Part shown: positions 1-64,000 of the stretch, piece by piece | Position numbering within the stretch: position 1 is the first letter of the stretch | Layout: each line of letters starts with the position of its first letter | Source of the DNA: Herbaspirillum seropedicae | Lineage (GTDB): Bacteria; Pseudomonadota; Gammaproteobacteria; Burkholderiales; Burkholderiaceae_D | Direction of reading: 5' to 3' | DNA length: 64,000 nt | Assembly (NCBI RefSeq): GCF_001040945.1 | Contig: NZ_CP011930.1 | Location: 992,001-1,056,000 of the forward strand | Translations under genes and position numbers: made by a program | The notes under the pieces: generated by a model | The model's database searches: none | Seen by the model: the letters and a program-made list of their open reading frames with translations, nothing else | What the model was told of the DNA's origin: nothing

Positions 1-141
1 TTCCTTTTCGTTGAAGCTGCCATCGGCATTGCGCGGCGGCAGGACGATATACAGCAGCGCGGCGCCGACCATGCCCAGCACGGCCTTGATGCCGTAGATT
101 TTCAGAATGGCAGCGATGCCGCCCGCAGATTCTGCTGCCAT
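1..141 (-). CDS. Small phage membrane protein, partial (holin-region gene after tail gene X)
   Basis: The reading frame enters from the left window edge, so only the first 47 residues are visible. They contain a hydrophobic segment at about residues 17-35 (IKAVLGMVGAALLYIVLP) followed by a polar stretch, as in a small inner-membrane protein. In P2-like phages the gene after tail gene X is in the holin/lysis region, which supports a phage membrane protein; a holin is inferred, not shown. The ATG at 141 has an AAGGGGA ribosome-binding site. An in-frame ATG at 177 is less well placed. Confidence 0.6.
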   Translation of the reverse strand, partial: MAAESAGGIAAILKIYGIKAVLGMVGAALLYIVLPPRNADGSFNEKE

Positions 142-181
142 GACGTGATTTCCCCTTGTCAGTGTTTTGGTATTCATGTTG

Positions 182-391
182 TCAATCCCACAGGCTGACG
201 CTGTCCTGCGCGGTGGTCGGTGTTTCCACCGCAGCAGGTAGCGTGACGATGGTTCCGGCCGGCAGCACCGCACCGAGCGCGGCCAATGCTGGATTCAATG
301 CAAGCGCCTGCTCGACATAACCGGCGCTCGCACCCAGGTAGCGAAACACCAGCGCGTCGAGCGTGTCGCCTTGCTGGCTGCGCACCTGCAT
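182..391 (-). CDS. X: P2-like phage tail protein X
   Basis: A 69-residue protein of the gpX family, baseplate/tail proteins built on a LysM-like fold. The sequence shows the family pattern: QGDTLDALVFRYLG near the N-terminus, then an asparagine-proline turn (ALNPALAALG), then a conserved hydrophobic PAGTIVTLP strand. Its start shares one base with the stop codon of the head-completion gene (TGATG), so the two are probably translationally coupled. Length and position agree with P2 gene X, just after L. Confidence 0.88.
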   Translation of the reverse strand: MQVRSQQGDTLDALVFRYLGASAGYVEQALALNPALAALGAVLPAGTIVTLPAAVETPTTAQDSVSLWD

Positions 392-882
392 CAGATCAGC
401 TCCACGGTCGCATGCGTGCGGCCGAGCATGTCATTGATGGCCCAATGCCCATTGCGGCGCTGCACGTCCGGCGCGGTATCCATCCATTCCATTTTTTTGG
501 TGTCGGTCAGCGCGCTAGCGGTGGTGTCGTAGTCTCGATAGCTTTCGAAAATGTCGGCCTTGGCGAAGCTGTACACCGCACGCCGGTAATGCGCGACGAG
601 CTGGCTTTCCCCGTCCACCTTGGGCGCAGGCACCTCGTCCAGCTTCTGGAGGCCGGCGGCCAGGTGGCCAGCCTGCCAGTCACGCAGCAACCGGTTGACG
701 GACAAGATCGCGTCCACCAGCGCCGGCCGCAGCCGGGCGTCGGTGACAGTCGAGTCCAGCCGCATGGCGTCGCGCATGGCCGGCATGCTGATGTCGGGGA
801 AAAAGCCGTCGTTGCCAATAGGCTTCACGTCGGGCGGTGCGGCGGGCTCCGGTATCACCGGTATGTCATCGATATAGCTCAT
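391..882 (-). CDS. L: P2-like head completion/stabilization protein L
   Basis: This 163-residue protein matches the gpL family, which finishes and stabilises DNA-filled heads of P2-type phages. Typical features are the N-terminal DGFFPDISM segment, the central helix ending in RLLRDWQ, the YRRAVYSFAKADI segment, and a C-terminus with RNGHWAINDMLG. It follows the small terminase gene M, from which it is separated by 87 bases, and overlaps X by one base. The gene order M-L-X is that of phage P2. Confidence 0.9.
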   Translation of the reverse strand: MSYIDDIPVIPEPAAPPDVKPIGNDGFFPDISMPAMRDAMRLDSTVTDARLRPALVDAILSVNRLLRDWQAGHLAAGLQKLDEVPAPKVDGESQLVAHYRRAVYSFAKADIFESYRDYDTTASALTDTKKMEWMDTAPDVQRRNGHWAINDMLGRTHATVELI

Positions 883-969
883 GATCTTGGAAAGTAGGGG
901 GCGGTGGCCGGAACATCAGGCGGACTAAGCCGCATCCGTCCCGGGCCGCCCTGCGCCGTGGGGTGCTCT

Positions 970-1689
970 TTACGTGGGTGGTTCGGCGTATTTCTTGAGA
1001 CGCCGTTCCAGCCGCTCGATTTCCTTCTTGACGCCAGCGGCCTGGTGCAGCTCGCTGGCGCGGCTCAGGTGCTGCAGCGCCGCCGTGGCGTGGTCGGCAG
1101 AAGCCGGCGTGATGCTCTCCGCGTCCACCTGATTGACCAGCTCCAGCAGGGCCAGACCCAGCGCCTTATGCACTTTGGCGCGCGCCTGGTCGGGCGTGTC
1201 GGCATTGCCGGTCATGGCCAGTACCTGCTGCAGGAGGTCGGCGGCGCGCGCCGGCTGTTCCTTGAGCTTGCCGCCCAGGCTGGCCACCGCAAAATCGTCC
1301 TGCAGCAAGGTGGGCAAGGTGCGGTTGTAGCGATCCGGCAGGGTGAACTTGTGCTCCAACGCATAACCCGCCAGCTGGATCGCCCGTTCGTAATCGCCCA
1401 CGTCAATATGCCACACCAGCACGTGCATCAGCACTTCGTCTTGGGCGCCACGACCGGCCGACAGAACGCCGTCAATCCAGTGCTGATAGGCCGGCAGCAT
1501 GGTGGCCTTCATCTCTATCTTGCGTTCGATGGACTGGATGTTGGACAGCCTCTTTCGATCCTCATGCAGCTTCATGAGCATCAGCTCATAAGCGCTGCCG
1601 GTGGTCACGCCGCCGGGCTCGCCGGCGGCCGCCGCCATCTGGCCGAGCATGCGTTCCCGGTGGCGCGCAGCGGGAGAGAGGCGGGACAT
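970..1689 (-). CDS. M: P2-like terminase small (endonuclease) subunit M
   Basis: A 239-residue homologue of P2 gpM, the small terminase subunit that with gpP cuts concatemeric or circular DNA at cos and starts packaging. The N-terminus is a basic helix (SPAARHRERML). The conserved core includes YELMLMKLHEDRKRL and the tryptophan/histidine-rich DEVLMHVLVWHIDVGDY segment. The start codon shares one base with the stop of the capsid gene N (TGATG). Length is normal for the family and the frame is intact. Confidence 0.9.
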   Translation of the reverse strand: MSRLSPAARHRERMLGQMAAAAGEPGGVTTGSAYELMLMKLHEDRKRLSNIQSIERKIEMKATMLPAYQHWIDGVLSAGRGAQDEVLMHVLVWHIDVGDYERAIQLAGYALEHKFTLPDRYNRTLPTLLQDDFAVASLGGKLKEQPARAADLLQQVLAMTGNADTPDQARAKVHKALGLALLELVNQVDAESITPASADHATAALQHLSRASELHQAAGVKKEIERLERRLKKYAEPPT

Positions 1690-2732
1690 CAGGCGGCACC
1701 CTTGGGCGCATCCTGCAGCACCACGTTTTCCACCAGGGCGGCCAGGCCTTCATCTTCGATCACATAGGCGTCGTTCGACGATTCATAGTTCTCGATGCGG
1801 TCGGCCTTCGGTTCATCCACCACGCGACGGCGGCGGCCGCCGTTCTGGAAGTAGATCGACAGGTTGTCCAGGCGCGTGATGAGCATGGCATTGGCCGGGA
1901 AGCTCGGCACACGCACTGCCGGCAGGCCGCCGATGCGTTTCTGGCTCACGATGATGTCAGTGGCCAGGGCCTCGGTCGGCTTGTTGTCCTTGTTGATCAT
2001 CGGGAAATACTTGTCGTGCAGCAGTTCGCGGCCGACGATCACCACCAAGCTCGTATCGTCCTGATACCACGGGTCCAGATTGGTCACAGCGTCGTAGACA
2101 GCCGCGTCGAGGTTGGCATAGTCGGCGCCTTCGCCCGAGCCGATAACCACCTTGCCGGGCAGTTCAGGGCCGACCAGGCCCATGACACGCTGCGGCGAGT
2201 GCTCGCGGATCTGCTGCAGCCAGCCCTTGTTGACGTCCTGCAGCAGCGGATACTGCGCCAGGTTCGTATCAGCCGCGACCTTCACGCCATTGAAGCCGAT
2301 CATGATGCGGTCCAGCGCCTGGCGCTTCAGGATGGCGGTAGCTACGCGGGTCTGGAAGTCCTTGAACTTTGCCCAGGCGTCCAACTTGGCATAGGTGATA
2401 TGGGTGTCGAAGTTGGTTTTCTCGCAGCGATAGCGGCGATTCGACATGGCGGACGCATCGCGGGTGCTGCGGCGCTTGTCGCCGCTCGTATCGGTACGGC
2501 TGGCCACCGGCCCCGAGACGCCCAGGCCGATCTTTTCGCCTTCCAGCTCATCGACACCGATGATGTTGATGCTGCCCAGGAATTCGGAGGATTCCTGCAT
2601 TTTGTCTTCCAGCGTCTGCTGCACGCTCGGTTCAACGGAGAACGTCGAATGAACGGCGCCGCCGGCGACGTCATTCAGGCTCGCCAGGCGCGTAGTGTAG
2701 GCGTTATAGGCGACGCGGGTCTGATTCTTCAT
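1689..2732 (-). CDS. N: P2-like major capsid protein N
   Basis: A 347-residue major capsid protein of the P2 gpN family, which assembles the icosahedral shell on the gpO scaffold. Family features are the N-terminal MKNQTRVAYNAYTTRLA, the SEFLGSINIIGVDELEG segment, the RCEKTNFDTHITYAKLDAW stretch and a C-terminal RIENYESSNDAYVIED motif. A good ribosome-binding site (GGAG, 8 bases before ATG) precedes it. It lies directly downstream of scaffold gene O, as in P2. Confidence 0.92.
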   Translation of the reverse strand: MKNQTRVAYNAYTTRLASLNDVAGGAVHSTFSVEPSVQQTLEDKMQESSEFLGSINIIGVDELEGEKIGLGVSGPVASRTDTSGDKRRSTRDASAMSNRRYRCEKTNFDTHITYAKLDAWAKFKDFQTRVATAILKRQALDRIMIGFNGVKVAADTNLAQYPLLQDVNKGWLQQIREHSPQRVMGLVGPELPGKVVIGSGEGADYANLDAAVYDAVTNLDPWYQDDTSLVVIVGRELLHDKYFPMINKDNKPTEALATDIIVSQKRIGGLPAVRVPSFPANAMLITRLDNLSIYFQNGGRRRRVVDEPKADRIENYESSNDAYVIEDEGLAALVENVVLQDAPKGAA

Positions 2733-2781
2733 GTGTTCTGCTCCAGGGTAATTGCGGAAATGGATTGGTGCGTGGTCCGGC

Positions 2782-3624
2782 TCAGAACTCGGTCAGCACG
2801 ACACCGCTGTTGCTGCCGCCGGTGGCCGGCGGACGCTGCACGTCGTTCTTGTCGGTCAGGTTGATGGTCTGGCGGAATTGTTCGGCGGCGGTCGACTCAT
2901 CGCCGACACGCTTTTCCAGCTTCTCCAGACGAGTGACGGCCTCGGCGGCATCTTTGGCGGCCTGAGTGGCAACCTGCGCGAACTCGCCCACCTTCTCGGC
3001 CACGGCGGTCATGGCGGCGACCACGTCAGCATGCTGGGCGTCGGCCTTCTTCTCGCTGCCACCGAAGCGGCTGAAAATCTGCTTGATGGTCTCGGCCACG
3101 CTAGGGCCGTCGTCTTCGAATTCGATTTTGGTTTCCACGCCTTCTGAGAACAGGTTCTCCGGTTTCAGCTTGCGCGGGGTGAATGGCGAGGCCTTGGGAT
3201 TCGAGGCCGAGAACTGCAGAATTTCGGTCCCCAGGCTGGCCGGGCTGTCGGTCACGGCCAGGCCGACCAGATAGGCGCTGCTGATATCCGCGAACTTGTC
3301 GGCCAGCTCGATGCTGGTATAGATCTTCTGGCGGTCCTTGTTCATCGCAACCAGGGCGGGCGTGGGCTCGATCTGTGCGAACAGCGCCAGGCGCTTGCCG
3401 GCGTCAGTATCGACTTCCTCGGCCTTCAGCGCGAGCACATCGCCGTACGCCTTGAACGGGCCATCGGGCAGCAGGCTGCGCAGGTGCTCGACCCACACAC
3501 GGGCGCCGTAGGTCTTGACGTTGTAGTTGTCGGCCATCTGCTGGATTTGCTCGCGGCTGATGCTGCGACCGTCGGTGGTCGCGCCCTCGGTCGCGACGCG
3601 GAAAAATTTGCTCTTGGTTGCCAT
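2782..3624 (-). CDS. O: P2-like capsid scaffolding/protease protein O
   Basis: A 280-residue gpO-type protein. In P2 the N-terminal half is a serine-type self-cleaving protease and the C-terminal half is the internal scaffold. The start MATKSKFFRVATEGATTDGR and the YGARVWVEHLRSLLPDGPFKAYGDV region match the protease half. Residues from about 190 onward are alanine/glutamate-rich and predicted helical or coiled, as expected of a scaffold. It is the first gene of the leftward capsid operon and diverges from terminase gene P. Confidence 0.9.
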   Translation of the reverse strand: MATKSKFFRVATEGATTDGRSISREQIQQMADNYNVKTYGARVWVEHLRSLLPDGPFKAYGDVLALKAEEVDTDAGKRLALFAQIEPTPALVAMNKDRQKIYTSIELADKFADISSAYLVGLAVTDSPASLGTEILQFSASNPKASPFTPRKLKPENLFSEGVETKIEFEDDGPSVAETIKQIFSRFGGSEKKADAQHADVVAAMTAVAEKVGEFAQVATQAAKDAAEAVTRLEKLEKRVGDESTAAEQFRQTINLTDKNDVQRPPATGGSNSGVVLTEF

Positions 3625-3637
3625 GAGTTTTCGCGCT

Positions 3638-3660
3638 CGTTATCGGTTGATCGGATAACG
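3638..3660. promoter_or_regulatory. Perfect inverted repeat between divergent phage operons O and P
   Basis: CGTTATC (3638-3644) and GATAACG (3654-3660) form a perfect 7-bp inverted repeat with a 9-base spacer, 14 bases upstream of the scaffold gene start and about 50-110 bases before the possible starts of terminase gene P. The position suggests an activator or operator site controlling both late operons. In P2-like phages such promoters are switched on by Ogr/Delta-type activators, but the sequence here does not obviously match the P2 consensus. Confidence 0.4.
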
Positions 3661-3707
3661 TCATCTTCTGCCGATGGGCGAAATGCATCAATCGAGCAAG
3701 GGTTGAT

Positions 3708-5549
3708 ATGGGGGATAGCGACTCGCCAAGTTCCCCGCTACGCGCGCGCGCCGCCTACGCTTGCGGCATGTTAGACATTCCACACGACATCAAGGAAAGC
3801 ATCGACCAGGCGGCCGAGCCACGACACGTTGCGCGCCGCTTGTATTTCGAGGGCTGGCGAATCTCGTCCATCGCGCGGCATCTGAAGATCAAGCGCACGA
3901 CGGTCAATAGCTGGAAGCACCGCGATGAGTGGGAAAAGGTCTCGCGCCTGGAGCGCGTAGAGATTGCCCTTGAAGCGCGCATAGTGCAACTGATCGGAAA
4001 GGAAGTAAAGGGCAACGGCGAGTACAAGGAACTCGACGCGCTGATGCGCCAACTGGTGCAAGCTGCGCGCGTACGCCGCTATGAGCAACCGGGCGGCAAT
4101 GAAACCGATCTAAATCCGAACATCGCCAATCGCAATGCCGCGCCGAAGAAAAAGCCGGTGCGCAACGAGTTCAGCGAAGAGGCACAGCAGCGCATCATTG
4201 AGGCTTTCAACGATTCGCTGTTCGACTACCAAAAGGTCTGGTTCCGTAATGGCAGCGAGCGCACGCGGATTATCCTGAAGTCACGCCAGATCGGTGCGAC
4301 GTGGTATTTCGCACGCGAGGCGCTGATTGATGCGATCCAGACCGGGCGCAATCAGATTTTTCTCTCGGCCTCGAAGTCGCAGGCCCACGTTTTCAAGCAA
4401 TACATCATCCAGTTTGCGAAGGACGCGTGCGGGGTGGAGCTGTCAGGCGATCCCATCGTGCTGCCCAATGGGGCGCACCTGTATTTCCTCGGCACGAACG
4501 CGCGCACCGCCCAGGGCTATCACGGCAATTTCTATTTCGACGAGTTCTTCTGGACGCACAACTTCACCGAGCTGAACAAGGTCGCGTCCGGCATGGCCCT
4601 GCACAAGAAATGGCGGAAAACCTATTTCTCGACACCATCGGCCACCACGCACCAAGCCTATTCATTCTGGACCGGTGAGGCATTCAACAAGCGCCGGGCC
4701 AAGGGCGACAAGGTCAACATCGATGTCAGCCACAAGCGTTTGTCTTCCGGCTTCACCGGCGAGGACAAGATATGGCGCCAGATCGTCACGATCATGGACG
4801 CGGCGGCAGGCGGGTGCGATCTGTTCGACATCGACGAGCTACGCGATTTCGAATACTCGCCCGATCAGTTCGACAACCTGCTGATGTGCAATTTCATCGA
4901 CGATTCTGCGTCGGTGTTCCCGCTGGCCGACCTGCAGCGCGGCATGGTGGATTCCTGGGTGGATTGGGATGACTACAAGCCGTTCACGGCGCGGCCCTTT
5001 GGGCATCGCCCCGTCTGGATCGGCTATGACCCCTCACTGACGGGCGACAGCGCCGGCTGCTCGGTGATTGCGCCGCCGCTGATCCCTGGCGGCAATTTCC
5101 GCATTCTGGAGCGCCACCAGTGGCGCGGCAAAGACTTTGCCGAGCAAGCCGCTCTCATCAAGGAAATGTGCGGCCGCTACAACGTCCAGTACATCGGCAT
5201 CGACACGACCGGCATGGGCGTGGGCGTCTATCCGCTGGTGAAACAGTTTTTCCCGGGCGTGACCGCTATCAGCTATTCGCCGGAAGTCAAAACGCGCATG
5301 GTGCTCAAGGCACAAAACATCATCCGCAGCGGCCGCCTGCAGTTCGATGCTGGCTGGACTGACATCGCGCAGTCCTTCATGGCCATTCGCAAAATTCTCA
5401 CGCCCAGCGGTCGCGCCGTCACCTATGACGCCGGCCGCTCGGAAGAAACCGGCCACGCCGATTTGGCCTGGTCGGTCATGCACGCCCTCGACTATGAACC
5501 CTTCGAAGGGACCACCGCTAACAACACCTCATCTATGGAGTTCTTCTGA
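3708..5549 (+). CDS. P: P2-like terminase large (ATPase) subunit P
   Basis: Large terminase subunit of the P2 gpP type, the motor that pumps DNA into the prohead. An N-terminal helix-turn-helix (SSIARHLKIKRTTVNSWK) probably recognises cos DNA. The ATPase has an adenine/Walker A region at SRQIGATWY and a Walker B at FYFDEFFW. The GYDPSLTGDSAG stretch opens the RNase-H-like nuclease part. Two starts are possible: ATG 3708 has an AAGG ribosome-binding site and gives 613 residues, while ATG 3768 gives 593, closer to the usual length of about 590. The stop shares a base with portal gene Q. Confidence 0.9.
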   Translation: MGDSDSPSSPLRARAAYACGMLDIPHDIKESIDQAAEPRHVARRLYFEGWRISSIARHLKIKRTTVNSWKHRDEWEKVSRLERVEIALEARIVQLIGKEVKGNGEYKELDALMRQLVQAARVRRYEQPGGNETDLNPNIANRNAAPKKKPVRNEFSEEAQQRIIEAFNDSLFDYQKVWFRNGSERTRIILKSRQIGATWYFAREALIDAIQTGRNQIFLSASKSQAHVFKQYIIQFAKDACGVELSGDPIVLPNGAHLYFLGTNARTAQGYHGNFYFDEFFWTHNFTELNKVASGMALHKKWRKTYFSTPSATTHQAYSFWTGEAFNKRRAKGDKVNIDVSHKRLSSGFTGEDKIWRQIVTIMDAAAGGCDLFDIDELRDFEYSPDQFDNLLMCNFIDDSASVFPLADLQRGMVDSWVDWDDYKPFTARPFGHRPVWIGYDPSLTGDSAGCSVIAPPLIPGGNFRILERHQWRGKDFAEQAALIKEMCGRYNVQYIGIDTTGMGVGVYPLVKQFFPGVTAISYSPEVKTRMVLKAQNIIRSGRLQFDAGWTDIAQSFMAIRKILTPSGRAVTYDAGRSEETGHADLAWSVMHALDYEPFEGTTANNTSSMEFF

Positions 5550-6601
5550 TGAAACACAGAGCACGCCGCCACGCGGCTGCACCCGCCAGTACGCCGCCGG
5601 CCACTGTCGAGACAACGCCGGCGCCATCCGTCGAGGCCTTTAGCTTTGGTGATCCATCGCCGGTGCTGGAAGGCCGCGACATGCTGGCCGATATCGAGTG
5701 CTACCGCAATGGTGATTGGTACGAGCCGCCCTTGAGCACGGTCGGCCTGGCCAAGTCCTTGAATGCCAGCGTCCACCATGCCAGCGCCATCTGGTGCAAG
5801 GTCAATATCCTGTCCTCGACCTTCCGACCGTCCGCCGCTCTCAGCCGCGCGGAATTCACGCGTCTAGCCCTCGATTTTCTGCTGTTCGGCAACTGCTATG
5901 CAGAGCGCCGCGAAAGCATGACGGGCAAGCTGTTGAGCCTGAAGCATGCGCTGGCGAAATACACACGCGTGGGCGTCGAGCCGGGGCGGTATTTTTTCGT
6001 GAACGGCTGGCGTGCGAGCTACGAGTTTGAGCCTGGCTCCGTCTGGCATCTGCAAGCCCCGGACATCAACCAGGAAGTGTATGGCGTGCCGCAGTACGTG
6101 AGCGCGCTGCAATCGGCCTGGCTCAACGAGTCCGCCACGCTGTTCCGCCGCCGCTACTACCTCAACGGGTCACATGCGGGCTTCATCCTCTACATGACCG
6201 ACACGGCCAGCAACGTGAATGACGTGGACAAGCTGCGCGAAGCCCTGCGCAACAGCAAGGGGCCGGGCAATTTCCGCAACCTGTTTGTGTATGCGCCGGG
6301 CGGCAAGAAGGATGGGCTGCAGATCCTACCGGTCTCCGAGATCGCGGCCAAGGATGAATTTTTCAACATCAAGAATTGCACGCGCGATGACGTGCTCGCT
6401 GCACATCGTGTGCCGCCGCAGTTGCTGGGGACCATGCCTAACAACACCGGGGGATTTGGCGACGTGACCAAGGCCGCCGCCGTCTTCGGCTGCAACGAAA
6501 TCGAGCCGCTGCAGGCGCAGTTCCTTTCCCTGAATCAATGGGCTGGCGAGGATGTCGTCAGCTTCCGCCCCTATCAACTTCCCACTACTGAGAGCAAATA
6601 A
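5549..6601 (+). CDS. Q: P2-like portal protein Q
   Basis: A 350-residue phage portal protein (PBSX/P2 gpQ family), which forms the dodecameric ring at the unique capsid vertex through which DNA enters and leaves. Typical motifs are YEPPLSTVGLAKSLNASVHH, the LLFGNCYAERR strand, the WHLQAPDINQEVYGVPQY segment and the C-terminal VPPQLLGTMPNNTGGFGDV loop. The start overlaps the terminase stop by one base (TGATG), so the two are coupled. The gene is intact and of normal length. Confidence 0.92.
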   Translation: MKHRARRHAAAPASTPPATVETTPAPSVEAFSFGDPSPVLEGRDMLADIECYRNGDWYEPPLSTVGLAKSLNASVHHASAIWCKVNILSSTFRPSAALSRAEFTRLALDFLLFGNCYAERRESMTGKLLSLKHALAKYTRVGVEPGRYFFVNGWRASYEFEPGSVWHLQAPDINQEVYGVPQYVSALQSAWLNESATLFRRRYYLNGSHAGFILYMTDTASNVNDVDKLREALRNSKGPGNFRNLFVYAPGGKKDGLQILPVSEIAAKDEFFNIKNCTRDDVLAAHRVPPQLLGTMPNNTGGFGDVTKAAAVFGCNEIEPLQAQFLSLNQWAGEDVVSFRPYQLPTTESK

Positions 6602-6603
6602 TC

Positions 6604-6816
6604 ATGAGCGACCACGCAGATAATGCAGACAAAAGAATCTACGGCGCCATCGCGGCAGGCCTGGCCGCAGCACGACGAGCGCCGATGCTGCAACCGGACT
6701 GCCGCTGTCATTTTTGTGAGGAGGCAGTGGCGCCCGGAATTCTGTTTTGTAATTCCGATTGTCGAGACGATTTTCAGCGCCTGATGAACTCCAGAGTGAG
6801 GGCGGGAACTTTTTAA
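6604..6816 (+). CDS. Small phage-associated zinc-finger protein
   Basis: A 70-residue protein beginning two bases after the portal stop and therefore probably in the same transcript. A CHFC pair around residues 34-37 and a CNSDC pair around 49-53 make a probable four-cysteine zinc site (CxxC...CxxxC) like small DUF2116-type zinc ribbons. It does not resemble the Ogr/Delta late activators, which have different spacing. Its function is unknown; a DNA- or protein-binding accessory role is a guess. Confidence 0.65.
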   Translation: MSDHADNADKRIYGAIAAGLAAARRAPMLQPDCRCHFCEEAVAPGILFCNSDCRDDFQRLMNSRVRAGTF

Positions 6817-7010
6817 TAGGGCTGCTTGGCCATGTAACCACCTAGGATTTTCTCTGACGCTGTTTTGAAACATATTCTGACGTCACTGTCGGCGCGAAGA
6901 TCCCACCAAACGAGAAGCTGCTGATGTACTAAATTGAGAACCCCTCCCATAATGAAAAATCGTTCAGAAATCAATCTGGAGACTGAATCTCAACATTAGA
7001 GGTTTGCCAT

Positions 7011-7388
7011 ATGCCCGATAACCCGCGTACTCGCGCTATCCTGATCATTGAGGACAATCTGTACGTTCGGGAGATTTTCGCCGAGGTGTTCGACGCCGCC
7101 GGTTATGAAGTACATCAGGCCGGTAACGGGGCGGAGGGCCTTGAAATTTTGTTGAGCTCCCCCGGCAGAGTGAGTGTGGTGCTCACCGATCTCCGGATGC
7201 CTGTCATGGACGGCTTGCGTTTTGCCACTGAGCTCAAAAAAGACGTCCGATTCGCCGGCCTGCCCGTGGTACTGCTTAGCGCAACGCCAATGGCCAATTC
7301 TTGGGAGGCTCGCAAGGTTTTTGCTGCGCTCTTAGTTAAACCATGCCCTTTTTCTCAACTACTGGATACGGTTGAGGCGGTTCAGTAG
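7011..7388 (+). CDS. Stand-alone CheY-like response regulator receiver
   Basis: A 125-residue single-domain receiver. The acidic pair is E14-D15, the phosphoacceptor is D60 in VVLTDLRMPVMDG, the switch residue is S90, and the conserved lysine is K110 in LVKPC. There is no output domain. No histidine kinase or chemotaxis gene is adjacent, so it is an orphan whose partner must be elsewhere. It sits between the prophage genes and the T6SS cassette, each of which may have arrived by transfer. Confidence 0.88.
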   Translation: MPDNPRTRAILIIEDNLYVREIFAEVFDAAGYEVHQAGNGAEGLEILLSSPGRVSVVLTDLRMPVMDGLRFATELKKDVRFAGLPVVLLSATPMANSWEARKVFAALLVKPCPFSQLLDTVEAVQ

Positions 7389-7404
7389 CCTTTACGCTTG
7401 CACC

Positions 7405-7782
7405 TCAGGAATTGCCGTTCTCTGGTGACGGGCGCTCTTCCTTTTCCCGAATTTTTTGATGCGCCAACCAAATTGCCATGCTGCGCAAGCTATTGAAATC
7501 GGGGTAGATAGTGGAGGTGTCGCGGATGACCTCTGCAGAGCTGCCGTTCCGAAGCTCCAACGCCATCCGCCATCCCTCGTTAAGCTGATAGCCGACGATG
7601 GTAACGTCATAGCTTTTGTAAAAAAAGTTGAGTGTTAGCGCCGCCACTGGAGAGACCTTTCCGTGCAATTTTCGATGTTCCGCTATCGATTTTGCGGTGG
7701 CCTCTACAACGTAGGCACCTATTCTTTGAGCAGAGCGGAAGATGTTCTCCCGCTGTTTGTAAAAGTGAATGCTGAGCTGCAT
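7405..7782 (-). CDS. Hypothetical protein downstream of the T6SS toxin-immunity cassette
   Basis: A 125-residue protein I do not recognise. It begins with a basic, aromatic segment (MQLSIHFYKQRENIF), has a central beta-rich stretch (VSPVAALTLNFFYKSYDVTIVGYQL) and ends in a charged tail. There is no signal peptide or membrane segment. It is on the same strand as the toxin/immunity genes but separated from them by 161 bases that contain a candidate terminator, so it may be an independent cargo gene. It could be a further immunity gene; nothing in the sequence proves this. Confidence 0.5.
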   Translation of the reverse strand: MQLSIHFYKQRENIFRSAQRIGAYVVEATAKSIAEHRKLHGKVSPVAALTLNFFYKSYDVTIVGYQLNEGWRMALELRNGSSAEVIRDTSTIYPDFNSLRSMAIWLAHQKIREKEERPSPENGNS

Positions 7783-7823
7783 TCACGATGTGGCTTAGAA
7801 GACTCTACCATATCTTCTCCTTT

Positions 7824-7844
7824 AAAGACCGAGGCCGGTCTTTT
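7824..7844 (-). terminator. Hairpin after the toxin-immunity operon
   Basis: AAAGACCG and CGGTCTTT form an 8-bp stem with a 4-base loop in the gap after the Imm52-like gene. The run of T on the minus strand is short (TTTAAA), so this is a weak or moderate rho-independent terminator candidate. Confidence 0.45.
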
Positions 7845-7943
7845 GACGCCCCTTTGTGAAGCTGTTGTGCATGCTTCTTCTCAGAGAAACCGATCCGTTT
7901 GCTGCGTTATATCCCTTAGGTTCGCCGCGCCGGAGGACATCGG

Positions 7944-8666
7944 CTATAGATTCGAAAAGCGAGGGAGTAAATCTTGATCGGCAAGGCGAATCTCAATCGC
8001 ATTTGCCACCTTGACATGCTCCTTGTTTTTTACCGAGAAGGTTTCATTCGGAACGCTGACGACGATTGTTCCTTTCCGCTTGTTGTCCTTGTCCAAAACT
8101 GGAATGAGCTCTGGAGCCTCTGGCACCTGTGCCGGTGTCAGGATCTCTGGCAAATACAGCATCCAGCCGACGCCAGGGTGATCTTCGAAAACCGCATGTC
8201 GGGTTGCATAGGGTGGGGGGCTGACCTGAATAAATGGCGCAGGAAAGATCTCTAGAAGTGTATTGATAATCTGAACGATATTTTCCTTTTTCTCTAGTGC
8301 TTGCACCCCCTTGGAATTCAGCTCGAAAGATGACCTTGAGTGATTAGAAGCAATTGACAATTTGTGCAATAAAACAGCACCGCCGTCATCTTCCTTTCCG
8401 TTCCACACACCTAATATTCTAAATTTTTCAGATGGATCAGCTTTTTCTTCTTCGTGAAAAATAGCAACGGCCGCTGGTGACGGCCCATTCTTATCAAACG
8501 CGACGTTGCGCCGCGCGTTATCTGGCGTGTCTGCAGGTGGGCACCAGTCCTCAAGCGGCATACCTATGGTGTCCAATAGCATAGCCACTTGCCAAAGTTG
8601 CTTAAGGTGTTCGTAAATGCTGGGAAGGCTTTCGATACCAGATCGATAGGGGAATTTGATATTCAT
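7944..8666 (-). CDS. Imm52-like immunity protein (TsiT-type) for the adjacent T6SS nuclease
   Basis: A 240-residue cytoplasmic protein (no signal peptide) that resembles the Imm52 family, the usual partner of Tox-REase-5 toxins. Visible landmarks are an acidic, tryptophan-containing LEDWCPPADTPDNARRNVAFD near residue 40, FRILGVWNGKEDDGGAVL near 85-100, and an aromatic HPGVGWMLYLPEIL near 165-180. It starts 4 bases after the toxin gene ends, so the two are co-translated. Its role would be to bind and silence the nuclease in the producer. The family assignment is by pattern and position, with no alignment run. Confidence 0.65.
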   Translation of the reverse strand: MNIKFPYRSGIESLPSIYEHLKQLWQVAMLLDTIGMPLEDWCPPADTPDNARRNVAFDKNGPSPAAVAIFHEEEKADPSEKFRILGVWNGKEDDGGAVLLHKLSIASNHSRSSFELNSKGVQALEKKENIVQIINTLLEIFPAPFIQVSPPPYATRHAVFEDHPGVGWMLYLPEILTPAQVPEAPELIPVLDKDNKRKGTIVVSVPNETFSVKNKEHVKVANAIEIRLADQDLLPRFSNL

Positions 8667-8670
8667 CTGA

Positions 8671-9258
8671 TTAGGGCATAAAAATTACTGTTATTGGTAG
8701 TCCGTCGTTGCGAAATAGGTCTTTCATGTGGTCGGCGACGAATTTTTCCATAAAATACCAATTGAGCCTGGCGGGGGGGGATGCTGCGGTAACACTACCT
8801 TGCTTTTCTGCTTGCTTCCGCAGTTTTCTATATCCTGTGAAAGAGAAAAAGAACTTTGGCGTGTCCGTCTCTTGATTAAAAAATTGGGCATATCGCGCCT
8901 TGGCTTCCTGCAAGAGACATTCAGCTGAGCGAAAGCCATCGAAGTCCACGCCAGAAAATGCCCATTCCGTATTGGGTGCGAAACCTGTCACTCGCGCCTG
9001 ATACTCACGAGAGATATCGGACATATTCCACTTTCGAGACACTAGCGCCCCGCCGTCTGGCGGACATTTCTTGCATTTCTCACTCTGCTTTGCCACGTCA
9101 ACTTGAGCAAGCGGCTTGCTTTCAGCTTCTTCAGCATTCTTGGAGTTCGAATACACCGCAGCGGCGCCGCCCGCTGCGACAGCAGAGCTAACCAACCTAA
9201 TCCAGGCCAAAACTTCCGCAGAAATGGCGGGAAGCAAAGGGATAGCTGGAAAGCCCAT
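8671..9258 (-). CDS. T6SS effector with Tox-REase-5-like nuclease domain (TseT-type)
   Basis: A 195-residue candidate antibacterial nuclease. Residues 10-36 are hydrophobic and could interact with the spike or a membrane. CKKCPP at 62-67 opens the toxin domain. The C-terminal part has the restriction-endonuclease-like signature: EYQ around 85-87, GVDFDGF at 103-109 and QEAKARY at 117-123, with D105/D107, E118 and K120 as likely catalytic residues. In P. aeruginosa TseT the same domain is delivered through a PAAR protein, a DUF4123 chaperone and a co-chaperone, all of which are upstream here. Confidence 0.7.
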   Translation of the reverse strand: MGFPAIPLLPAISAEVLAWIRLVSSAVAAGGAAAVYSNSKNAEEAESKPLAQVDVAKQSEKCKKCPPDGGALVSRKWNMSDISREYQARVTGFAPNTEWAFSGVDFDGFRSAECLLQEAKARYAQFFNQETDTPKFFFSFTGYRKLRKQAEKQGSVTAASPPARLNWYFMEKFVADHMKDLFRNDGLPITVIFMP

Positions 9259-9260
9259 GT

Positions 9261-9623
9261 TTATTCCTCTTCTTGTTGTGACGTACGAGCGAAGTAACGC
9301 AGCACGTCTTTCATATCATTTAACCGCTGTTCGGGCGTAGCACCGGGCTTGCTCAAGTATTGCTGTGTACCTGGCTGTTCGAAGATGCCGGGATAGTCGG
9401 CGGACATGTACATCATGTAGATGAGCGAAGGCGTTTCCGTAAAGCTCAGGGTCAGCCCATTGTCATAAGCAGCACGCATGCGGGCGATGATTTCCGAGCG
9501 ACCAGGCTGCGCTTGTAGATCAGGGCGGTCGACCAAGAATTCATCTGCGACCGCTGCAACAAAGTTGTCCGCATCCCGAGCCTGCAGCTTTTGAAATTGT
9601 TCTTCAGTGATCTTGAGCATCAT
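9261..9623 (-). CDS. T6SS effector co-adaptor (co-TecT-like)
   Basis: A small helical protein of about 120 residues (MMLKITEEQFQKLQ at the start) encoded between a DUF4123 adaptor and a Tox-REase-5 effector. In P. aeruginosa the gene in this position encodes the co-chaperone that binds the DUF4123 chaperone and releases it from the effector. Starts at ATG 9623 or 9620, or TTG 9632, are possible; all overlap the end of the DUF4123 gene, which argues for translational coupling. The function is inferred from position and general character. Confidence 0.6.
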   Translation of the reverse strand: MMLKITEEQFQKLQARDADNFVAAVADEFLVDRPDLQAQPGRSEIIARMRAAYDNGLTLSFTETPSLIYMMYMSADYPGIFEQPGTQQYLSKPGATPEQRLNDMKDVLRYFARTSQQEEE

Positions 9624-10110
9624 GCCTTCCAATTCGCACGCGACGACCCTCCCTCAACAGCAGCCATTCAGTAATCCCCTCGAACAGATAGCGGCGCTGC
9701 GTCTCATCGAAATCTCGTGCTGCACTGGCCAATGCACGTGGGTCCCACAGACGCAGCAATGCCAGCCGGCCATCGGGTAGCTCCATTTGCATACGGGATT
9801 GGAGGGCGTGCGCCAGCGCGTCTAGTTCCATCGTTGTGATAATCCATGACACTGATGCAACCCTTGTCTCCAGTAGCGCCGCGTGGCTGACCAGATCGAA
9901 CGGCGCGCTTTCAGCATCGAGAAGCCAAGGGCCAGAAGGCGCGAGATGTTCATCCACTGTACCGATGAAGAGCCCGCGCACGCTCGGGCTTTCTTCCAGC
10001 GCCTGTTCGTGATGTTGATGGTAGTGAAAGCCATCGACCAAGGCATAGAGTCTGAGCTGCGGCGTGGCCGTCCGTAATTGCGCCAGCCGGTACTTGATCT
10101 CGGAAGGCAT
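9604..10110 (-). CDS. DUF4123 T6SS effector chaperone/adaptor (TecT-like)
   Basis: About 168 residues with the DUF4123 hallmark near the N-terminus (LYALVDGFHYHQHHEQAL) followed by LFIGTVDEHLAPSGPWLLD and, later, VSWIITTMELDALAHALQ. DUF4123 proteins load specific effectors onto VgrG or PAAR spikes. The chosen ATG at 10110 shares a base with the stop of the PAAR gene (TGATG). The longer frame to 10161 would overlap PAAR by 52 bases and has no better ribosome-binding site. Confidence 0.75.
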   Translation of the reverse strand: MPSEIKYRLAQLRTATPQLRLYALVDGFHYHQHHEQALEESPSVRGLFIGTVDEHLAPSGPWLLDAESAPFDLVSHAALLETRVASVSWIITTMELDALAHALQSRMQMELPDGRLALLRLWDPRALASAARDFDETQRRYLFEGITEWLLLREGRRVRIGRHDAQDH

Positions 10111-10523
10111 CAGTCGCGCACGATCATGGTTGCGCCGGCCTTGGCGGCATTCATCAGACAACTAAGGCAGATACCTGATTCGACCGGGGCGGCGGGATTA
10201 GCCTTAGCCAGGTTAGCGGCGTCGGCAGCAGTGCCCGCAGTCGAACCAACTTCTTGTTGCGCTGCATGGGTGGTGAGGGCCTGAGTGGCGATCAGGATGG
10301 CTCCACACGCGGTGCGGTCCCCGTCGCGAGCCGGCGCCTTGCCATTAGTGATCATGTCTTCTGCGCCGGAGGTAATGGCGAACGTCCCTTTGCAGCGTGG
10401 GCAGGTGGTGAGGTCGCCTATGCTCGCCACGGCCTTGCCGTGGATCAGAAAGGACTGGTCACCACTGATGACGGTCCCGCCGTGGCTGGTCTTGTCTCCA
10501 ACGGTGATGAAAGGACGACTCAT
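10110..10523 (-). CDS. PAAR-repeat spike-tip protein
   Basis: A 137-residue PAAR protein that would cap the VgrG trimer and carry the downstream nuclease. The PAAR core is at residues 1-75: GDKTSHGGTVISGD, then VASIGDLTTCPRCKG, then a C-terminal ARDGDRTACGAIL, with the histidine and cysteines that bind zinc at the tip. A tail of about 55 residues with an alanine-rich segment follows (QEVGSTAGTAADAANLAKAN), possibly the effector docking part. It is the first gene of the five-gene leftward operon. Confidence 0.88.
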   Translation of the reverse strand: MSRPFITVGDKTSHGGTVISGDQSFLIHGKAVASIGDLTTCPRCKGTFAITSGAEDMITNGKAPARDGDRTACGAILIATQALTTHAAQQEVGSTAGTAADAANLAKANPAAPVESGICLSCLMNAAKAGATMIVRD

Positions 10524-10947
10524 GTTTCCCCCGCCAGGGTTATCGATGACGCACGAAGCGTGCGCTGTTGTGCTGGCTTTGATGGGAGGTGGCGCGAATT
10601 GTTCCCAGTCAATGAGAAGACGTTCTAAAGGGCCTTAGGCGACCTTAGGTTGGATTGGCGGGGCGAGGGGAGAGACTATGAATGTTGCTATTTTGTAATT
10701 TTTGGGGCTTTTTCAGCCCGGCGCGCGCGGTTGCCCCCACCCCGCGCCTGCTCGCTACATACGTCGGTTTTGACTCAGATTTGCGTCAAGCCCCGAAGCA
10801 CGTCTTGCCTGACCCGCTGGCCCGCCTGACGGTCACCAAATTTGACGCATTTTGACGCATGCAACTAACAAAGCCCTTACCTTATACTCCCGTAATACAA
10901 GATTTACTTTTGCCATTTAATTACCTTTTATTTCCCACAGGATTTTT
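10524..10947. other. Divergent intergenic region with repeated TTGACGCA motifs
   Basis: This 424-base gap separates the PAAR operon (left) from the DUF262-HEPN pair (right) and must hold both promoters. TTGACTCA (10770-10777) and TGCGTCAA (10782-10789) form a near-perfect inverted repeat. A tandem 10-bp duplication (TTTGACGCAT) follows at 10841-10860. The motif therefore occurs four times in 90 bases and may bind a repressor of the right-hand module. No coding sequence is convincing here. Confidence 0.45.
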
Positions 10948-12063
10948 ATGCTTTTTAGAGAAATTGAGACGGCGCAGCGGCACGTGCGGACCGACGCATA
11001 TCAGATGTCAATCGGTGAAATAGTCACCATGTATGAAAACAGGGAGATCATCATTGACCCTGAATTCCAACGACTCTTCCGTTGGAGCATCGGGCAGAAA
11101 TCGAAGTTAATCGAGTCGATTCTCCTTGGGATACCTCTTCCATCAATTTTTGTGTTTGAGAAAGAGGACGGGAGTTGGGAGCTCATTGATGGCTTACAGC
11201 GGATTTCCACTATTCTTGAATTCATGGGGAAGCTTCGACAACCCGACGGCGAGATCGGGGCACCCTCGGTCTTAGAGGCGACGAAATATCTACCGTCCCT
11301 TCGTAATGCAGTTTGGGACAAATCAGAGGCAATCGAAAGCGTTTCGTTAGATGAGCAAATGCCATTAGATAGAAGTTTTCAACTTGCAGTCCGCAGAGCT
11401 CGTTTAGGCGTTGAAATTCTGAAACGACCTAGTGACGACCATACTAAGTACGACCTATTTCAGCGACTGAATTCTGGAGGTTCGCAGGCCAACTCGCAGG
11501 AATTGCGAAATTGCATCATGTTGATGGTGAACCGCGACTACTTCCGCACTATCAAGGCCGCAGCTGAATCCGCGGTGTTTCAGCAGATCTTGGGTATCAG
11601 CGAAGAACAGTCCGAGCGGCAGCGTCACATGGAAATGGCGGTTCGCTTCCTCGTGCATACGGGTGTTGATTATGACGGCACGCTCGACGTGGAGGAGTTT
11701 ATAGATGAAGGTGTTGTAGCCTTAGCTCAGCGACCGGAGGCAATTGAAAGTGTCAGCCGAATTCCTTCGACTTTTGGTCTTCTTCATGAGGCACTGCAGG
11801 TAGACGCCCTACGTCGATTCCAAGATGGTCGACATATCGGACGCGTTAGCTTGGTTGGATTGGAATGCGTGGCAGTCGGGGTCGCTCGGAATCTCGATAG
11901 CATCCTTGCACTGGGCGCTCCCGCAGCGGCGGAATTTGTAAAGCTAAAGGCTCGAGAGCTTTGGGCACAGCCAGAATGTGAAACTTTCATATCGCCAGGC
12001 CTTCGCGGAACTACAAGATTACAACGTACGATTCCATTTGGAACACATTGGTTCTGTCCATGA
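10948..12063 (+). CDS. DUF262 (ParB/GmrSD-like) domain protein
   Basis: A 371-residue protein with an N-terminal DUF262 domain. The diagnostic motifs are IDPEFQRLFRW (36-46) and LIDGLQRISTI (79-89). The DGxQR box is the nucleotide-binding/hydrolysis signature shared with the GmrS half of type IV restriction enzymes and with BrxU. No C-terminal DUF1524 HNH nuclease is present, so any nuclease must be supplied by the partner. The last codons overlap the HEPN gene (ATGA), implying a two-gene operon. Base composition is visibly more AT-rich than the flanking metabolic genes, consistent with recent acquisition. Confidence 0.85.
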   Translation: MLFREIETAQRHVRTDAYQMSIGEIVTMYENREIIIDPEFQRLFRWSIGQKSKLIESILLGIPLPSIFVFEKEDGSWELIDGLQRISTILEFMGKLRQPDGEIGAPSVLEATKYLPSLRNAVWDKSEAIESVSLDEQMPLDRSFQLAVRRARLGVEILKRPSDDHTKYDLFQRLNSGGSQANSQELRNCIMLMVNRDYFRTIKAAAESAVFQQILGISEEQSERQRHMEMAVRFLVHTGVDYDGTLDVEEFIDEGVVALAQRPEAIESVSRIPSTFGLLHEALQVDALRRFQDGRHIGRVSLVGLECVAVGVARNLDSILALGAPAAAEFVKLKARELWAQPECETFISPGLRGTTRLQRTIPFGTHWFCP

Positions 12064-12707
12064 GCAAGCCGTTCACTGATTCCGACTTTTCACAGCAAAT
12101 TACTGAGGAGCGCACTTGGAGAATCCGTGAAATCACCGATCTCAAATCGGCGATAAATCGCGGGGATGCGACGTTACAAAGGGTTCTGCTAAGAGCTCTG
12201 GTGGCAATTTGCTACGCACATTGGGAAGGCTACGTTAGATTCTCCGCGCGAAAGTACATGGAGCACGTTGCGTTACGGAAACTGCCTTATAGTGGGCTTC
12301 ACGGGCAGTTTTTAAGAAATCTTTTTTTGCCCAGGCTTGCCGCGCTGAGCTCCTCAAAAACGAGCTTGAGTGATCGCTGCCGGCTCGTCGAGGACATACT
12401 GTCCTCGTCCGACCGTCGCTTTAGCCAACTCAATGATGATCTGATCAATACGAAATCAAATTTGAATTTCGAAGTCTTTTCTGACATCTGTTTAGTCTGC
12501 GGTATTGAAACCACCAGTTTCCAAGACACGGAGACGTTTATAGATGTTTCTTTGCTCAAACGAAGAAATTCGATTGCGCACGGGGAAGATACATTAATTG
12601 GTTTGAGTGAGTTGGACACCATCGTCAACAACTCGATTGACCTAATGCGTAGGTTTGGCGATCTTCTCGAAAATCACGTCGTGCTCAAAGCATACAAGGC
12701 GGTGTGA
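12060..12707 (+). CDS. HEPN-like nuclease, MAE_28990/MAE_18760 family
   Basis: A 215-residue, helix-rich protein. The C-terminal RRNSIAHGE (168-176) contains the HEPN Rx4-6H catalytic signature (R169, H174) found in metal-independent RNases. YAHWEGYVRFS at 52-62 is typical of the MAE_28990/MAE_18760 branch. The ATG at 12060 lies inside the stop of the DUF262 gene (ATGA, 4-base overlap); a start at 12048 is possible but poorer. HEPN RNases are common effectors in abortive-infection and toxin-antitoxin modules, so this is the likely toxic component. That role is inferred. Confidence 0.82.
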   Translation: MSKPFTDSDFSQQITEERTWRIREITDLKSAINRGDATLQRVLLRALVAICYAHWEGYVRFSARKYMEHVALRKLPYSGLHGQFLRNLFLPRLAALSSSKTSLSDRCRLVEDILSSSDRRFSQLNDDLINTKSNLNFEVFSDICLVCGIETTSFQDTETFIDVSLLKRRNSIAHGEDTLIGLSELDTIVNNSIDLMRRFGDLLENHVVLKAYKAV

Positions 12708-13070
12708 CAAATGTCTCTCACGAAAATGTTCGCTGTTTAAGATTTAGCGGCAAAATCTCCGCGGAGATATTCGTGGGCGACGTTCGAGTTTCCTGCCTTG
12801 ATTTAAGCCGCGGCCGATCAACCTAGCCGTATACTAGGAAGAGCAAAGCGGCGTTGTAGAACGCGATTAAAGGTCGACATGCCATGGAAATAAGCACTAC
12901 GAGGGCACCTGCGGGCCTCGATTGCGGAGCAAAATCAGCATGCCTTGTTGATATTTATAAATTCCCTCGCAGATTCTTAATCAACAGGGCAGGCGGCTAA
13001 GCTAGTTTCACACGCTGTTTCCGAATAACAAATCCTGCCCAGGATTTCGAGAGATAATTCCCAGCTTGCT
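12708..13070. other. Intergenic, no gene seen
   Basis: AT-rich stretch between the HEPN gene and the left 205-bp repeat. I see no supported gene. A leftward open frame over 12977-13378 runs antisense through the repeat and is judged spurious. Confidence 0.5.
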
Positions 13071-13180
13071 TGCTGGGGAATATTTTGCCCAAACGAGCGC
13101 AAAACCGCGAATTGGCGCACTGTATGCGTAACCAGTGGCCCGCGTCGGATGGGTCTTTGCGGCGTGCCGTCAACATGCGC

Positions 13181-13232
13181 TTTTGACTCATAATCCGTTG
13201 GTGCCGTATTCGACTCACGGGGAGGGCTGCCA
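13181..13232 (+). pseudogene. tRNA 3' remnant (CAT-anticodon-like)
   Basis: The bases contain an anticodon-loop-like CTCATAA, then a T-arm (CCGTA-TTCGACT-CACGG, one mismatch) and end in CCA. No D-arm or 5' acceptor strand is recognisable upstream, so this is a relic and not a functional tRNA. The CTCATAA loop would fit tRNA-Met or tRNA-Ile2. Confidence 0.5.
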
Positions 13233-13246
13233 CTATCTAAAGGGGG

Positions 13247-13275
13247 ATTCCGAGAGATCGGAGTCCCTTTTTTTT
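13247..13275 (+). terminator. Rho-independent terminator at the end of the left repeat
   Basis: GGGATTCCGA and TCGGAGTCCC pair around a short GAGA loop and are followed by eight T residues. The structure is conserved, with compensating and minor changes, in the right repeat copy. Confidence 0.75.
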
Positions 13276-13374
13276 CAGCTGAAAGTAGTGCGTCACAATC
13301 AGCGAACGCGAGGTGGTTCTTGTTTGCCGGCGTCAGGTAGGTATGGACATGTTGAATAGTCATCGTGAACAACA

Positions 13375-14424
13375 TCAACCGCAGCGCTGTGAATCAACCA
13401 CCCTGACCTGCAATAAGTCCCGCCGATAAACCCCAGGGCTTTTTCCCGTCCACTTGCGAAAGGCCCGATGGAATGCACTGGCTTCCGTGAAACCAAGCTG
13501 CGCAGCTATTGCAGCCACGCTGAGTTCGTTTGCTCCGAGCAGCGTCTGGGCGATGCCGCTGCGTATTTCATCTTTGAGGGAGGCATAGCTTTGTCCTTCG
13601 TCACGCAGGCGACGTCGCAGGGTGGCTGGCGATACGCCGAGCCGCTCGGCCATTGCTTCGAAGTCCGTCCAGTCGGTGGGAGACGATTGCTTCAGACAGG
13701 CGCGCAGCCTGGTGACCCACCCGGTGTCATGACGATATCGCACCAGAAGGTTGGCCGGCACATCCCGCAGGAAGGGCTTCAGCGCGGCGTCAGAGCGGAT
13801 CACCGGAAGATCAAGATAGATGGACTCGAAGCTCAGGCAGCATCGAGGCTTGTTGAAGTTGACGGGCACCCCGAAGAATTCCAGATAATCAGGCCTTCCT
13901 TCCGGCAGAGCGCAGGAAAAGTCGATGCACTGCAAGGGAATGCGCCGGCCTACCAGCCAGCAGGCCAGTCCGAGCAGCAGTAGCAAGAAAGTCCGGTAGG
14001 CAAAGGCAGGATAGGGCGACCTGTTCTTGATCAGGATGATATGGGCCTTGCCGTCATCGATCCGCAATTCGCCATACGGTTCATCCAGTACGATGCGCAG
14101 GAAGCGCAAGGCCCGGCGCAATGCCTGTCCCAGCGACTCTGCATGCAGCACGGCATGGCACAGCAAGGTGAAGCTTCCCTGGCGCATGGGACGCGCCGAC
14201 AGGCCGAAGAACTCATCGTCCGTGATGCGCGCGATAGCCAGCCACAACGCTCCATATTGCTCCGCGCTGACCGGCCCGACCTCATCCGTGGTCAATCCCG
14301 CCTCCTGCAGCACTGGCTCGGTGTCATATCCTTGCCTCACCAGGCAGCCCAAGGCGTCTTCCACAAATGAGAAAGGGATGGGAGCCGTGTCGCAGGTCTT
14401 TTTCAACATGGTAAATCCGATCAA
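13375..14424 (-). CDS. AraC-family regulator (OruR/ArgR-like N-terminal domain), divergent from the acyl-CoA operon
   Basis: A 349-residue regulator with the arabinose-binding-like N-terminal domain (residues about 20-200; GPVSAEQYGALWLAIARITDDEFFGL is typical) and a C-terminal double helix-turn-helix. The first HTH covers MAERLGVSPATLRRRL and the second AAIAAQLGFTEASAFHRAFRKWTGKSPGVYR. It is transcribed away from the acyl-CoA synthetase gene across a 113-base gap and most likely controls that operon in response to its acid or acyl-CoA substrate. The start may be the inner ATG at 14409. Confidence 0.9.
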   Translation of the reverse strand: MIGFTMLKKTCDTAPIPFSFVEDALGCLVRQGYDTEPVLQEAGLTTDEVGPVSAEQYGALWLAIARITDDEFFGLSARPMRQGSFTLLCHAVLHAESLGQALRRALRFLRIVLDEPYGELRIDDGKAHIILIKNRSPYPAFAYRTFLLLLLGLACWLVGRRIPLQCIDFSCALPEGRPDYLEFFGVPVNFNKPRCCLSFESIYLDLPVIRSDAALKPFLRDVPANLLVRYRHDTGWVTRLRACLKQSSPTDWTDFEAMAERLGVSPATLRRRLRDEGQSYASLKDEIRSGIAQTLLGANELSVAAIAAQLGFTEASAFHRAFRKWTGKSPGVYRRDLLQVRVVDSQRCG

Positions 14425-14537
14425 GGAATCAGCAGCTATTTGTCATTGATTGCAATGTTTTGCCGGCCTAGTATCTATTGCCATACACATTGAAGTCACG
14501 AGTGTAAGCGCAAAAAATACAAAGTGGAGACGACATC

Positions 14538-16208
14538 ATGCCTGAGCTTATCCCCGCGCCGCGCCAGCCGGACTATGCAGACGTCTATGCAGGATTTCGC
14601 ATCGAGACGCTGCGAGAGCAGTTTCAAGGAGACTTCGAGACCGGCATCAATGCCTGTGTCGAGTGCTGTGACCGGCATGTCAAGGGAGATAACATCGCCC
14701 TGGAGTTCGTCTCCCTGCATGGCGAGCATCAACAGTACAGTTTTGCGCAGGTACGCTCGATGGCGGCACGGGTGGCCAATCTGCTCAGGCAGCAAGGCAT
14801 CCAGCCGGGCCAGATCGTGGCCGGGATGCTGCCGCGCACGCCGGAGCTGTTGGCTACGGTGCTGGGCACGCTGCGCGCCGGCGCGGTGTACCAGCCCCTC
14901 TTTACGGCCTTCGGACCGAAGGCGATAGAACATCGGCTGGCGCTGAGCGGCGCCAGCCTGATCGTCACCAATGTGGCCAACCGGGATAAGCTCGATGAGA
15001 TTGCCAATTGTCCCCAAGTCTGCACGGTCAGGGAAAGCAACGATCCCCTGCGTGCCGGTGACATCGATTTCCGCGCTGCTGTGGACGCCCAGTCGGATGA
15101 CTTCGCGCCGGTCCTGCGCAGCGGCGCCGACCTGATGCTCATGATGTCCACCTCCGGCACCACGGGTGCGGCCAAGGGTGTGCCGGTGCCCTTGTCGGCG
15201 CTGCAGGCGTTCTCGGTCTACATGCGCGAGGCAGTCGGCTTGCTGCCGCAGGACAAATTCTGGAACATGGCCGATCCGGGCTGGGCCTATGGCCTCTATT
15301 ACGCGATCATCGGCCCGTTGGCCATCGGCCACGGCATCACCTTCAACGAAGCCGCATTTACCGTCAGCGGGACTTACGAGACCATCCGCCGCCTGGGTAT
15401 CACCAGCCTGGCCGGTGCGCCCACGGCCTATCGCATGATGATGGCCGCAGGCGAGGAGGCCGCCGCCAGTGTCAAAGGCAGGCTGCGCGCGGTCAGCAGT
15501 GCCGGTGAACCATTGAACGCCGAGGTGGTGCGCTGGTTCGCCAGCGCCCTGGATGTCCCCATCCATGACCATTACGGACAGACCGAGCTGGGCATGGTGG
15601 TCAACAACCATCACGCCTTGCGACATGAGGTCGTGCCAGGATCGGCCGGCTTTGCCATGCCAGGGTATCGCGTCGTGGTGCTCGACGAGAACCACCAGGA
15701 GCTTGGTGCGAACCAGCCAGGCGAGCTGGCCATCGACATCGCGAGATCGCCGCTGTACTGGTTTTCCGGTTACTGGAAGCAGGATACGCCTGCCATTGCC
15801 CACGGCTATTACTCCACTGGCGACAACGTCGAGCTGGAGCCCAACGGCAGCATCAGTTTCATTGGACGCTCCGACGATGTCATTACCTCGGCGGGCTATC
15901 GTATCGGGCCGTTCGATGTCGAAAGCGCACTGCTGGAGCACCCGGCGGTGGCTGACGTGGCCGTCATCGGCCTGCCGGACCCGGAGCGTACCGAGATCGT
16001 CAAGGCCTTCGTGGTCCTCTCGGACCAGTTCAAGGCCAGCGATGCATTGAGGGAACAATTGGCGCAACACGTCAAACGGCGTCTTTCCGCCCACGCCTAT
16101 CCACGCGCCATCGAGTTTCTCGACGCCCTGCCCAAGACGCCCAGCGGCAAGCTGCAGCGTTTCGTGCTGCGCAAGATGGAGGCGGACCGGCGCGCTGGCC
16201 ATCCCTGA
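14538..16208 (+). CDS. AMP-forming acyl-CoA synthetase
   Basis: A 556-residue member of the ANL superfamily, close to the acetyl/medium-chain acyl-CoA synthetase branch. The P-loop STSGTTGAAKG is at about 204-214, the adenylate motif HDHYGQTELG near 346-355, YYSTGDN near 423, and the catalytic lysine K538 in KTPSGKLQ. It would activate a carboxylic acid to its CoA thioester at the expense of ATP. It leads a four-gene operon (synthetase, SDR, thiolase, acyl-CoA dehydrogenase). Given the nitrile-degradation operon nearby, a short or branched acid released by the amidase is a plausible substrate. The ribosome-binding site is GGAG, 9 bases before ATG. Confidence 0.88.
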   Translation: MPELIPAPRQPDYADVYAGFRIETLREQFQGDFETGINACVECCDRHVKGDNIALEFVSLHGEHQQYSFAQVRSMAARVANLLRQQGIQPGQIVAGMLPRTPELLATVLGTLRAGAVYQPLFTAFGPKAIEHRLALSGASLIVTNVANRDKLDEIANCPQVCTVRESNDPLRAGDIDFRAAVDAQSDDFAPVLRSGADLMLMMSTSGTTGAAKGVPVPLSALQAFSVYMREAVGLLPQDKFWNMADPGWAYGLYYAIIGPLAIGHGITFNEAAFTVSGTYETIRRLGITSLAGAPTAYRMMMAAGEEAAASVKGRLRAVSSAGEPLNAEVVRWFASALDVPIHDHYGQTELGMVVNNHHALRHEVVPGSAGFAMPGYRVVVLDENHQELGANQPGELAIDIARSPLYWFSGYWKQDTPAIAHGYYSTGDNVELEPNGSISFIGRSDDVITSAGYRIGPFDVESALLEHPAVADVAVIGLPDPERTEIVKAFVVLSDQFKASDALREQLAQHVKRRLSAHAYPRAIEFLDALPKTPSGKLQRFVLRKMEADRRAGHP

Positions 16209-16256
16209 AACGCGCGGGTCGCGTTTGATTCAATCGAGAATAAGCGAGGAGAGACA

Positions 16257-17021
16257 ATGGCTGTAAAACAAGGTGTCTACGTCGTCACCGGCGCGGCTTC
16301 CGGACTGGGGGCGGCCACTGCCGAGCAGCTCATCAGGGCCGGCGCCAAGGTGGTTCTGGCCGATGTCAATCCGGTGGCCGGCGAAAAGATGCAGGCCACG
16401 CTCGGCGCCAATGCCCGGTTCGTGCTCACTGACGTCACCAGTGAGACCAGCGCGCAGGAGGTCTTTGGCGTTGCCAGCTCCATGGGGGCGGTGGTCGGGC
16501 TGGTCAACTGCGCGGGCATTGCTCCGGGGGAGAAGTTGCTGGGCAAGGGCGGCGTGCACCGACTGGACAGTTTCATGCGTGCACTCAACATCAACCTGGT
16601 GGGCTCGTTCAACATGGCGCGGCTGGCAGCGCAGCACATCAGCGCTGGCCCGGCCGACGCGACGGGCGAGCGTGGCGTCATCATCCACACGGCCTCGATT
16701 GCGGCCTTTGACGGGCAGATGGGGCAGGTGGCCTATGCCGCTTCCAAGGGCGGGGTGGTGTCGATGACCTTGCCGATGGCGCGCGAGCTGGCCCGCCATG
16801 GCATACGTGTCGTGACCATCGCACCCGGCATCATCGAAACGCCCATGATGCTGGGGATGCCGGAGGAAGTGCTGGAGTCCTTGAGCCGCAACGTACCCTT
16901 CCCACCCCGGCTCGGCAAGCCATCCGAATTTGCCGGCCTGGTCATGCATATCCTGGAAAACCGCTACCTCAACGGCGAGGTCATCCGCATGGATGGTGCG
17001 CTGCGCATGAGCGCCAAGTAA
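16257..17021 (+). CDS. SDR-family 3-hydroxyacyl-CoA dehydrogenase (HSD10-like)
   Basis: A 254-residue short-chain dehydrogenase. The NAD-binding TGAASGLG is at 11-18, the NCAG motif at 84-87, and the catalytic S147, Y160 and K164. The EKLLGKGGVHRLDSFMRALNINLVGSFNM stretch and the C-terminal EVIRMDGALRMSAK match type-2 3-hydroxyacyl-CoA dehydrogenases (17beta-HSD10 group). These oxidise short and 2-methyl-branched 3-hydroxyacyl-CoA, as in isoleucine breakdown. It is the second gene of the operon. Confidence 0.87.
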   Translation: MAVKQGVYVVTGAASGLGAATAEQLIRAGAKVVLADVNPVAGEKMQATLGANARFVLTDVTSETSAQEVFGVASSMGAVVGLVNCAGIAPGEKLLGKGGVHRLDSFMRALNINLVGSFNMARLAAQHISAGPADATGERGVIIHTASIAAFDGQMGQVAYAASKGGVVSMTLPMARELARHGIRVVTIAPGIIETPMMLGMPEEVLESLSRNVPFPPRLGKPSEFAGLVMHILENRYLNGEVIRMDGALRMSAK

Positions 17022-17099
17022 AGGAGCCCAGGCAGCCCAGGCAGATGTATGAACGAACAAGATACATGACATATCAATGAAGCTGCAAAGAGGAACAAC

Positions 17100-18302
17100 A
17101 TGTCCGAAGACCCGGTTGTGATTGTGTCGGCCGCCCGTACCGCGATGGGTAGCTTCCAGGGAGCCCTGGCTGATCTGCCGGCGCCACACCTGGGCGCCGT
17201 GGCGATATCGGCCGCCCTGCAACGTGCCCAGCTATCTGCTGCCCAGATCGCGCAGATCGAGCAGGTGTGGATGGGTTGCGTGCTGCAGGCAGGCCTGGGC
17301 CAGGCTCCCGCACGGCAGGCCGCCTTGCGTGCCGGTTTGCCGCAGACGGTAGCCTGCGCTACCTTGAACAAGGTCTGCGGCTCGGCCATGCAGGCCGTCA
17401 TGCTGGGGCATGACAGCATCCTGGCCGGTTCGGCGTCAATGGTGGTGGCCGGCGGCATGGAGTCGATGTCCAATGCCCCGTATCTGCTCCCCAAGGCCAG
17501 ACGGGGTTACCGGCTTGGGCACGACAGGTTGCTGGATCACATGTTCCTCGATGGACTGGAGGACGCCTATTCGGACCAGTATCGCGGTCGCCTGATGGGA
17601 ACCTTCGCCGAGGACTGCGCCAGCGAGTTCGGTTTCACCCGGGCCCAGCAGGATGCCTTTGCGGTCCAGTCCACCTTGCGCGCGCGCCAGGCGATCAGCG
17701 GCGGTGGCTTCGACTGGGAAGTGGTTCCTGTCGACGTGGCGGGAAAGAAGGGCAGCGTCGTGATCAGCCAGGATGAGGGGCCGATGGCGGTGAACCTGGA
17801 GCGCATCGCCACGCTCAAACCAGCCTTCAGTGTCGACGGCACGGTCACTGCCGCCAATTCCTCTTCCATCTCTGACGGCGCAGCGGCCTTGCTCCTCATG
17901 CGCGAATCGGCGGCGCTCAAGCAGGGCTTGACGCCCTTGGCCAGGATCCTGGGCCACGCCTCGTATGCCGGTGCGCCCGAGAAATTCCCCACTGCCCCCA
18001 TTGGCGTGCTGCGCAAGATATTCGCCAAGACCGGGCTGGATGCCGCCAGCACGGACCTGTTTGAAATCAACGAGGCATTTGCGGTGGTGCCCATGGCGGC
18101 CAGCCGGGAACTGGACATCGACATGGAGAAGATCAATGTCCACGGGGGCGCCTGTGCGCTAGGACACCCCATCGGTGCTTCCGGGGCGCGCATCATCGTG
18201 AGCTTGCTGGGAGCGCTCAAAGCACGCGGGCTCAAGACAGGCATCGCCAGTCTGTGCATCGGCGGCGGCGAAGCGACCGCCATCGCCCTGGAGCTGTCAT
18301 GA
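17100..18302 (+). CDS. Acetyl-CoA acyltransferase (thiolase)
   Basis: A 400-residue thiolase. The nucleophile is C93 in NKVCGSAMQAV, the histidine is H356 in ALGHPIGASG, and the second cysteine is C386 in SLCIGGGEA. NEAFAVVPMA is also present. It cleaves 3-ketoacyl-CoA with CoA to give acetyl-CoA and a shortened acyl-CoA; in a branched-chain pathway the second product would be propionyl-CoA. It lies 78 bases after the dehydrogenase gene and 36 bases before the acyl-CoA dehydrogenase. Confidence 0.92.
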   Translation: MSEDPVVIVSAARTAMGSFQGALADLPAPHLGAVAISAALQRAQLSAAQIAQIEQVWMGCVLQAGLGQAPARQAALRAGLPQTVACATLNKVCGSAMQAVMLGHDSILAGSASMVVAGGMESMSNAPYLLPKARRGYRLGHDRLLDHMFLDGLEDAYSDQYRGRLMGTFAEDCASEFGFTRAQQDAFAVQSTLRARQAISGGGFDWEVVPVDVAGKKGSVVISQDEGPMAVNLERIATLKPAFSVDGTVTAANSSSISDGAAALLLMRESAALKQGLTPLARILGHASYAGAPEKFPTAPIGVLRKIFAKTGLDAASTDLFEINEAFAVVPMAASRELDIDMEKINVHGGACALGHPIGASGARIIVSLLGALKARGLKTGIASLCIGGGEATAIALELS

Positions 18303-18338
18303 CGGTCGAGCACTGCTCGCATGAAGAAAGGTCGGGAA

Positions 18339-19487
18339 ATGTTGCTCAGTCCTGAACACGAGATGATCCGCGACGCTATGCGTCACTTTGCCCAGGAACG
18401 CCTGTTACCCTTTGCTGCGGACTGGGACAGAAATCATACCTTTCCCGCCGAGGCCCTGAAGGAACTGGCCGAGTTGGGCGCCATGGGCATGTGCGTGCCA
18501 GAGCAGTGGGGCGGCGCCGGAATGGATTACATGAGCCTGGTGCTGGCACTGGAAGAGATTGCCGCAGGCGACGGGGCGACTTCAACCATCGTCTCGGTCC
18601 AGAATTCACTGGCCTGTGGCATTACCGAGAAGTACGGGAGCCCGACCCAGAAAGAGCAATGGCTCAAGCCGTTGGCGCGCGGCGAGATGTTGGGCTGCTT
18701 CTGCCTGACCGAGCCGCATACCGGCTCGGACGCAGCAGCCATCAGGACCAGGGCCGAGCGCGATGGTGACGATTTCATCCTCAACGGGACCAAGCAATTC
18801 ATCACCAGCGGCAAGCACGCCGGGGTGGCCATCGTATTTGCCGTCACCGACAGGTCAGCAGGCAAGAAGGGCATCTCCTGCTTCCTGGTGCCGTGTGATA
18901 CGCCGGGCTTCGTGGTCGGACGCAGCGAAGAAAAGATGGGACAGCATGCTTCCGATACGGTCCAGATCATGCTCGACAACTGCCGTGTTCCTGCCACAGC
19001 CTTGCTCGGCAAGGAAGGCGAGGGCTATCGCATCGCCTTGTCCAATCTCGAGGCCGGCCGGATCGGCATTGCCGCGCAGAGCGTAGGCATGGCGCGCGCC
19101 GCCTTCGAGGCCGCCGTCAGCTATGCCCGGCAGAGGGAATCGTTCGGAGTCCCCATCATCGAGCACCAGGCCGTCAATTTCCGCCTGGCCGACATGAACA
19201 CCTTGCTGGATGCGGCCAGGCTCATGGTGTGGCGCGCCGCCCAGTTGAAGGATCAGGGACGTCCTTGCCTCAAGGAGGCCTCGATGGCGAAGATGTTCGC
19301 CTCCGAGGCCGCCGAGAAAATTGCCTCCGATGCGATCCAGATCCATGGCGGCGTCGGCTATACCAGCGACTTTCCGGTCGAGCGCATTTACCGTGACGTG
19401 CGCATCTGCCAGATCTATGAAGGGGCCAATGATATCCAGCGCCTGGTCATCGGTCGGGCCATCGCCAGCGATCAAGCGCATGCGTGA
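18339..19487 (+). CDS. Acyl-CoA dehydrogenase (short/branched-chain type)
   Basis: A 382-residue FAD enzyme. CFCLTEPHTGSDAAA (substrate/FAD loop) and the QIYEGANDIQRLVIGRAI C-terminus are standard; the catalytic base is E361 in YEGAND. The QIHGGVGYTSDFPVERIYRD segment is intact. An ATG at 18321 is possible, but the ATG at 18339 has an AAAGG ribosome-binding site 7 bases upstream. It introduces the alpha-beta double bond, passing electrons to ETF. An enoyl-CoA hydratase, needed to complete the spiral, is not in the operon. Confidence 0.92.
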   Translation: MLLSPEHEMIRDAMRHFAQERLLPFAADWDRNHTFPAEALKELAELGAMGMCVPEQWGGAGMDYMSLVLALEEIAAGDGATSTIVSVQNSLACGITEKYGSPTQKEQWLKPLARGEMLGCFCLTEPHTGSDAAAIRTRAERDGDDFILNGTKQFITSGKHAGVAIVFAVTDRSAGKKGISCFLVPCDTPGFVVGRSEEKMGQHASDTVQIMLDNCRVPATALLGKEGEGYRIALSNLEAGRIGIAAQSVGMARAAFEAAVSYARQRESFGVPIIEHQAVNFRLADMNTLLDAARLMVWRAAQLKDQGRPCLKEASMAKMFASEAAEKIASDAIQIHGGVGYTSDFPVERIYRDVRICQIYEGANDIQRLVIGRAIASDQAHA

Positions 19488-19511
19488 AAGGTGACGTAGG
19501 TCTAACGAACG

Positions 19512-19565
19512 AATAAAGGCTGCAAGGCTGCAAGGATGCCAATCGGCAGCCTTGCAGCCTTTATT
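19512..19565. terminator. Bidirectional terminator with a perfect 20-bp stem
   Basis: Bases 19512-19531 and 19546-19565 are exact reverse complements (20 bp) around a 14-base loop. The stem begins AATAAA and ends TTTATT, giving A- and T-rich ends that work on both strands. It lies between the convergent acyl-CoA dehydrogenase and AraC genes. The arm itself contains a tandem GGCTGCAA repeat. Confidence 0.85.
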
Positions 19566-19582
19566 CTTTTGGGGACCGTGAC

Positions 19583-20506
19583 CTAGTGCGACAACAGGCT
19601 CTGCGGAGTACAGCCAAAGGCGGCGCGGAATACCCGGCTGAAGTGGGACAGATCGGAGAACCCGGCGTCCAGCGCCGCCGTGGTGACATTGCCGGCATTG
19701 CCTTCGGTGAGGGCGCGATAACTGGCTTGCAATCGCACCCGGCGCAGCACATCCATGGGAGTCTGGTTGTGCTGGGCGAAGGCGCGTGTCAGCGTTCTTT
19801 CGGAGACGTGGTGAGCTGCGGCCAGGACGTGGAGATTGAGTTGCGGGTCGGTATAGTTCTCTCGCAGATAGGCGAGAACACGTTTGTAGAGATCATTCTT
19901 TTCTGCCGCAGTTGTCCTGGCGCCGGGGGCGGCCAGGCTCAAGGCGAGCACGTCCAGCAAGGCGGCGCTATAGCGGACCGCCGACTCGGCATCGTTGAAT
20001 TCGCAAGTGCCTGCTTCTTCCAGCATCGAGCGCAGCGCCATCACACCGGGCCTGCGGGCGTCGATCAACTGCGCGGTCAGGTGTTCGGCTTCGGGACAGC
20101 GGCTCAACAATGACTTGCGTGGCAAGCGGGTCAGATAGATCTTCTCGGGGCCCAGTGCGAACTCGAAAGGGCGGGCGCCATCGTACAAGGCCATGTCACC
20201 CGATTGCAGGCGGGCCTGGCGCCCGTCCTGTGCCAGATAGGCTTCGCCGCTGACCATGAAGGCGAGCCACAGGTCGTCGTCGGGATTTGAACGAATATGG
20301 TGCGCATCACGTCGCCAATGGTGCAAGGGCGAACTCATGATGGCCATATCGACCATCCCGATGGAATTGACGGACATGGCGCCGTCGAAGACCGGTTCTC
20401 CCAACAGCTTGCTGTCTGCCTGGAGGCAATGACGACAGACGACATCATTCCAATACTCGAAGCGCCTTGGCGCTTCGACGATCTCAGTGGTGTATTGAGC
20501 CTTCAT
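19583..20506 (-). CDS. AraC-family regulator next to the nitrile/aldoxime operon (OxdR-like by context)
   Basis: A 307-residue regulator with an AraC-binding-like N-terminal domain (RFEYWNDVVCRHCLQ near residue 15; DDDLWLAFMVSGEAYLAQDG near 75-95) and a C-terminal double HTH (LHVLAAAHHVSERTLTRAFA; TTAALDAGFSDLSHFSRVFRAAFG). The ATG at 20506 has AGGAG 8 bases upstream, preferable to the GTG at 20515. In Pseudomonas chlororaphis an AraC-family protein, OxdR, activates the aldoxime dehydratase operon. This gene is a candidate for the same role, as is the one at 31688. Confidence 0.85.
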   Translation of the reverse strand: MKAQYTTEIVEAPRRFEYWNDVVCRHCLQADSKLLGEPVFDGAMSVNSIGMVDMAIMSSPLHHWRRDAHHIRSNPDDDLWLAFMVSGEAYLAQDGRQARLQSGDMALYDGARPFEFALGPEKIYLTRLPRKSLLSRCPEAEHLTAQLIDARRPGVMALRSMLEEAGTCEFNDAESAVRYSAALLDVLALSLAAPGARTTAAEKNDLYKRVLAYLRENYTDPQLNLHVLAAAHHVSERTLTRAFAQHNQTPMDVLRRVRLQASYRALTEGNAGNVTTAALDAGFSDLSHFSRVFRAAFGCTPQSLLSH

Positions 20507-20974
20507 AAGGGGCACTCCTGATCTATCGAGTCGATGCAGACATGCTGGCTGATGACCGGGCTGGCGAATGAGCTTGGCTGGCTGGTTTCGTGCAGCATTG
20601 TGGCTGCTGGAAGACCGATCCCCGGTAGCAAAGTATCCGCCAGATGAACGCGCAAGGGCAATAGAATTTCATGCATCGCTGCCAATGGCGCTACATATTT
20701 TGTGCAAAATTTATGCCTGCCTCAGGAGATTCGGACAAGCTGCGCTGATGGAGGAATCTGATCGAGGCTTGCGTACACTTCACGACCGTAGATCGCCCGG
20801 AAAGCAGCCAGGGCAGAGCGTTTTCAGCGCAGCGAAGAAAATGCTGGCAGGTGAGGGCGGCGTGGTTCCAGGCAGTGCCCAGCATATTGCTCAGGGCGAA
20901 AAAAAACCACTGGGTGGATCACCCAGTGGTCTTGCCGATGCCCCGTCGGTTGACCGGCTCGGGGGTGTTTCTGC
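20507..20974. other. Intergenic region with palindrome and terminator
   Basis: The gap holds the leader of the AraC gene, an ATTTTG/CAAAAT palindrome at 20697-20710 (2-base spacer) and the operon terminator listed separately. I see no supported gene in it. Confidence 0.4.
20898..20930 (-). terminator. Terminator of the aldoxime/nitrile operon
   Basis: An 11-bp perfect stem (20906-20916 with 20920-20930) encloses a 3-base loop. On the minus strand it is followed by a run of eight T. It lies 45 bases past the aldoxime dehydratase stop. Confidence 0.88.
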
Positions 20975-22024
20975 TCAGGAAGTTTTAGCGTCGCGCAACA
21001 TACCGGTTTGCGGATGGCAGTTGATGTATTCCAGCCATTGCGTAGCACCATCGGAGACCGACACCTCGTGATAAAGCCTGAGTTTTTTCAGGCCAGTGAC
21101 GACCTTGAAGAAGGTGGTGAAGATGCGCAGGTGGGTGGGATGTGATTCGGCCCAGCGTTCCAGCAGATCCAGCGAGCGCCAGTGGCCGATGTCGTAGGCA
21201 ATGTCGAGCAGATTGCCCTCCAGGTCCACATTGCGCACGAAGCGGTTGCTGTAACAGCCGATCTCCTTCCCCTGGTCGCGCAGGAAGTCCATGCCATCCT
21301 GCAGAGGTGGCAGCATCTCGTTGAAATAGAGCGCGCGCTCCTCCGGGTCGGCATCGACCCAATCCTGGCCGGAGCGGATCAGGGCGATGTTGTCATGCCC
21401 CTTGAGCAGCACCCGGCCGCCTTTGGCCGGCTCGCCGGAAAGCACTTCAAGCTGGCCTGAAGGGCGCATCCGGTCCACTTGCGAAGCGGGAAAACGATCA
21501 CGCATCGATCCCCAATACCCGTGCTCTTCTATGTCGTCGCTGATGCGGTCCATGACAGCGCCCACCCCGGGCAGATCTTCCTTGAATGCATACAGGGTCT
21601 CGAACTGCTCGGCGCGTGGCGAGAAGACTTCCCTGAAGTAGCCGAGGCCATCGGCGAGCCGGGCATCGCTGTCCCACCATCCGGCGACGTCGGGGGAACG
21701 CATCCAGCGGCAATAGCGGCCCGCATCACGCCAGTAGCCGACCACGATGAAGTTGCCATAGCCCTGGTTGTCGAGGTGATAGCTCATGTCATGGTTGCCT
21801 GGGCCATCGGGCAGAGCGAAGCTGGAGACGATGTGGCGCATGGCCTGCAGTGCCTGCGCCCGCTTTTCTTCCTTGAACTGGATGCCCAGGTAGGCCATCG
21901 TCACTTGCGTCAGCGTTGCATCAGCGCGGCCGACCCACATCGGGAAGGGAGGTTGATAATCGTCGTCCACCCGGCGTGAGAGCGTGCGAGGACATTTGAG
22001 ATGCTGGTCGATTGCGGATTCCAT
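20975..22024 (-). CDS. oxd: Haem-containing aldoxime dehydratase
   Basis: A 349-residue enzyme that dehydrates aldoximes to nitriles using ferrous haem. Residue positions fit the published active site of Pseudomonas OxdA with a uniform one-residue offset: H298 (proximal haem ligand, H299 in OxdA), H319 (H320), S218 (S219) and R177 (R178). Length is also close to the family norm of about 352. The ATG at 22024 has an AAGGAGA ribosome-binding site 7 bases upstream. It is the last gene of the amidase, nitrile hydratase, activator, dehydratase operon, so substrate and product flow are encoded together. Confidence 0.93.
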   Translation of the reverse strand: MESAIDQHLKCPRTLSRRVDDDYQPPFPMWVGRADATLTQVTMAYLGIQFKEEKRAQALQAMRHIVSSFALPDGPGNHDMSYHLDNQGYGNFIVVGYWRDAGRYCRWMRSPDVAGWWDSDARLADGLGYFREVFSPRAEQFETLYAFKEDLPGVGAVMDRISDDIEEHGYWGSMRDRFPASQVDRMRPSGQLEVLSGEPAKGGRVLLKGHDNIALIRSGQDWVDADPEERALYFNEMLPPLQDGMDFLRDQGKEIGCYSNRFVRNVDLEGNLLDIAYDIGHWRSLDLLERWAESHPTHLRIFTTFFKVVTGLKKLRLYHEVSVSDGATQWLEYINCHPQTGMLRDAKTS

Positions 22025-22049
22025 GCGGGATCTCCTTCTGGGAAAAATA

Positions 22050-23291
22050 TCAATGCAAAGTGGTACTGGCGCGCTCGTCGAACGCGGCCGCACCGTATAG
22101 CTGCGCCCAGGCATCCGGACCGGCTTCGATTTCGGTGGTGGTAAGCAGGCAGGCGTCGAGCTCCTCGGTCAGCAAGTCCCCATCGATGCCTTGGCCGATG
22201 AAGACCAGTTCCTGTCGGCAGTCGCCCGCCAATGCGTCCCACTTTTCCTGGATGCCTTGCCGGCGATAGGTGTCCTGCGGCCATTGGGCCGGCTCGATGA
22301 AACGCCACCAGCGGCCCACGAAGCCCCACTGGAACTGGCCGCCGGTCTGGACCAGCAGGGCAATGTCGGAATATCTGCTGGAGATCCAGAGATAGCCTTT
22401 GCAGCGCAGCAGGCGGCCATTGCGCCAAGGACGTCCGAGCCAGTCCAGCAGGCGGCCGGGATGAAAGGGCAGTCGTGCGCGATAGACGCTGGAAGAGATG
22501 CCGTAGGTGTCGGCCTCGGAAGGCGGGTGGGCGCCATCCATGGTCTGCATCCATCCTGGCATGCGGGCCAAGCTGGGCAGATCGAACAGTCTGGTATCGA
22601 GTACCTGATCCAGATCGACCTCGCCGTGCGCCATCGGCAGAATCCGTGCAGTCGGATTGAGCTTCTGCAGCACTGCCTTGAGCGAGGCGAAGGCGCTGGC
22701 GTCGATCAGGTCGACACGGCTGACCAGGATCACGTTGGCATACTCGACCTGCTCGATGAGCAGGTCGGAAAGCGGGCGCGTGCTGGCGCCATCGGCCTGG
22801 GCAATGGCGACGTGGTCAGCCAATTGCTGTTCGAACGTCTCGCCGTTGACCACCGTGACCAGTGTGTCCAGTCGCGCCAGCTCGCTCAGGCTGAAACCAT
22901 CGCTGTCGAGAAATGCAAAGGTTTCCGCCACCGGAATGGGCTCGGAAATGCCGGTCGATTCGATCAGCAGATAATCGAAACGGCCCGACCTTGCCAGTGC
23001 GCTGACCTGCTCCAGCAAGTCGGCGCGCAAGGTGCAGCAGATGCAGCCATTGCTCATCTCCACCAGTTCGTCATTGCCGCGGTAGAGTTCGGTATTGCGC
23101 CGTACATCGTCGCCATCCATGTTGACTTCGCTCATGTCGTTGACGATGACCGCCACTTTCATTCCTGCCCGGTTGCGCAGGATATGGTTGAGCAAGGTGG
23201 TCTTGCCAGATCCGAGAAATCCCGATAACACCGTCACCGGGATCCTCTGCGCCTGAGCATTGAGCAATACCTCGGGCGCCGGTTCGTTCAT
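22050..23291 (-). CDS. CobW/P47K-type GTPase, nitrile hydratase activator
   Basis: A 413-residue metallochaperone GTPase of the COG0523 family. The P-loop GFLGSGKTT is at 24-32, the metal-binding GCICC motif at 82-86, and a C-terminal CobW_C domain follows. Fe-type nitrile hydratase needs such a protein to insert iron and allow cysteine oxidation. The gene overlaps the beta-subunit gene by 4 bases (ATGA), so it is co-translated with its client. A longer open frame to 23378 lacks support. Confidence 0.9.
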
Positions 23292-23947
23292 GCGCGTCCA
23301 CCTTGTTGCGGCGCCTTGTCCAGATAGCCTTCGAACAGGTCGACCACCACGAAGCCATCGTCGCAGGCATCGCCCCACACATCGCGGTTACTGAACTGGA
23401 CGTGATAGGTCGGCTGCATGGCGGCGCTCTTGTCGCCGTGGCCGATGGTGTCGGGGAAGGGCCATTGTTCGGTGGTACGGTGCAGCACCACGCCTTCCTT
23501 GCCGCGAACATAGCCTGGGCAGCGGATATGGCCGGTGACACGTTCGTCGCGCACCAGGACGCGGTCGCCCACTTCAAAGGGCGGACGGCCGGTGATGGCG
23601 GGGCGGCCCTTGGATTGTGCGGGGCGGGCCAACTGGAAGTGGGAACCCAGCGCCTCGTCGAGTTCCTGCTGGGTGAGCACGCCTAGCTCCACCAGCAGCG
23701 ATGCGGTAGCGATGACATAGCGCTCGTAGTACTGGGTGTTGGCTTGCTGGCGGAACTCGATGCGTTCCACCGCGTGACGCACTTCGTCCACGCTGTAGAG
23801 CTTCATGTGATCGGCGCCCAGGAACATCAAGGTATAGGCCAGGTGTTCCCAGTCCTGCTTGAAGACCTTCTTGTAATCGAGGCTGTTGATGGTGTGCGGA
23901 ATCCGGCCGAAGCCTTGAACACCGCCGAGGTCGTGAAAGCCATCCAT
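23288..23947 (-). CDS. nthB: Nitrile hydratase beta subunit
   Basis: A 219-residue beta subunit. [16 protein letters not shown] at the start, the W-rich [11 protein letters not shown] helix, the [14 protein letters not shown] linker and the C-terminal SH3-like barrel ([35 protein letters not shown]) are all typical. The protein caps the metal site of the alpha subunit, with conserved arginines contacting the oxidised cysteines. It is the middle gene between alpha subunit and activator. Confidence 0.94.
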
Positions 23948-24008
23948 GTTTGAATCTCCGTTGATTGATTAGAAATAAGAATCAAGCTGCTGTGTACCGG
24001 ACCGGTGC

Positions 24009-24608
24009 TCAACCGACCTTGGGCAGGGCCACACCGATGAGCACGTCCTTGGTGATGAGCTTGCTGAGCGCCTCTTCACTCCAGCCTTCGGTGCCGGCCG
24101 GACGCATCGGCAGCACCAGGTAGCGGGTCTCGGCGCTGGTGTCCCAGACTTTCACCGTCATGTCCTTGGGCAGTTCGGTGCCGAGCTCGGCGAGCACCGT
24201 GCGTCCCTCGCGCACCAGGCGGGCGCGGAATTCGAAGCCCTTGTACCACTCCGGCGGCAGGCCCAGTACCGGCCAGTTGGTGCAGGAGCAGAGGCTGCAG
24301 ACGATCACGTTCTTGAGTGTGGGCGTGTCTTCCAGCGCCACGATGTATTCGCCCTGCGGGCCGGTGTAGCCGAACTCTTCGCAGGCGGCCGTGCCGTCAC
24401 GCAGCAGCAGTTCGCGGTATTGCGGGTCGCTCCAGGCCTTGGCCACCACGCGGGCGCCATTGGCCGGGTCGAACTTGTTGGCCAGCAGATCGGTCAGGCC
24501 TTCGATGTAGCCTTCCGGGATCAGCTTCTTGTCGTTGAGAACCTTGAAGAGCGCCCAGGCCCGTTCACCGGGGGTGGATGTCTGTGCGGAAGAGGATGGA
24601 TTGCTCAT
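24009..24608 (-). CDS. nthA: Nitrile hydratase alpha subunit, Fe-type
   Basis: A 199-residue catalytic subunit that hydrates nitriles to amides. The metal claw is VCSLCSCT at 103-110 (C104, C107, S108, C109). A serine after the first cysteine (CSLCSC) is the signature of the iron enzymes, while cobalt enzymes have CTLCSC. This fits with the P47K-type activator encoded downstream. The ATG at 24608 has AGGAG upstream and gives a normal length; the frame extends to 24668 without support. Confidence 0.95.
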   Translation of the reverse strand: MSNPSSSAQTSTPGERAWALFKVLNDKKLIPEGYIEGLTDLLANKFDPANGARVVAKAWSDPQYRELLLRDGTAACEEFGYTGPQGEYIVALEDTPTLKNVIVCSLCSCTNWPVLGLPPEWYKGFEFRARLVREGRTVLAELGTELPKDMTVKVWDTSAETRYLVLPMRPAGTEGWSEEALSKLITKDVLIGVALPKVG

Positions 24609-24678
24609 GATTTGTTGACTCCTGGCTTGAAAATGCGGGGTGGGAAAAAATGCCTTTAGGAACTTCACGAAAGAAACA

Positions 24679-26193
24679 TCAGTGCTGCTGCCAATCCATG
24701 CTGGCCTCGAAGGCCGCCGCTGCCTGGTAGAGCGTGGCTTCGGCGTAGTGTTTGCCGACCAGCATCAATCCCACCGGCAAGCCGTCGACCGTGCCACAGG
24801 GAATGGACATGGCCGGGTGGCCGGTGATGTCCAGCGGCGCGGTATTGCCAATCATCTCGAAGGCGCGCGCGACGTACTCGGCCAGGGGACAGCCCGCGGC
24901 CGGCAATGGCTGCGCGATGATGGGGACGGTGGGCATGACCAGCAGATCGAAATCAGCCAGCGCCTTGTCGTAGCCGGCGCGTGCGCGTCGGGCGATGTTC
25001 TGGGCCTTGGCGTAGAAGCGACCCTGATACCGGGTCAGCCCGTATTGGCCGACGAACATGCACAGCTTGAGCGTGGCCGACAGATCGTCGGCATGTTCAC
25101 GCCAATGGGCGTGGTGCTGCAGGAGGCCAAGGTCGTAGAGCCCCTTCCAGTTGAAGCCCATGCCGTTGCCGTGCATCATCTGCATGGTCAGGCCTTCGCA
25201 GCCGATGGGCTGCCAGAGCGCACCGGCCAGCGCATGTTCCTCGACCGATACGGTAGCCACGGATGCTCCCAGTTTTTCCAGTTGGGCAATCGCCTCCTGC
25301 ACCTTGTCTGCCACCCGCTTATCCATGTTGCCCAGGGCAAATCCTTCGGTGAGGATGCCGATCTTCAGGCCACGCACGCCACGATCGAGCGCTGCGGTAT
25401 AAGGCTGCACCTCGGGTGCATATTGGCGCGGATCGAGTCCGTCGGCGCCGGCGATGACCTCAAGCATCAGGGCGTTGTCGCGCACGTTGGCGGTGATCGG
25501 TCCCACATGGTCGACCGTCGCTTCGATGGGCATGACGCCGGTATAGGGAACCAGGCCATGCGTGGCCTTCATGCCATAGGTGCCGCAGAAGGCTGAGGGA
25601 ATGCGGATCGAGCCGCCCTGGTCGCCACCGATGGCCATGTCCGCTTCGCCTGCCGCCACCAGCGCCGCACTGCCCGATGAGGATCCGCCGGAACCATAGC
25701 CATGGCGGCGCGGATTGTGAACCGGCGCGGGATCGGAGGTATGGCTGCCGCCCGACAGGCAGAAATGCTCGCAGGTCGCCTTGCCCAGAATGGTGGCGCC
25801 GGCATCGAGCAGGCGGGTCACGATGGTGGCGTCATAGCTCGGCACGAAGCCTTCCAGCGTGGAAGAGCCGTTCATCATCGGCACGCCTGCCAGGGCCACA
25901 TTGTCTTTGAGCACCACGGTGCGGCCCGCCAGCTTGCCCTCGGCGGCGCCCTTGACGGTGCTTTTGCAGGCCCAGGCGTTGAGTGGATTGTCCTTGGCTG
26001 CCGGTCGGGCGGCAGCCGAGCGCGGATATTTGACGGCGGGAATTTCATCGGGCAAGCCATCGATGACATCGTAGGCATCGAAGCTTGCCTGCATCAAGTC
26101 CAGGTATTGACTGGCCTGCTCCGTGGTGAGCTGGATGTGCAGAGAGCTGGCGAGCTCCTTGAGTTGCTCTGGGGTGGGTCGGACGATAGACAT
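24679..26193 (-). CDS. Amidase (amidase-signature family, nitrile operon)
   Basis: A 504-residue amidase that hydrolyses the amide made by nitrile hydratase to acid and ammonia. The Ser-cisSer-Lys triad reads K96 (VVLKDNV), S171 (GSGGSSSGS) and S195 ([12 protein letters not shown]), at the same positions as in the Rhodococcus enantioselective amidase. The N-terminal helical extension of about 70 residues is normal for this subgroup. The ATG at 26193 has AGGAG 10 bases upstream. It is the promoter-proximal gene of the leftward operon. Confidence 0.93.
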
Positions 26194-26646
26194 GAAATTC
26201 GCGCTCCTGTATTTCGAATGCACCGCAGAGGTGCATTGCACTGCAATGGGAAGGTCAGCATCGGCAGTCCGCAAGCTCCTGGCGGCCACCGCGCATCGCT
26301 ATCATTGGCGAGCGTCACTGTTACTGCTTGTCCTTACAGGTCATTCGTTTGTCATTTGCGGACAAGTCAGCCAGGTGTCGTGAGGAAAAATGAGAAATCG
26401 TTTACGTATTTCTGTCTGTGCGTTCTGCAAGCCAGGAAGGGCGCGACAGGTACGCAATCCACGTCAAGGCCGACGCGGGAAATATCGGTTTTCAAAATGT
26501 CTTGTTATGGCAAGTACCTTGGCCTGATTTGACGAGTCAGGCGGGCTTCGCCTCTTTATCTTTTCATCACCGTCGGAACGGTGCTGGCGTGTGACAACGC
26601 CTGTCCGGAAAACGGCGATTCCATCCATATGAAAAGAGAGGACAAG
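26194..26646. promoter_or_regulatory. Divergent control region of the nitrile operon and channel gene
   Basis: This 453-base gap holds the promoters of the amidase operon (left) and the outer-membrane channel gene (right). CTTGTCC (26327-26333) and GGACAAG (26360-26366) form an inverted repeat. Between them, TCATTCGTTTGTCATTTGCG (26341-26360) closely matches a sequence at 31342-31359 in another divergent promoter of the island. This is a candidate AraC-type operator. Confidence 0.5.
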
Positions 26647-27558
26647 ATGAACATGAACCTGAAATCCGGGCCCCGTTTCGCCTCATTGCGAACGGTCCTA
26701 TTCTCCATTGCCGTTGCCTTGGCGATGGGCGTGATGGCCGACGCTTGTGCCATCGATGTCGATCCGGCAGATTATGTGCCGGCCCCCGCTGGCACCACCG
26801 CCGGTCTGCTCTACCAGCAGCATGCCGAACGCGACGCCAGCTACAGCAGTGGTAACCGCAATCCTGGCAATCCTTTGCTGACCTCCGATGTGACCATCCT
26901 GCGCCTGGTGCATTACATGAACATCGGCGGCTATACCGTGGGTCCCCAGGTGCTGCTGCCCTTCGCCAGTCTGCGCAGTGGCCGCGACATCAAGGCGCTG
27001 GGCAGTGAGAACGCCCTGGGTGACCTGATCCTGGCCGCGCCTGTGTGGCTCGTCAACGATCCTGCAAAATCGACCTTCTTTGCGGTGGCCCCGTATCTCT
27101 ACCTGCCCACCGGATCGTATTCCGACAGTCGCGCGCTCAATGTTGGCGAGAACCGCTGGAAGTTCGATCTGCAAGCGGGTCTGGTCCAGCGGATATCCGG
27201 TCCCTTGTATCTCGACCTGACCGGCGACGTCATGGTCTTTGGCAAGAACAACGACTATGGAAGTGGTCGCGGCAGTATGCGCCAAGCACCGCTTTATCAA
27301 TTGCAGTCCTATCTGCGCTACCAGTTTTCCGCCACCACCAACGCCACTGCGGGGCTCTCGCGTACCTGGGGCGGTGAGACCCGCGTCAATGGCGTGGACA
27401 ACCACGACCAGCCCAATCAGTTGAAGATTTCCTTTGGTGGCAGCACCTTCGTGGCGGCCAAGACGCAGATCATGGGCAGTATCGGTCGCGACTTGTCGGT
27501 GGACAATGGATTCAAGGAAAACTTCCGTCTGAACCTGCGGTTGCTGCAGATCTTCTGA
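26647..27558 (+). CDS. Outer-membrane channel-like protein, phenol-degradation MetA family
   Basis: A 303-residue exported protein: a signal peptide (hydrophobic about 14-30, ending ADACA) and a beta-rich body. VDPADYVPAPAGTTAGLLYQQ, YLYLPTGSY and the C-terminal NFRLNLRLLQIF with terminal phenylalanine fit the Phenol_MetA_deg family of outer-membrane barrels found in aromatic and hydrocarbon operons. The AGAGGA ribosome-binding site selects ATG 26647. It diverges from the nitrile operon and probably helps uptake of the same hydrophobic substrates. It is a clear paralogue of the protein encoded at 28883-29833. Confidence 0.82.
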   Translation: MNMNLKSGPRFASLRTVLFSIAVALAMGVMADACAIDVDPADYVPAPAGTTAGLLYQQHAERDASYSSGNRNPGNPLLTSDVTILRLVHYMNIGGYTVGPQVLLPFASLRSGRDIKALGSENALGDLILAAPVWLVNDPAKSTFFAVAPYLYLPTGSYSDSRALNVGENRWKFDLQAGLVQRISGPLYLDLTGDVMVFGKNNDYGSGRGSMRQAPLYQLQSYLRYQFSATTNATAGLSRTWGGETRVNGVDNHDQPNQLKISFGGSTFVAAKTQIMGSIGRDLSVDNGFKENFRLNLRLLQIF

Positions 27559-27984
27559 CCAGGCGGGCAGCCATCGTGTGCAAGCTTGATCCGCGCCGAT
27601 GGCTGTTGGCTTGAAGCAGGCAGTGGAGCAAAAAGCTCATGCAGTTTGGTTTTTTACCTTCGAGGGCCCACGATGAAGCTGAGTATCGTGTCCTGCCTGA
27701 AGCCGGTGAGTGCCGCGCTGACACTGGGGAGGCATGAGGCCTAGTCGGGCAGCAGAATGCGTCCCTGATCGAGCAGCGCGCGGCTGTAACAGAGAAGCTC
27801 AAGGCGGAGCCGAGGCTGTACTTGATTGCCCTGCATGGGACAGGAAAAAAGAACAGGAAATGCTGGCAAGGAAATTCGTCTTTGGCGGAAGTCAGCTTGT
27901 TGGTTGAACAAATCGCCGGACGATCACCTGGCGGGCAATCAGTGATTGATCACCAGGTGAACAAGTTTCGTTCGACCAAGAAAC
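27559..27984. other. Intergenic, no gene seen
   Basis: The gap lies between the convergent channel gene and truncated haemoglobin gene. A TCACCTGG/CCAGGTGA inverted repeat occurs near 27924-27960 and may help terminate transcription. No T-run follows and no gene is supported. Confidence 0.4.
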
Positions 27985-28467
27985 TCAAGGTTTGGGCCAG
28001 GTGATGCCTACACTTTTCATTCCCTTGGCCACATCCATTTCCGGATGGGCCAGCACGACGTCGCGGTAGGATGGGCTGCCGATGACCGCGGGCTTGAACT
28101 TGGTCAGAAAGGCCGTGACTTCTTCCCGGATATCTGCAGGCACTGCGAAGTTGTCGTAGCATTCGTCCATGCATTCCATCACTGCTTGCCAATGAACTTC
28201 AGTGAGGCCCATGCCACGGTGTGCGGTCACCATGTCGCGTCCTCTGTATTGTGCATTTCCACCCCAGTGGACCGACAGGAAATCGACAAAATTGATGTGC
28301 TCTTTCTGGAAGGTGGATTCCGACATGTGGCTCCAGATATGACCTATGGCTGGGTGTTTCATACAGGTCCGCAGCACTTCTCCTGCAAACTTGTAGATCG
28401 CGTCGTAGCCTCCCAGACGTTCGTAGAGGGAAGGCTGTTGAGGCTCGGATGCTTGGCTGTCAGCCAT
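27985..28467 (-). CDS. Truncated haemoglobin
   Basis: A 160-residue globin of the 2-on-2 type. SLYERLGGYDAIYKFAGEVL at 13-32 is the group I N-terminal signature, and VTAHRGMGLTEVHW at 80-93 carries the proximal haem histidine H83. It has an extra C-terminal tail of about 35 residues. The ATG at 28467 has GGAG upstream. Truncated globins bind O2 or NO. Placement among genes for haem- and iron-dependent nitrogen chemistry suggests NO or nitrite handling or redox protection, but this is inference. Confidence 0.85.
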   Translation of the reverse strand: MADSQASEPQQPSLYERLGGYDAIYKFAGEVLRTCMKHPAIGHIWSHMSESTFQKEHINFVDFLSVHWGGNAQYRGRDMVTAHRGMGLTEVHWQAVMECMDECYDNFAVPADIREEVTAFLTKFKPAVIGSPSYRDVVLAHPEMDVAKGMKSVGITWPKP

Positions 28468-28882
28468 GTTATCGCTTCTCCATGTTGATGTGATTCCTGG
28501 TGGCCCGGCGGGGAGGAAAATCTTTTCCAGATCCAGTCGGGGCATACGCAAGCGATGACGTCCGCGTGAATACAACGAACAAGCTTGCCGTGTCCAATGT
28601 AGCGACGACGGTTCATTGCAGCTTGCTTCTGAGGGTCAATCAACTTGACGGAAATAGACAACGTCGCAGATCGTTGTGCGAATTGATGCCCTTCACCCGG
28701 GGTGACTGGTTTCCCAATTCAACACGAGAACGACTTGGAGTCTGCGGTTAGAAAAAAGCCTCTGCAAACTATTGTGGTGTCAGGTATCAGCCCACTGAGG
28801 CCTGTCCCGCTTCAAGTCTCAACTTGAAGCGGGACAGATCAGCCGCAACGTCGCAGCTCTCTGGACCTTTTCTTGCTGCTGC
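28468..28882. other. Intergenic region
   Basis: No gene is supported. A perfect 16-bp inverted repeat near its right end is listed separately. Confidence 0.4.
28802..28837. terminator. Perfect 16-bp hairpin after the second channel gene
   Basis: CTGTCCCGCTTCAAGT (28802-28817) and its exact reverse complement (28822-28837) enclose a CTCA loop. It sits 45 bases beyond the stop of the leftward channel gene. There is no T-run, so termination would be structure-driven; it could equally be a repeat element or mRNA stabiliser. Confidence 0.55.
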
Positions 28883-29833
28883 TCAGAAGACTCGCAACAG
28901 CCGCAAATTGATGCGAGCGTTTTCCTTGAAACCATTTTGTACATAAAGGTCACGGCCGATGGCGCCCAGCAGTTGTGTTTTGGGGCCAATGAACCAACTG
29001 CCGCCTATGCTCGCCTTGCGCTGGCGCGCTTCATCATTGCTGGCGACACCATCGACCCGTGTTTCTCCGCCCCAGTTCTGCGACAGACCGACGAAGATAT
29101 TGGCGACAGGCGTGAACTGGTAGCGCAGGTAAGCTTGGCCCTGGAAGAGAGACTTCTGCCTCTGGGTCGCGCCGTTGCTGCCATAGTCGTTGTTCTTGCC
29201 ATAGAACATGACGTCCCCGGTCAGGTCGAGGTACCATTTTTCGGTGAATCCCTTCACGAAGCCGACCTGCAGATCGAACTTCCAGCGGTGTTCACCCAGG
29301 TTAAGCGCACGGTTGCGGTCATAGCTGCCGGTGGGCAGGTACAGGTAGGGGGCGATGCCAAGATAGGTACGGGATGCGGCGTCATTGAGCGGCCAGAACG
29401 GCGCGGCCAGGATGATGTCGCCTACTCCACTGGTCTGCCCCAAAGGAGCCGTATCGCGCCCGGCGTCAAGCCGCCCGAAAGGCAACAGAACCTGCGGGGC
29501 AAAAGCCAGGCCGCCGATGCTGGTGTAGTGCACCAGTCTGGCGATGCCGATATCTGACACCAACCTGGGATTGAGCGCGGCTTTCTGGCCCTTCGTGTAA
29601 AGACTGTCACGCTCGGCGTGTTGGTAGTAAAGCAGACCTACCGTCGTGCCTCCTGGCGCCGGGACAAAGTCGCCGATATCCACATCGATAGCGTGTGCTG
29701 CCACGGGAAACATCACGACCAGCGACAACGCTGCCAGCGCTAGCATTTTTCTTGCGGCAGGCATACGCGAATTGAGCCAAATCCTGGACAACCGGGACGC
29801 CGGGCAGGGGCAGTGGGGAAGTATTGTTTTCAC
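28883..29833 (-). CDS. Outer-membrane channel-like protein, phenol-degradation MetA family (paralogue 2)
   Basis: A 316-residue exported barrel protein closely related to the one at 26647: AIDVDIGDFVPAPGGTTVGLL, YLYLPTGSYDRNRALNLGEH, DLTGDVMFYGKNNDYGS and NARINLRLLRVF at the C-terminus. The GTG at 29833 has an AGAGG ribosome-binding site 7 bases upstream but gives a long basic leader. ATG 29764 would give a more ordinary signal peptide (MLALAALSLVVMFPVAAHA). It lies downstream of the flavoprotein gene on the same strand, so the two are likely co-transcribed. Confidence 0.8.
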   Translation of the reverse strand: MKTILPHCPCPASRLSRIWLNSRMPAARKMLALAALSLVVMFPVAAHAIDVDIGDFVPAPGGTTVGLLYYQHAERDSLYTKGQKAALNPRLVSDIGIARLVHYTSIGGLAFAPQVLLPFGRLDAGRDTAPLGQTSGVGDIILAAPFWPLNDAASRTYLGIAPYLYLPTGSYDRNRALNLGEHRWKFDLQVGFVKGFTEKWYLDLTGDVMFYGKNNDYGSNGATQRQKSLFQGQAYLRYQFTPVANIFVGLSQNWGGETRVDGVASNDEARQRKASIGGSWFIGPKTQLLGAIGRDLYVQNGFKENARINLRLLRVF

Positions 29834-30005
29834 AGCGGTACCTCTATTGGTTTCAACTGGTGAGATTGATGAGGTGTCGTCGTTGCACCTCCAGGCCGGA
29901 GCGAGGCAGTTGCCTAGCGCGCACCGGGGTAATCGCGGATGCGTCGGCAGGAACAGCCATTGCCGATGTCGGAAACGTCCGTTCCTGCGTGGTGCGATCA
30001 CGCTC

Positions 30006-31253
30006 TTATCCTCGTGCTTCAGCTGAGGCCATCGCGTCGTATTCCTTCGAACGCAGCAATGTGTGCAGCTGGCGACGGCGTACTCCCATGTTGCCGCCGT
30101 CATAAAGGGGGAAGCAAAGCGCGTCCTGCATCAAGCCGGCCAGAGGGTAGAGGTCTGTATATGCATCGACGCCGACGACGCGCATTGCGTCATATACCAC
30201 TTGCACGCATAGTTCCGAGCAGTAGGTTTTGGTGATGATCGCCAGCTCGCGGCTTCGGCCTTCGGTCAGATCCAGTTGATGACAGGACTTCCAGGTCAGG
30301 TAGCGGGCGGCCTCGATGCGCATCTTGATATCGGCCAGCATGAAGCCGACGTTCTGGTGTTCGATTACCGGTATGGTGCCGGAGCGTCGGTCGCTTTGCG
30401 CAAACCTCAGCGCGATATCGAAGGCGGTGCGCATCACCCCCACGCAGGCAGAACCGATCAGTGCCGCTGTCCATGAAAAGGCAGCTTCCAGCATGGAGAT
30501 CCCATCGCCGGGCTTGCCCACGATGTTCGACGCGGGCACTCGCACATTGTTGAAGTGCACGCGTGGCGAGATCGTCGCACGATGCCCCATGGTATCGAGC
30601 AGACCGACGATCTCGATGCCCGGCGCATTGCCTGGCACCATGATCACCGCCAGTGACTGCTGTGGCGGCAATGCGGGATCAGTGCGGCAAATGACGCTAT
30701 ACAGATGCGCGCCCTTGCCATCCCAGCCGGTGCCATTGGTGGTGTAGTGCTTGGCGCCATTGATGACCCATTCGTCGCCTTCCAGGCGGGCAAAAGTTTG
30801 CACTCCCACGGACGGATCGGTGCTGTCGTAGTTGGCGCCGCCAGTGACCTCGGTGAAGGCTAGTGCGGCCAGACGTGAACCATCTTCGATGAAGTCCGGC
30901 AAGAAGCGCTGTTTCTGCTCCGGTGTTCCATGATGCACGACCGCATGTAAGCCCAGGCCCGTTCCCAGCAGCGCCGAAGGGACGTTCACATCCACGGCGG
31001 TGAGCTCCTCCGCAGCCAAGGCGAAGTCCAGGGTGCTGAGCGCCGTGCCGCCGAATGACTCCGGCAGCAGCGCCTTGATGAAGCCGGCATCGGCCATGGC
31101 CTGGTAGAACGGTCGCGTCGCGTAGAAGCGTTCGTCCGGCTTGACCAGCGGCGTGATGGTGGGCCCGACCTTGCGCAAGACGTCGGCAGCGAAGGCGCGC
31201 GCCCCTGCCTGCAAAGCCTTCTGGGATTCAGAGAGTTGAAAATCGATGGACAT
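30006..31253 (-). CDS. Acyl-CoA-dehydrogenase-fold flavoprotein, probable nitroalkane oxidase
   Basis: A 415-residue member of the acyl-CoA dehydrogenase superfamily. The usual catalytic YEG motif is replaced by LYDGGNMGVRRR (383-394). Nitroalkane oxidase of Fusarium oxysporum uses Asp402 and Arg409, seven residues apart. Here D385 and R392 have the same spacing, and S260 may correspond to Ser276. The FTEVTGGANYDSTD loop also departs from the acyl-CoA type. Such an enzyme oxidises nitroalkanes to aldehydes plus nitrite. The neighbourhood of aldoxime and nitrile genes makes nitro or N-oxidised substrates likely. An ordinary acyl-CoA dehydrogenase remains possible. Confidence 0.7.
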   Translation of the reverse strand: MSIDFQLSESQKALQAGARAFAADVLRKVGPTITPLVKPDERFYATRPFYQAMADAGFIKALLPESFGGTALSTLDFALAAEELTAVDVNVPSALLGTGLGLHAVVHHGTPEQKQRFLPDFIEDGSRLAALAFTEVTGGANYDSTDPSVGVQTFARLEGDEWVINGAKHYTTNGTGWDGKGAHLYSVICRTDPALPPQQSLAVIMVPGNAPGIEIVGLLDTMGHRATISPRVHFNNVRVPASNIVGKPGDGISMLEAAFSWTAALIGSACVGVMRTAFDIALRFAQSDRRSGTIPVIEHQNVGFMLADIKMRIEAARYLTWKSCHQLDLTEGRSRELAIITKTYCSELCVQVVYDAMRVVGVDAYTDLYPLAGLMQDALCFPLYDGGNMGVRRRQLHTLLRSKEYDAMASAEARG

Positions 31254-31687
31254 GGAGAAATTCCTATTTTGCAGTGTTGACGGGAAAAGCGAGACTCATC
31301 CTAGAGAACAGGATTGGTGTGGTCTCGCCGGCTTGTGCAACATCGTTTGTTCATTTGCGCAAGCCCCAACGCTTGCTGAAGAGGGGGGAATAGTGAATTG
31401 CTGGCATGAACCTTGCGACTGCCCGGGTCGACGCTGGCAAAGCCCAGCCTGAGTCGATGCGACTACCGGCTCTGGTGCATCTGACGGCACCAGCAAGAAG
31501 CGCGCGCCGCTGTGCATCCCCAGTGTGGGGCGAACGTCGCCTACGGCGTGGCGACGATGCGTCAGGTCTCTGCCAAGTTGACTTTTCGTGCAAGGCCTAC
31601 TTGACTACTTGTGCAATGAAGCGAGAACTCAAGGCGTGTTCGGGCATCCACCGCGCACGCACCGGACGTCTCGAGGGGATGGCTGCA
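31254..31687. promoter_or_regulatory. Divergent control region of the flavoprotein and AraC gene
   Basis: GCTTGTGCAA (31331-31340) and TTGCGCAAGC (31355-31364) form an inverted repeat (9 of 10) with a 14-base spacer. The spacer and right arm, CATCGTTTGTTCATTTGCG, closely match 26342-26360 in the nitrile-operon promoter. This is a candidate shared AraC-type operator. No gene is supported here; in-frame extensions of the AraC gene through this region are unlikely. Confidence 0.5.
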
Positions 31688-32740
31688 ATGAAACTTTGGT
31701 CTACTCAATCTCGCGCGCAGAATGAGCGCTTCAGCTACTGGCGAGAGGTATTGTGCGAGGCATTCGTCTCACTCAATCCCATCCTTAATGAAAAGCATAC
31801 GGTTATTGATTTTGCGGGAGAGGTGAGTTCACGGTCACTCTCGACGACTGCGCAGACGCGCGTGTTTTCCAAGGCGCAACACATTCAGCGACGCGGAGAG
31901 GAGATCCGCCGCAATCCGGTCGAGTACTGCTTTGCGAATTTCCAGCTGGAAGGCTCATGCGTAGTGCGCCAGGATGGCCAGGAAAGCATGGTACTTCCCG
32001 GCGACTTCTCCATCGTCGATAGCACCCGCCCCTACTTCCTAGATTACCAAGGGGACTGGCATGTGCTCTCGTTCCGCATCCCCAGGGAGCAAGTGATCTC
32101 CAGGCTGGCCTCACCCTACAAGGCTACAGCACGTCGGGTGGACGGCAAAGCGGGCATGGGACTGGTGGCATCGCGTTTTGCCCGTTCGCTTGAGCAAGTG
32201 GATCTGGACATGGGTAGCGGCGTACAGGACTGTCTCAGCGCCGCGCTCAACAGCATCATCGCCATCGCGCTGGGCGCCACGCTGGAGGCTCAAGAGCGCG
32301 ACCGACTCCCTGTGCGTGAGGCCATTCGCCTGGCCGTCGAGACCTACATCCGCGACCACCTGGAAGAGCCTCACCTTGGGCCGGACATGCTGGCCTCGCG
32401 CTTCAAGGTTTCGCGCCGCACGCTGTATAGCCTGTTCGAGGAGGCGCCGCTCTCTGTCAGTAGCCTGATCCGGGAATTGCGCCTGCAACGCAGTGCGCGT
32501 GATCTGCTAAGTCCTGGTCACCCCGGCGTGCTCGCCGTGGCGTTGCGCTGGGGATTCAGCGATGCATCCCACTTTTCCCGATTGTTCAAGCGACGCTTCG
32601 GCGTCTGTCCGCGCGAGTTTGCGGACTTCACACTCAAGGGGGGCTTAGATGCGGGGAACGGCGGGGCATTCTCCGTGTCATCCTTGGATGCCACGCTTGG
32701 TGCAGGACACCCATCGCCTTTCAGCATGACTCGCCCTTAA
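31688..32740 (+). CDS. AraC-family regulator divergent from the nitroalkane-oxidase-like gene
   Basis: A 350-residue regulator with an AraC-binding-like N-terminal domain (NERFSYWREVLCEAFVSL; DGQESMVLPGDFSIVDSTRPY) and a C-terminal AraC HTH (LASRFKVSRRTLYSLFEE; AVALRWGFSDASHFSRLFKRRFGVCPREF). GAGGGG 9 bases before ATG 31688 picks that start over upstream in-frame ATGs. It ends with a low-complexity tail of about 35 residues. It probably regulates the flavoprotein operon and, through the shared motif, perhaps the nitrile operon. Confidence 0.85.
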   Translation: MKLWSTQSRAQNERFSYWREVLCEAFVSLNPILNEKHTVIDFAGEVSSRSLSTTAQTRVFSKAQHIQRRGEEIRRNPVEYCFANFQLEGSCVVRQDGQESMVLPGDFSIVDSTRPYFLDYQGDWHVLSFRIPREQVISRLASPYKATARRVDGKAGMGLVASRFARSLEQVDLDMGSGVQDCLSAALNSIIAIALGATLEAQERDRLPVREAIRLAVETYIRDHLEEPHLGPDMLASRFKVSRRTLYSLFEEAPLSVSSLIRELRLQRSARDLLSPGHPGVLAVALRWGFSDASHFSRLFKRRFGVCPREFADFTLKGGLDAGNGGAFSVSSLDATLGAGHPSPFSMTRP

Positions 32741-32955
32741 TGAGCAGGTACTTTCTCGCGCTGACAATGCTACGTGGATCGGGAAATCCAATTCGTCAGA
32801 GCGTCCGATGGAGCGACATGGTTCGAGAGACGGTTCTCGTCTTTTTGCTGGGGAGTATTTTGCCCAAACGAGCGCAAAACCGCGAATTGGCGCACTGTGT
32901 GCGTAACCAGTAGCCGGCGTCGGATGGGGCTTTGCGGCGTGCCGTCAACATACGC

Positions 32956-33006
32956 TTTTGACCCATAATCTGTTGGTGCCGTGTTCGACTCACGGGGGGG
33001 CTACCA
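32956..33006 (+). pseudogene. tRNA 3' remnant in the right repeat
   Basis: A CCCATAA loop is followed by a perfect T-arm (CCGTG-TTCGACT-CACGG), a 7-base acceptor strand, a discriminator A and CCA. The 5' half of a tRNA is absent upstream. This copy keeps better pairing than the left one. Confidence 0.5.
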
Positions 33007-33016
33007 GTGTTTAGAA

Positions 33017-33045
33017 GGGATTCCGAGTGATCGGGACCCCTTTTT
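33017..33045 (+). terminator. Terminator at the end of the right repeat
   Basis: GGGATTCCGA pairs with TCGGGACCCC around a GTGA loop and is followed by TTTTT. It is also suitably placed downstream of the AraC gene. Confidence 0.65.
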
Positions 33046-33050
33046 ATTTT

Positions 33051-33770
33051 GAGGCTTCTGACAGACTTCCGACCCGGCAATTCGTTTTTGTAACTTCGCG
33101 ATTGTATTCGAAGCACTTTGCCGCGTATTTCAGTGGGTAATATTTGGCGGACATTGCACTAATAGAGTCTCCTGTGGGTAAGCGACGCTCTTAAAGCACT
33201 TGGGAGCGTCAAATGCTTAACGAATCGCACGATTACCACATCGACTATCTAGGCTCTCGAATAGTCACGGTCGGGGGCCACTATCCAGATAGATAGGAGA
33301 GAGATTTAGGCAAGCCAAAAACTTCTTCAATATAGCGTTGCAAAAAAAGGGGGCATATGCGACAACGGCCCGGACTATCTGAGTTCCGCTATACACAGTG
33401 GGCGTAGCAGGCGAGCATTGAGCTGCAGTACATCCAGCCGGGACAGCCGCAGCAGAACGCCTAGGTGAAACGGTTCAACAGGACTGTACGCTATGAATGG
33501 CTATCTCAGTATCAGTGGGATGATTTGGAACACGTTCAGCAATTCGCGAGCAACTGGCGATTACCTTCAGCAAACCGACCGGGGGCGTTATTACCAAGGA
33601 ACAAGGGGGGCGAGATCAGCCTGGGGAAAGATGAGGTCGTATCGGCTGCGGTCCATGCTCTTGAGCAGCGGCGCAAGAGTGCCTTCTGATATTGCGTCGC
33701 GCCGCATGCATGACAGTAATGAATCTGCATCCACATCAGGATCCCTCCTGATGCGGAAGCATGCTGCCGA
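33051..33770. other. Gene-poor stretch with IS relic
   Basis: Apart from the transposase relic at 33352-33600, nothing is supported. The plus-strand frame at 33465-33689 is the broken end of that transposase. Confidence 0.5.
33352..33600 (+). pseudogene. Relic of an IS3-family transposase (OrfB integrase core)
   Basis: Conceptual translation gives CDNGPDYLSS, then after a frameshift IELQYIQPGQPQQNA and VKRFNRTVRYEWLSQYQW, which is the C-terminal DDE region of IS3-group OrfB. The frame is broken by a shift near 33399 and by TAG codons at 33405 and 33462. The catalytic glutamate expected in NAYVERFN is replaced by lysine. No terminal inverted repeats or N-terminal part are visible, so the element is dead and truncated. 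Confidence 0.75.
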
Positions 33771-35498
33771 TCAACCCTTGCCTTGCTCCTCCCCGGCAAA
33801 CCGGCTCGCCGCACTGAGCACTGCCATGATCGACGCCGTCGTGATGTTCTCATGACGTCCCACGCCGAAGCGCGAGCCCGGCACCGTCGGCAAGGCTGCC
33901 TCGACGATGGCCAGCGCCTGGGCGTCGGCGCCGACGCCGACGCCCAGGCTTCTTTCCTCGTAGCTATCGATGCGCAGCGCCAAGCCCAGCGCCGCCACCG
34001 TTGCCGCAATCGGGCCGTTCCCCGAGCCTTCCACGGTGCGGACATTGCCTTCCGTGTCGGCCAGCTCCAGCACGATGCGCTCGCCATCCGGGTGCGGATG
34101 CAGGCAATGGCTGCGATAGATGAAGCGACGCTGCTCCAGCGCCGGAGCGAGGGAGGTGCGATCGCTGAAATCGGGACTGGCCTGCACCGGCGCAAGGTAG
34201 GTGCGTTCGAAGACGTCCCAGAGATGCTCGCTGGTCAGTTCGGTTTCGCTGGCGTCGGCCAGCGCCTGGACAATCGCGCTGAACTCGACCTGCATGCGGC
34301 GAGGCATGGTGATGTGGTGATCCCTTTGCAGCAGGAACGCGATACCGCCTTTGCCGGATTGGCTGTTGACGCGCACGATACTGTCATAGGTGCGTCCCAG
34401 GTCGGTCGGGTCGATCGGCAGGTAGGGCACACGCCAGGGCGCATCGGGCCGTTGCGCGGCGAAGCCCTTGGCGATGGCGTCCTGGTGCGAGCCGGAGAAG
34501 GCCGTGAAGACCAGATCGCCCACATACGGGTGACGCGGGTGGATGGGCAGGGCGGTGCATTCTTCGGCCACGCGCGCCAGCGCTGCAATGTCGGAAAAAT
34601 CCAGCCCAGGTGCAATGCCTTGCGTGTACAGGTTCAACGCCAGCGTGACCACATCGACATTGCCGCTGCGCTCGCCATTGCCGAACAGGCAGCCTTCCAC
34701 CCGCTGCGCGCCGGCCAGCATGGCCTGCTCGGCGCAGGCTACTGCGGTGCCGCGGTCGTTGTGGGGGTGCACGGACAAGATGAGGTGTTCGCGGCGTTCC
34801 AGTCGCCGGTCCATCCATTCGATCTGGTCGGCAAAGACGTTGGGCGTGGAGACTTCCACCGTGGTCGGCAGGTTGATGATCATGCGGCGTCGCGGCCCTG
34901 CGTCCCAGGCGCGGATGGCGGCGTTGCAGACCTCCAGTGAGACCTCCAGCTCGGCCATGCAGAAGGTCTCGGGAGAATACTGCAGGATCCATTCGGTCTC
35001 AGGATGGACCGCCGTCAGCCGCCTGAACAAGGCGATATGGTCTTCGACCAGGGTGATGATCTGCGGCACGCTCATGCCGAATACGATCTCGCGCCAGGCC
35101 GGTGCGATGGCATTGTAGAAATGCACGATGACGCGTCGGGCGCCGGCCACGCTCTTGACCGTTTCGGTGATCAGGTCGGCGCGTAACTGGGTCATCACCA
35201 TCGGGGTGACGTCGTCGGGGATGAGATGCTCGTCGATCAGATGGCGCACGGTCTCGAAGTCGATACGCGATGCCGCGGGGAAGCCGACTTCGATTTCCTT
35301 GAATCCGATGCGCACCAGCTCATGGAACAGGCGCAGCTTGCGCTCGCGGTTCATCGGCTCGAACAGGGCCTGGTTGCCGTCACGCAGATCGGTGGACAGC
35401 CAGGTCGGGGCCTGGCGCAGTGTGCGGGAGGGCCATCGGCGGTCGGGAAGGTCGACCGGGGCAATGGCCCGGTACTTCTGGGAGGGATCAGTCAGCAT
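33771..35498 (-). CDS. leuA: 2-isopropylmalate synthase (long form)
   Basis: A 575-residue LeuA, which condenses acetyl-CoA with 2-ketoisovalerate in the first step of leucine synthesis. STDLRDGNQALFEPM near 34-48 is the catalytic/metal start of the TIM barrel, SVHPHNDRGTA carries the metal-binding HxH, and GCLFGNGERSGNVD is the third HMGL-type motif. The last 130 or so residues form the leucine-sensing regulatory domain (VEGSGNGPIAA). It is the class with the long N-terminus (about 560 residues) common in Burkholderiales. It is monocistronic here and diverges from an AraC gene. Confidence 0.95.
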   Translation of the reverse strand: MLTDPSQKYRAIAPVDLPDRRWPSRTLRQAPTWLSTDLRDGNQALFEPMNRERKLRLFHELVRIGFKEIEVGFPAASRIDFETVRHLIDEHLIPDDVTPMVMTQLRADLITETVKSVAGARRVIVHFYNAIAPAWREIVFGMSVPQIITLVEDHIALFRRLTAVHPETEWILQYSPETFCMAELEVSLEVCNAAIRAWDAGPRRRMIINLPTTVEVSTPNVFADQIEWMDRRLERREHLILSVHPHNDRGTAVACAEQAMLAGAQRVEGCLFGNGERSGNVDVVTLALNLYTQGIAPGLDFSDIAALARVAEECTALPIHPRHPYVGDLVFTAFSGSHQDAIAKGFAAQRPDAPWRVPYLPIDPTDLGRTYDSIVRVNSQSGKGGIAFLLQRDHHITMPRRMQVEFSAIVQALADASETELTSEHLWDVFERTYLAPVQASPDFSDRTSLAPALEQRRFIYRSHCLHPHPDGERIVLELADTEGNVRTVEGSGNGPIAATVAALGLALRIDSYEERSLGVGVGADAQALAIVEAALPTVPGSRFGVGRHENITTASIMAVLSAASRFAGEEQGKG

Positions 35499-35772
35499 GG
35501 GGAACAGTTCAGGAGAGTCGTCGAAAGATTGACTCCCCTGGCTTGGAACAAGCTGATGGCGGTCGGGGTCAGGGAAGTCAATGTCGGTCGTGGCGCCAAC
35601 GGGCGCGCGGACCCCGAGCGGAAATCAGGAGTAGTAGCCGTGGAGGAAGACCGGATGTGGGCATGACAGGATTTCCAGCGAAAGGGTGTGCTGTCGATAT
35701 TAGGCTTGCACGTTTTGTCTATCTACATAAAAATCGACATATTCTTTATCAAATTGGACAAAGTGCGGCGCG

Positions 35773-36588
35773 ATGGGCTTTTACCCTACTGAAGATGGTT
35801 GGAAGGCCTTCGATCTGGAAGCAAGACCTGAGAAGGAATTGCCTGTGTTCGGCGTCTCGGGGCGCTATCCCGCAGGTTCGGTAGTGCCCATGCATCAACA
35901 CCCGCAGGGCCATCTGATCTATGCGGACAGCGGGCTCTTGCGCGTGCAGGCCGAAAGCGGTCAATGGCTGGTGCCACCCACTGCGGCGGTGTGGTTGCGC
36001 TCGGGTGTGGCGCACAGCCTGGCGATGCCGGTCACCTTGCAGGCGTATGGATTGTTTGTGCGCCAGGACGTGTGCGCGCGCCTGCCGGCGTTTGATTGCG
36101 TGGTGCATGTCTCGCCTCTGCTGCGCGAGTTGATCATCACCTTGGCCCAGGCCCGGGAAGAGAACATGTCAGCCAAGCGCATGCGTTTGCTGGGCGCGCT
36201 CGTGATGGAGGAAGTGCTGACCCAGCCGACGCTGCCTTTCCATCTGCCCTGGCCGATGAGCGAGACGGATGGTCCGATGGCACGCCTGTGCCAGGCCTTG
36301 CTGGACGATCCGGGCGATATGGCCACGGCCGCGGAGTGGGCCGACCGGCTGGCCATGGGGCAGAAGACTTTCCATCGGCGGTTTCTGCAATCGACCGGGA
36401 TGACCTTCGGCAAATGGCGTCAGCAGTTGCGGCTCATGTCGTCGCTACCCCTGTTGATGCAGGGGATGCCGATCACGCAGGTGGCGCTGGCCAGCGGCTA
36501 CGATAGTCATAGCGCCTATACCACGGCATTCGGCAAGCAATTCGGCAAGCCGCCGTCGGCGTTCTTCCCGGCGCGGGAGCCATGCTGA
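35773..36588 (+). CDS. AraC-family regulator with cupin sensor
   Basis: A 271-residue regulator. The N-terminal cupin has YPAGSVVPMHQHPQGHLIYADSG and the C-terminal AraC HTH spans about 170-265 (WADRLAMGQKTFHRRFLQSTG; ITQVALASGYDSHSAYTTAFGKQFGKPPSAFF). It diverges from leuA across 274 bases. Many cupin-AraC proteins of this type control an adjacent efflux or catabolic gene, but the neighbour to the right is a T6SS cassette, so its target is unclear. Confidence 0.88.
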   Translation: MGFYPTEDGWKAFDLEARPEKELPVFGVSGRYPAGSVVPMHQHPQGHLIYADSGLLRVQAESGQWLVPPTAAVWLRSGVAHSLAMPVTLQAYGLFVRQDVCARLPAFDCVVHVSPLLRELIITLAQAREENMSAKRMRLLGALVMEEVLTQPTLPFHLPWPMSETDGPMARLCQALLDDPGDMATAAEWADRLAMGQKTFHRRFLQSTGMTFGKWRQQLRLMSSLPLLMQGMPITQVALASGYDSHSAYTTAFGKQFGKPPSAFFPAREPC

Positions 36589-36961
36589 GGCGGCCTTCGG
36601 CCTTCAAGCTCAACAATAAGGTCGGTAGAAAAGCGTCTGTTGCTGACGGCATGTAGGGAACTCATCGACAGGCTTTGGCTCAAAGCGGCTTACGTTGCCT
36701 GATCCCAAAACGGGAACGTGTTGGCGAATGAATAATAATTAGCATCCCATCCCCCTGGTTCGATTTCTGCAGGGCGTCTGTCCAAGGCGCCGCTGTTACT
36801 GCGTGCGTAACCAAAATGCAAACGGGGGGCTTGCGATGGTCACGCCAGTGCATTCCTGTTCGTCCTCGCCTGAGCAAGTTCGTGTCACTGCGGTCAGCCC
36901 ATGCTGATCACGGCGCTGGAGGGCAATGCCGTTTCCAGTCTGCTTACCGCCATCTAGCGCT
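36589..36961. other. Intergenic region upstream of vgrG
   Basis: The 373 bases must contain the promoter of the vgrG cassette. I see no clear sigma-54 or sigma-70 box and no supported gene. Confidence 0.35.
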
Positions 36962-39712
36962 ATGGACAATGTACTGACAACGCTCTCTGCGCTGGCCGAC
37001 ACCTTCGTCGGCCAGGAAAAACGTATCCTCAAGCTCGATTCCGTGCTGGGTCCCGACGTGCTGCTGCCGCAACGGATGGTGGGCAGCGAGCGTCTGGGGC
37101 GGGGGTACGATTACACGATCGACCTGGTCTCCACCCGCGACGATATCGAACTCAAGAAGCTCATCGCCCAGCCGGTCACGCTCTGGTTGCAGCAGGACGG
37201 CAGCGATTACGCACCCCTGCATGGTTATGTGCACACGGCCAGGCGCCTGGGCAGCGATGGCCAGTTAGCCTCGTTCCAGATCGGCATGGCGCCGTGGCTG
37301 CATTTCCTCAAATATCGCAAGGACGCGCGTATTTGGCAGGACAGCAAGGCCGACGACATCCTGGCCGACGTGTTCGACCAGCACGCCTACGCGCGCGGCA
37401 ACTACCGCTTCGAGATCGTCACGCCTGCCCTGCCGCGCTCCTACTGCACCCAGTACGAGACGGACTGGCACTTCGTGCAGCGCCTGATGGAAGAAGAGGG
37501 CTGGTATGCCTATCACGAGCAGAAGCCGGATGGCTCGGGGCACGTGCTGGTCATCACCGACAACACCGACCAGGCCAAGCCACTCGCGCCGGAACAGCTG
37601 GCTTTCCACGGCGCGGGTACGCAAGATGAAGTCAACCGCATCCTGCACTGGAGCGCCAGCCGCGGACTGGCCTCGACCCGGCTGGCCACGCGCACCGATG
37701 ACTACAAGTCGCCGGGCGACCAGAAGCAGACCCAGGAGCGTGTACTGCCCGAGCATGGGGCCTTGCCGGGCGAGCTGGAAGTCTATGAATACAGCGGCCC
37801 CTACAGTTACGCCAAGCAGGACGACGGCGACCGCCAGGCGCGTCTGCGGGTGGAACAGTGGGAATCTTCGATGAAGCGTTTCATGGGAGTGTCCGGTGCG
37901 CGCACGCTGGCGGCCGGCCGCTGGTTTACGCTCACCGACCATCCCGCCCACCGCGGCGATAGCAAGCAGGACAGCCAGTTCATGCTCATCGCCGTGGAGT
38001 GGTTCATCGAGAACAACCTGCCGTTGTCCGGCACGGCCAGGGATTTCCCGGGCAGCCTGAAGCCGCAGCTGGATGCCTTCAAGGCCTCGATGGGGCGCAG
38101 CAATGACGATGCGGGCGGCAATGCCCGCACCGGCCACTGCTTCAATCGCTTCGAAGTGCAGCGGCGCAAGCTGCCCTACCGCAGTCCCTTCGACCACACC
38201 AAGCCGGTGATGCATCCGCAGACGGCGGTGGTGGTCGGGCCGCAGGGCGAAGAGGTGTTTACCGACAAGCTCAATCGCGTCAAGGTGCAGTTCCGCTGGG
38301 ACCGCATCAATCCTGGCGATGAAAAGGCGTCGTGCTGGGTGCGCGTGAGCTATCCCAATGCCGGCGAGAACTGGGGCGAGGTCAAGGTGCCCCGGGTGGG
38401 ACAGGAACTGATCATCTCCTTCCTCAACGGCGACCCCGACCGGCCGGTCGCGACTGGCCGCCTGTTCAACCAGGAGCAGCCGCCGCAATGGCACACCGAT
38501 GGCCGACTGTCTGGACTGAAGTCCAAGGAGTTCGGCGGCAATGGCTTCAACCAGCTGGTGATGGATGACACCACCAGCCAGAACCGCGTCCATCTCTACA
38601 GCAGCCAGTCCAACGCCCAGCTCAATCTCGGTTACCTGGTCAGCCAGGCCGACAATGAACGCAGGAATTTCTATGGCTCCGGCTTCGCCCTGAGCACCGA
38701 TGACTACGGCGCGGTGGTCACGCAAAAAGGCCTCTACCTGAGCAGCTATGGACGTCCCGGTCCGCAAGGCACGCAGCTCGACGCCAGCGAGGCCACCAGC
38801 CTCATGAAGGCCAGCGCGGACCTGGCGCGCGGGCTGTCCGACAGCGCCTCCAGGGCCGGCGCGGAAGCGCTCGCGCAGGACAGCCTCAAGGACTTCGTCG
38901 ACGCCACCGAAGACAAGTACAGCGGCCAGGGGCAGGGTAGCGCCAATCGCTTCAAGAAGCCGCTGCTGATGATGGCCGCACCCGCCGGCATCGGCCTGGC
39001 CACGGACCAGGGCACGCAGGTGCATTCGGCGCAGGAGACCACCCTGACCTCCGGCAAGGACACCAGCATCGCCAGCGGCAAGAGCCTCTTGGCCACGGTC
39101 AAGGAAAAGATCAGCCTGTTCGCCCAGAACGCCGGCATGAAATTGTTCGCCGCCAAGGGCAAGGTGGAAATCCAGGCCCAGAGCGATGATCTGGACCTCA
39201 TCGCCGAAAAGGTGGCGCGCCTGCTCTCCACCAGCGGCAGGGTGGAGATCCATGCCAAGGACGAGGTGATGATCTCGGCCGGCGGCTCCTTCATCCAGAT
39301 CAATAGCGCAGGCATCACCCAGGGCACGCCCGGCAAGTGGGAAGCCAAGGCTTCGCTGCATTCCATGCCGGGGCCGGCCAGCCAGAACTTCGTCATGCCG
39401 CATGTGCAGAAGAGCGAGCTGCAGCCCTCGGACATGGAATTCCGTCATCTCACCGACTGGGGGGAACCGCTGGCCGGCGCTGCCTACAAGGCCATCCTCA
39501 GCGATGGCAGCGTGCGCAAGGGTACGCTGGACGCCCAGGGCATTGCGCGCCTGAGCGGCGTGCCGGCGGGCACCAGCGCCAAGGTGGAATACAACTATCA
39601 ACCGCTGCAAGCATCATCCATGGTCAACACCGAACTGCACGAGGACCTGCATGAATTGCTCAACTGGACGCCCAAGGTGCTCGGCGCGCTGGGCAAGGGA
39701 GGCAAGTCGTGA
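36962..39712 (+). CDS. vgrG: Type VI secretion spike protein VgrG with C-terminal extension
   Basis: A 916-residue VgrG (TssI). The N-terminal gp27-like part covers about 20-400 (RMVGSERLGRGYDYTIDLVS; DWHFVQRLMEEEGWYAYHE), the gp5 OB-fold region about 400-520 (HPQTAVVVGPQGEEVFTDKL; WVRVSYPNAGENWG), and a long DUF2345-type beta-helix needle about 620-800. A final extension of about 85 residues (FRHLTDWGEPLAGAAYKAIL) resembles an effector-docking or transthyretin-like tail. ATG 36962 is preferred over 36926 because it starts the conserved region. The stop overlaps the effector gene by 4 bases. Confidence 0.93.
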   Translation: MDNVLTTLSALADTFVGQEKRILKLDSVLGPDVLLPQRMVGSERLGRGYDYTIDLVSTRDDIELKKLIAQPVTLWLQQDGSDYAPLHGYVHTARRLGSDGQLASFQIGMAPWLHFLKYRKDARIWQDSKADDILADVFDQHAYARGNYRFEIVTPALPRSYCTQYETDWHFVQRLMEEEGWYAYHEQKPDGSGHVLVITDNTDQAKPLAPEQLAFHGAGTQDEVNRILHWSASRGLASTRLATRTDDYKSPGDQKQTQERVLPEHGALPGELEVYEYSGPYSYAKQDDGDRQARLRVEQWESSMKRFMGVSGARTLAAGRWFTLTDHPAHRGDSKQDSQFMLIAVEWFIENNLPLSGTARDFPGSLKPQLDAFKASMGRSNDDAGGNARTGHCFNRFEVQRRKLPYRSPFDHTKPVMHPQTAVVVGPQGEEVFTDKLNRVKVQFRWDRINPGDEKASCWVRVSYPNAGENWGEVKVPRVGQELIISFLNGDPDRPVATGRLFNQEQPPQWHTDGRLSGLKSKEFGGNGFNQLVMDDTTSQNRVHLYSSQSNAQLNLGYLVSQADNERRNFYGSGFALSTDDYGAVVTQKGLYLSSYGRPGPQGTQLDASEATSLMKASADLARGLSDSASRAGAEALAQDSLKDFVDATEDKYSGQGQGSANRFKKPLLMMAAPAGIGLATDQGTQVHSAQETTLTSGKDTSIASGKSLLATVKEKISLFAQNAGMKLFAAKGKVEIQAQSDDLDLIAEKVARLLSTSGRVEIHAKDEVMISAGGSFIQINSAGITQGTPGKWEAKASLHSMPGPASQNFVMPHVQKSELQPSDMEFRHLTDWGEPLAGAAYKAILSDGSVRKGTLDAQGIARLSGVPAGTSAKVEYNYQPLQASSMVNTELHEDLHELLNWTPKVLGALGKGGKS

Positions 39713-41442
39713 GCCAGGACAAGGACGAACACAGCATCCTCGACGACGCCTGGAGCAGCGTGGTCGGCGGCATGGATTGGTTGAAGTCGGTGCTCTTCGG
39801 CGAGTTCGCCGACAACAGGCCGCTCTCGGCGGTGGTGGCCGACATGCTGGTGAGCTTCGTGCCCGGCGTGGTCATCGTCACCAGCGCGCGCGACGCCGTG
39901 GCGGTGATCCTGCGCATGGCCAGCCATCCCGAGAAGCGCGAAGACATCATGGAATGGGTGTTGCTGAGCGCCTGCCTGATCGTCATCGCGCTGCCCCTGG
40001 CCATGGCCGCCGGCGGCGCTGCTGCGGCTGGCGTGGGCGCCATCGTCGGCGGGCTGGCGGGTTCCGAGCTGGGGGCCGCGCTGCGCTCTGTGATGCTGCT
40101 GCTCATCAAGGAAGCGTCCAAGCTGGTGGAACTGGTGCGTTTCCTGCAGAAATTCATCAAGGGCGACGTCATGAAGTTCCTGCGCGCCGTCAAGTTCGCG
40201 CCCTATGAAAAGGCCTTGATGGCGGCGCTGCGCAAGTTCAGCGGCAAGCTGCTGAGCATGGTCAAGTCGCTGCGCGTGCACCTGGAAAGCCTGAGCTACT
40301 TCAACCTCGTCAAGCATCGCATCGCCATCCTGGCCGAGTGGGAACGCAAGTTCTACGCCGTCCAGCAGGAAGCGCTCAACAAGATCCCCAAGGCGCTGGC
40401 CGAGCTCGATGCGCGTCTGGCCAAGGTGCTGGCCGAGGCGGCCCCCCAGGAAGCCCATACCGCATCGGCAGGGGTGCAGGCCAGCAAGGCCGCACCGCCC
40501 AAGCCGCCCACGCAGCGCGTGCGCGATACACCGGGCCAGGTGCTGCCCAAGGAGACCCCGGCTGCCGCCCCCCACGCCGCACCGGCCGCCAAGTCGGAGG
40601 CCTTGCCGGCCAGACCTGGGACCAAGCCAGCTGGCAAGCCCGCCGCAAAACCGGCCGCAAAGCCGGCCGCCAAGACCGCCCCCAAAGCGGCCGACGGCGC
40701 TGGCGGCAAGCCGCCGCTCAAGGACAAGCCCGATCCCGTCGATCCAGCCAAGCCCGGCCCGAACGGCAAGAAGCAGGCCGTGGTCGATGCGGCTGCGGCA
40801 GCCGATCGCGCCCGCATCACGCAGCTCTCCAACGAGGCCGACGCTGCCGCCAAGGCGGGCGACCAGGCGCTGGCCGCCGCCAAGCTGGAAGAGGCGCGCA
40901 GCATCCTGCGCCCGTATCTGCCCAAGAATCCGGGCGATAGCTGGGACGAGGTGGTCAAGCGGCTCGATGTGTCCTCGCCCAAGGATGGCGCCGTGTTCTG
41001 GTCCGGCACCTCGGGCCAGGCGTCCAAGCTGGGCCAGGTCGACGCCGCTCGCGCCTACGCCGAGAAGATCGGCGGGGTGACGCTCGAAACCACGCCAGGC
41101 GGACGCATCATCGATGGCTGGGATGATGTCAACAAGGCCTATCCCTGGAATGCCTCGGGTGGACAGCCCGGCCCCTACGCCAGCGGCCTGTGGGGCAGCG
41201 TCTCGGAGAAATACGCCAACGGCGCCTCCGGCGTCGTCAATGTGGTACAAACACCGGAAAAGCTGTGGGACGCCGGCACCGTCTGGCATAACAGCGAAAA
41301 GCCCCTGCTGATGGACTTGAAGAAAACCACCGGCCAGATCACCGACATCAAGATGCATGTCGTAGACTTGGGCGGCCAGTCCCATCCTCTGTCCGATAAT
41401 TACATCGGCGATCTACTCAAGTTTGACCAACGAAAACCATGA
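39709..41442 (+). CDS. VgrG-linked modular effector with uncharacterised C-terminal toxin domain
   Basis: A 577-residue protein starting inside the vgrG stop. Residues 83-118 and nearby (LLSACLIVIALPLAMAAGG) look membrane-active. Residues 125-245 are helical. Residues 250-355 form a Pro/Ala/Lys linker with KPAA repeats. Residues 360-400 are a short coiled region. The C-terminal 150 residues form a compact domain with FWSG (430-433), VTLETTPGG (457-465), LWGSVSEKYANGASGVV (494-510) and MHVVDLGG. The motif order recalls ADP-ribosyl cyclase/CD38 proteins, but the CD38 catalytic glutamate would fall on N504. NAD-directed activity is a hypothesis only. The downstream gene is the likely immunity factor. 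Confidence 0.75.
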   Translation: MSQDKDEHSILDDAWSSVVGGMDWLKSVLFGEFADNRPLSAVVADMLVSFVPGVVIVTSARDAVAVILRMASHPEKREDIMEWVLLSACLIVIALPLAMAAGGAAAAGVGAIVGGLAGSELGAALRSVMLLLIKEASKLVELVRFLQKFIKGDVMKFLRAVKFAPYEKALMAALRKFSGKLLSMVKSLRVHLESLSYFNLVKHRIAILAEWERKFYAVQQEALNKIPKALAELDARLAKVLAEAAPQEAHTASAGVQASKAAPPKPPTQRVRDTPGQVLPKETPAAAPHAAPAAKSEALPARPGTKPAGKPAAKPAAKPAAKTAPKAADGAGGKPPLKDKPDPVDPAKPGPNGKKQAVVDAAAAADRARITQLSNEADAAAKAGDQALAAAKLEEARSILRPYLPKNPGDSWDEVVKRLDVSSPKDGAVFWSGTSGQASKLGQVDAARAYAEKIGGVTLETTPGGRIIDGWDDVNKAYPWNASGGQPGPYASGLWGSVSEKYANGASGVVNVVQTPEKLWDAGTVWHNSEKPLLMDLKKTTGQITDIKMHVVDLGGQSHPLSDNYIGDLLKFDQRKP

Positions 41443-42047
41443 GCGCATATCAAAACTTCCTCGACTTCTTCACGATGTACAACCGGGAGCGTCTGGACGG
41501 CCTGAACGAAACCTACTTTGCGCCGATGACGGCGGAGGAGCGCAGCAAGGCCTTCGACCATCTGCTGGAGATGACCAGGCCGGGCGGTTCCGACGAGAGC
41601 GTCAAGGGCCTGTTCCTGGCCGATGCCGAGCGCGCCGTGCCGGTGGTGCGCGAGCTGCTGGAGCAGGGTGTGCTCAACGACGATGCGGCCCTGGCCGCCG
41701 CCTGGGAGCTGTATCGCCGCCAGCCCGATCCGGCGCTCATCGAGGTCTTCCTGCGGCTCATGTCCAGCACCGACCGCACGCTGCGCTCGCGCGCCGCCTT
41801 CTACGTGCCGGCCGATGAATCCAACGAGGCGCTGCTGGAAGCCCTGCGCGGCATGATCCGCACCGAGACCGAGACCTTGCCGCTGGTCAACGCCACCAAC
41901 AAGCTGCTGGAATGCTATGGCATCACCGAGGATTCCCTGCCGGAGGCGCAATACCTGCGCCTCTACCGCGGCCTGCGCAGCGACGACCTCAAGACCAAGG
42001 AAGCCACCTTCAAGGATCTGGATCGCCTCTTCGGCCTGGATGCCTGA
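41439..42047 (+). CDS. Candidate immunity protein for the VgrG-linked effector
   Basis: A 202-residue, all-helical, acidic cytoplasmic protein without signal peptide. Successive helix pairs (VPVVRELLEQGVLNDDAAL; PALIEVFLRLMSSTDRTL; EALLEALRGMIRTETE) suggest a HEAT-like solenoid. It overlaps the effector stop by 4 bases (ATGA), a typical arrangement for toxin and immunity. I recognise no named family. The role is inferred from position between an effector and a PAAR gene. Confidence 0.7.
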   Translation: MSAYQNFLDFFTMYNRERLDGLNETYFAPMTAEERSKAFDHLLEMTRPGGSDESVKGLFLADAERAVPVVRELLEQGVLNDDAALAAAWELYRRQPDPALIEVFLRLMSSTDRTLRSRAAFYVPADESNEALLEALRGMIRTETETLPLVNATNKLLECYGITEDSLPEAQYLRLYRGLRSDDLKTKEATFKDLDRLFGLDA

Positions 42048-42086
42048 GCCGACTGACGCCGAGCCCAACGCAACGGAGATCAAGCC

Positions 42087-42353
42087 ATGGCAGCAGCCAT
42101 CATTCGACTGGGCGACCCGACTTCCCACGGCGGCCGGGTCATCACCGCTTCCACCACCCATCTCATCGGGGGGCTGGGTGTGGCGCGGGTGGGCGACAAG
42201 GTGATGTGTCCGCTGCCCGGGCATGGCGTCAATGCCATCATCGAGGGCGCGCCCAGCTTCCAGATCGATGGTCGCAACGTGGCCCTGCATGGGCAGCGCG
42301 CCGCCTGCGGCTGCACCCTCGTTTCCACCCTGGCCACGGCCACTCACGGCTGA
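42087..42353 (+). CDS. PAAR-domain spike-tip protein
   Basis: An 88-residue protein consisting only of a PAAR domain: IIRLGDPTSHGGRVITAS, LGVARVGDKVMCPLPGHG, and VALHGQRAACGCTLVS with the metal-binding histidines and cysteines. It closes the vgrG, effector, immunity, PAAR cassette and would sharpen the VgrG trimer. The SD-like sequence ACGGAG lies upstream of ATG 42087. Confidence 0.92.
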   Translation: MAAAIIRLGDPTSHGGRVITASTTHLIGGLGVARVGDKVMCPLPGHGVNAIIEGAPSFQIDGRNVALHGQRAACGCTLVSTLATATHG

Positions 42354-42559
42354 AGCCTAGCCGCTTGCGCCGCTCGCCGCGACTGGCCGGTGGCGCTGAG
42401 CGCAGCGCAGAAAACTCACAGATGCTCTTGCAGAATGGGACCGTCTTCCTGACTGAAGAGAAAATAAACCGTAATTCACGCGCAGCTTGGTCGCTTTATT
42501 ACGTGACGATGCCGTTATAGTCGAGCCTCATGTGATCGACTATCCCAAAGCGCACGACG

Positions 42560-43501
42560 ATGAAGAACAACGCGATGGATTACCTGCCGCGCATGGTGAT
42601 CTTTTCCCGGGTGGTAGAGCTGGGCGCCTTTTCCAAGGCGGCCCGCGAGCTGGGGTTGACCTCCTCTTCGGTGAGCCAGCATATCAGCGCCCTGGAGGCC
42701 ATGCTCGGCACCACCCTGTTGCACCGGACCACTCGCAAGCTCAGCCTGACCGAGGCAGGGCATAGCTTCTATGCCAATTGCAGCCGCATCGTGGACCTGG
42801 CCAGCGAGGCGCGCCAGCTCACCGAAAGCCTGCACAAGGAATTGCTGGGAGAGCTGCGCATTGCCGCGTCCAGCTTCATGGCCTCCGAATACCTGGTGCC
42901 GGCGCTGGATGATTTCATCCGCGCCCATCCCAAGCTGCGCATCAACATCGATGTCAACGACCACAACATCGACCTCATGGACAAGAGCGTGGACCTGGCG
43001 CTGCGCGTGGGCAAGACGTCCAGCGAGAACGATGTCTACCTGGCGTCGCTGCCGGCGGTGCTGTGCGCCTCGCCAGCCTACCTGCGGGCGCATGCGCCGA
43101 TCCGCCATCCTGAGGATCTGCCGCAGCACGACTTCCTGTTCTTCACCCCGCACGGCAGCAGTGTCGAGGTGAGCTTGAAAAACCGTGGCGGCCAGTGCGC
43201 ACAGTTGCACCTCACGCCGCGCGTCAGCGCCAACCACGCCCGCTCGCTACGGCGACTGGCCCTGCAGGGGCATGGCGTGGCGCGCCTGCTGGCGTGCAAG
43301 GTGCAGGAGGATCTGGATGCCGGCCGGCTCGAGGTGGTGCTCCCGGATTGGGAGCTGGATGTCTATTGCGCGTTCCTGACGACCAAGTACCGCGAGAGCC
43401 CGCCGCAGAAGATCGTCAAATGCATCGAGCATCTGGAGGCCTACTTCCGCAGCCGCCATCCTGCACCTGCCAGCCCTGCCAACGCTACTGATCCGGCCTG
43501 A
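42560..43501 (+). CDS. LysR-family transcriptional regulator
   Basis: A 313-residue LysR regulator. The winged HTH covers about 10-70 (FSRVVELGAFSKAARELGLTSSSVSQHISALEAMLGTTLLHRTTRKLSLTEAG). The C-terminal effector domain resembles the CrgA/DsdC-like group (SSFMASEYLVPALDDFIRAHPKLRINI). It is not part of an obvious divergent pair: the gene to the left is the PAAR gene on the same strand and the gene to the right converges. Its targets are unknown. Confidence 0.9.
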   Translation: MKNNAMDYLPRMVIFSRVVELGAFSKAARELGLTSSSVSQHISALEAMLGTTLLHRTTRKLSLTEAGHSFYANCSRIVDLASEARQLTESLHKELLGELRIAASSFMASEYLVPALDDFIRAHPKLRINIDVNDHNIDLMDKSVDLALRVGKTSSENDVYLASLPAVLCASPAYLRAHAPIRHPEDLPQHDFLFFTPHGSSVEVSLKNRGGQCAQLHLTPRVSANHARSLRRLALQGHGVARLLACKVQEDLDAGRLEVVLPDWELDVYCAFLTTKYRESPPQKIVKCIEHLEAYFRSRHPAPASPANATDPA

Positions 43502-43542
43502 CCGGCGCACGCTGGCTCAAGCCCCAATAGCCATCGCTACGA

Positions 43543-44769
43543 TCAACCGGAAATGCGCATGGGAAGGTCGGACGCTTCCATCATGGCCTTGAGCGAATCG
43601 ATCACCAAGCCGTTGCTCTTGAGCCAGTCCTGACCGCTGCGCTCGGCGATGGCGTCGGTCTGCCCGGGCGCGGAGAGATCGATGATCTCGCTCTCCACCA
43701 CCTCGATAGAGGGCGTGGTGACGAAAGCCTTGACCACCGGCTTGGTGAGGTCGACATGGTTCTGCCGGATCACCAGCGCCGTGCGGCCCGACTGCAGTTT
43801 CACGATCGAGCCGATCGGATAGATGCCCAGCGCCTTGACGAAGGCCAGGAAAATGGGACGGTCGAAATGCCCCTGCCAAGAGGCCATGCGCGAGAGCGAT
43901 TCGGCCGGATCCCAACCGCTCTTGTAGGGACGTTCCGAGGTCACGGCGTCGTAGACGTCACAGACCGCCGCCATGCGCGAATACACGCTGATCTGGTTGC
44001 CCTGGTGACGTGAAGGGTAGCCCGAGCCATCGATCTTCTCGTGGTGATGCAGGCAGACGTCCAGCACATAGTCGGGCACGCCCGAGAATCCCTTGAGGTA
44101 GTCGTAGCCGAGGGCGGGGTGGCGCTGGATGATCTTGTATTCCTGTTCGCTCAGGCGATCAGGCTTGTTGAGGATCTCCAGCGGGATGAAGGCTTTGCCG
44201 ACGTCATGCAGGTAACCGGCCAGGCCGGCTTCCTTGCAGGCGATATCGTCCATGCCCAGCGTGCGCGCCAGCGCCACCATCAGGGTGCAGACGGCGATGG
44301 AATGCAGATAGGTATATTCGTCCACCCGCTTGAGACGGATGATGCTGAGCAAGGCGTTCGAGTCGCGCGCTACCGAGGTGGCGATTTCCTCGACCAGGCT
44401 CTTGCAGTTCTCCACGTCCAGCGTCTTGCCCAGGCGCGCCTGCTTGAACATCTGCTGGGTGGTCTGCTTGGCATTTTCATAGAGCCGCAGGGCGTCATCC
44501 AGTTCGGAGCGGCTGGAGCTGCTGCCGGCGGCCTCGGGTTCTTCGGTTTCTGGCAGGCGATCGGCCTCGGCGCCGGCCAGGTCGATGCCCTGGTCGGTAT
44601 CGATCCAGCAATAGGTATAGCCTGCGGCCCGGGCGCGGGCGATTTCGGAAGCCTTGCGCACCAGGAAGCTGGTGCGCCAGAAGGGCGTGTCTATCCACGC
44701 CCCGTCGAACCCGGAAAAATACATTCCTACACTGAGCTGGCCAACCTCGATTTTCTTTAGACGCGTCAT
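43543..44769 (-). CDS. HD-GYP-type cyclic-di-GMP phosphodiesterase
   Basis: A 408-residue cytoplasmic protein with an N-terminal DUF3391 domain (about 5-70) and a C-terminal HD-GYP domain. The catalytic HD is at 188-189 (YLHDVGK) and the extended GYP motif at 242-252 (HHEKIDGSGYP), so it should hydrolyse c-di-GMP to GMP. It has no membrane segments. It is monocistronic with long flanking gaps and would act on motility or biofilm decisions. Confidence 0.92.
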   Translation of the reverse strand: MTRLKKIEVGQLSVGMYFSGFDGAWIDTPFWRTSFLVRKASEIARARAAGYTYCWIDTDQGIDLAGAEADRLPETEEPEAAGSSSSRSELDDALRLYENAKQTTQQMFKQARLGKTLDVENCKSLVEEIATSVARDSNALLSIIRLKRVDEYTYLHSIAVCTLMVALARTLGMDDIACKEAGLAGYLHDVGKAFIPLEILNKPDRLSEQEYKIIQRHPALGYDYLKGFSGVPDYVLDVCLHHHEKIDGSGYPSRHQGNQISVYSRMAAVCDVYDAVTSERPYKSGWDPAESLSRMASWQGHFDRPIFLAFVKALGIYPIGSIVKLQSGRTALVIRQNHVDLTKPVVKAFVTTPSIEVVESEIIDLSAPGQTDAIAERSGQDWLKSNGLVIDSLKAMMEASDLPMRISG

Positions 44770-45331
44770 AGATCCGGAATGTATTACATCTGGCTGGGAT
44801 TGATTAGTCGTTTTGGCTTAACAAGTGTAATAAATGATTCGGATGAATGGCGATCAATCTCTGCCCGCTGCGTTGACTTTACGATGATTGTTAATCAACG
44901 TTAATGAATGCGTTCGCAAAACGGGGACTAATCAAACTGGCAAGCCTGTAATAGAGTAGCCGTGCCGATGCAGATCGGCAACGTGTCGGGGGGCACGTTA
45001 GCCTGCCGTGCAGGCGGCACGCCGGAGCGGAGGGGGAGTTTCTCTTGCGCGTCGTGCATGTCAGGTTCAAGGAACGATGCCGACATCGGCTGGATGCACC
45101 GGGACTCTGACATTCGGCAGGTGTCAATGGCTGGTCAGGCATCGTTCGGCATCGTGATCGACATTGGCATTCCCCGGGCCGGGCGCAGGCCCGGATTTCC
45201 CTGCTCTCTTGCCTCGATGCTGCATACGGCCGTCAGGGTGTTGCAAGACAAAAATCTTAGAATATCGCAGCGATGCAGGGCCACATGGGGTTGCACCTGC
45301 ATGCGCATCACCCGCACAGGAAATACCTTCC
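44770..45331. other. Intergenic, no gene seen
   Basis: The region contains the upstream regions of the HD-GYP gene (left) and the hydrolase gene (right). A GCCTGC/GCAGGC hairpin occurs near 45001-45015. Open frames here lack coding character. Confidence 0.4.
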
Positions 45332-46252
45332 ATGCACACCAGAGAACATCGACCCGGCCTACGCCGCCCACGGCGCATGCCGCTGCCACTCTTGCTGGCC
45401 GCTACGCTAGTGGCAGGGCTTGGCGCCGCCAACGGCGCGTATGCCGCGCTGATCGAACAACAGATCGACGTGCCGGTCAGCCTGAAGAACATGTACGGCA
45501 AACCGGTCGAACAGAAGATGCGCGTGACGATCTGGCGTGATGACGCCAATCCGGCCCCTGCACCCATCCTGGTGCTCAACCACGGTCGCGCAGCCGAGGC
45601 TGCCGGACGCGCCAATCTGGGCCGCGCGCGCTTTACGGTGGCCTCGCGCTTCTTCGTCCGCTATGGTTTCGTGGTCGCCGTCCCCACCCGCGTGGGTTAT
45701 GGCGTGACCGGCGGCGACGACCTGGAGGATGCCGGCGGTTGCAACAGCCGCTTCTATCCGCCGGTCTATGAGGCCGCCGCCCAGCAGACCATCGCCACCA
45801 TCAACGCCGTCAAGGCCCTGCCGGGGACCGATGGCGCGCGGGTGGTGGTGGTCGGCCAGTCGTTCGGCGGTACCACGGCTATCACCGTGGCCTCGCACCA
45901 GGTGCCTGGCCTGAAGGCGGCGATCAATTTCGCCGGCGGCGGTGGCGGCAATCCCAAGACCCATCCGCAGCAACCCTGCGGCCCGCAGAAGCTGGAGCAG
46001 ATGTTCGGCGACTACGGCAAGTCCTCCCAGGTACCGACCCTGTGGATCTATACCGAGAATGACCAGTGGATGGGACCGACCTATCCGCGCCAATGGTTCA
46101 ATGCCTTCCAGGCCGCTGGCGGCAAGGGCGAGTTCGTGCTGTTCCCGCCGCACGGCGAGGATGGCCACCTGCTCTTTGCACGTTTCCCGCAATCGTGGCA
46201 GCCCCGCGTGGCCGAGTTCCTCGAACAGCAGGGCTTTACCGCGCACCGCTGA
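45332..46252 (+). CDS. Secreted alpha/beta hydrolase (dienelactone-hydrolase-like)
   Basis: A 306-residue exported hydrolase. A basic N-terminus and hydrophobic stretch (LPLLLAATLVAGLGAANGAYA, about 18-38) make a signal peptide. The catalytic triad is S177 in GQSFGG, D244 in TENDQW and H279 in GEDGHL. Cysteines 137 and 216 may form a disulphide. The ATG at 45332 has AGGA upstream. The substrate is unknown; short esters or peptidic siderophore-type lactones are possible, given the adjacent convergent siderophore receptor. Confidence 0.82.
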   Translation: MHTREHRPGLRRPRRMPLPLLLAATLVAGLGAANGAYAALIEQQIDVPVSLKNMYGKPVEQKMRVTIWRDDANPAPAPILVLNHGRAAEAAGRANLGRARFTVASRFFVRYGFVVAVPTRVGYGVTGGDDLEDAGGCNSRFYPPVYEAAAQQTIATINAVKALPGTDGARVVVVGQSFGGTTAITVASHQVPGLKAAINFAGGGGGNPKTHPQQPCGPQKLEQMFGDYGKSSQVPTLWIYTENDQWMGPTYPRQWFNAFQAAGGKGEFVLFPPHGEDGHLLFARFPQSWQPRVAEFLEQQGFTAHR

Positions 46253-46286
46253 TTCCGACGCAGTACTGACGCACGCGCCAAAGAAA

Positions 46287-46320
46287 ATGCCCCCGGCCTC
46301 GCGGCAGGGGGCATGTCAAT
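46287..46320 (-). terminator. Terminator between convergent hydrolase and TonB receptor genes
   Basis: ATGCCCCC (46287-46294) and GGGGGCAT (46307-46314) form a stem whose minus-strand copy is followed by TTTTCTTT. It serves the TonB-dependent receptor gene and possibly both strands. Confidence 0.75.
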
Positions 46321-46335
46321 TTGTGTGCGGAAAGA

Positions 46336-48483
46336 TCAGAGATCGATCTTCATGCGCGCCACCACCGTACGTTCAGCACCCGGCATGACGTAGAGGTTGT
46401 TCCACGAACCAGGGTAGTAGTTGCGGTTGAACAGGTTATGCACGTCCAGCGACAGGCGCACGTTCTTGCTGACCTGCCAATAGCTGAGCAGCTTCACCAG
46501 CGTATAGGCTGGCAGGGAATAGGTGTCAGCCGCATTGCCAGAGCGGTTGCCCACATAGTTGACACCGCCGCCCACGCCATAGCGCGCGCCATTGGCCAGG
46601 GCGTCTTCACGCATGACCAAGAGGCCCGCGCTATAGGCCGGGATGTTGGCCAGGCGCGTGCCGGTGGGCAGGGTGCGATCCTTGCTCACGCGGGCGTCGT
46701 CCCAGGAGAAATTGGCCGAGAGGCGCCAGTTGGCGTTGAGCTGGCCATAGGCATCGGCTTCGAAACCGGTGCTCTTGACTTCGCCGGCAGCGGCCATGAA
46801 GTTGGGATTGTCGCTGGTGGTCAGGACATTGGTCTTGGTGATGTCGTAGACCGCAAAGTTCGCGCCCAGGCGTTCATCGGTGCTTTGCAGTTTCAGGCCG
46901 GCTTCATACGAGGTCGAGCGCTGCGGATCGAAGGGGCGGCCGTTGACGTCCACGCCACTGTTGCCACGGAAGGACTTGCCCGCGCTCAGGTAGACCGAAC
47001 TCCAGGCATTGGGCAGGTAGCTGATGCCGGCGCGCGGCGAGACCGCGCTCTGGCGTTGCGAAGTGGTCCCCACGGGAGCGACGCGGCTGACCACGCTCTG
47101 GTTGTACTGGTCCCAGCGCAGGCCGCCCAGCAGCTTCCATTGCGGCGACAGCGACAGCTGGTCCTGCACGAACAGGGCCTTGACGCGCTGGTTCTCGTCC
47201 GAGCTGCTGGTGCGGTCGTCCAAGGCAGGGCGCGCCGCGCCATAGATCGGGTTGTAGATGTCGATGGGCAGTAGGGTGGTCGAGCGCAGGATCTCGGTGT
47301 TCATCCATAGCTTGGAGGCCTCCGCGCCAACGAGGAAGGTGTGCGCGATGTCGCCGGTCTTGAATTGGCCATGCAGTTCGCCCTGAATGGACATGTCTCT
47401 CGAGGGCAATTGACGCCAGGTACCGGTGCGATCAAGGGTGCGCAGATCGGCTTGCAATGGATTTCTGAGTTTCGCTTCGGTGTAGTAACCATCGAAGCTG
47501 CTTTCCTTGTAGCTGGCGCCCAGGCGCATACGCCATTGCTCCGACAGGCTGTGTTCCAGCGTGAGCTGGTGGGTATTGCTGCGCATGGCCATGTTGCCGT
47601 CCGAGGGTTCGCTCAGGACGCGGTCACGCGGCAGGCCGCCCAGCACGCCTCTCACATTGATGATGCCGCGGTCCAGCGGTGTGCTGGCCTGGAGGAATTC
47701 CCCCTCGTAGTTCAGCAGGGTGTTCTTGTCGATGACCCAGGCCAGCGAGGGCGCCACCAGCGAGCGGCGGTTGCTGAGCAGGCTGGAGCGGCTATCGCCC
47801 TCTTCGGTCATGGCGATGAGGCGATAGGCCAGGTTCTGGCTCAGCGGGCCGGTGCTGTCCACCGTGGCGCGGCGCAGACCGCCAGTGCCGGCGCTGACTT
47901 CGGCGCTGTTGCTGGCGCTGAACTGCGGTTTCTTGGTGACGATGTTGATGGTGCCGCCGGGCTCGCTGCTGCCATACAGCGCCGAGGCCGGCCCCTTGAG
48001 GAATTCGATGCGCTCGATGGTGGCGGTGTCGCGGCGCGGATTGTAGCCACGCGAACCGGGGAAGCCATTGACCAGGAAACCCATGTCGGTGCTGCTGAAA
48101 CCACGGATGGCGAAGTTGTCCCAGGTGCCGCCGAAGTCATTGAGACGGCTGATGCCGCTGACGTAGTCGACCGTGTCGGCCAGACGCACTGCGCCCAGGT
48201 CATCGATCTGCTGGGTCGTCATGACCCGTACGGATTGCGGCAGCTCCAGCAGCGGCGTATCGGTGCGGGTGGCGCCGCTGGTGGAGGGCGCGTTGTAGCT
48301 GTTCTTTTCGCGGCCAGCCGATACGCTGATCTCGGGCAGGGCCGCTGCAGTGCCGCCTTCCTGGGCATTGGTCGTGGCGGTGGCGGCGGCGGTGTCGGCC
48401 CAGGCCAGCGGCGTTACGGCGAACAGACCCGCCAGCAGCCAGCCGGCGGCGCTGGGGGCGGGAAATCCTCGGGACATCATCAT
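46336..48483 (-). CDS. TonB-dependent siderophore receptor
   Basis: A 715-residue outer-membrane receptor. After a signal peptide (about 1-30, ending ADTAAA) come a plug domain (LPQSVRVMTTQQIDDLG; LNDFGGTWDNFAIRGFSST; SEPGGTINIVTKKPQ) and a 22-strand barrel ending in a conserved aromatic-poor RMKIDL. The pattern is that of ferric-siderophore (FpvA/FhuA-like) receptors. No FecR-type signalling extension is visible. A Fur-like box lies about 45 bases upstream of the start, so iron limitation should induce it. It requires TonB-ExbBD from elsewhere. Confidence 0.92.
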   Translation of the reverse strand: MMMSRGFPAPSAAGWLLAGLFAVTPLAWADTAAATATTNAQEGGTAAALPEISVSAGREKNSYNAPSTSGATRTDTPLLELPQSVRVMTTQQIDDLGAVRLADTVDYVSGISRLNDFGGTWDNFAIRGFSSTDMGFLVNGFPGSRGYNPRRDTATIERIEFLKGPASALYGSSEPGGTINIVTKKPQFSASNSAEVSAGTGGLRRATVDSTGPLSQNLAYRLIAMTEEGDSRSSLLSNRRSLVAPSLAWVIDKNTLLNYEGEFLQASTPLDRGIINVRGVLGGLPRDRVLSEPSDGNMAMRSNTHQLTLEHSLSEQWRMRLGASYKESSFDGYYTEAKLRNPLQADLRTLDRTGTWRQLPSRDMSIQGELHGQFKTGDIAHTFLVGAEASKLWMNTEILRSTTLLPIDIYNPIYGAARPALDDRTSSSDENQRVKALFVQDQLSLSPQWKLLGGLRWDQYNQSVVSRVAPVGTTSQRQSAVSPRAGISYLPNAWSSVYLSAGKSFRGNSGVDVNGRPFDPQRSTSYEAGLKLQSTDERLGANFAVYDITKTNVLTTSDNPNFMAAAGEVKSTGFEADAYGQLNANWRLSANFSWDDARVSKDRTLPTGTRLANIPAYSAGLLVMREDALANGARYGVGGGVNYVGNRSGNAADTYSLPAYTLVKLLSYWQVSKNVRLSLDVHNLFNRNYYPGSWNNLYVMPGAERTVVARMKIDL

Positions 48484-48524
48484 CGGTATTCAAGCTGCCA
48501 TGCAAATTATCGGGAGCCAGAATA

Positions 48525-48545
48525 TAAATGATAATCGTTACTAAT
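48525..48545 (-). promoter_or_regulatory. Fur-like box upstream of the siderophore receptor
   Basis: The sequence AAATGATAATCGTTACTAAT is a close match to the Fur consensus (GATAATGATAATCATTATC). It lies between the receptor start and its likely promoter. Confidence 0.7.
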
Positions 48546-48609
48546 TGTTGGCTGATTGTAAGTTTTTTGTGAAAAAACGTCAGGAAAACTTGTCATCTTG
48601 CAATGCGGC

Positions 48610-49752
48610 CTATTTCAGCGCCGAGATCTGACCGTTACGGATCAGCCGCGCCCGCAGCACGTTGCGGCTGATGTCGAGCAGGCGCGCGGCCTGCACCTGG
48701 TTGCGTTCGCAGAATTCGAAGGCGGTGCGAAAGACGGTGTCCTCGATCTTCTCGAACAGGCCCTCCTGCGACTGGTTGAACAGACCTTGCAAGGCTTGTT
48801 CCAGGGCGTGCAGGGGATCATTGCCGCGCTCGTCGGCGGCGGCAACTGCGTAGTCCAGCCGCCGCTCCACATGCGAGAGATGGAAGTGTTCGGCGCGCAG
48901 GCAGTCATCCTGGCAGATCAGCAGCGCATGGTGGATGGCGTTTTCCAGTTCGCGGATATTGCCCGGCCAGTCATGCTGGCGCAGCTTGCGTTCGCCCTCG
49001 CCATCGATGCGGGCCGCGCCATAGCCCAGGCGCTGGCGATATTCATGCAGGAAGTGATAGGCCAGCGGCAGGATGTCCAGAGGCCGCTCACGCAAGCGTG
49101 GAATGGCCAGCTGCACCACCTGCAGCCGATAGTACAGGTCCTGGCGGAAATGCCCGGCCGCCACCGCATCCTGCAGGCGCACGTTGGTGGCCGCAATGAT
49201 GCGCACATCGATGGGGATGCTGCGCCGTGAGCCCAGCCGCACCACTTCGCGTTCCTGCAGCACCCGCAACAGCTTGACCTGGATGGCCAGCGGCAGGTCG
49301 CCGATTTCATCGAGGAACAGGGTGCCGCCATTGGCAGCCTCGAACCAGCCCGGCTTGTGGGTGATGGCGCCGGTGAATGCGCCTTTCTCATGGCCGAACA
49401 ACTCACTCTCGGCCAGGCTCTCCGAAAACGCGCCGCAGTTCACCGCCACGAAAGGCGCATCCCGCCGCTGGCTCAGCTCGTGCACGTGGCGCGCAATCAA
49501 TTCCTTGCCGGTGCCGGTAGCGCCGATGATGACCACGTTGGCGTCGCTGGGAGCCACGCGCTGCACGCGTTCCAGCAAGGCCAGCGAAACCGGATCATGG
49601 AATACCTGCGCAGTGGCGCGGATGGACGTGCCCAGCTTGCGCGCATGGGGCAAGGTCAGCAGCGGTGGCGACGCGCGCGCTGCAAGATCGCCGTGACCCT
49701 CCGGCGAGGAGGGCAGCGCATACAGATGGGCAGAGCGATGGCTGGCGTGCAT
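48610..49752 (-). CDS. sfnR: Sigma-54-dependent activator, SfnR-type
   Basis: A 380-residue enhancer-binding protein without a receiver domain. A short N-terminus of about 50 residues precedes the AAA+ module: Walker A GATGTGKE at 78-85, the sigma-54 contact loop GAFTGA at 124-129, Walker [10 protein letters not shown] at 144-152. The Fis-type HTH is at the end ([19 protein letters not shown]). ATG 49752 has GGAG 7 bases upstream; longer frames run through CTG/CAG repeats and are not credible. In Pseudomonas SfnR drives sfnFG/msu genes during sulfate starvation. It diverges from the same set here. Confidence 0.85.
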
Positions 49753-50011
49753 GTCAGGCTCCGTGCTTGGGGAATCTCCTGCAACGGGGGGGAGTGCAGG
49801 AGGGGAAAGCGATTTCATTCTAACAATATGCGTAGGACGGATTAACGACCAATTCAGCATAAGCATGCTCGGTATACGTTGGGCCATCGTCCGCAAAACC
49901 TTGTCTGACAAGGGGCTGACGATGATGCGTCGCCATTGCACGACAGGAATGGAGTCGCCCGTAAAAGCTGTCATACATATCAGAAAACTTAGTAATTTCG
50001 GAGCGGCCGCT

Positions 50012-50056
50012 TTGCTGCTGCAGCAGCAGTGCATGAGCACATTGCTGCTGCAGCAG
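50012..50056. promoter_or_regulatory. Two tandem palindromes, candidate upstream activator sites
   Basis: TTGCTGCTGCAGCAG occurs at 50012-50026 and again at 50042-50056, exactly 30 bases apart, which places both on about the same face of the helix. Each contains the perfect palindrome CTGCTGCAGCAG. They lie about 75-105 bases upstream of the predicted transcription start, the normal place for sigma-54 enhancer-binding sites. SfnR is the obvious candidate binder. Confidence 0.6.
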
Positions 50057-50100
50057 TAGCAGGGTTTGTCGCAAGTCCTTGATTTACAAGGCTTCACGGG

Positions 50101-50117
50101 CTGGCACGTTCTTCGCT
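50101..50117 (+). promoter_or_regulatory. Sigma-54 (-24/-12) promoter of msuE-sfnG
   Basis: CTGGCACG TTCT TCGCT matches the YTGGCACGrNNNTTGCW consensus with the -24 GG intact, correct spacing and one or two differences in the -12 element. It lies about 60 bases upstream of the FMN reductase start. Confidence 0.7.
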
Positions 50118-50175
50118 GAAGGAACAGGGCGCAAACGACCGCGTTCCCTCTAGCCATCCAAGGAGAGCCTTCTTC

Positions 50176-50748
50176 ATGAGCCGTCCCCTGCAAGTCGTCA
50201 TCGTCGCCGGAAGCGGCCGCCGTCCCTCCCGCACCCTGGGCCTACTCCATGCCATCGCCGCGCAACTGGGCCAGCACCTTGTCATCCGCACTGAGGTCGT
50301 GGCCCTGTCCGATCTCGGCGGCCAGTTGCTCAGCGCCACCGAACTGGCGCAGTTGCCCGACCCCGTACGCCAGAAGATCGCCGCCATCGAATCCGCCGAT
50401 GTGCTCGTCGCCGGCAGTCCTGTCTATCGCGGCTCCTATTCGGGTTTGTTCAAGCATCTGTTCGACCTGGTGCCGCAAGAGTCGCTGATCGGCAAGCCCG
50501 TGCTGCTGGCCGCCACCGGCGGCAGCGACCGCCATGCGCTGGCCATCGATCACCAGCTGCGCCCGCTGTTCGCCTTCTTCCAGGCGCTGACCCTGCCCTT
50601 GGGCGTGTACGCCAACGCCCTGGAGTTCGATAACGAAACCATCATCAGCCCGGCCCTGCAGGAGCGCATTGCGCTGACCGTGCAGCGTGCATTGCCGGTG
50701 TTGCAGGCGGTCGCTGCTACGCCGGTCCAGGCACACGTCCACGTGTAA
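50176..50748 (+). CDS. msuE: NAD(P)H-dependent FMN reductase (MsuE-type)
   Basis: A 190-residue flavodoxin-fold reductase. [12 protein letters not shown] at 8-20 binds the FMN phosphate, and [26 protein letters not shown] around 75-100 is the family signature. It supplies reduced FMN to two-component monooxygenases of organosulfur metabolism. It is the first gene after the sigma-54 promoter, followed 62 bases later by sfnG, its likely partner. An AGGAG ribosome-binding site precedes the ATG. Confidence 0.9.
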
Positions 50749-50810
50749 CTGCCGGTCTTCATTGCCGTCTTTCCATCCCCGATGAGCGCCATTACCACAG
50801 GAGATCTTCC

Positions 50811-51968
50811 ATGAGCCAAGCACCATCCACTACCGCAGCCGCTACCCGCACCGACGCAGTCAAGTTCGCCTACTGGGTCCCCAATGTCAGCGGCGGCCTG
50901 GTCGTGAGCACGATCCCGCAACGCACCGACTGGAGCCTGGAATACAACCAGCGCCTGGCCGTGACCGCCGAGAAAGCCGGTTTCGAATACGCCCTGAGCC
51001 AGATCCGTTTCACCGCCGGCTATGGCGCTGAATACCAGCACGAGTCGGTTTCCTTCAGCCAGGCCCTGTTGCACGCCACCACCAAGCTCAAGGTGCTGGC
51101 CGCCATCTTGCCGGGGCCGTGGCATCCGGCCGTGGTGGCCAAGCAGATCGCCACCATCGATCACATCTCCAATGGCCGCATCGCCATCAACGTGGTCAGC
51201 GGCTGGTTCAAGGGTGAGTTCCAGGCCATCGGCGAACCCTGGCTGGAACATGATGAACGCTATCGCCGCTCCAATGAATTCATCCGCGCGCTCAAGGGTA
51301 TCTGGACCCAGGATGATTTCACCTTCAAGGGCGATTTCTATCGTTTCAACAACTACACCCTCAGTCCCAAGCCCGTGCAGAAGCCCCATCCGGAAATCTT
51401 CCAGGGTGGCAGCTCCCGTGCCGCGCGCGACAATGCGGCCAGCGTCTCGGACTGGTACTTCACCAACGGCAATACGCTCGAAGGCCTCAAGGCGCAGATC
51501 GATGACATCCAGGCCAAGGCCGCCCAGAACGGCCACAAGGTGCGCATCGGCGTGAACGCCTTCGTGATCGCCCGCGATACCGAAGAAGAAGCGCAGGCAG
51601 TGCTGCAAGACATCATCGACCACGCCCACGTGGAAGCCGTGCATGCCTTCGGCGACGCCGTCAAGCAGGCCGGCAAGGCCTCGCCGGAAGGCGAGGGCAA
51701 CTGGGCCAAGTCCACCTTCGAGGATCTGGTGCAATACAACGATGGATTCAAGACCAACCTGATCGGCACCCCGCAACAGATCGCCGAGCGCATCGTCGCG
51801 CTCAAGGCCATCGGCGTGGATCTGGTGCTGACCGGCTTCCTGCACTTCATCGAGGAAGTCGAATACTTCGGCCAGAAGGTGCTGCCGCTGGTGCGCGAGC
51901 TGGAAGCCCGCCAGGCAGCCACAGCGGCCAGCCCGGCTGCTGCTCCCGTCCTGGAAGCGGTGGCGTGA
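50811..51968 (+). CDS. sfnG: Dimethylsulfone monooxygenase
   Basis: A 385-residue flavin-dependent monooxygenase of the luciferase-like group. FAYWVPNVSGGLVVSTIPQRTDW at the N-terminus, VVSGWFKGEFQAIGEPWLEHDERYRRS in the middle and EIFQGGSSRAARDNAA near 195 are hallmarks of SfnG/SsuD-type enzymes. SfnG converts dimethylsulfone to methanesulfinate with FMNH2 and O2 when sulfate is scarce. It ends in an Ala/Pro-rich tail. GTG of the next gene overlaps its stop. Confidence 0.92.
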   Translation: MSQAPSTTAAATRTDAVKFAYWVPNVSGGLVVSTIPQRTDWSLEYNQRLAVTAEKAGFEYALSQIRFTAGYGAEYQHESVSFSQALLHATTKLKVLAAILPGPWHPAVVAKQIATIDHISNGRIAINVVSGWFKGEFQAIGEPWLEHDERYRRSNEFIRALKGIWTQDDFTFKGDFYRFNNYTLSPKPVQKPHPEIFQGGSSRAARDNAASVSDWYFTNGNTLEGLKAQIDDIQAKAAQNGHKVRIGVNAFVIARDTEEEAQAVLQDIIDHAHVEAVHAFGDAVKQAGKASPEGEGNWAKSTFEDLVQYNDGFKTNLIGTPQQIAERIVALKAIGVDLVLTGFLHFIEEVEYFGQKVLPLVRELEARQAATAASPAAAPVLEAVA

Positions 51969-52846
51969 GCATGGGCGGCACGCTCGGCGCGACGCTGCCC
52001 GGCCTGGCCGAGGCTGCACCCCCTGCGCACAGCAGCCCGGCAGCGGCGCCGCTGGTGCGGGCCAGTGCTGCGCCGGTCCTGCAGCTGGAGGGCGTCAGCC
52101 TGTCCTTCGGCGGCGTGCAGGCGCTGCGTCACGTTGACCTGGCCTTGCACGAACGCGAGATCCTGGCCGTGATCGGTCCCAATGGCGCGGGCAAGAGTTC
52201 GCTGGTCAATGTCATGAGTGGCCTGTATCGGCCCACGCAAGGCACGGTCAGCTTGGGCGGGCGGCGCTTGCGGCAGGTGCCGACGGCGCGCCTGGGACGG
52301 CTGGGCGTGGCGCGCACCTTCCAGAACCTGGCCTTGTTCAAGGGCCTGAGCGTGCGCGACAACATCGTGCTGGGCCGCGTCAACGCCATGCGGGCCAGCT
52401 TCGTGGAACAGATCATCGGTCTCGGGCGCGCTCGCCGCGAGCGGATCGACGCACGCGCACAGGCCGAGCAGATGATGGCCTTCCTCGACCTGCGCGCCTA
52501 CGCCGAGCGCCAGGTCGGCGGCTTGCCCTATGGCCTGCAGAAGCGCGTGGAGCTGGCGCGCGCGCTGGTGGCGCGACCCCGGCTGCTGTTGCTGGATGAA
52601 CCGATGGCCGGCATGACCGTCACCGAAAAGAGCGAGATGGCCGATTTCGTGCGCGCCGCACGGGATCAGTTCGATACCGCCATCCTGCTGATCGAACATG
52701 ACATCGGCCTGGTCTTCGGATTGTCCGATCGCGTGGTGGTGCTGCATCACGGCAGCAAGATCGCCGATGGCGCACCAGCCGCCGTGCGCCAGGATGCCGC
52801 GGTGATTGAGGCCTACCTGGGCGTGGCCCAGCAGGAGGCCGCGTGA
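51965..52846 (+). CDS. ABC transporter ATP-binding protein (LivG-type)
   Basis: A 293-residue ATPase. Walker A is GPNGAGKSS near 76-84, the signature region reads GGLPYGLQKRVELARAL and replaces the canonical LSGGQ, and Walker B is LLLLDEPMAGM. A proline/alanine-rich lead of about 35 residues precedes the domain. The GTG start at 51965 overlaps the SfnG stop (GTGA), so import and oxidation genes are co-translated. It pairs with the LivF-like ATPase at 57500. Confidence 0.9.
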   Translation: MSMGGTLGATLPGLAEAAPPAHSSPAAAPLVRASAAPVLQLEGVSLSFGGVQALRHVDLALHEREILAVIGPNGAGKSSLVNVMSGLYRPTQGTVSLGGRRLRQVPTARLGRLGVARTFQNLALFKGLSVRDNIVLGRVNAMRASFVEQIIGLGRARRERIDARAQAEQMMAFLDLRAYAERQVGGLPYGLQKRVELARALVARPRLLLLDEPMAGMTVTEKSEMADFVRAARDQFDTAILLIEHDIGLVFGLSDRVVVLHHGSKIADGAPAAVRQDAAVIEAYLGVAQQEAA

Positions 52847-53742
52847 TGTCCGATTTCGATGGGGTGTTCTTTGCCGAAGTGCTGACCGGCGGCCTGCTCT
52901 CCGGGGTGATGTATGCGCTGGTGGCCATTGGCTTCGTGCTGATCTACAAGACCTCGGGCGTGCTCAATTTTGCCCAGGGCGCGCAGCTGCTGTTTGCCGC
53001 ATTGACCTTCGTGAGCCTGGTGGAGCGCGGCATTCCCTTCGTGCTGGCCTTGCTGCTGACGCTGGCGGCGATGATCCTGCTGGGCCTGGCAATCGAGCGG
53101 GTGGTCTTGCGACCGCTGCAGAACCAGTCGCCGATGAGCTTGTTCATGGCCACGCTGGGCCTGTCCTACGTGATCGAGGGCGCAGCCCAGTTGCTGTGGG
53201 GGACGCAGGTGCATGCGCTGGAGCTGGGCATTGCCGATACGCCGCTGCAACTGGGCGGGATGATGATCTCTTCCTTCGACCTCTTTGCCGCCGCTACCGC
53301 TGCCTTGATGGTGGCGCTGCTTTCGCTGTTCTTCCGCTACACCCGGCTGGGGCTGGAATTCAGGGCCTTGGCCGATGACGGCTTTGCGGCGCTGGCGGTG
53401 GGATTGCGCCTGCCGCGCATCCTCGCGGCAGTGTGGGCCACCGCCGGCTTGATTGCCTTGATCGCAGGGCTGCTGTGGGGCGCGCGTCTGGGTGTGCAGT
53501 TCTCGCTCTCGCTGGTGGTGCTCAAGGCGCTGCCGGTGCTGGTGCTGGGCGGTTTCGATTCGGTGCTGGGCGCCATCGTCGGCGGCCTGTTGATCGGTGC
53601 GCTGGAAAAACTGGCGGAAGTCTATCTCGGCCCGCTGGTGGGCAGCGGCATCGAAGGCTGGTTCGCCTATGTGGCGGCGCTGGCCTTCCTGCTGGTCAGG
53701 CCCAGCGGCCTGTTCGGCCAGCGTGCCTGGCAAAGGGCCTGA
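52843..53742 (+). CDS. ABC transporter permease (LivH-type)
   Basis: A 299-residue inner-membrane permease with about eight hydrophobic segments. LLSGVMYALVAIGFVLIYKTSGVLNFAQGAQL at 20-48 is the standard LivH opening, and GGFDSVLGAIVGGLLIGALEKL is the conserved cytoplasmic loop region. Starts at GTG 52843 or ATG 52846 overlap the previous stop. It forms the channel together with the following LivM-like protein. Confidence 0.92.
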   Translation: MMSDFDGVFFAEVLTGGLLSGVMYALVAIGFVLIYKTSGVLNFAQGAQLLFAALTFVSLVERGIPFVLALLLTLAAMILLGLAIERVVLRPLQNQSPMSLFMATLGLSYVIEGAAQLLWGTQVHALELGIADTPLQLGGMMISSFDLFAAATAALMVALLSLFFRYTRLGLEFRALADDGFAALAVGLRLPRILAAVWATAGLIALIAGLLWGARLGVQFSLSLVVLKALPVLVLGGFDSVLGAIVGGLLIGALEKLAEVYLGPLVGSGIEGWFAYVAALAFLLVRPSGLFGQRAWQRA

Positions 53743-53743
53743 C

Positions 53744-54787
53744 ATGACGATCTCTCTTGCTCCCTCGTCCCGCAGGTTCAGCGCGCCCCGGGCATGGCTG
53801 CGCGCTGCATGGCCCTGGCTATTGCTGCTGCTGGCAGCCTACGTTGTCGTGCCGTGGATAGCCTCGGCCTACCTCATCGACGCCTTGTTGATTCCCTTCC
53901 TGGCGCTCTCGCTGGCGGCGGTCGGGCTGAACCTGTTGACCGGTTATGCCGGCCAGCTCTCGCTAGGCAGCGCCGCCTTCATGGCCGTGGGCGCCTTCGC
54001 CGCCTACAACCTCAACCTGCGCGTGGCCGGCTTGCCGCTGCTGGTCTCCATCGTCCTGGCAGGGCTGGCCGCCACCGCCATCGGCCTGGTGTTCGGCTTG
54101 CCCAGCCTGCGCCTGCGCGGCTTCTACCTGGCCGTCTCGACGCTGGCCGCGCAGTTCTTCGTGCAGTGGGTGCTGGTCAAGTTCAGCTGGTTCAGCAATG
54201 ACAATCCCTCCGGCGTGATCGATGCCCCGCCGCTGGTGGTGGGCGGCCTCGCTTTCGATACGCCGGCCGGGCGCTACCTTTTTGCGCTGGCCATCGTCAC
54301 TGTGCTGACCTTGTTGTGCTGGCGGCTGGTGCAGAGCCAGACCGGCCATCACTTCATCGCCGTGCGCGACAACGAACAGGCCGCCCGCGTGATCGGCGTG
54401 CCGGTGCTGCGCACCAAGCTGCTGGCCTTTGCCATCTCCTCCTTCGTCATCGGCGTGGCCGGGGTGCTGTGGGGCTTCGTCTACCTGCGCACGGTGGAGC
54501 CGGCGGGCTTCAATCTGGACCGCTCGCTGCAGATCCTCTTCATCGTCATCATCGGCGGCCTGGCCACGATACGCGGGGCCTTCTTCGGCGCGGCGCTGAT
54601 CGTGGTGTTTCCGCTGCTGCTGTCGCGCCTGGGCAGCCTGCTGCTGGGGCAGTGGTTTGATTCGGGCGTGCTGGAGATGAGCCAGCGCATCGTGCTGGGC
54701 GCACTGATCATCTTCTTCCTCATCGTCGAACCACAGGGACTGGCTGCGCTATGGCAGCGTGGGCGGCAGCGGCTCTGGCCGTCCTGA
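53744..54787 (+). CDS. ABC transporter permease (LivM-type)
   Basis: A 347-residue permease. LSLAAVGLNLLTGYAGQLSLGSAAFMAVGAFAAY is the LivM signature, and VGVPVLRTKLLAFAIS-like sequence (IGVPVLRTKLLAFAISSFVIGVAGVLWG) matches the family loop. The ATG at 53744 is one base after the LivH stop. Longer frames starting at 53597 run through livH and are ignored. Confidence 0.92.
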   Translation: MTISLAPSSRRFSAPRAWLRAAWPWLLLLLAAYVVVPWIASAYLIDALLIPFLALSLAAVGLNLLTGYAGQLSLGSAAFMAVGAFAAYNLNLRVAGLPLLVSIVLAGLAATAIGLVFGLPSLRLRGFYLAVSTLAAQFFVQWVLVKFSWFSNDNPSGVIDAPPLVVGGLAFDTPAGRYLFALAIVTVLTLLCWRLVQSQTGHHFIAVRDNEQAARVIGVPVLRTKLLAFAISSFVIGVAGVLWGFVYLRTVEPAGFNLDRSLQILFIVIIGGLATIRGAFFGAALIVVFPLLLSRLGSLLLGQWFDSGVLEMSQRIVLGALIIFFLIVEPQGLAALWQRGRQRLWPS

Positions 54788-54822
54788 TAATTATTTATAT
54801 CGTTTCCGCTTCCGCCTTCGTT

Positions 54823-54850
54823 CTTCACTCTTCACTCTTCACTCTTCACT
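54823..54850 (+). repeat. Tandem heptamer CTTCACT x4
   Basis: Four perfect copies of a 7-bp unit lie in the 88-base gap between the permease gene and the substrate-binding protein gene, ending 25 bases before the latter's ATG. Such a repeat can change copy number by slippage and alter the leader or spacing. Confidence 0.8.
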
Positions 54851-54875
54851 CTCACCACGGAGAAGCTACATCACC

Positions 54876-56192
54876 ATGCTGCACTCAAAAATACTAAAAG
54901 CGATTGCCCTCACCACAGTCCTTCTGACGGCCGGCCTGCAACAGGCGCGCGCCGATGAACAGTTCTTTCCCCTGCAGAGTTACCGCGTCGGTCCCTATGC
55001 CGCCGGCGGGACCGGTTTCTTCGGCGGTTTCATCGATTACCTGAACCTGGTCAACCTGCGCGATGGCGGCGTGGGCGGCGTCAAGCTGACCTGGGAAGAG
55101 GGCGAGACCCAGTACGAAGTGGAACGCGGCGTGGAAGTCTACGAGCGCCTCAAGCAACGCCCCAATATCGCCACCTGGAATCCGCTCTCGGTCGGCATCG
55201 CCTATGCCCTGCTGGACCGCGTGACCGCTGACAAGGTGCCGCTGCTGACCATCAACCATGGCCGCACCGATACCACCGATGGGCGCGTGTTCAAGTACAT
55301 CTTCCCGCTGCTGCTCAATCCCTACAGCGAGACCTCGGGCATCGTCAACTACATCGCCAGCAAGGAGGGCGGCGCCGACAAGCTCAAGGGCAAGAAGATC
55401 GTGGTGCTCTATCACGGTTCGCCCTATGGCAAGGAAACCATCCCCATCTACAAGCTGCTGTCAGAAAAATACGGCTTCTCGCTGCAACAGATCGAAGTGC
55501 CGCATCCTGGCAATGACCAGCAGGCGCAATGGCTGGCGATCCGCCGCGCCAAGCCGGATTACGTGGTGCTGCGCGGCTGGGGCGTGATGAATCCGGTGGC
55601 CTTGAAGACGGCGCAGAAGTCGGGCTTCCCGGCCGACCGCATCATCGGCAACGTCTGGTCCAATTCGGAAGAAGACGTGATCCCGGCAGGGGACGCTGCC
55701 AAGGGCTATGTGGCCATCACCACCGTGGCGGCGGGCGCACAGTATCCGGTGCTGCAGGAGATCCAGAAGACCGTCTATGGCGCCGGCAAGGGTAATCTGC
55801 AGGACCCCAAGCGTATCGGCAGCGTCTATCACAACCTGGGCGTGCTCAACGGCATCCTCAATGTGGAAGCGATCCGCATCGCCCAGGCCAGGTTCGGCAA
55901 GCGTACGTTGACCGGTGACGAAATCCGCTGGGGCCTGGAAAACCTCAATATCGACCAGGCGCGCACCGCAGCGCTGGGCGCCAAGGGCCTGTTCCATTCC
56001 ATCCATGTGACCTGGGACAACCACGAAGGCGATGGCCTGGTGGCCTTCCAGCAATGGGACGGCAAGCAGTGGCACGTGGTCTCGGACTGGATCGCGCCGG
56101 ACTGGAAGCTGCTGCGTCCCATCATCGAAAAGTCCGCCCTGGCCTATGCCAAGGAAAAGAACATCAAGGTGCGCAAGAGCATCGATGACTGA
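54876..56192 (+). CDS. ABC transporter substrate-binding protein (branched-chain-amino-acid type)
   Basis: A 438-residue periplasmic protein. The signal peptide runs to about residue 25 (LTTVLLTAGLQQARA). The mature part has the type I binding-protein features: YRVGPYAAGGTGFFGGFIDYLNLVN, EVERGVEVYERLK and IVVLYHGSPYGKETIPIYKLL. An aromatic-rich ligand site is likely. Encoded within an sfn cluster, it may bind an organosulfur compound and not an amino acid; the ligand cannot be read from sequence. Confidence 0.88.
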   Translation: MLHSKILKAIALTTVLLTAGLQQARADEQFFPLQSYRVGPYAAGGTGFFGGFIDYLNLVNLRDGGVGGVKLTWEEGETQYEVERGVEVYERLKQRPNIATWNPLSVGIAYALLDRVTADKVPLLTINHGRTDTTDGRVFKYIFPLLLNPYSETSGIVNYIASKEGGADKLKGKKIVVLYHGSPYGKETIPIYKLLSEKYGFSLQQIEVPHPGNDQQAQWLAIRRAKPDYVVLRGWGVMNPVALKTAQKSGFPADRIIGNVWSNSEEDVIPAGDAAKGYVAITTVAAGAQYPVLQEIQKTVYGAGKGNLQDPKRIGSVYHNLGVLNGILNVEAIRIAQARFGKRTLTGDEIRWGLENLNIDQARTAALGAKGLFHSIHVTWDNHEGDGLVAFQQWDGKQWHVVSDWIAPDWKLLRPIIEKSALAYAKEKNIKVRKSIDD

Positions 56193-56238
56193 TGCCTTTG
56201 CCGTGCAACAACCCCCCACTTTTTCGAAAGGCTTGATC

Positions 56239-57498
56239 ATGTCCGCTGTGCTCGCCCCTTCCCTGCATTCCACTTCGTCCGCCGCCGCCCCGGTCCCCGG
56301 TCTGCCGCGCGCCTCCCAACCGGCCCACGTGATCCGTGACGACGCCGAAGCCATCGCCGTGGCCCATGCACTGGCCCCGCGCCTGGCGCAGGGCGCGTCC
56401 GAACGCGACCAGTTGCGGCGCTGGCCGGTCGAAGAAATCGAAGCCTATTCGCAAAGCGGCCTGTGGGCCATCAATGTGCCGCGTGCCTTCGGCGGGGCCG
56501 AAGTCTCCTATGCCACGCTGGCCGAGGTGATCGCCATCATTTCCGCTGCCGATCCGTCGCTGGGCCAGATCACGCAGAACCACCTGGGCTTCGTGGCGGC
56601 GGTGCGCACCGTGTCCGATCCGGAGCAGCAGCGACGTTTCTTTGCCGATTTCCTGCGCGGCGTGCGCTGGGGCAATGCGTTTTCCGAGTCAGGCTCCAAG
56701 CGGGCTGCGGACTTCGAGACACGCTTCGTCGATGCCGGCGACCACGTCATCGTGACCGGCAAGAAGTTCTATTCCACCGGCGCGCTGCTGGCGCATTACG
56801 TGCCCATCGTCGCCAATGACGAAGAGAACCGCACCTGGTACGTGGTGGCCGAGCGCAATGCGCCGGGCCTGACCGTGATCGACGACTGGTCTGCCTTCGG
56901 CCAGCGCACCACCTTGAGCGGCACCGTCATCATCGACCAGGTGAAGGTGCCCAAGACGCATCTGATCCCGGCCTACAAGGGGTATCTGGAACCCTCCGCC
57001 GACGGGGCCATCTTCCAGATCATCCAGGCGGCGGTCGACGTGGGCATCGCCCGCGCCGCCATTGCCGATACCCAGGATTTCGTACGCACCAAGTCGCGTC
57101 CCTGGATCGACAGCCAGCGCGACCATGCCTGGGAAGATCCGTATTCGATCCAGGCCATCGGTGACCTGCAGATCCGCCTGCACGCCAGCGAAGCACTGCT
57201 GGAGCGCGCGGGCCGGGCCATCGATGCGGCAGTCGCCGCGCCGGACGCCCAGAGCGTGGCGCATGCGCAGATCCTGACGGCCGAAGCCAAGGTGCTCTCC
57301 ACCGAGATCGCCATCCATGCCACCAACAAGCTCTTCGAATTGGCCGGGACGCGCTCTACCCTGGGCCAGTACAACCTGGACCGTCATTGGCGCAATGCGC
57401 GCACCCACACCCTGCATGATCCGGTGCGCTGGAAATACGCCATCGTCGGCAATTACTACCTCAATGGCGTCAAGCCTCCCTTCCACGCATGGAGTTGA
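56239..57498 (+). CDS. sfnB: SfnB-family acyl-CoA-dehydrogenase-like flavoprotein
   Basis: A 419-residue flavoprotein of the acyl-CoA dehydrogenase/DszC-like monooxygenase group. ESGSKRAADFETRF and GKKFYSTGALLAHYVPIVA (about 150-185) and ELAGTRSTLGQYNLDRHWRNARTHTLHDPVRWK near the C-terminus identify SfnB/DszC-type proteins, where the histidines and arginines replace the acyl-CoA base. It is thought to act in sulfur acquisition from organosulfur compounds. An AAAGG site lies before ATG 56239. It is inserted between the binding-protein and LivF-like genes. Confidence 0.9.
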   Translation: MSAVLAPSLHSTSSAAAPVPGLPRASQPAHVIRDDAEAIAVAHALAPRLAQGASERDQLRRWPVEEIEAYSQSGLWAINVPRAFGGAEVSYATLAEVIAIISAADPSLGQITQNHLGFVAAVRTVSDPEQQRRFFADFLRGVRWGNAFSESGSKRAADFETRFVDAGDHVIVTGKKFYSTGALLAHYVPIVANDEENRTWYVVAERNAPGLTVIDDWSAFGQRTTLSGTVIIDQVKVPKTHLIPAYKGYLEPSADGAIFQIIQAAVDVGIARAAIADTQDFVRTKSRPWIDSQRDHAWEDPYSIQAIGDLQIRLHASEALLERAGRAIDAAVAAPDAQSVAHAQILTAEAKVLSTEIAIHATNKLFELAGTRSTLGQYNLDRHWRNARTHTLHDPVRWKYAIVGNYYLNGVKPPFHAWS

Positions 57499-57499
57499 G

Positions 57500-58261
57500 A
57501 TGAGCGCGCCGCTGTTGCAGATCGAGGCCATCGAGGTGCGCTACCAGGGCGCGCTGCTGGCCTTGGAGGAGGTCAGCCTGGAGGTGCAGGCCGGCGAGAT
57601 CCACGCACTGCTGGGCGCCAATGGGGCGGGCAAGTCGACCACGCTCAAGGCAGTCTCCAATCTGCTGGCGGCGCAGCGCGGACAGGTGCGCGCTGGCCAC
57701 ATCCTCTACGAGGGCCGCGAGGTCGGCCGCAGCAGTCCGGCCGAGCTGGTACGGCAGGGATTGGCGCAGGTGCTGGAGGGGCGGCATTGCTTTGCCTCGC
57801 TGACGGTGGAAGAGAACCTGCTGACCGGCTGGCCCGCGCACTTCACCCGGCGCACCGTGCTGCGCGCGGCGCTGGAGCGCATCTATGCCTTCTTCCCGCA
57901 GCTGCATCAACGGCGCCGCAGCCTGGCCGGGCTGTGCTCGGGCGGCGAGCAGCAGATGCTGGCCATTGGGCGGGCGCTGATCTCGCGGCCGCGCCTGCTG
58001 GTGCTCGATGAACCCTCGATGGGGCTGGCGCCGAAGGTAGTGGCGGACATCTTTGCGCAACTGAGCCGGCTCAACCGCGAAGAGGGCGTGGCCCTGCTGG
58101 TGGCCGAGCAGAACTCGGCGGTGGCGCTGCAATACGCGCATCGCGCCACGGTGCTGGAGCATGGCCGTAGCGTCCTCAGCGATGAGGCCCAGGCGCTGCG
58201 CCAGCGGGCCGATATCCAGTCCTTCTACTTTGGCGAGGGACGCGGCCTGCAGGCGGCCTGA
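57500..58261 (+). CDS. ABC transporter ATP-binding protein (LivF-type)
   Basis: A 253-residue ATPase. Walker A GANGAGKST near 37-45, signature CSGGEQQ near 148, Walker B LLVLDEPSMGLAP near 167. It starts 2 bases after the SfnB stop and completes the importer with the LivG-, LivH- and LivM-like proteins and binding protein. The operon therefore runs from msuE to here as one block of eight genes. Confidence 0.92.
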   Translation: MSAPLLQIEAIEVRYQGALLALEEVSLEVQAGEIHALLGANGAGKSTTLKAVSNLLAAQRGQVRAGHILYEGREVGRSSPAELVRQGLAQVLEGRHCFASLTVEENLLTGWPAHFTRRTVLRAALERIYAFFPQLHQRRRSLAGLCSGGEQQMLAIGRALISRPRLLVLDEPSMGLAPKVVADIFAQLSRLNREEGVALLVAEQNSAVALQYAHRATVLEHGRSVLSDEAQALRQRADIQSFYFGEGRGLQAA

Positions 58262-58267
58262 GCGCGC

Positions 58268-59182
58268 TCAGTCCTGGAAGGCCTTCATGCGCGTGCTCAG
58301 ATGCTGCAACAGCCGGTTGGCAGCGGTGGAGAGCTGCCGGCCGGTGCGCGTGATGAGGTGAGCTTCCGAGCGGGCCAGCAGGGCATTGCGTACCGGAATC
58401 GCATAGAGCTCGCGGGCTGCCAGTTCGGTGGTCACCGCAAAGAGCGGCAAGAGCGTGAAGCCCAGTTCGGACTTCACGAAATGCTTGAGGATGGCAATCG
58501 AATTGGTGGTGATGGTGGGCGTGAGCCGGGTCTTCTCGATCAGCGTGGCCGCTTCCACCAGCTGCCGGGTGCCATAGGCCAGGTGCGTGAGCGCCATCGG
58601 ATAGCCCGCCAGTTCGCGCAGCGTCACCGACTCCACTTTCCCCAGCAACGGAAACTGCCGGCCCACGATGGCATACATGGGCTGGCGCGCCACTGCGCGG
58701 CTGACGATCTTGGCCTCCACCGGAGGATTGAAGACCAGCCCGATCTCGGCCTCGTCGGCGGCCACCGCACTGACCACTTCGTTGGTGCCGGCCAGGTCCA
58801 GCACCAGCGCAATCTCGGGGTACTTCTTGCAGAACTGCTTGATGGGCCCGCTCACCATGTCCGAGATGAATCCCTCCCCCATGATGATGTTGATCGATCC
58901 GCGCTTTAGGCCGCGGATCTCCTGCAGCTTGGCCAGCACGTCGGACTGGTGCGAGCGCTGCTCCCGGTAATACTCCAGCAGCAGGGCGCCAGCTTCGGTC
59001 GGGCTGACGCCGCGCTTGTGGCGCTCGATCAGCGGCACTGCCAGTTCCTGTTCCAAGAGGCTGATCTGGCGGCTCACCGCCGAGGGTGCGATGTCGAGGG
59101 CATCGGCCGCCGCTCTGACGCTGCCGGTGCGTACCGCTTCGTACAGATAGGCAATGCGATGGTCATTGAGCGTGTCGCCCAT
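58268..59182 (-). CDS. LysR-family transcriptional regulator
   Basis: A 304-residue LysR protein. The HTH is at about 6-65 (YLYEAVRTGSVRAAADALDIAPSAVSRQISLLEQELAVPLIERHKRGVSPTEAG). The effector domain has FISDMVSGPIKQFCKKYPEIALVL. It converges on the sfn operon with only 6 bases between stops and diverges from the dehydrogenase gene at 59438 across 255 bases, so it most likely controls the dehydrogenase/aldehyde dehydrogenase operon. Confidence 0.92.
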   Translation of the reverse strand: MGDTLNDHRIAYLYEAVRTGSVRAAADALDIAPSAVSRQISLLEQELAVPLIERHKRGVSPTEAGALLLEYYREQRSHQSDVLAKLQEIRGLKRGSINIIMGEGFISDMVSGPIKQFCKKYPEIALVLDLAGTNEVVSAVAADEAEIGLVFNPPVEAKIVSRAVARQPMYAIVGRQFPLLGKVESVTLRELAGYPMALTHLAYGTRQLVEAATLIEKTRLTPTITTNSIAILKHFVKSELGFTLLPLFAVTTELAARELYAIPVRNALLARSEAHLITRTGRQLSTAANRLLQHLSTRMKAFQD

Positions 59183-59437
59183 GCGCGTCTCCGTGTTCTC
59201 AAAATTCGAACAATAAACATGATCTGTGCGGATTGATTGTAGTGATCAAAGCCGCCAAACTCAACGCTCATCAGATGAAAGTTCGCGTATCACGCTGCGA
59301 ACACCTTGCATCTTGTGCGGTATGTCAGTGATTTTGCTGCGATGCGCAAAATCAGTGCGAACCTCGCATCATGCTGGCGCAAGCCCGCCTCCATTTGGTG
59401 AACATGAGTTGATCGATTGAGAACGCAAAGGACGAGG

Positions 59438-60304
59438 ATGAAAAAGATCGGAGTGATTGGCCTGGGCAACATGGGCCGTGGCATGGCGTTTTCCCTGCAG
59501 CGCGGGGGCTATGAGGTGCTGGGCTATGACGCCCAGGAGTCCACCCGTACGGCCCTGGCCCAGCAGGGGTTGCACTGCGTGGACTCGATTGCGGCGCTGG
59601 CGCCGGCCGTGGAGATGGTGGTGCTGTCGCTGCCGACCTCGGACATCGTGGAGCAGGTGGTAGAGGGCGAGGGTGGACTGCTGCAGCATGGCGCGCCCGG
59701 ACTGGTGATCGTCGACACCACCACGGCCGATCCCAACAGCACCCGGCGCCTGGCCGCCCGGTTGCAGGCGGCCGGCATGGAGCTGGTGGATGCGCCGGTC
59801 AGCGGCGGACCCAAGGGCGCGGCCACGGCCACCATGGGCATGGTCATCGGCGGCAGCGCCGAGACTGTCGCGCGCATCGAGCCGGTCCTGGCGGTGATGA
59901 GCGCCAAGCGCGTGCACGTCGGCCCGGTGGGGGCGGGCCACGTGGCCAAGCTGCTCAACAACCTGGTCACCGGCACCCATCTGCTCATCGCTGGCGAAGC
60001 GGCGCGCATTGCGGCGGCCGCCGGGCTGGATGCGCGCCAGATCTTCCAGGGCCTGGCAGCGGGTTCGGCCAACAGCAAGGTGATCGAGGTCTTCTATCCA
60101 ACCTGGATCTTCAATGAAGCCTTCGACTCCGGCTTCACCATGAAACTCATGCGCAAGGACTTGCGCCTGGCCATGAACCTGATCGAGGAGACCCGCAGCA
60201 CCACGCCCCTGGCCAGGGAAGCGGGACGGCTGTGGGCCCGCAGCGTGGAAGGCCTGGCCGATGCAGAAGATTTCAACCGCATCGTCAATTACATCGAACA
60301 CTGA
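59438..60304 (+). CDS. NAD(P)-dependent beta-hydroxyacid dehydrogenase (3-hydroxyisobutyrate dehydrogenase family)
   Basis: A 288-residue enzyme. NAD(P)-binding GLGNMG is at 8-13, the substrate motif DAPVSGGPKGA at 118-128, and the catalytic lysine is K171 in GAGHVAKLLNN. Relatives oxidise 3-hydroxyisobutyrate, tartronate semialdehyde or L-threonate. ATG 59438 has an AAGGACGAGG leader. It lies 15 bases upstream of an aldehyde dehydrogenase gene, suggesting that an alcohol or hydroxyacid is oxidised in two steps. Confidence 0.88.
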   Translation: MKKIGVIGLGNMGRGMAFSLQRGGYEVLGYDAQESTRTALAQQGLHCVDSIAALAPAVEMVVLSLPTSDIVEQVVEGEGGLLQHGAPGLVIVDTTTADPNSTRRLAARLQAAGMELVDAPVSGGPKGAATATMGMVIGGSAETVARIEPVLAVMSAKRVHVGPVGAGHVAKLLNNLVTGTHLLIAGEAARIAAAAGLDARQIFQGLAAGSANSKVIEVFYPTWIFNEAFDSGFTMKLMRKDLRLAMNLIEETRSTTPLAREAGRLWARSVEGLADAEDFNRIVNYIEH

Positions 60305-60319
60305 TTTCCGGAGTCCTCC

Positions 60320-61834
60320 ATGCAAAGCAATGACGCAGAAAACCTGATGCTGGCCTTTGGCCATTTCTTCCCCGGTGCCAAGGAGATCGGTTCCTGGATC
60401 AATGGCGAACTGGTCGCCGGCCAGGGCGAGATCATCCAGCTCTACAACCCCGCCACCGGCCGTGCTTCGTTGAGCTACCGCGATGGCGGTGCCGCCGCTG
60501 TCGAGGCGGCGGCCGTGGCCGCCCAGCGCGCCCAGCGCCAGTGGTGGGCGCTGAGCCACGCTGCACGCGGCCGCGCCCTGTATGCGGTGGGTGCGGTCAT
60601 CCGCGCCGAGGCCGAACCGCTGGCGCGACTGGAAGCGATCTCCTCGGGCAAGCCCATCCGCGATTGCCGGGCCGAGATGCAGAAGGTCGCCGAGATGTTC
60701 GAGTACTACGCGGGATGGGCCGACAAGTTCTATGGCGAAGTCATTCCCGTCCCCAGCTCGCACCTGAACTACACCCGCCGCGAACCTTATGGCACGGTGC
60801 TGCAGATGACGCCCTGGAACGCGCCGGCCTTCACCTGTGGCTGGCAGCTCGGCCCGGCGCTGGCGACCGGCAATGCGGTGCTGCTCAAGCCTTCCGAACT
60901 GACGCCCTTCTCCTCGCTGGCCATCGCCCGCCTGGGCGAGCAGGCCGGTCTGCCGGCTGGCCTGGTCAACGTGCTGGCCGGACTGGGCCAGACCATGGTG
61001 CCGCAGGCCATGGCGACCTGGACGGTGAAGAAGGTGATCTTCGTCGGTTCGCCCGCCACCGGCGCGCTCATCGCCAAGGCCGCTGCCGCGCGTGTGATGC
61101 CCTGTGTGCTGGAGCTGGGCGGCAAGTCGGCCAACATCATCTTCGAGGATGCCGACCTGCGCCTGGCGGCCTTCGGGGCCCAGGCGGCAATCTTCTCCGG
61201 CGCCGGGCAGAGTTGCGTGGCCGGTTCACGCCTGCTGGTCCAGCGCAAGGTCTATGACCGCTTCGTCGAGACGGTGGCCGCTGGTGCCGAGAAGATCCGC
61301 CTGGGTGCACCGCTGGATGACAGTACCGAAGTCGGCCCGATCAACAACCGCAAGCAGTACGAGCACATCCAGCGCATGGTGGCGCGTGGACTGGAAGCGG
61401 GCGCGACCCTGGCAGCCGGCCACACGCGCTATGGCGAGGAGGGCTACTTCGTGCGCCCGACCCTGCTGGCGCATGCCAGCAATGCCATGGAGGTGGCGCG
61501 TTCGGAGATCTTCGGTCCGGTGGCCGTGGCCATTCCCTTTGAGGATGAAGAGGAAGCCATCGCCATCGCCAACGACAGCGAATTCGGCCTGGCCGGTGCG
61601 GTCTGGACCCGCGATGTGGCGCGTGCCCATCGGGTGGCGGCCAGCGTCAACGCCGGCACCTTCTGGGTCAACAGCTACAAGACCATCAACGTGGCCTCGC
61701 CCTTCGGCGGCTTCAACCGCAGCGGCTACGGGCGTTCCAGCGGCATGGAAGCGCTCTACGACTATACGCAGACCAAGAGCGTCTGGGTCGAGACCTCGGC
61801 CAGTCCGGCCACGCCTTTCGGCTATGCCGGCTGA
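60320..61834 (+). CDS. Aldehyde dehydrogenase family protein
   Basis: A 504-residue NAD(P)-dependent aldehyde dehydrogenase. N167 in MTPWNAPA, general base E265 in LELGGKS and nucleophile C299 in GAGQSCVAGS are all present, and the C-terminal PFGGFNRSGYGRSSGMEAL is intact. Together with the preceding hydroxyacid dehydrogenase it would convert an aldehyde product to an acid. The exact substrate is not evident; betaine aldehyde-like or semialdehyde substrates are possible. Confidence 0.92.
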   Translation: MQSNDAENLMLAFGHFFPGAKEIGSWINGELVAGQGEIIQLYNPATGRASLSYRDGGAAAVEAAAVAAQRAQRQWWALSHAARGRALYAVGAVIRAEAEPLARLEAISSGKPIRDCRAEMQKVAEMFEYYAGWADKFYGEVIPVPSSHLNYTRREPYGTVLQMTPWNAPAFTCGWQLGPALATGNAVLLKPSELTPFSSLAIARLGEQAGLPAGLVNVLAGLGQTMVPQAMATWTVKKVIFVGSPATGALIAKAAAARVMPCVLELGGKSANIIFEDADLRLAAFGAQAAIFSGAGQSCVAGSRLLVQRKVYDRFVETVAAGAEKIRLGAPLDDSTEVGPINNRKQYEHIQRMVARGLEAGATLAAGHTRYGEEGYFVRPTLLAHASNAMEVARSEIFGPVAVAIPFEDEEEAIAIANDSEFGLAGAVWTRDVARAHRVAASVNAGTFWVNSYKTINVASPFGGFNRSGYGRSSGMEALYDYTQTKSVWVETSASPATPFGYAG

Positions 61835-61880
61835 GGCCCGGCACTTTACGTAGCACACACTGACCGATCCACCACCAACC

Positions 61881-61906
61881 GGCCGCCTTGCCTGCGCAAG
61901 GTGGCC
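61881..61906 (+). terminator. Hairpin between aldehyde dehydrogenase and DUF3100 genes
   Basis: GGCCGCCTTGC and GCAAGGTGGCC pair (10 of 11 plus a G-T) around a CTGC loop. There is no T-run, so it may attenuate transcription or stabilise mRNA. Confidence 0.35.
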
Positions 61907-61928
61907 GTCGCCACGAGGGAGAAGCAAG

Positions 61929-63263
61929 ATGCAAGCAAGCTATGCCAGTCATGTCGCGCCACCCCAGGGAGAGCGTAGCCGCTTCCCCTTCCTGAAGCTC
62001 TACTTCCTGACCGCCATCGTGATGCTGCTGGCCGACTGGATCGGGTCGGTCACGCTCAACGTCGGTCCGGGCAAGGTGGTGCTCCTGCCCATGGTGTGGG
62101 CCATCCTGATGGGCGGCGTGCTGGGGCTGCTGCACAAGTCCATGCCGGCGCCGCTGCGACTGGATACGTCCCTGCAATTCCGCGCGGCCTCGGTGCTGCA
62201 GCCGGCACTGTTGCTGTTCATCGCCAAGCTGGGCCTGATGGTGGGCAGTTCGCTGCCCAAGCTGGCCGCCGCCGGCTGGGCGCTGGCTTTCCAGGAGCTG
62301 GGGCATTTCGTCGGCACCATCCTGATCGGCCTGCCGCTGGCGCTGCTGCTGGGCATCAAGCGCGAGGCCATCGGCGCTACCTTCTCGGTGGGGCGCGAAC
62401 CCAGCCTGGCCATCATCGGCGAGCGCTACGGCATGGATTCTCCCGAGGGGCGCGGCGTGCTGGCCGAGTACCTGACCGGGACCCTGTTCGGGGCCGTGTT
62501 CATTGCCATCCTGGCGGGCTTCCTGGCCAGCCTCAACCTCTTCCATCCGTATGCGCTGGCCATGGGGGCGGGCGTGGGCTCGGGCAGCATGATGGCGGCG
62601 GCGGCCGGCGCCGTGGCGGCCCAGCAGACTGCCGACGTGGCCAAGGACGTGATGACCTTTGCGGCGGCCAGCAACCTCATCACCACCACATTGGGTACCT
62701 ACTTCACGCTGTTCATCTCGCTGCCGCTGGCGGTGTATGGCTATCGCGTGCTGGAACCCATCCTCGGGCGCACCACGCGGGCGTCCACCGAGCAGAGCCA
62801 GGTCAGCGCCAGTGACCATGCCGAGGTGCCGGAACTGAATCCGCTGCAAAAGTGGGGCGCCTGGGGTGTGGCGGCGGTACTGACCCTGGTGAGCGACTGG
62901 ATCCTCTATGGCAGCAAGCCCATCGAGACCTTGCCCGGCATGCTGGTGATCCTGGCGGCGGTGGCCGTGGGTGACGTGTTGTGCCGTCTGACGGGGCGCA
63001 GGGTGCCGGCGGTATGCTGGGTGTCCATCATGGCCATGGCACTGACCTCGCCGCTCTGTCCGTGGGCGCCGCAGCTGGTGGCGCTGACCGGCAAGATCAA
63101 TTTCCTGTCGGTGACGCCGGTCATGCTGACCTTCGCCGGCCTGTCGCTGGCCAAGGATATTCCGGCCTTCCGCCGCCTGGGCTGGCGCATCGTGCTGGTG
63201 TCCTTCGCCGCCAATGCCGGCACCTTTATCGGTGCCACCCTGGTGGCCGAGATCTTCCATTGA
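61929..63263 (+). CDS. DUF3100 membrane protein
   Basis: A 444-residue polytopic inner-membrane protein with about ten hydrophobic segments (for example LYFLTAIVMLLADWIG, VVLLPMVWAILMGGVLGLL, LVMLTFAGLSLA-like stretches) and a polar loop near 285-300. MGAGVGSGSMMAAAAGAVAAQQ and LGHFVGTILIGLPLALLLG are typical of the DUF3100 family, which looks transporter-like but has no settled function. The context of a dehydrogenase pair and a DASS carrier suggests export or import of an organic acid. Confidence 0.85.
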   Translation: MQASYASHVAPPQGERSRFPFLKLYFLTAIVMLLADWIGSVTLNVGPGKVVLLPMVWAILMGGVLGLLHKSMPAPLRLDTSLQFRAASVLQPALLLFIAKLGLMVGSSLPKLAAAGWALAFQELGHFVGTILIGLPLALLLGIKREAIGATFSVGREPSLAIIGERYGMDSPEGRGVLAEYLTGTLFGAVFIAILAGFLASLNLFHPYALAMGAGVGSGSMMAAAAGAVAAQQTADVAKDVMTFAAASNLITTTLGTYFTLFISLPLAVYGYRVLEPILGRTTRASTEQSQVSASDHAEVPELNPLQKWGAWGVAAVLTLVSDWILYGSKPIETLPGMLVILAAVAVGDVLCRLTGRRVPAVCWVSIMAMALTSPLCPWAPQLVALTGKINFLSVTPVMLTFAGLSLAKDIPAFRRLGWRIVLVSFAANAGTFIGATLVAEIFH

Positions 63264-63351
63264 GCGCAAATAAAACCGCGCTTTGCTGGCCCAGATCAAA
63301 ACATCGGCAATGAGCGCGACTGTGCGCTGACCCGGCTGACTATACTGGCGA

Positions 63352-63395
63352 AAGATGGCCGTACGGCAACAGGCTGTGCGGCCATCTTGTGTTTA
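63352..63395 (+). terminator. Terminator after the DUF3100 gene
   Basis: AAGATGGCCG (63352-63361) and CGGCCATCTT (63379-63388) form a perfect 10-bp stem with a 17-base loop, followed by GTGTTT. It separates DUF3100 from the next gene. Confidence 0.65.
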
Positions 63396-63413
63396 GTCAT
63401 CCAGGATGCCCTC

Positions 63414-64000
63414 ATGCTTGCCCAACTCAAAGCCGCCTTCAAGTATTTCAACGATGCCGTTCCCTTCAAGCTGGTCCCGGCGCTGATCGCCACCGCGGTC
63501 CTGATCGCGCTCTTGCTCACGCCCTGTCCGACCGGCCTGGAGCCCAAGGCCTGGGCGCTGGTGGCGATCTTCCTCACCACCATCGTCGCCATCATCCTCA
63601 AGGTCATGCCCATCGGCGTGATGGCGATGATGGCCATCGTCATCGTCTCGCTGTCGCAGGTCACCTCGACCTCTTCCAAAGGGGCGATCACCGATGCGCT
63701 GGCCAGTTTTTCCAACCCGCTGATCTGGCTCATCGTGGTGGCCATCCTGATCTCGCGCGGATTGAAGAAGACCGGGCTGGGCCGTCGCGTGGGACTGATG
63801 TTCATTGCCCTGCTGGGCAAGCGCACCATCGGCATCGGCTATGGCCTGGCCATCTGCGAACTGGTGCTGGCGCCCTTCACGCCCAGCAATACCGCACGCG
63901 GCGGCGGCATCGTCCACCCCATCATGAAGTCGATCGCCAACGCCTTCGATTCCGATCCCGCCAAGGGGACGCAGAACAAGGTCGGCAGCTATCTGGCGCT
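63414..64000 (+). CDS. DASS-family carboxylate transporter, partial
   Basis: The gene runs off the right window edge; about 195 residues are visible. They show hydrophobic segments (LVPALIATAVLIALLLTP, WALVAIFLTTIVAIIL, LIWLIVVAILISRGLKKTGLGRRV) and the APFTPSNTARGGGIVHPI motif, which is typical of 2-oxoglutarate/malate translocators and related divalent anion/Na+ symporters. A carboxylate substrate is therefore likely. Confidence 0.88.
   Translation, partial: MLAQLKAAFKYFNDAVPFKLVPALIATAVLIALLLTPCPTGLEPKAWALVAIFLTTIVAIILKVMPIGVMAMMAIVIVSLSQVTSTSSKGAITDALASFSNPLIWLIVVAILISRGLKKTGLGRRVGLMFIALLGKRTIGIGYGLAICELVLAPFTPSNTARGGGIVHPIMKSIANAFDSDPAKGTQNKVGSYLA

Follow-up and report, generated by a model that had tools for sequence, protein, structure and literature searches.

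The minus-strand gene at 30006..31253 of the window (the whole stretch of DNA analysed here, 64,000 nucleotides) very probably encodes, to judge from its sequence, a bacterial nitroalkane oxidase (NAO), an identity supported by sequence rank, active-site residues, phylogeny and gene context. For enzyme and module together, the best explanation is a bacterial NAO within a self-contained unit of regulator, NAO and outer-membrane protein, and we regard this as likely. The linkage of NAO with aldoxime genes is real and recurrent, but not fixed. The features on the NAO side of the window are these:

30006..31253, minus strand: putative nitroalkane oxidase of the acyl-CoA dehydrogenase fold, 415 residues, with D385, R392, T262 and T172 (from the open reading frame, the structure-sequence search, the alignment and the tree)
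31406..32740, plus strand: divergent AraC-family regulator, FeaR-like (179 bits to the FeaR model, cut-off 199), upstream of the NAO gene and 152 bp from it
28883..29833, minus strand: outer-membrane protein OMP2, PF13557 family, downstream of the NAO gene on the same strand; its GTG start was picked by comparison with genome G116
28802..28837, no strand: inverted repeat, perfect over 16 bp and with a loop of 4 nt, that separates the NAO-OMP2 unit from a globin gene

The NAO reading frame lies on the minus strand, from an ATG at 31253 to 30006; read in frame 1 of the plus strand, the same interval contains several stops. The Pfam acyl-CoA dehydrogenase N, M and C domains all score above cut-off in the protein, and a scan against NCBIfam returned no model above cut-off. 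Among all solved structures, the seven distinct sequences ranked highest in a search with the protein are NAOs, of which two are natural enzymes and the others variants. The leading matches are 3mkh (E 8.5e-83), which we take to be the Podospora NAO, and 2c0u (E 3.6e-77), which like 2c12 is presumably the Fusarium oxysporum NAO, followed by MCAD (E 1.1e-46). Thus, the E-value lead over MCAD is 36 orders for the best NAO and about 30 for the Fusarium ones. The window NAO is 39% and 38% identical to the fungal NAOs versus 27% to the window's own acyl-CoA dehydrogenase.

Its C-terminal run, ...FPLYDGGNMGVRRRQLH, contains D385 and R392. In a MAFFT alignment with the Fusarium chain (2c0u), D385 corresponds to residue 402 and R392 to residue 409, as an earlier note on this DNA had proposed, and T172, T262 and F381 correspond to Ser171, Ser276 and Tyr398. 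We take Asp402 of the Fusarium enzyme to be the catalytic base, in place of the Glu base of acyl-CoA dehydrogenases, Arg409 to be an active-site residue, and Ser276 to sit beside the Asp. The spacing of D385 and R392, which the same note had used as an argument, is undiagnostic, because ordinary acyl-CoA dehydrogenases also have Arg at +7 from the acid. One example is that of the window itself (18321-19487), which reads YEGANDIQR, with +7 from E to R. Spacing was thus set aside as proof of an NAO, and the retained Arg409 equivalent (R392) is not discriminating either. What DISCRIMINATES is Asp for Glu, the run GGNxGxRRR and an inserted GWD close to residue 177; all three are absent from the 35 ordinary acyl-CoA dehydrogenase rows of the alignment. 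The Glu base of the YEGT-type motif, the mark of an acyl-CoA dehydrogenase proper, is absent from the window NAO, which has Asp in YDGGN instead; the claim that the catalytic Glu motif is replaced is indeed correct. In a larger alignment, all 23 rows of at least 55% identity have Asp at the catalytic position, and all 23, which are bacterial, have Thr at the Ser276 position, where the window NAO has Thr262. At the Ser171 position (Thr172) the Podospora enzyme likewise has Thr. Like the Podospora and Fusarium NAOs, the window protein has the fold, the Asp402/Arg409 pair, the DGGNxGxRRR run, the GWD insertion and a place in the common clade; unlike them, it is bacterial, has Thr at the Ser276 position, adjoins a FeaR-like regulator and is only about 38-39% identical to them.

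The phylogeny agrees with this picture. A contig scan for relatives, made with a common pattern, listed 80 loci, among which 7 are close NAO relatives (at least 39% identity). A 50-row tree, into which 40 of these 80 loci were taken and from which the partial row L023 was dropped, joins the query with the fungal NAOs in a 12-row group (99/98). That group lies inside a 15-row group that is split from 35 ordinary acyl-CoA dehydrogenases (100/100), so the alignment and phylogeny that the earlier note had proposed as a check put the protein outside the ordinary enzymes. A quick second tree, from a different thinned set of 51 rows, gives the same picture; in it the NAO of genome G1002, the closest outside the window's genus, stands beside the NAOs of that genus (SH-aLRT 94).

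Counted with strict thresholds and, in large searches, with only some candidates per genome scored, NAO homologues are present in 3/195 genomes of the window's family (all in the window's own genus), 1/300 of its order (the window's own genome) and 4/398 of the phylum, own genome included. The same counts give 33/146 genomes in the genus of G796 (E 1e-100), 2/249 in the order of G796 and 1/18 in the family of G1002. The remark that bacterial NAOs are few is consequently right for the window's family, order and phylum, for the order of G796 and for the family of G1002, but fails for the genus of G796. NAO is also present in 20 plasmid records. Sixteen of these 20 records name the protein merely 'acyl-CoA dehydrogenase family protein'.

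Among the 27 NAO loci at about 55% identity or more, 24 have a FeaR-like regulator no further than 450 bp away, the three exceptions being a MAG, a contig that ends inside the gene and the Rhodococcus JS3073 plasmid. Across 60 NAO-family loci, which are not independent (33 come from one genus, 3 from the window's genus, and 5 are near-copies from A. vitis/Allorhizobium), such a regulator is present within 8 kb in 52 and within 500 bp in 44. It is present at 0/35 ordinary acyl-CoA dehydrogenase control loci, which were chosen for their flanks among 73 listed and come from other, partly archaeal, taxa. A better control is the one inside the same 60 stretches: 44 FeaR-like matches fall in the 59.5 kb within 500 bp of NAO versus 9 in the 884 kb at 501-8000 bp, an approximately 70-fold higher density. 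The FeaR-type model (NCBIfam NF007243) is the best-scoring one for the NAO-side regulators scanned; unlike FeaR proper, 9/9 of the regulators scanned fall below the FeaR cut-off of 199 bits.

Within 8 kb of the window NAO, neither an aldehyde dehydrogenase nor a nitrite reductase was found. Elsewhere, an aldehyde dehydrogenase lies within 280 bp in 6/60 NAO loci versus 0/35 controls. The six loci are in Pimelobacter, Shinella, two Rhodococcus, Novosphingobium and G840, and the Novosphingobium match is short and lies beside insertion-sequence genes. Five of the 60 loci have a PF13557-type protein near NAO, and one has a nitrite reductase. The latter is on a Shinella plasmid, where nirB-nirD-cysG lies about 6 kb from NAO, together with an aldehyde dehydrogenase, a PF13557 protein and an acyl-CoA operon; the 21 kb of this plasmid that were analysed gave no Oxd (aldoxime dehydratase) match. 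This context of a FeaR-like regulator, some aldehyde dehydrogenases and one nitrite reductase fits a nitrite-releasing chemistry, as predicted for an NAO. The best model for the aldehyde dehydrogenases of Pimelobacter and Rhodococcus USK13 is StyD, and for those of Shinella and Rhodococcus JS3073 aminobutyraldehyde dehydrogenase, in each case below cut-off. The StyD and FeaR likeness makes phenylacetaldehyde a possible product, among others. Other neighbours also occur: on A. vitis/Allorhizobium plasmids, a DMSO-reductase-family molybdenum enzyme, a ferredoxin, an FAD oxidoreductase and MoaA are near NAO, and in G1198 an 82% identical molybdenum enzyme lies 3.9 kb from NAO (stretches L210:12901-17779 and L147).

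On the other side of the inverted repeat, the window carries the following features:

27985..28575, minus strand: group 1 truncated haemoglobin, which sits with the aldoxime module in genome G129
26581..27558, plus strand: outer-membrane protein OMP1, 57% identical to OMP2, at the edge of the aldoxime module
24679..26289, minus strand: amidase (profile matches)
24009..24668, minus strand: nitrile hydratase alpha (profile match)
23288..23947, minus strand: nitrile hydratase beta (profile match)
22050..23282, minus strand: CobW-type GTPase, likely the nitrile hydratase activator, by analogy with the clusters of PMC8955678
20975..22024, minus strand: aliphatic-type aldoxime dehydratase OxdA (NCBIfam NF050090, 659.9 bits, cut-off 600)
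19583..20515, minus strand: second FeaR-like AraC regulator (127.6 bits to the FeaR model), of the aldoxime module
14538..19487, plus strand: operon of acyl-CoA synthetase, HSD10-type SDR, thiolase and acyl-CoA dehydrogenase, collinear with an operon near NAO on the Shinella plasmid
13375..14424, minus strand: AraC-type regulator divergent from the acyl-CoA operon, 56% identical to the Shinella one

The adjoining aldoxime/nitrile operon of which the earlier note spoke is confirmed, with aldoxime dehydratase (Oxd), both nitrile hydratase subunits, the CobW-type GTPase and the amidase all in place. The aldoxime-nitrile clusters of Pseudomonas chlororaphis B23 and Rhodococcus likewise contain Oxd, nitrile hydratase subunits, a P47K activator and an amidase (PMC8955678). 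Unlike those clusters, the one in the window adjoins an NAO module, and the word "nitroalkane" is absent from the main text of that paper. The truncated haemoglobin was considered as a member of the NAO module, for nitrite/NO handling, and was rejected because in G129 the globin accompanies the aldoxime module and not NAO. It adjoins the aldoxime module here and in G129, but no globin was found beside that module in the stretches of G059 and G872. As a guess, it might perhaps handle NO or nitrite, or protect the haem enzyme OxdA.

The NAO and aldoxime genes of the window do not form a single operon. This arrangement is ruled out by the separate regulators, by the inverted repeat between the two sets of genes and by the sister genomes. 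Among 34 genomes of the window's genus, NAO is present in 3 and Oxd in 8; in 5 of these 8 the Oxd is at least 50% identical. Both modules are present in G129, with every gene that was sought matched, but they lie 2.44 Mb apart; G116 has the regulator, NAO and OMP2, and Oxd was not found there; G059 and G872 have the aldoxime module, and NAO was not found in either. Thus, NAO and aldoxime genes are distinct modules that lie together in the window, where each has its own FeaR-like regulator and its own outer-membrane protein. The inverted repeat is only a possible terminator, since no T run follows it on the minus strand. In addition, G872 carries (L112, G872:C22:230001-248000) a second OxdA, 50% identical, adjoined by a FeaR-like regulator and a PF13557-type protein; its 18-kb stretch has no nitrile hydratase or amidase match.

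Outside the genus, however, the linkage recurs. An NAO lies within 8 kb of an aldoxime dehydratase in three loci: the window (7985 bp), G1002 (166 bp) and the Agrobacterium tumefaciens plasmid pAtAF1_95 (2376 bp). In G1002, which belongs to another class, about 11 kb contain a PF13557 protein, CbtA, a FeaR-like regulator, NAO (76%), OxdA (67%), an AraC protein, an amidase and nitrile hydratase alpha; the match to nitrile hydratase beta has one stop in the translation as taken. The CbtA-type cobalt transporter of this cluster (L143:7519-8277) would fit a cobalt-type nitrile hydratase. The Agrobacterium plasmid has NAO (68%), a FeaR-like regulator, an AraC protein, the aldoxime dehydratase, an ABC importer and an amidase, and the gene orders of the two loci differ. 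The G1002 NAO is nearest that of the window (76%, versus 66% to Agrobacterium), whereas its Oxd is nearest that of Agrobacterium (78%, versus 67% to the window). Because these similarities are discordant, the two partners seem, by this comparison of sequences, to have different histories. Since the G1002 NAO is the closest outside the window's genus, a linkage that was once shared, with a later exchange of Oxd, may also be compatible with the data. The earlier note's single locus must therefore be read as separate modules, apart in sister genomes, while the linkage it pointed to is borne out by its recurrence in G1002 and on the Agrobacterium plasmid.

How much this recurrence means is a matter of weighing. 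The window protein could be a true NAO whose place beside the aldoxime operon is due to chance, the two modules being unrelated and having separate regulators and inducers; this disputes the coupling only, and it is a serious contender that we would nonetheless not quite back. The regulator and PF13557 protein that each module has for itself, the repeat at 28802-28837, the 2.44 Mb in G129, the NAO alone in G116 and the Oxd alone in G059 and G872 are all as such a reading would have it. So is the genus of G796, in which no Oxd was found within 8 kb of NAO in any of 33 stretches (covering 36 of its 40 NAO matches). Co-occurrence by genome in that genus is weak, with Oxd in 27/33 genomes with NAO versus 70/113 without (p = 0.037), and for the 68%-type NAO alone (7/11 with Oxd, p = 1) it is not above expectation. 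Among plasmid records, 20 have NAO (E 1e-70), 17 have Oxd (E 1e-60) and 4 have both, one pair being 2.4 kb apart and three, all of A. vitis, separated by 67, 67 and 167 kb along the shorter arc. The surroundings were looked at for 13 of the 20 NAO records; for one of the 13, the JS3073 plasmid, which is without annotation, this was by scan only.

Against chance speak the two linked loci outside the genus, with their different gene orders and discordant similarities, and the two outer-membrane proteins of the window, which are paralogues. With the window's genus left out, Oxd is near NAO in 2/10 lineages at 55% identity or more, giving a binomial probability of 0.0004 to 0.016 at a chance rate of 0.3% to 2% per lineage, which is a rough guess, or 0.003 to 0.09 when counted over 25 loci. 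This test is weakened because catabolic genes cluster anyway. On balance, the prospect that the coupling of NAO with the aldoxime module is more than chance falls just short of even.

A second question is whether the enzyme acts on nitroalkanes. In the 50-row tree, the fungal NAOs are not direct sisters of the query; four bacterial rows group with them, and in three of these the catalytic position is occupied by Ser (one row) or Glu (two rows). In the larger alignment, three tandem pairs of the wider clade each include a copy with Gly at this position; a single row (L022) has Ser there and three (L012, L025 and L217) have Glu. The presence of members with Glu, Ser or Gly means that the clade is not uniformly NAO. 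The tandem pairs belong to the genus of G796 (L165:8417-10936, L170:9432-11941 and L162:8105-11478); one copy keeps Asp, and the other, which has Gly in place of the catalytic residue and Ala where the Fusarium enzyme has Ser276, is a possible candidate for a non-catalytic partner. An NAO-like flavin oxidase or dehydrogenase that keeps the Asp/Arg pair and acts on a carbon acid other than a nitroalkane would be in keeping with this variety, with the roughly 38-39% identity to the fungal NAOs and with Thr at the Ser276 position. It is nevertheless an unlikely reading, given that rank, motif and tree all make NAOs its closest relatives of solved structure, and that the aldehyde dehydrogenase in some relatives and the nitrite reductase in one fit the conversion of a nitroalkane to aldehyde and nitrite. 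An ordinary acyl-CoA dehydrogenase with a drifted active site would share the fold and the Pfam domains, but it is highly improbable in view of the phylogeny, the lost Glu base, the 36-order E-value gap and the FeaR-like regulator adjoining most close relatives.

From the observed sequence, residues, phylogeny, neighbourhoods and recurrence, we infer the reaction, substrate, regulation and physiological coupling of the bacterial NAO as follows. By analogy with the fungal enzyme, D385 would take a proton from the carbon beside the nitro group. The carbanion would then attack flavin N5, nitrite would leave and hydrolysis would yield the aldehyde, while reoxidation of the flavin by O2 would produce H2O2. 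For fungal NAO, a review (PMC3509576) describes a nitrobutane adduct bound covalently to flavin N5. The divergent FeaR-like AraC regulator would control the NAO gene, and OMP2, which may admit the substrate, is probably encoded on the same transcript. In other bacteria, the module appears to be extended, by an aldehyde dehydrogenase in some and by a nitrite reductase once. Here, it lies beside what is predicted to be a complete aldoxime-nitrile-amide-acid module, and the two together would let the cell use aldoximes, nitriles and nitro compounds that belong to a single N-oxidised family, probably plant-derived and aliphatic or arylalkyl.

The acyl-CoA operon gives the best hint that the nitroalkane and aldoxime branches would meet in one acid. 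The Shinella operon (AraC/acyl-CoA synthetase/SDR/thiolase/acyl-CoA dehydrogenase) is collinear with that of the window and 56-64% identical to it, and because the operon is near NAO on the Shinella plasmid and beside Oxd in the window, G129 and G059, it may serve both. The hint rests on collinearity, since acyl-CoA synthetases are common near acyl-CoA dehydrogenases (11/35 control loci). The SDR of the operon resembles type II 3-hydroxyacyl-CoA dehydrogenases, and the second match of the acyl-CoA synthetase, below cut-off, is MbcS, which we take to be methylbutyryl-type. This likeness is consistent with, but not proof of, a branched short-chain acid, and the OxdA type together with the acyl-CoA operon would point to aliphatic chains. 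Tentatively, the whole can be seen as a modular bacterial kit for plant N-oxidised volatiles. One branch would lead from aldoxime through nitrile to amide, the other by way of nitroalkane oxidase to an aldehyde; each would have its FeaR-like switch and, often, a PF13557 protein for uptake. Both would deliver into the same operon for branched short-chain acyl-CoA, and NirBD would recover the nitrite. Plasmids and chromosomal moves would re-mix the modules, the window being one of three loci found with both.

Within the limits of the library searched, no paper was found in which nitroalkane oxidase is paired with aldoxime. Plants can emit such compounds together. Induced Erythroxylum releases benzyl cyanide and phenylnitroethane along with 2- and 3-methylbutyraldoxime (PMC5050915). 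Nicotiana benthamiana that expresses maize CYP79A61 emits phenylacetaldoxime, benzyl cyanide and 2-phenylnitroethane, although emission of aldoximes, nitriles or nitro compounds was not detectable from the maize cultivar itself (PMC4446944). With both modules, a bacterium could make use of this entire set of plant volatiles.

Fungal NAOs are classic flavoenzymes; to our knowledge, their natural role is unclear. The bacterial NAO family described here is well supported and its context is informative, and many further candidate NAOs are among records named 'acyl-CoA dehydrogenase family protein'. A bacterial NAO clade with a conserved regulator, some aldehyde dehydrogenases, one assimilatory nitrite reductase and three aldoxime-nitrile loci provides a testable setting for the role of the enzyme. 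The setting proposed is the use of plant aldoximes, nitriles and nitro volatiles that are emitted together.
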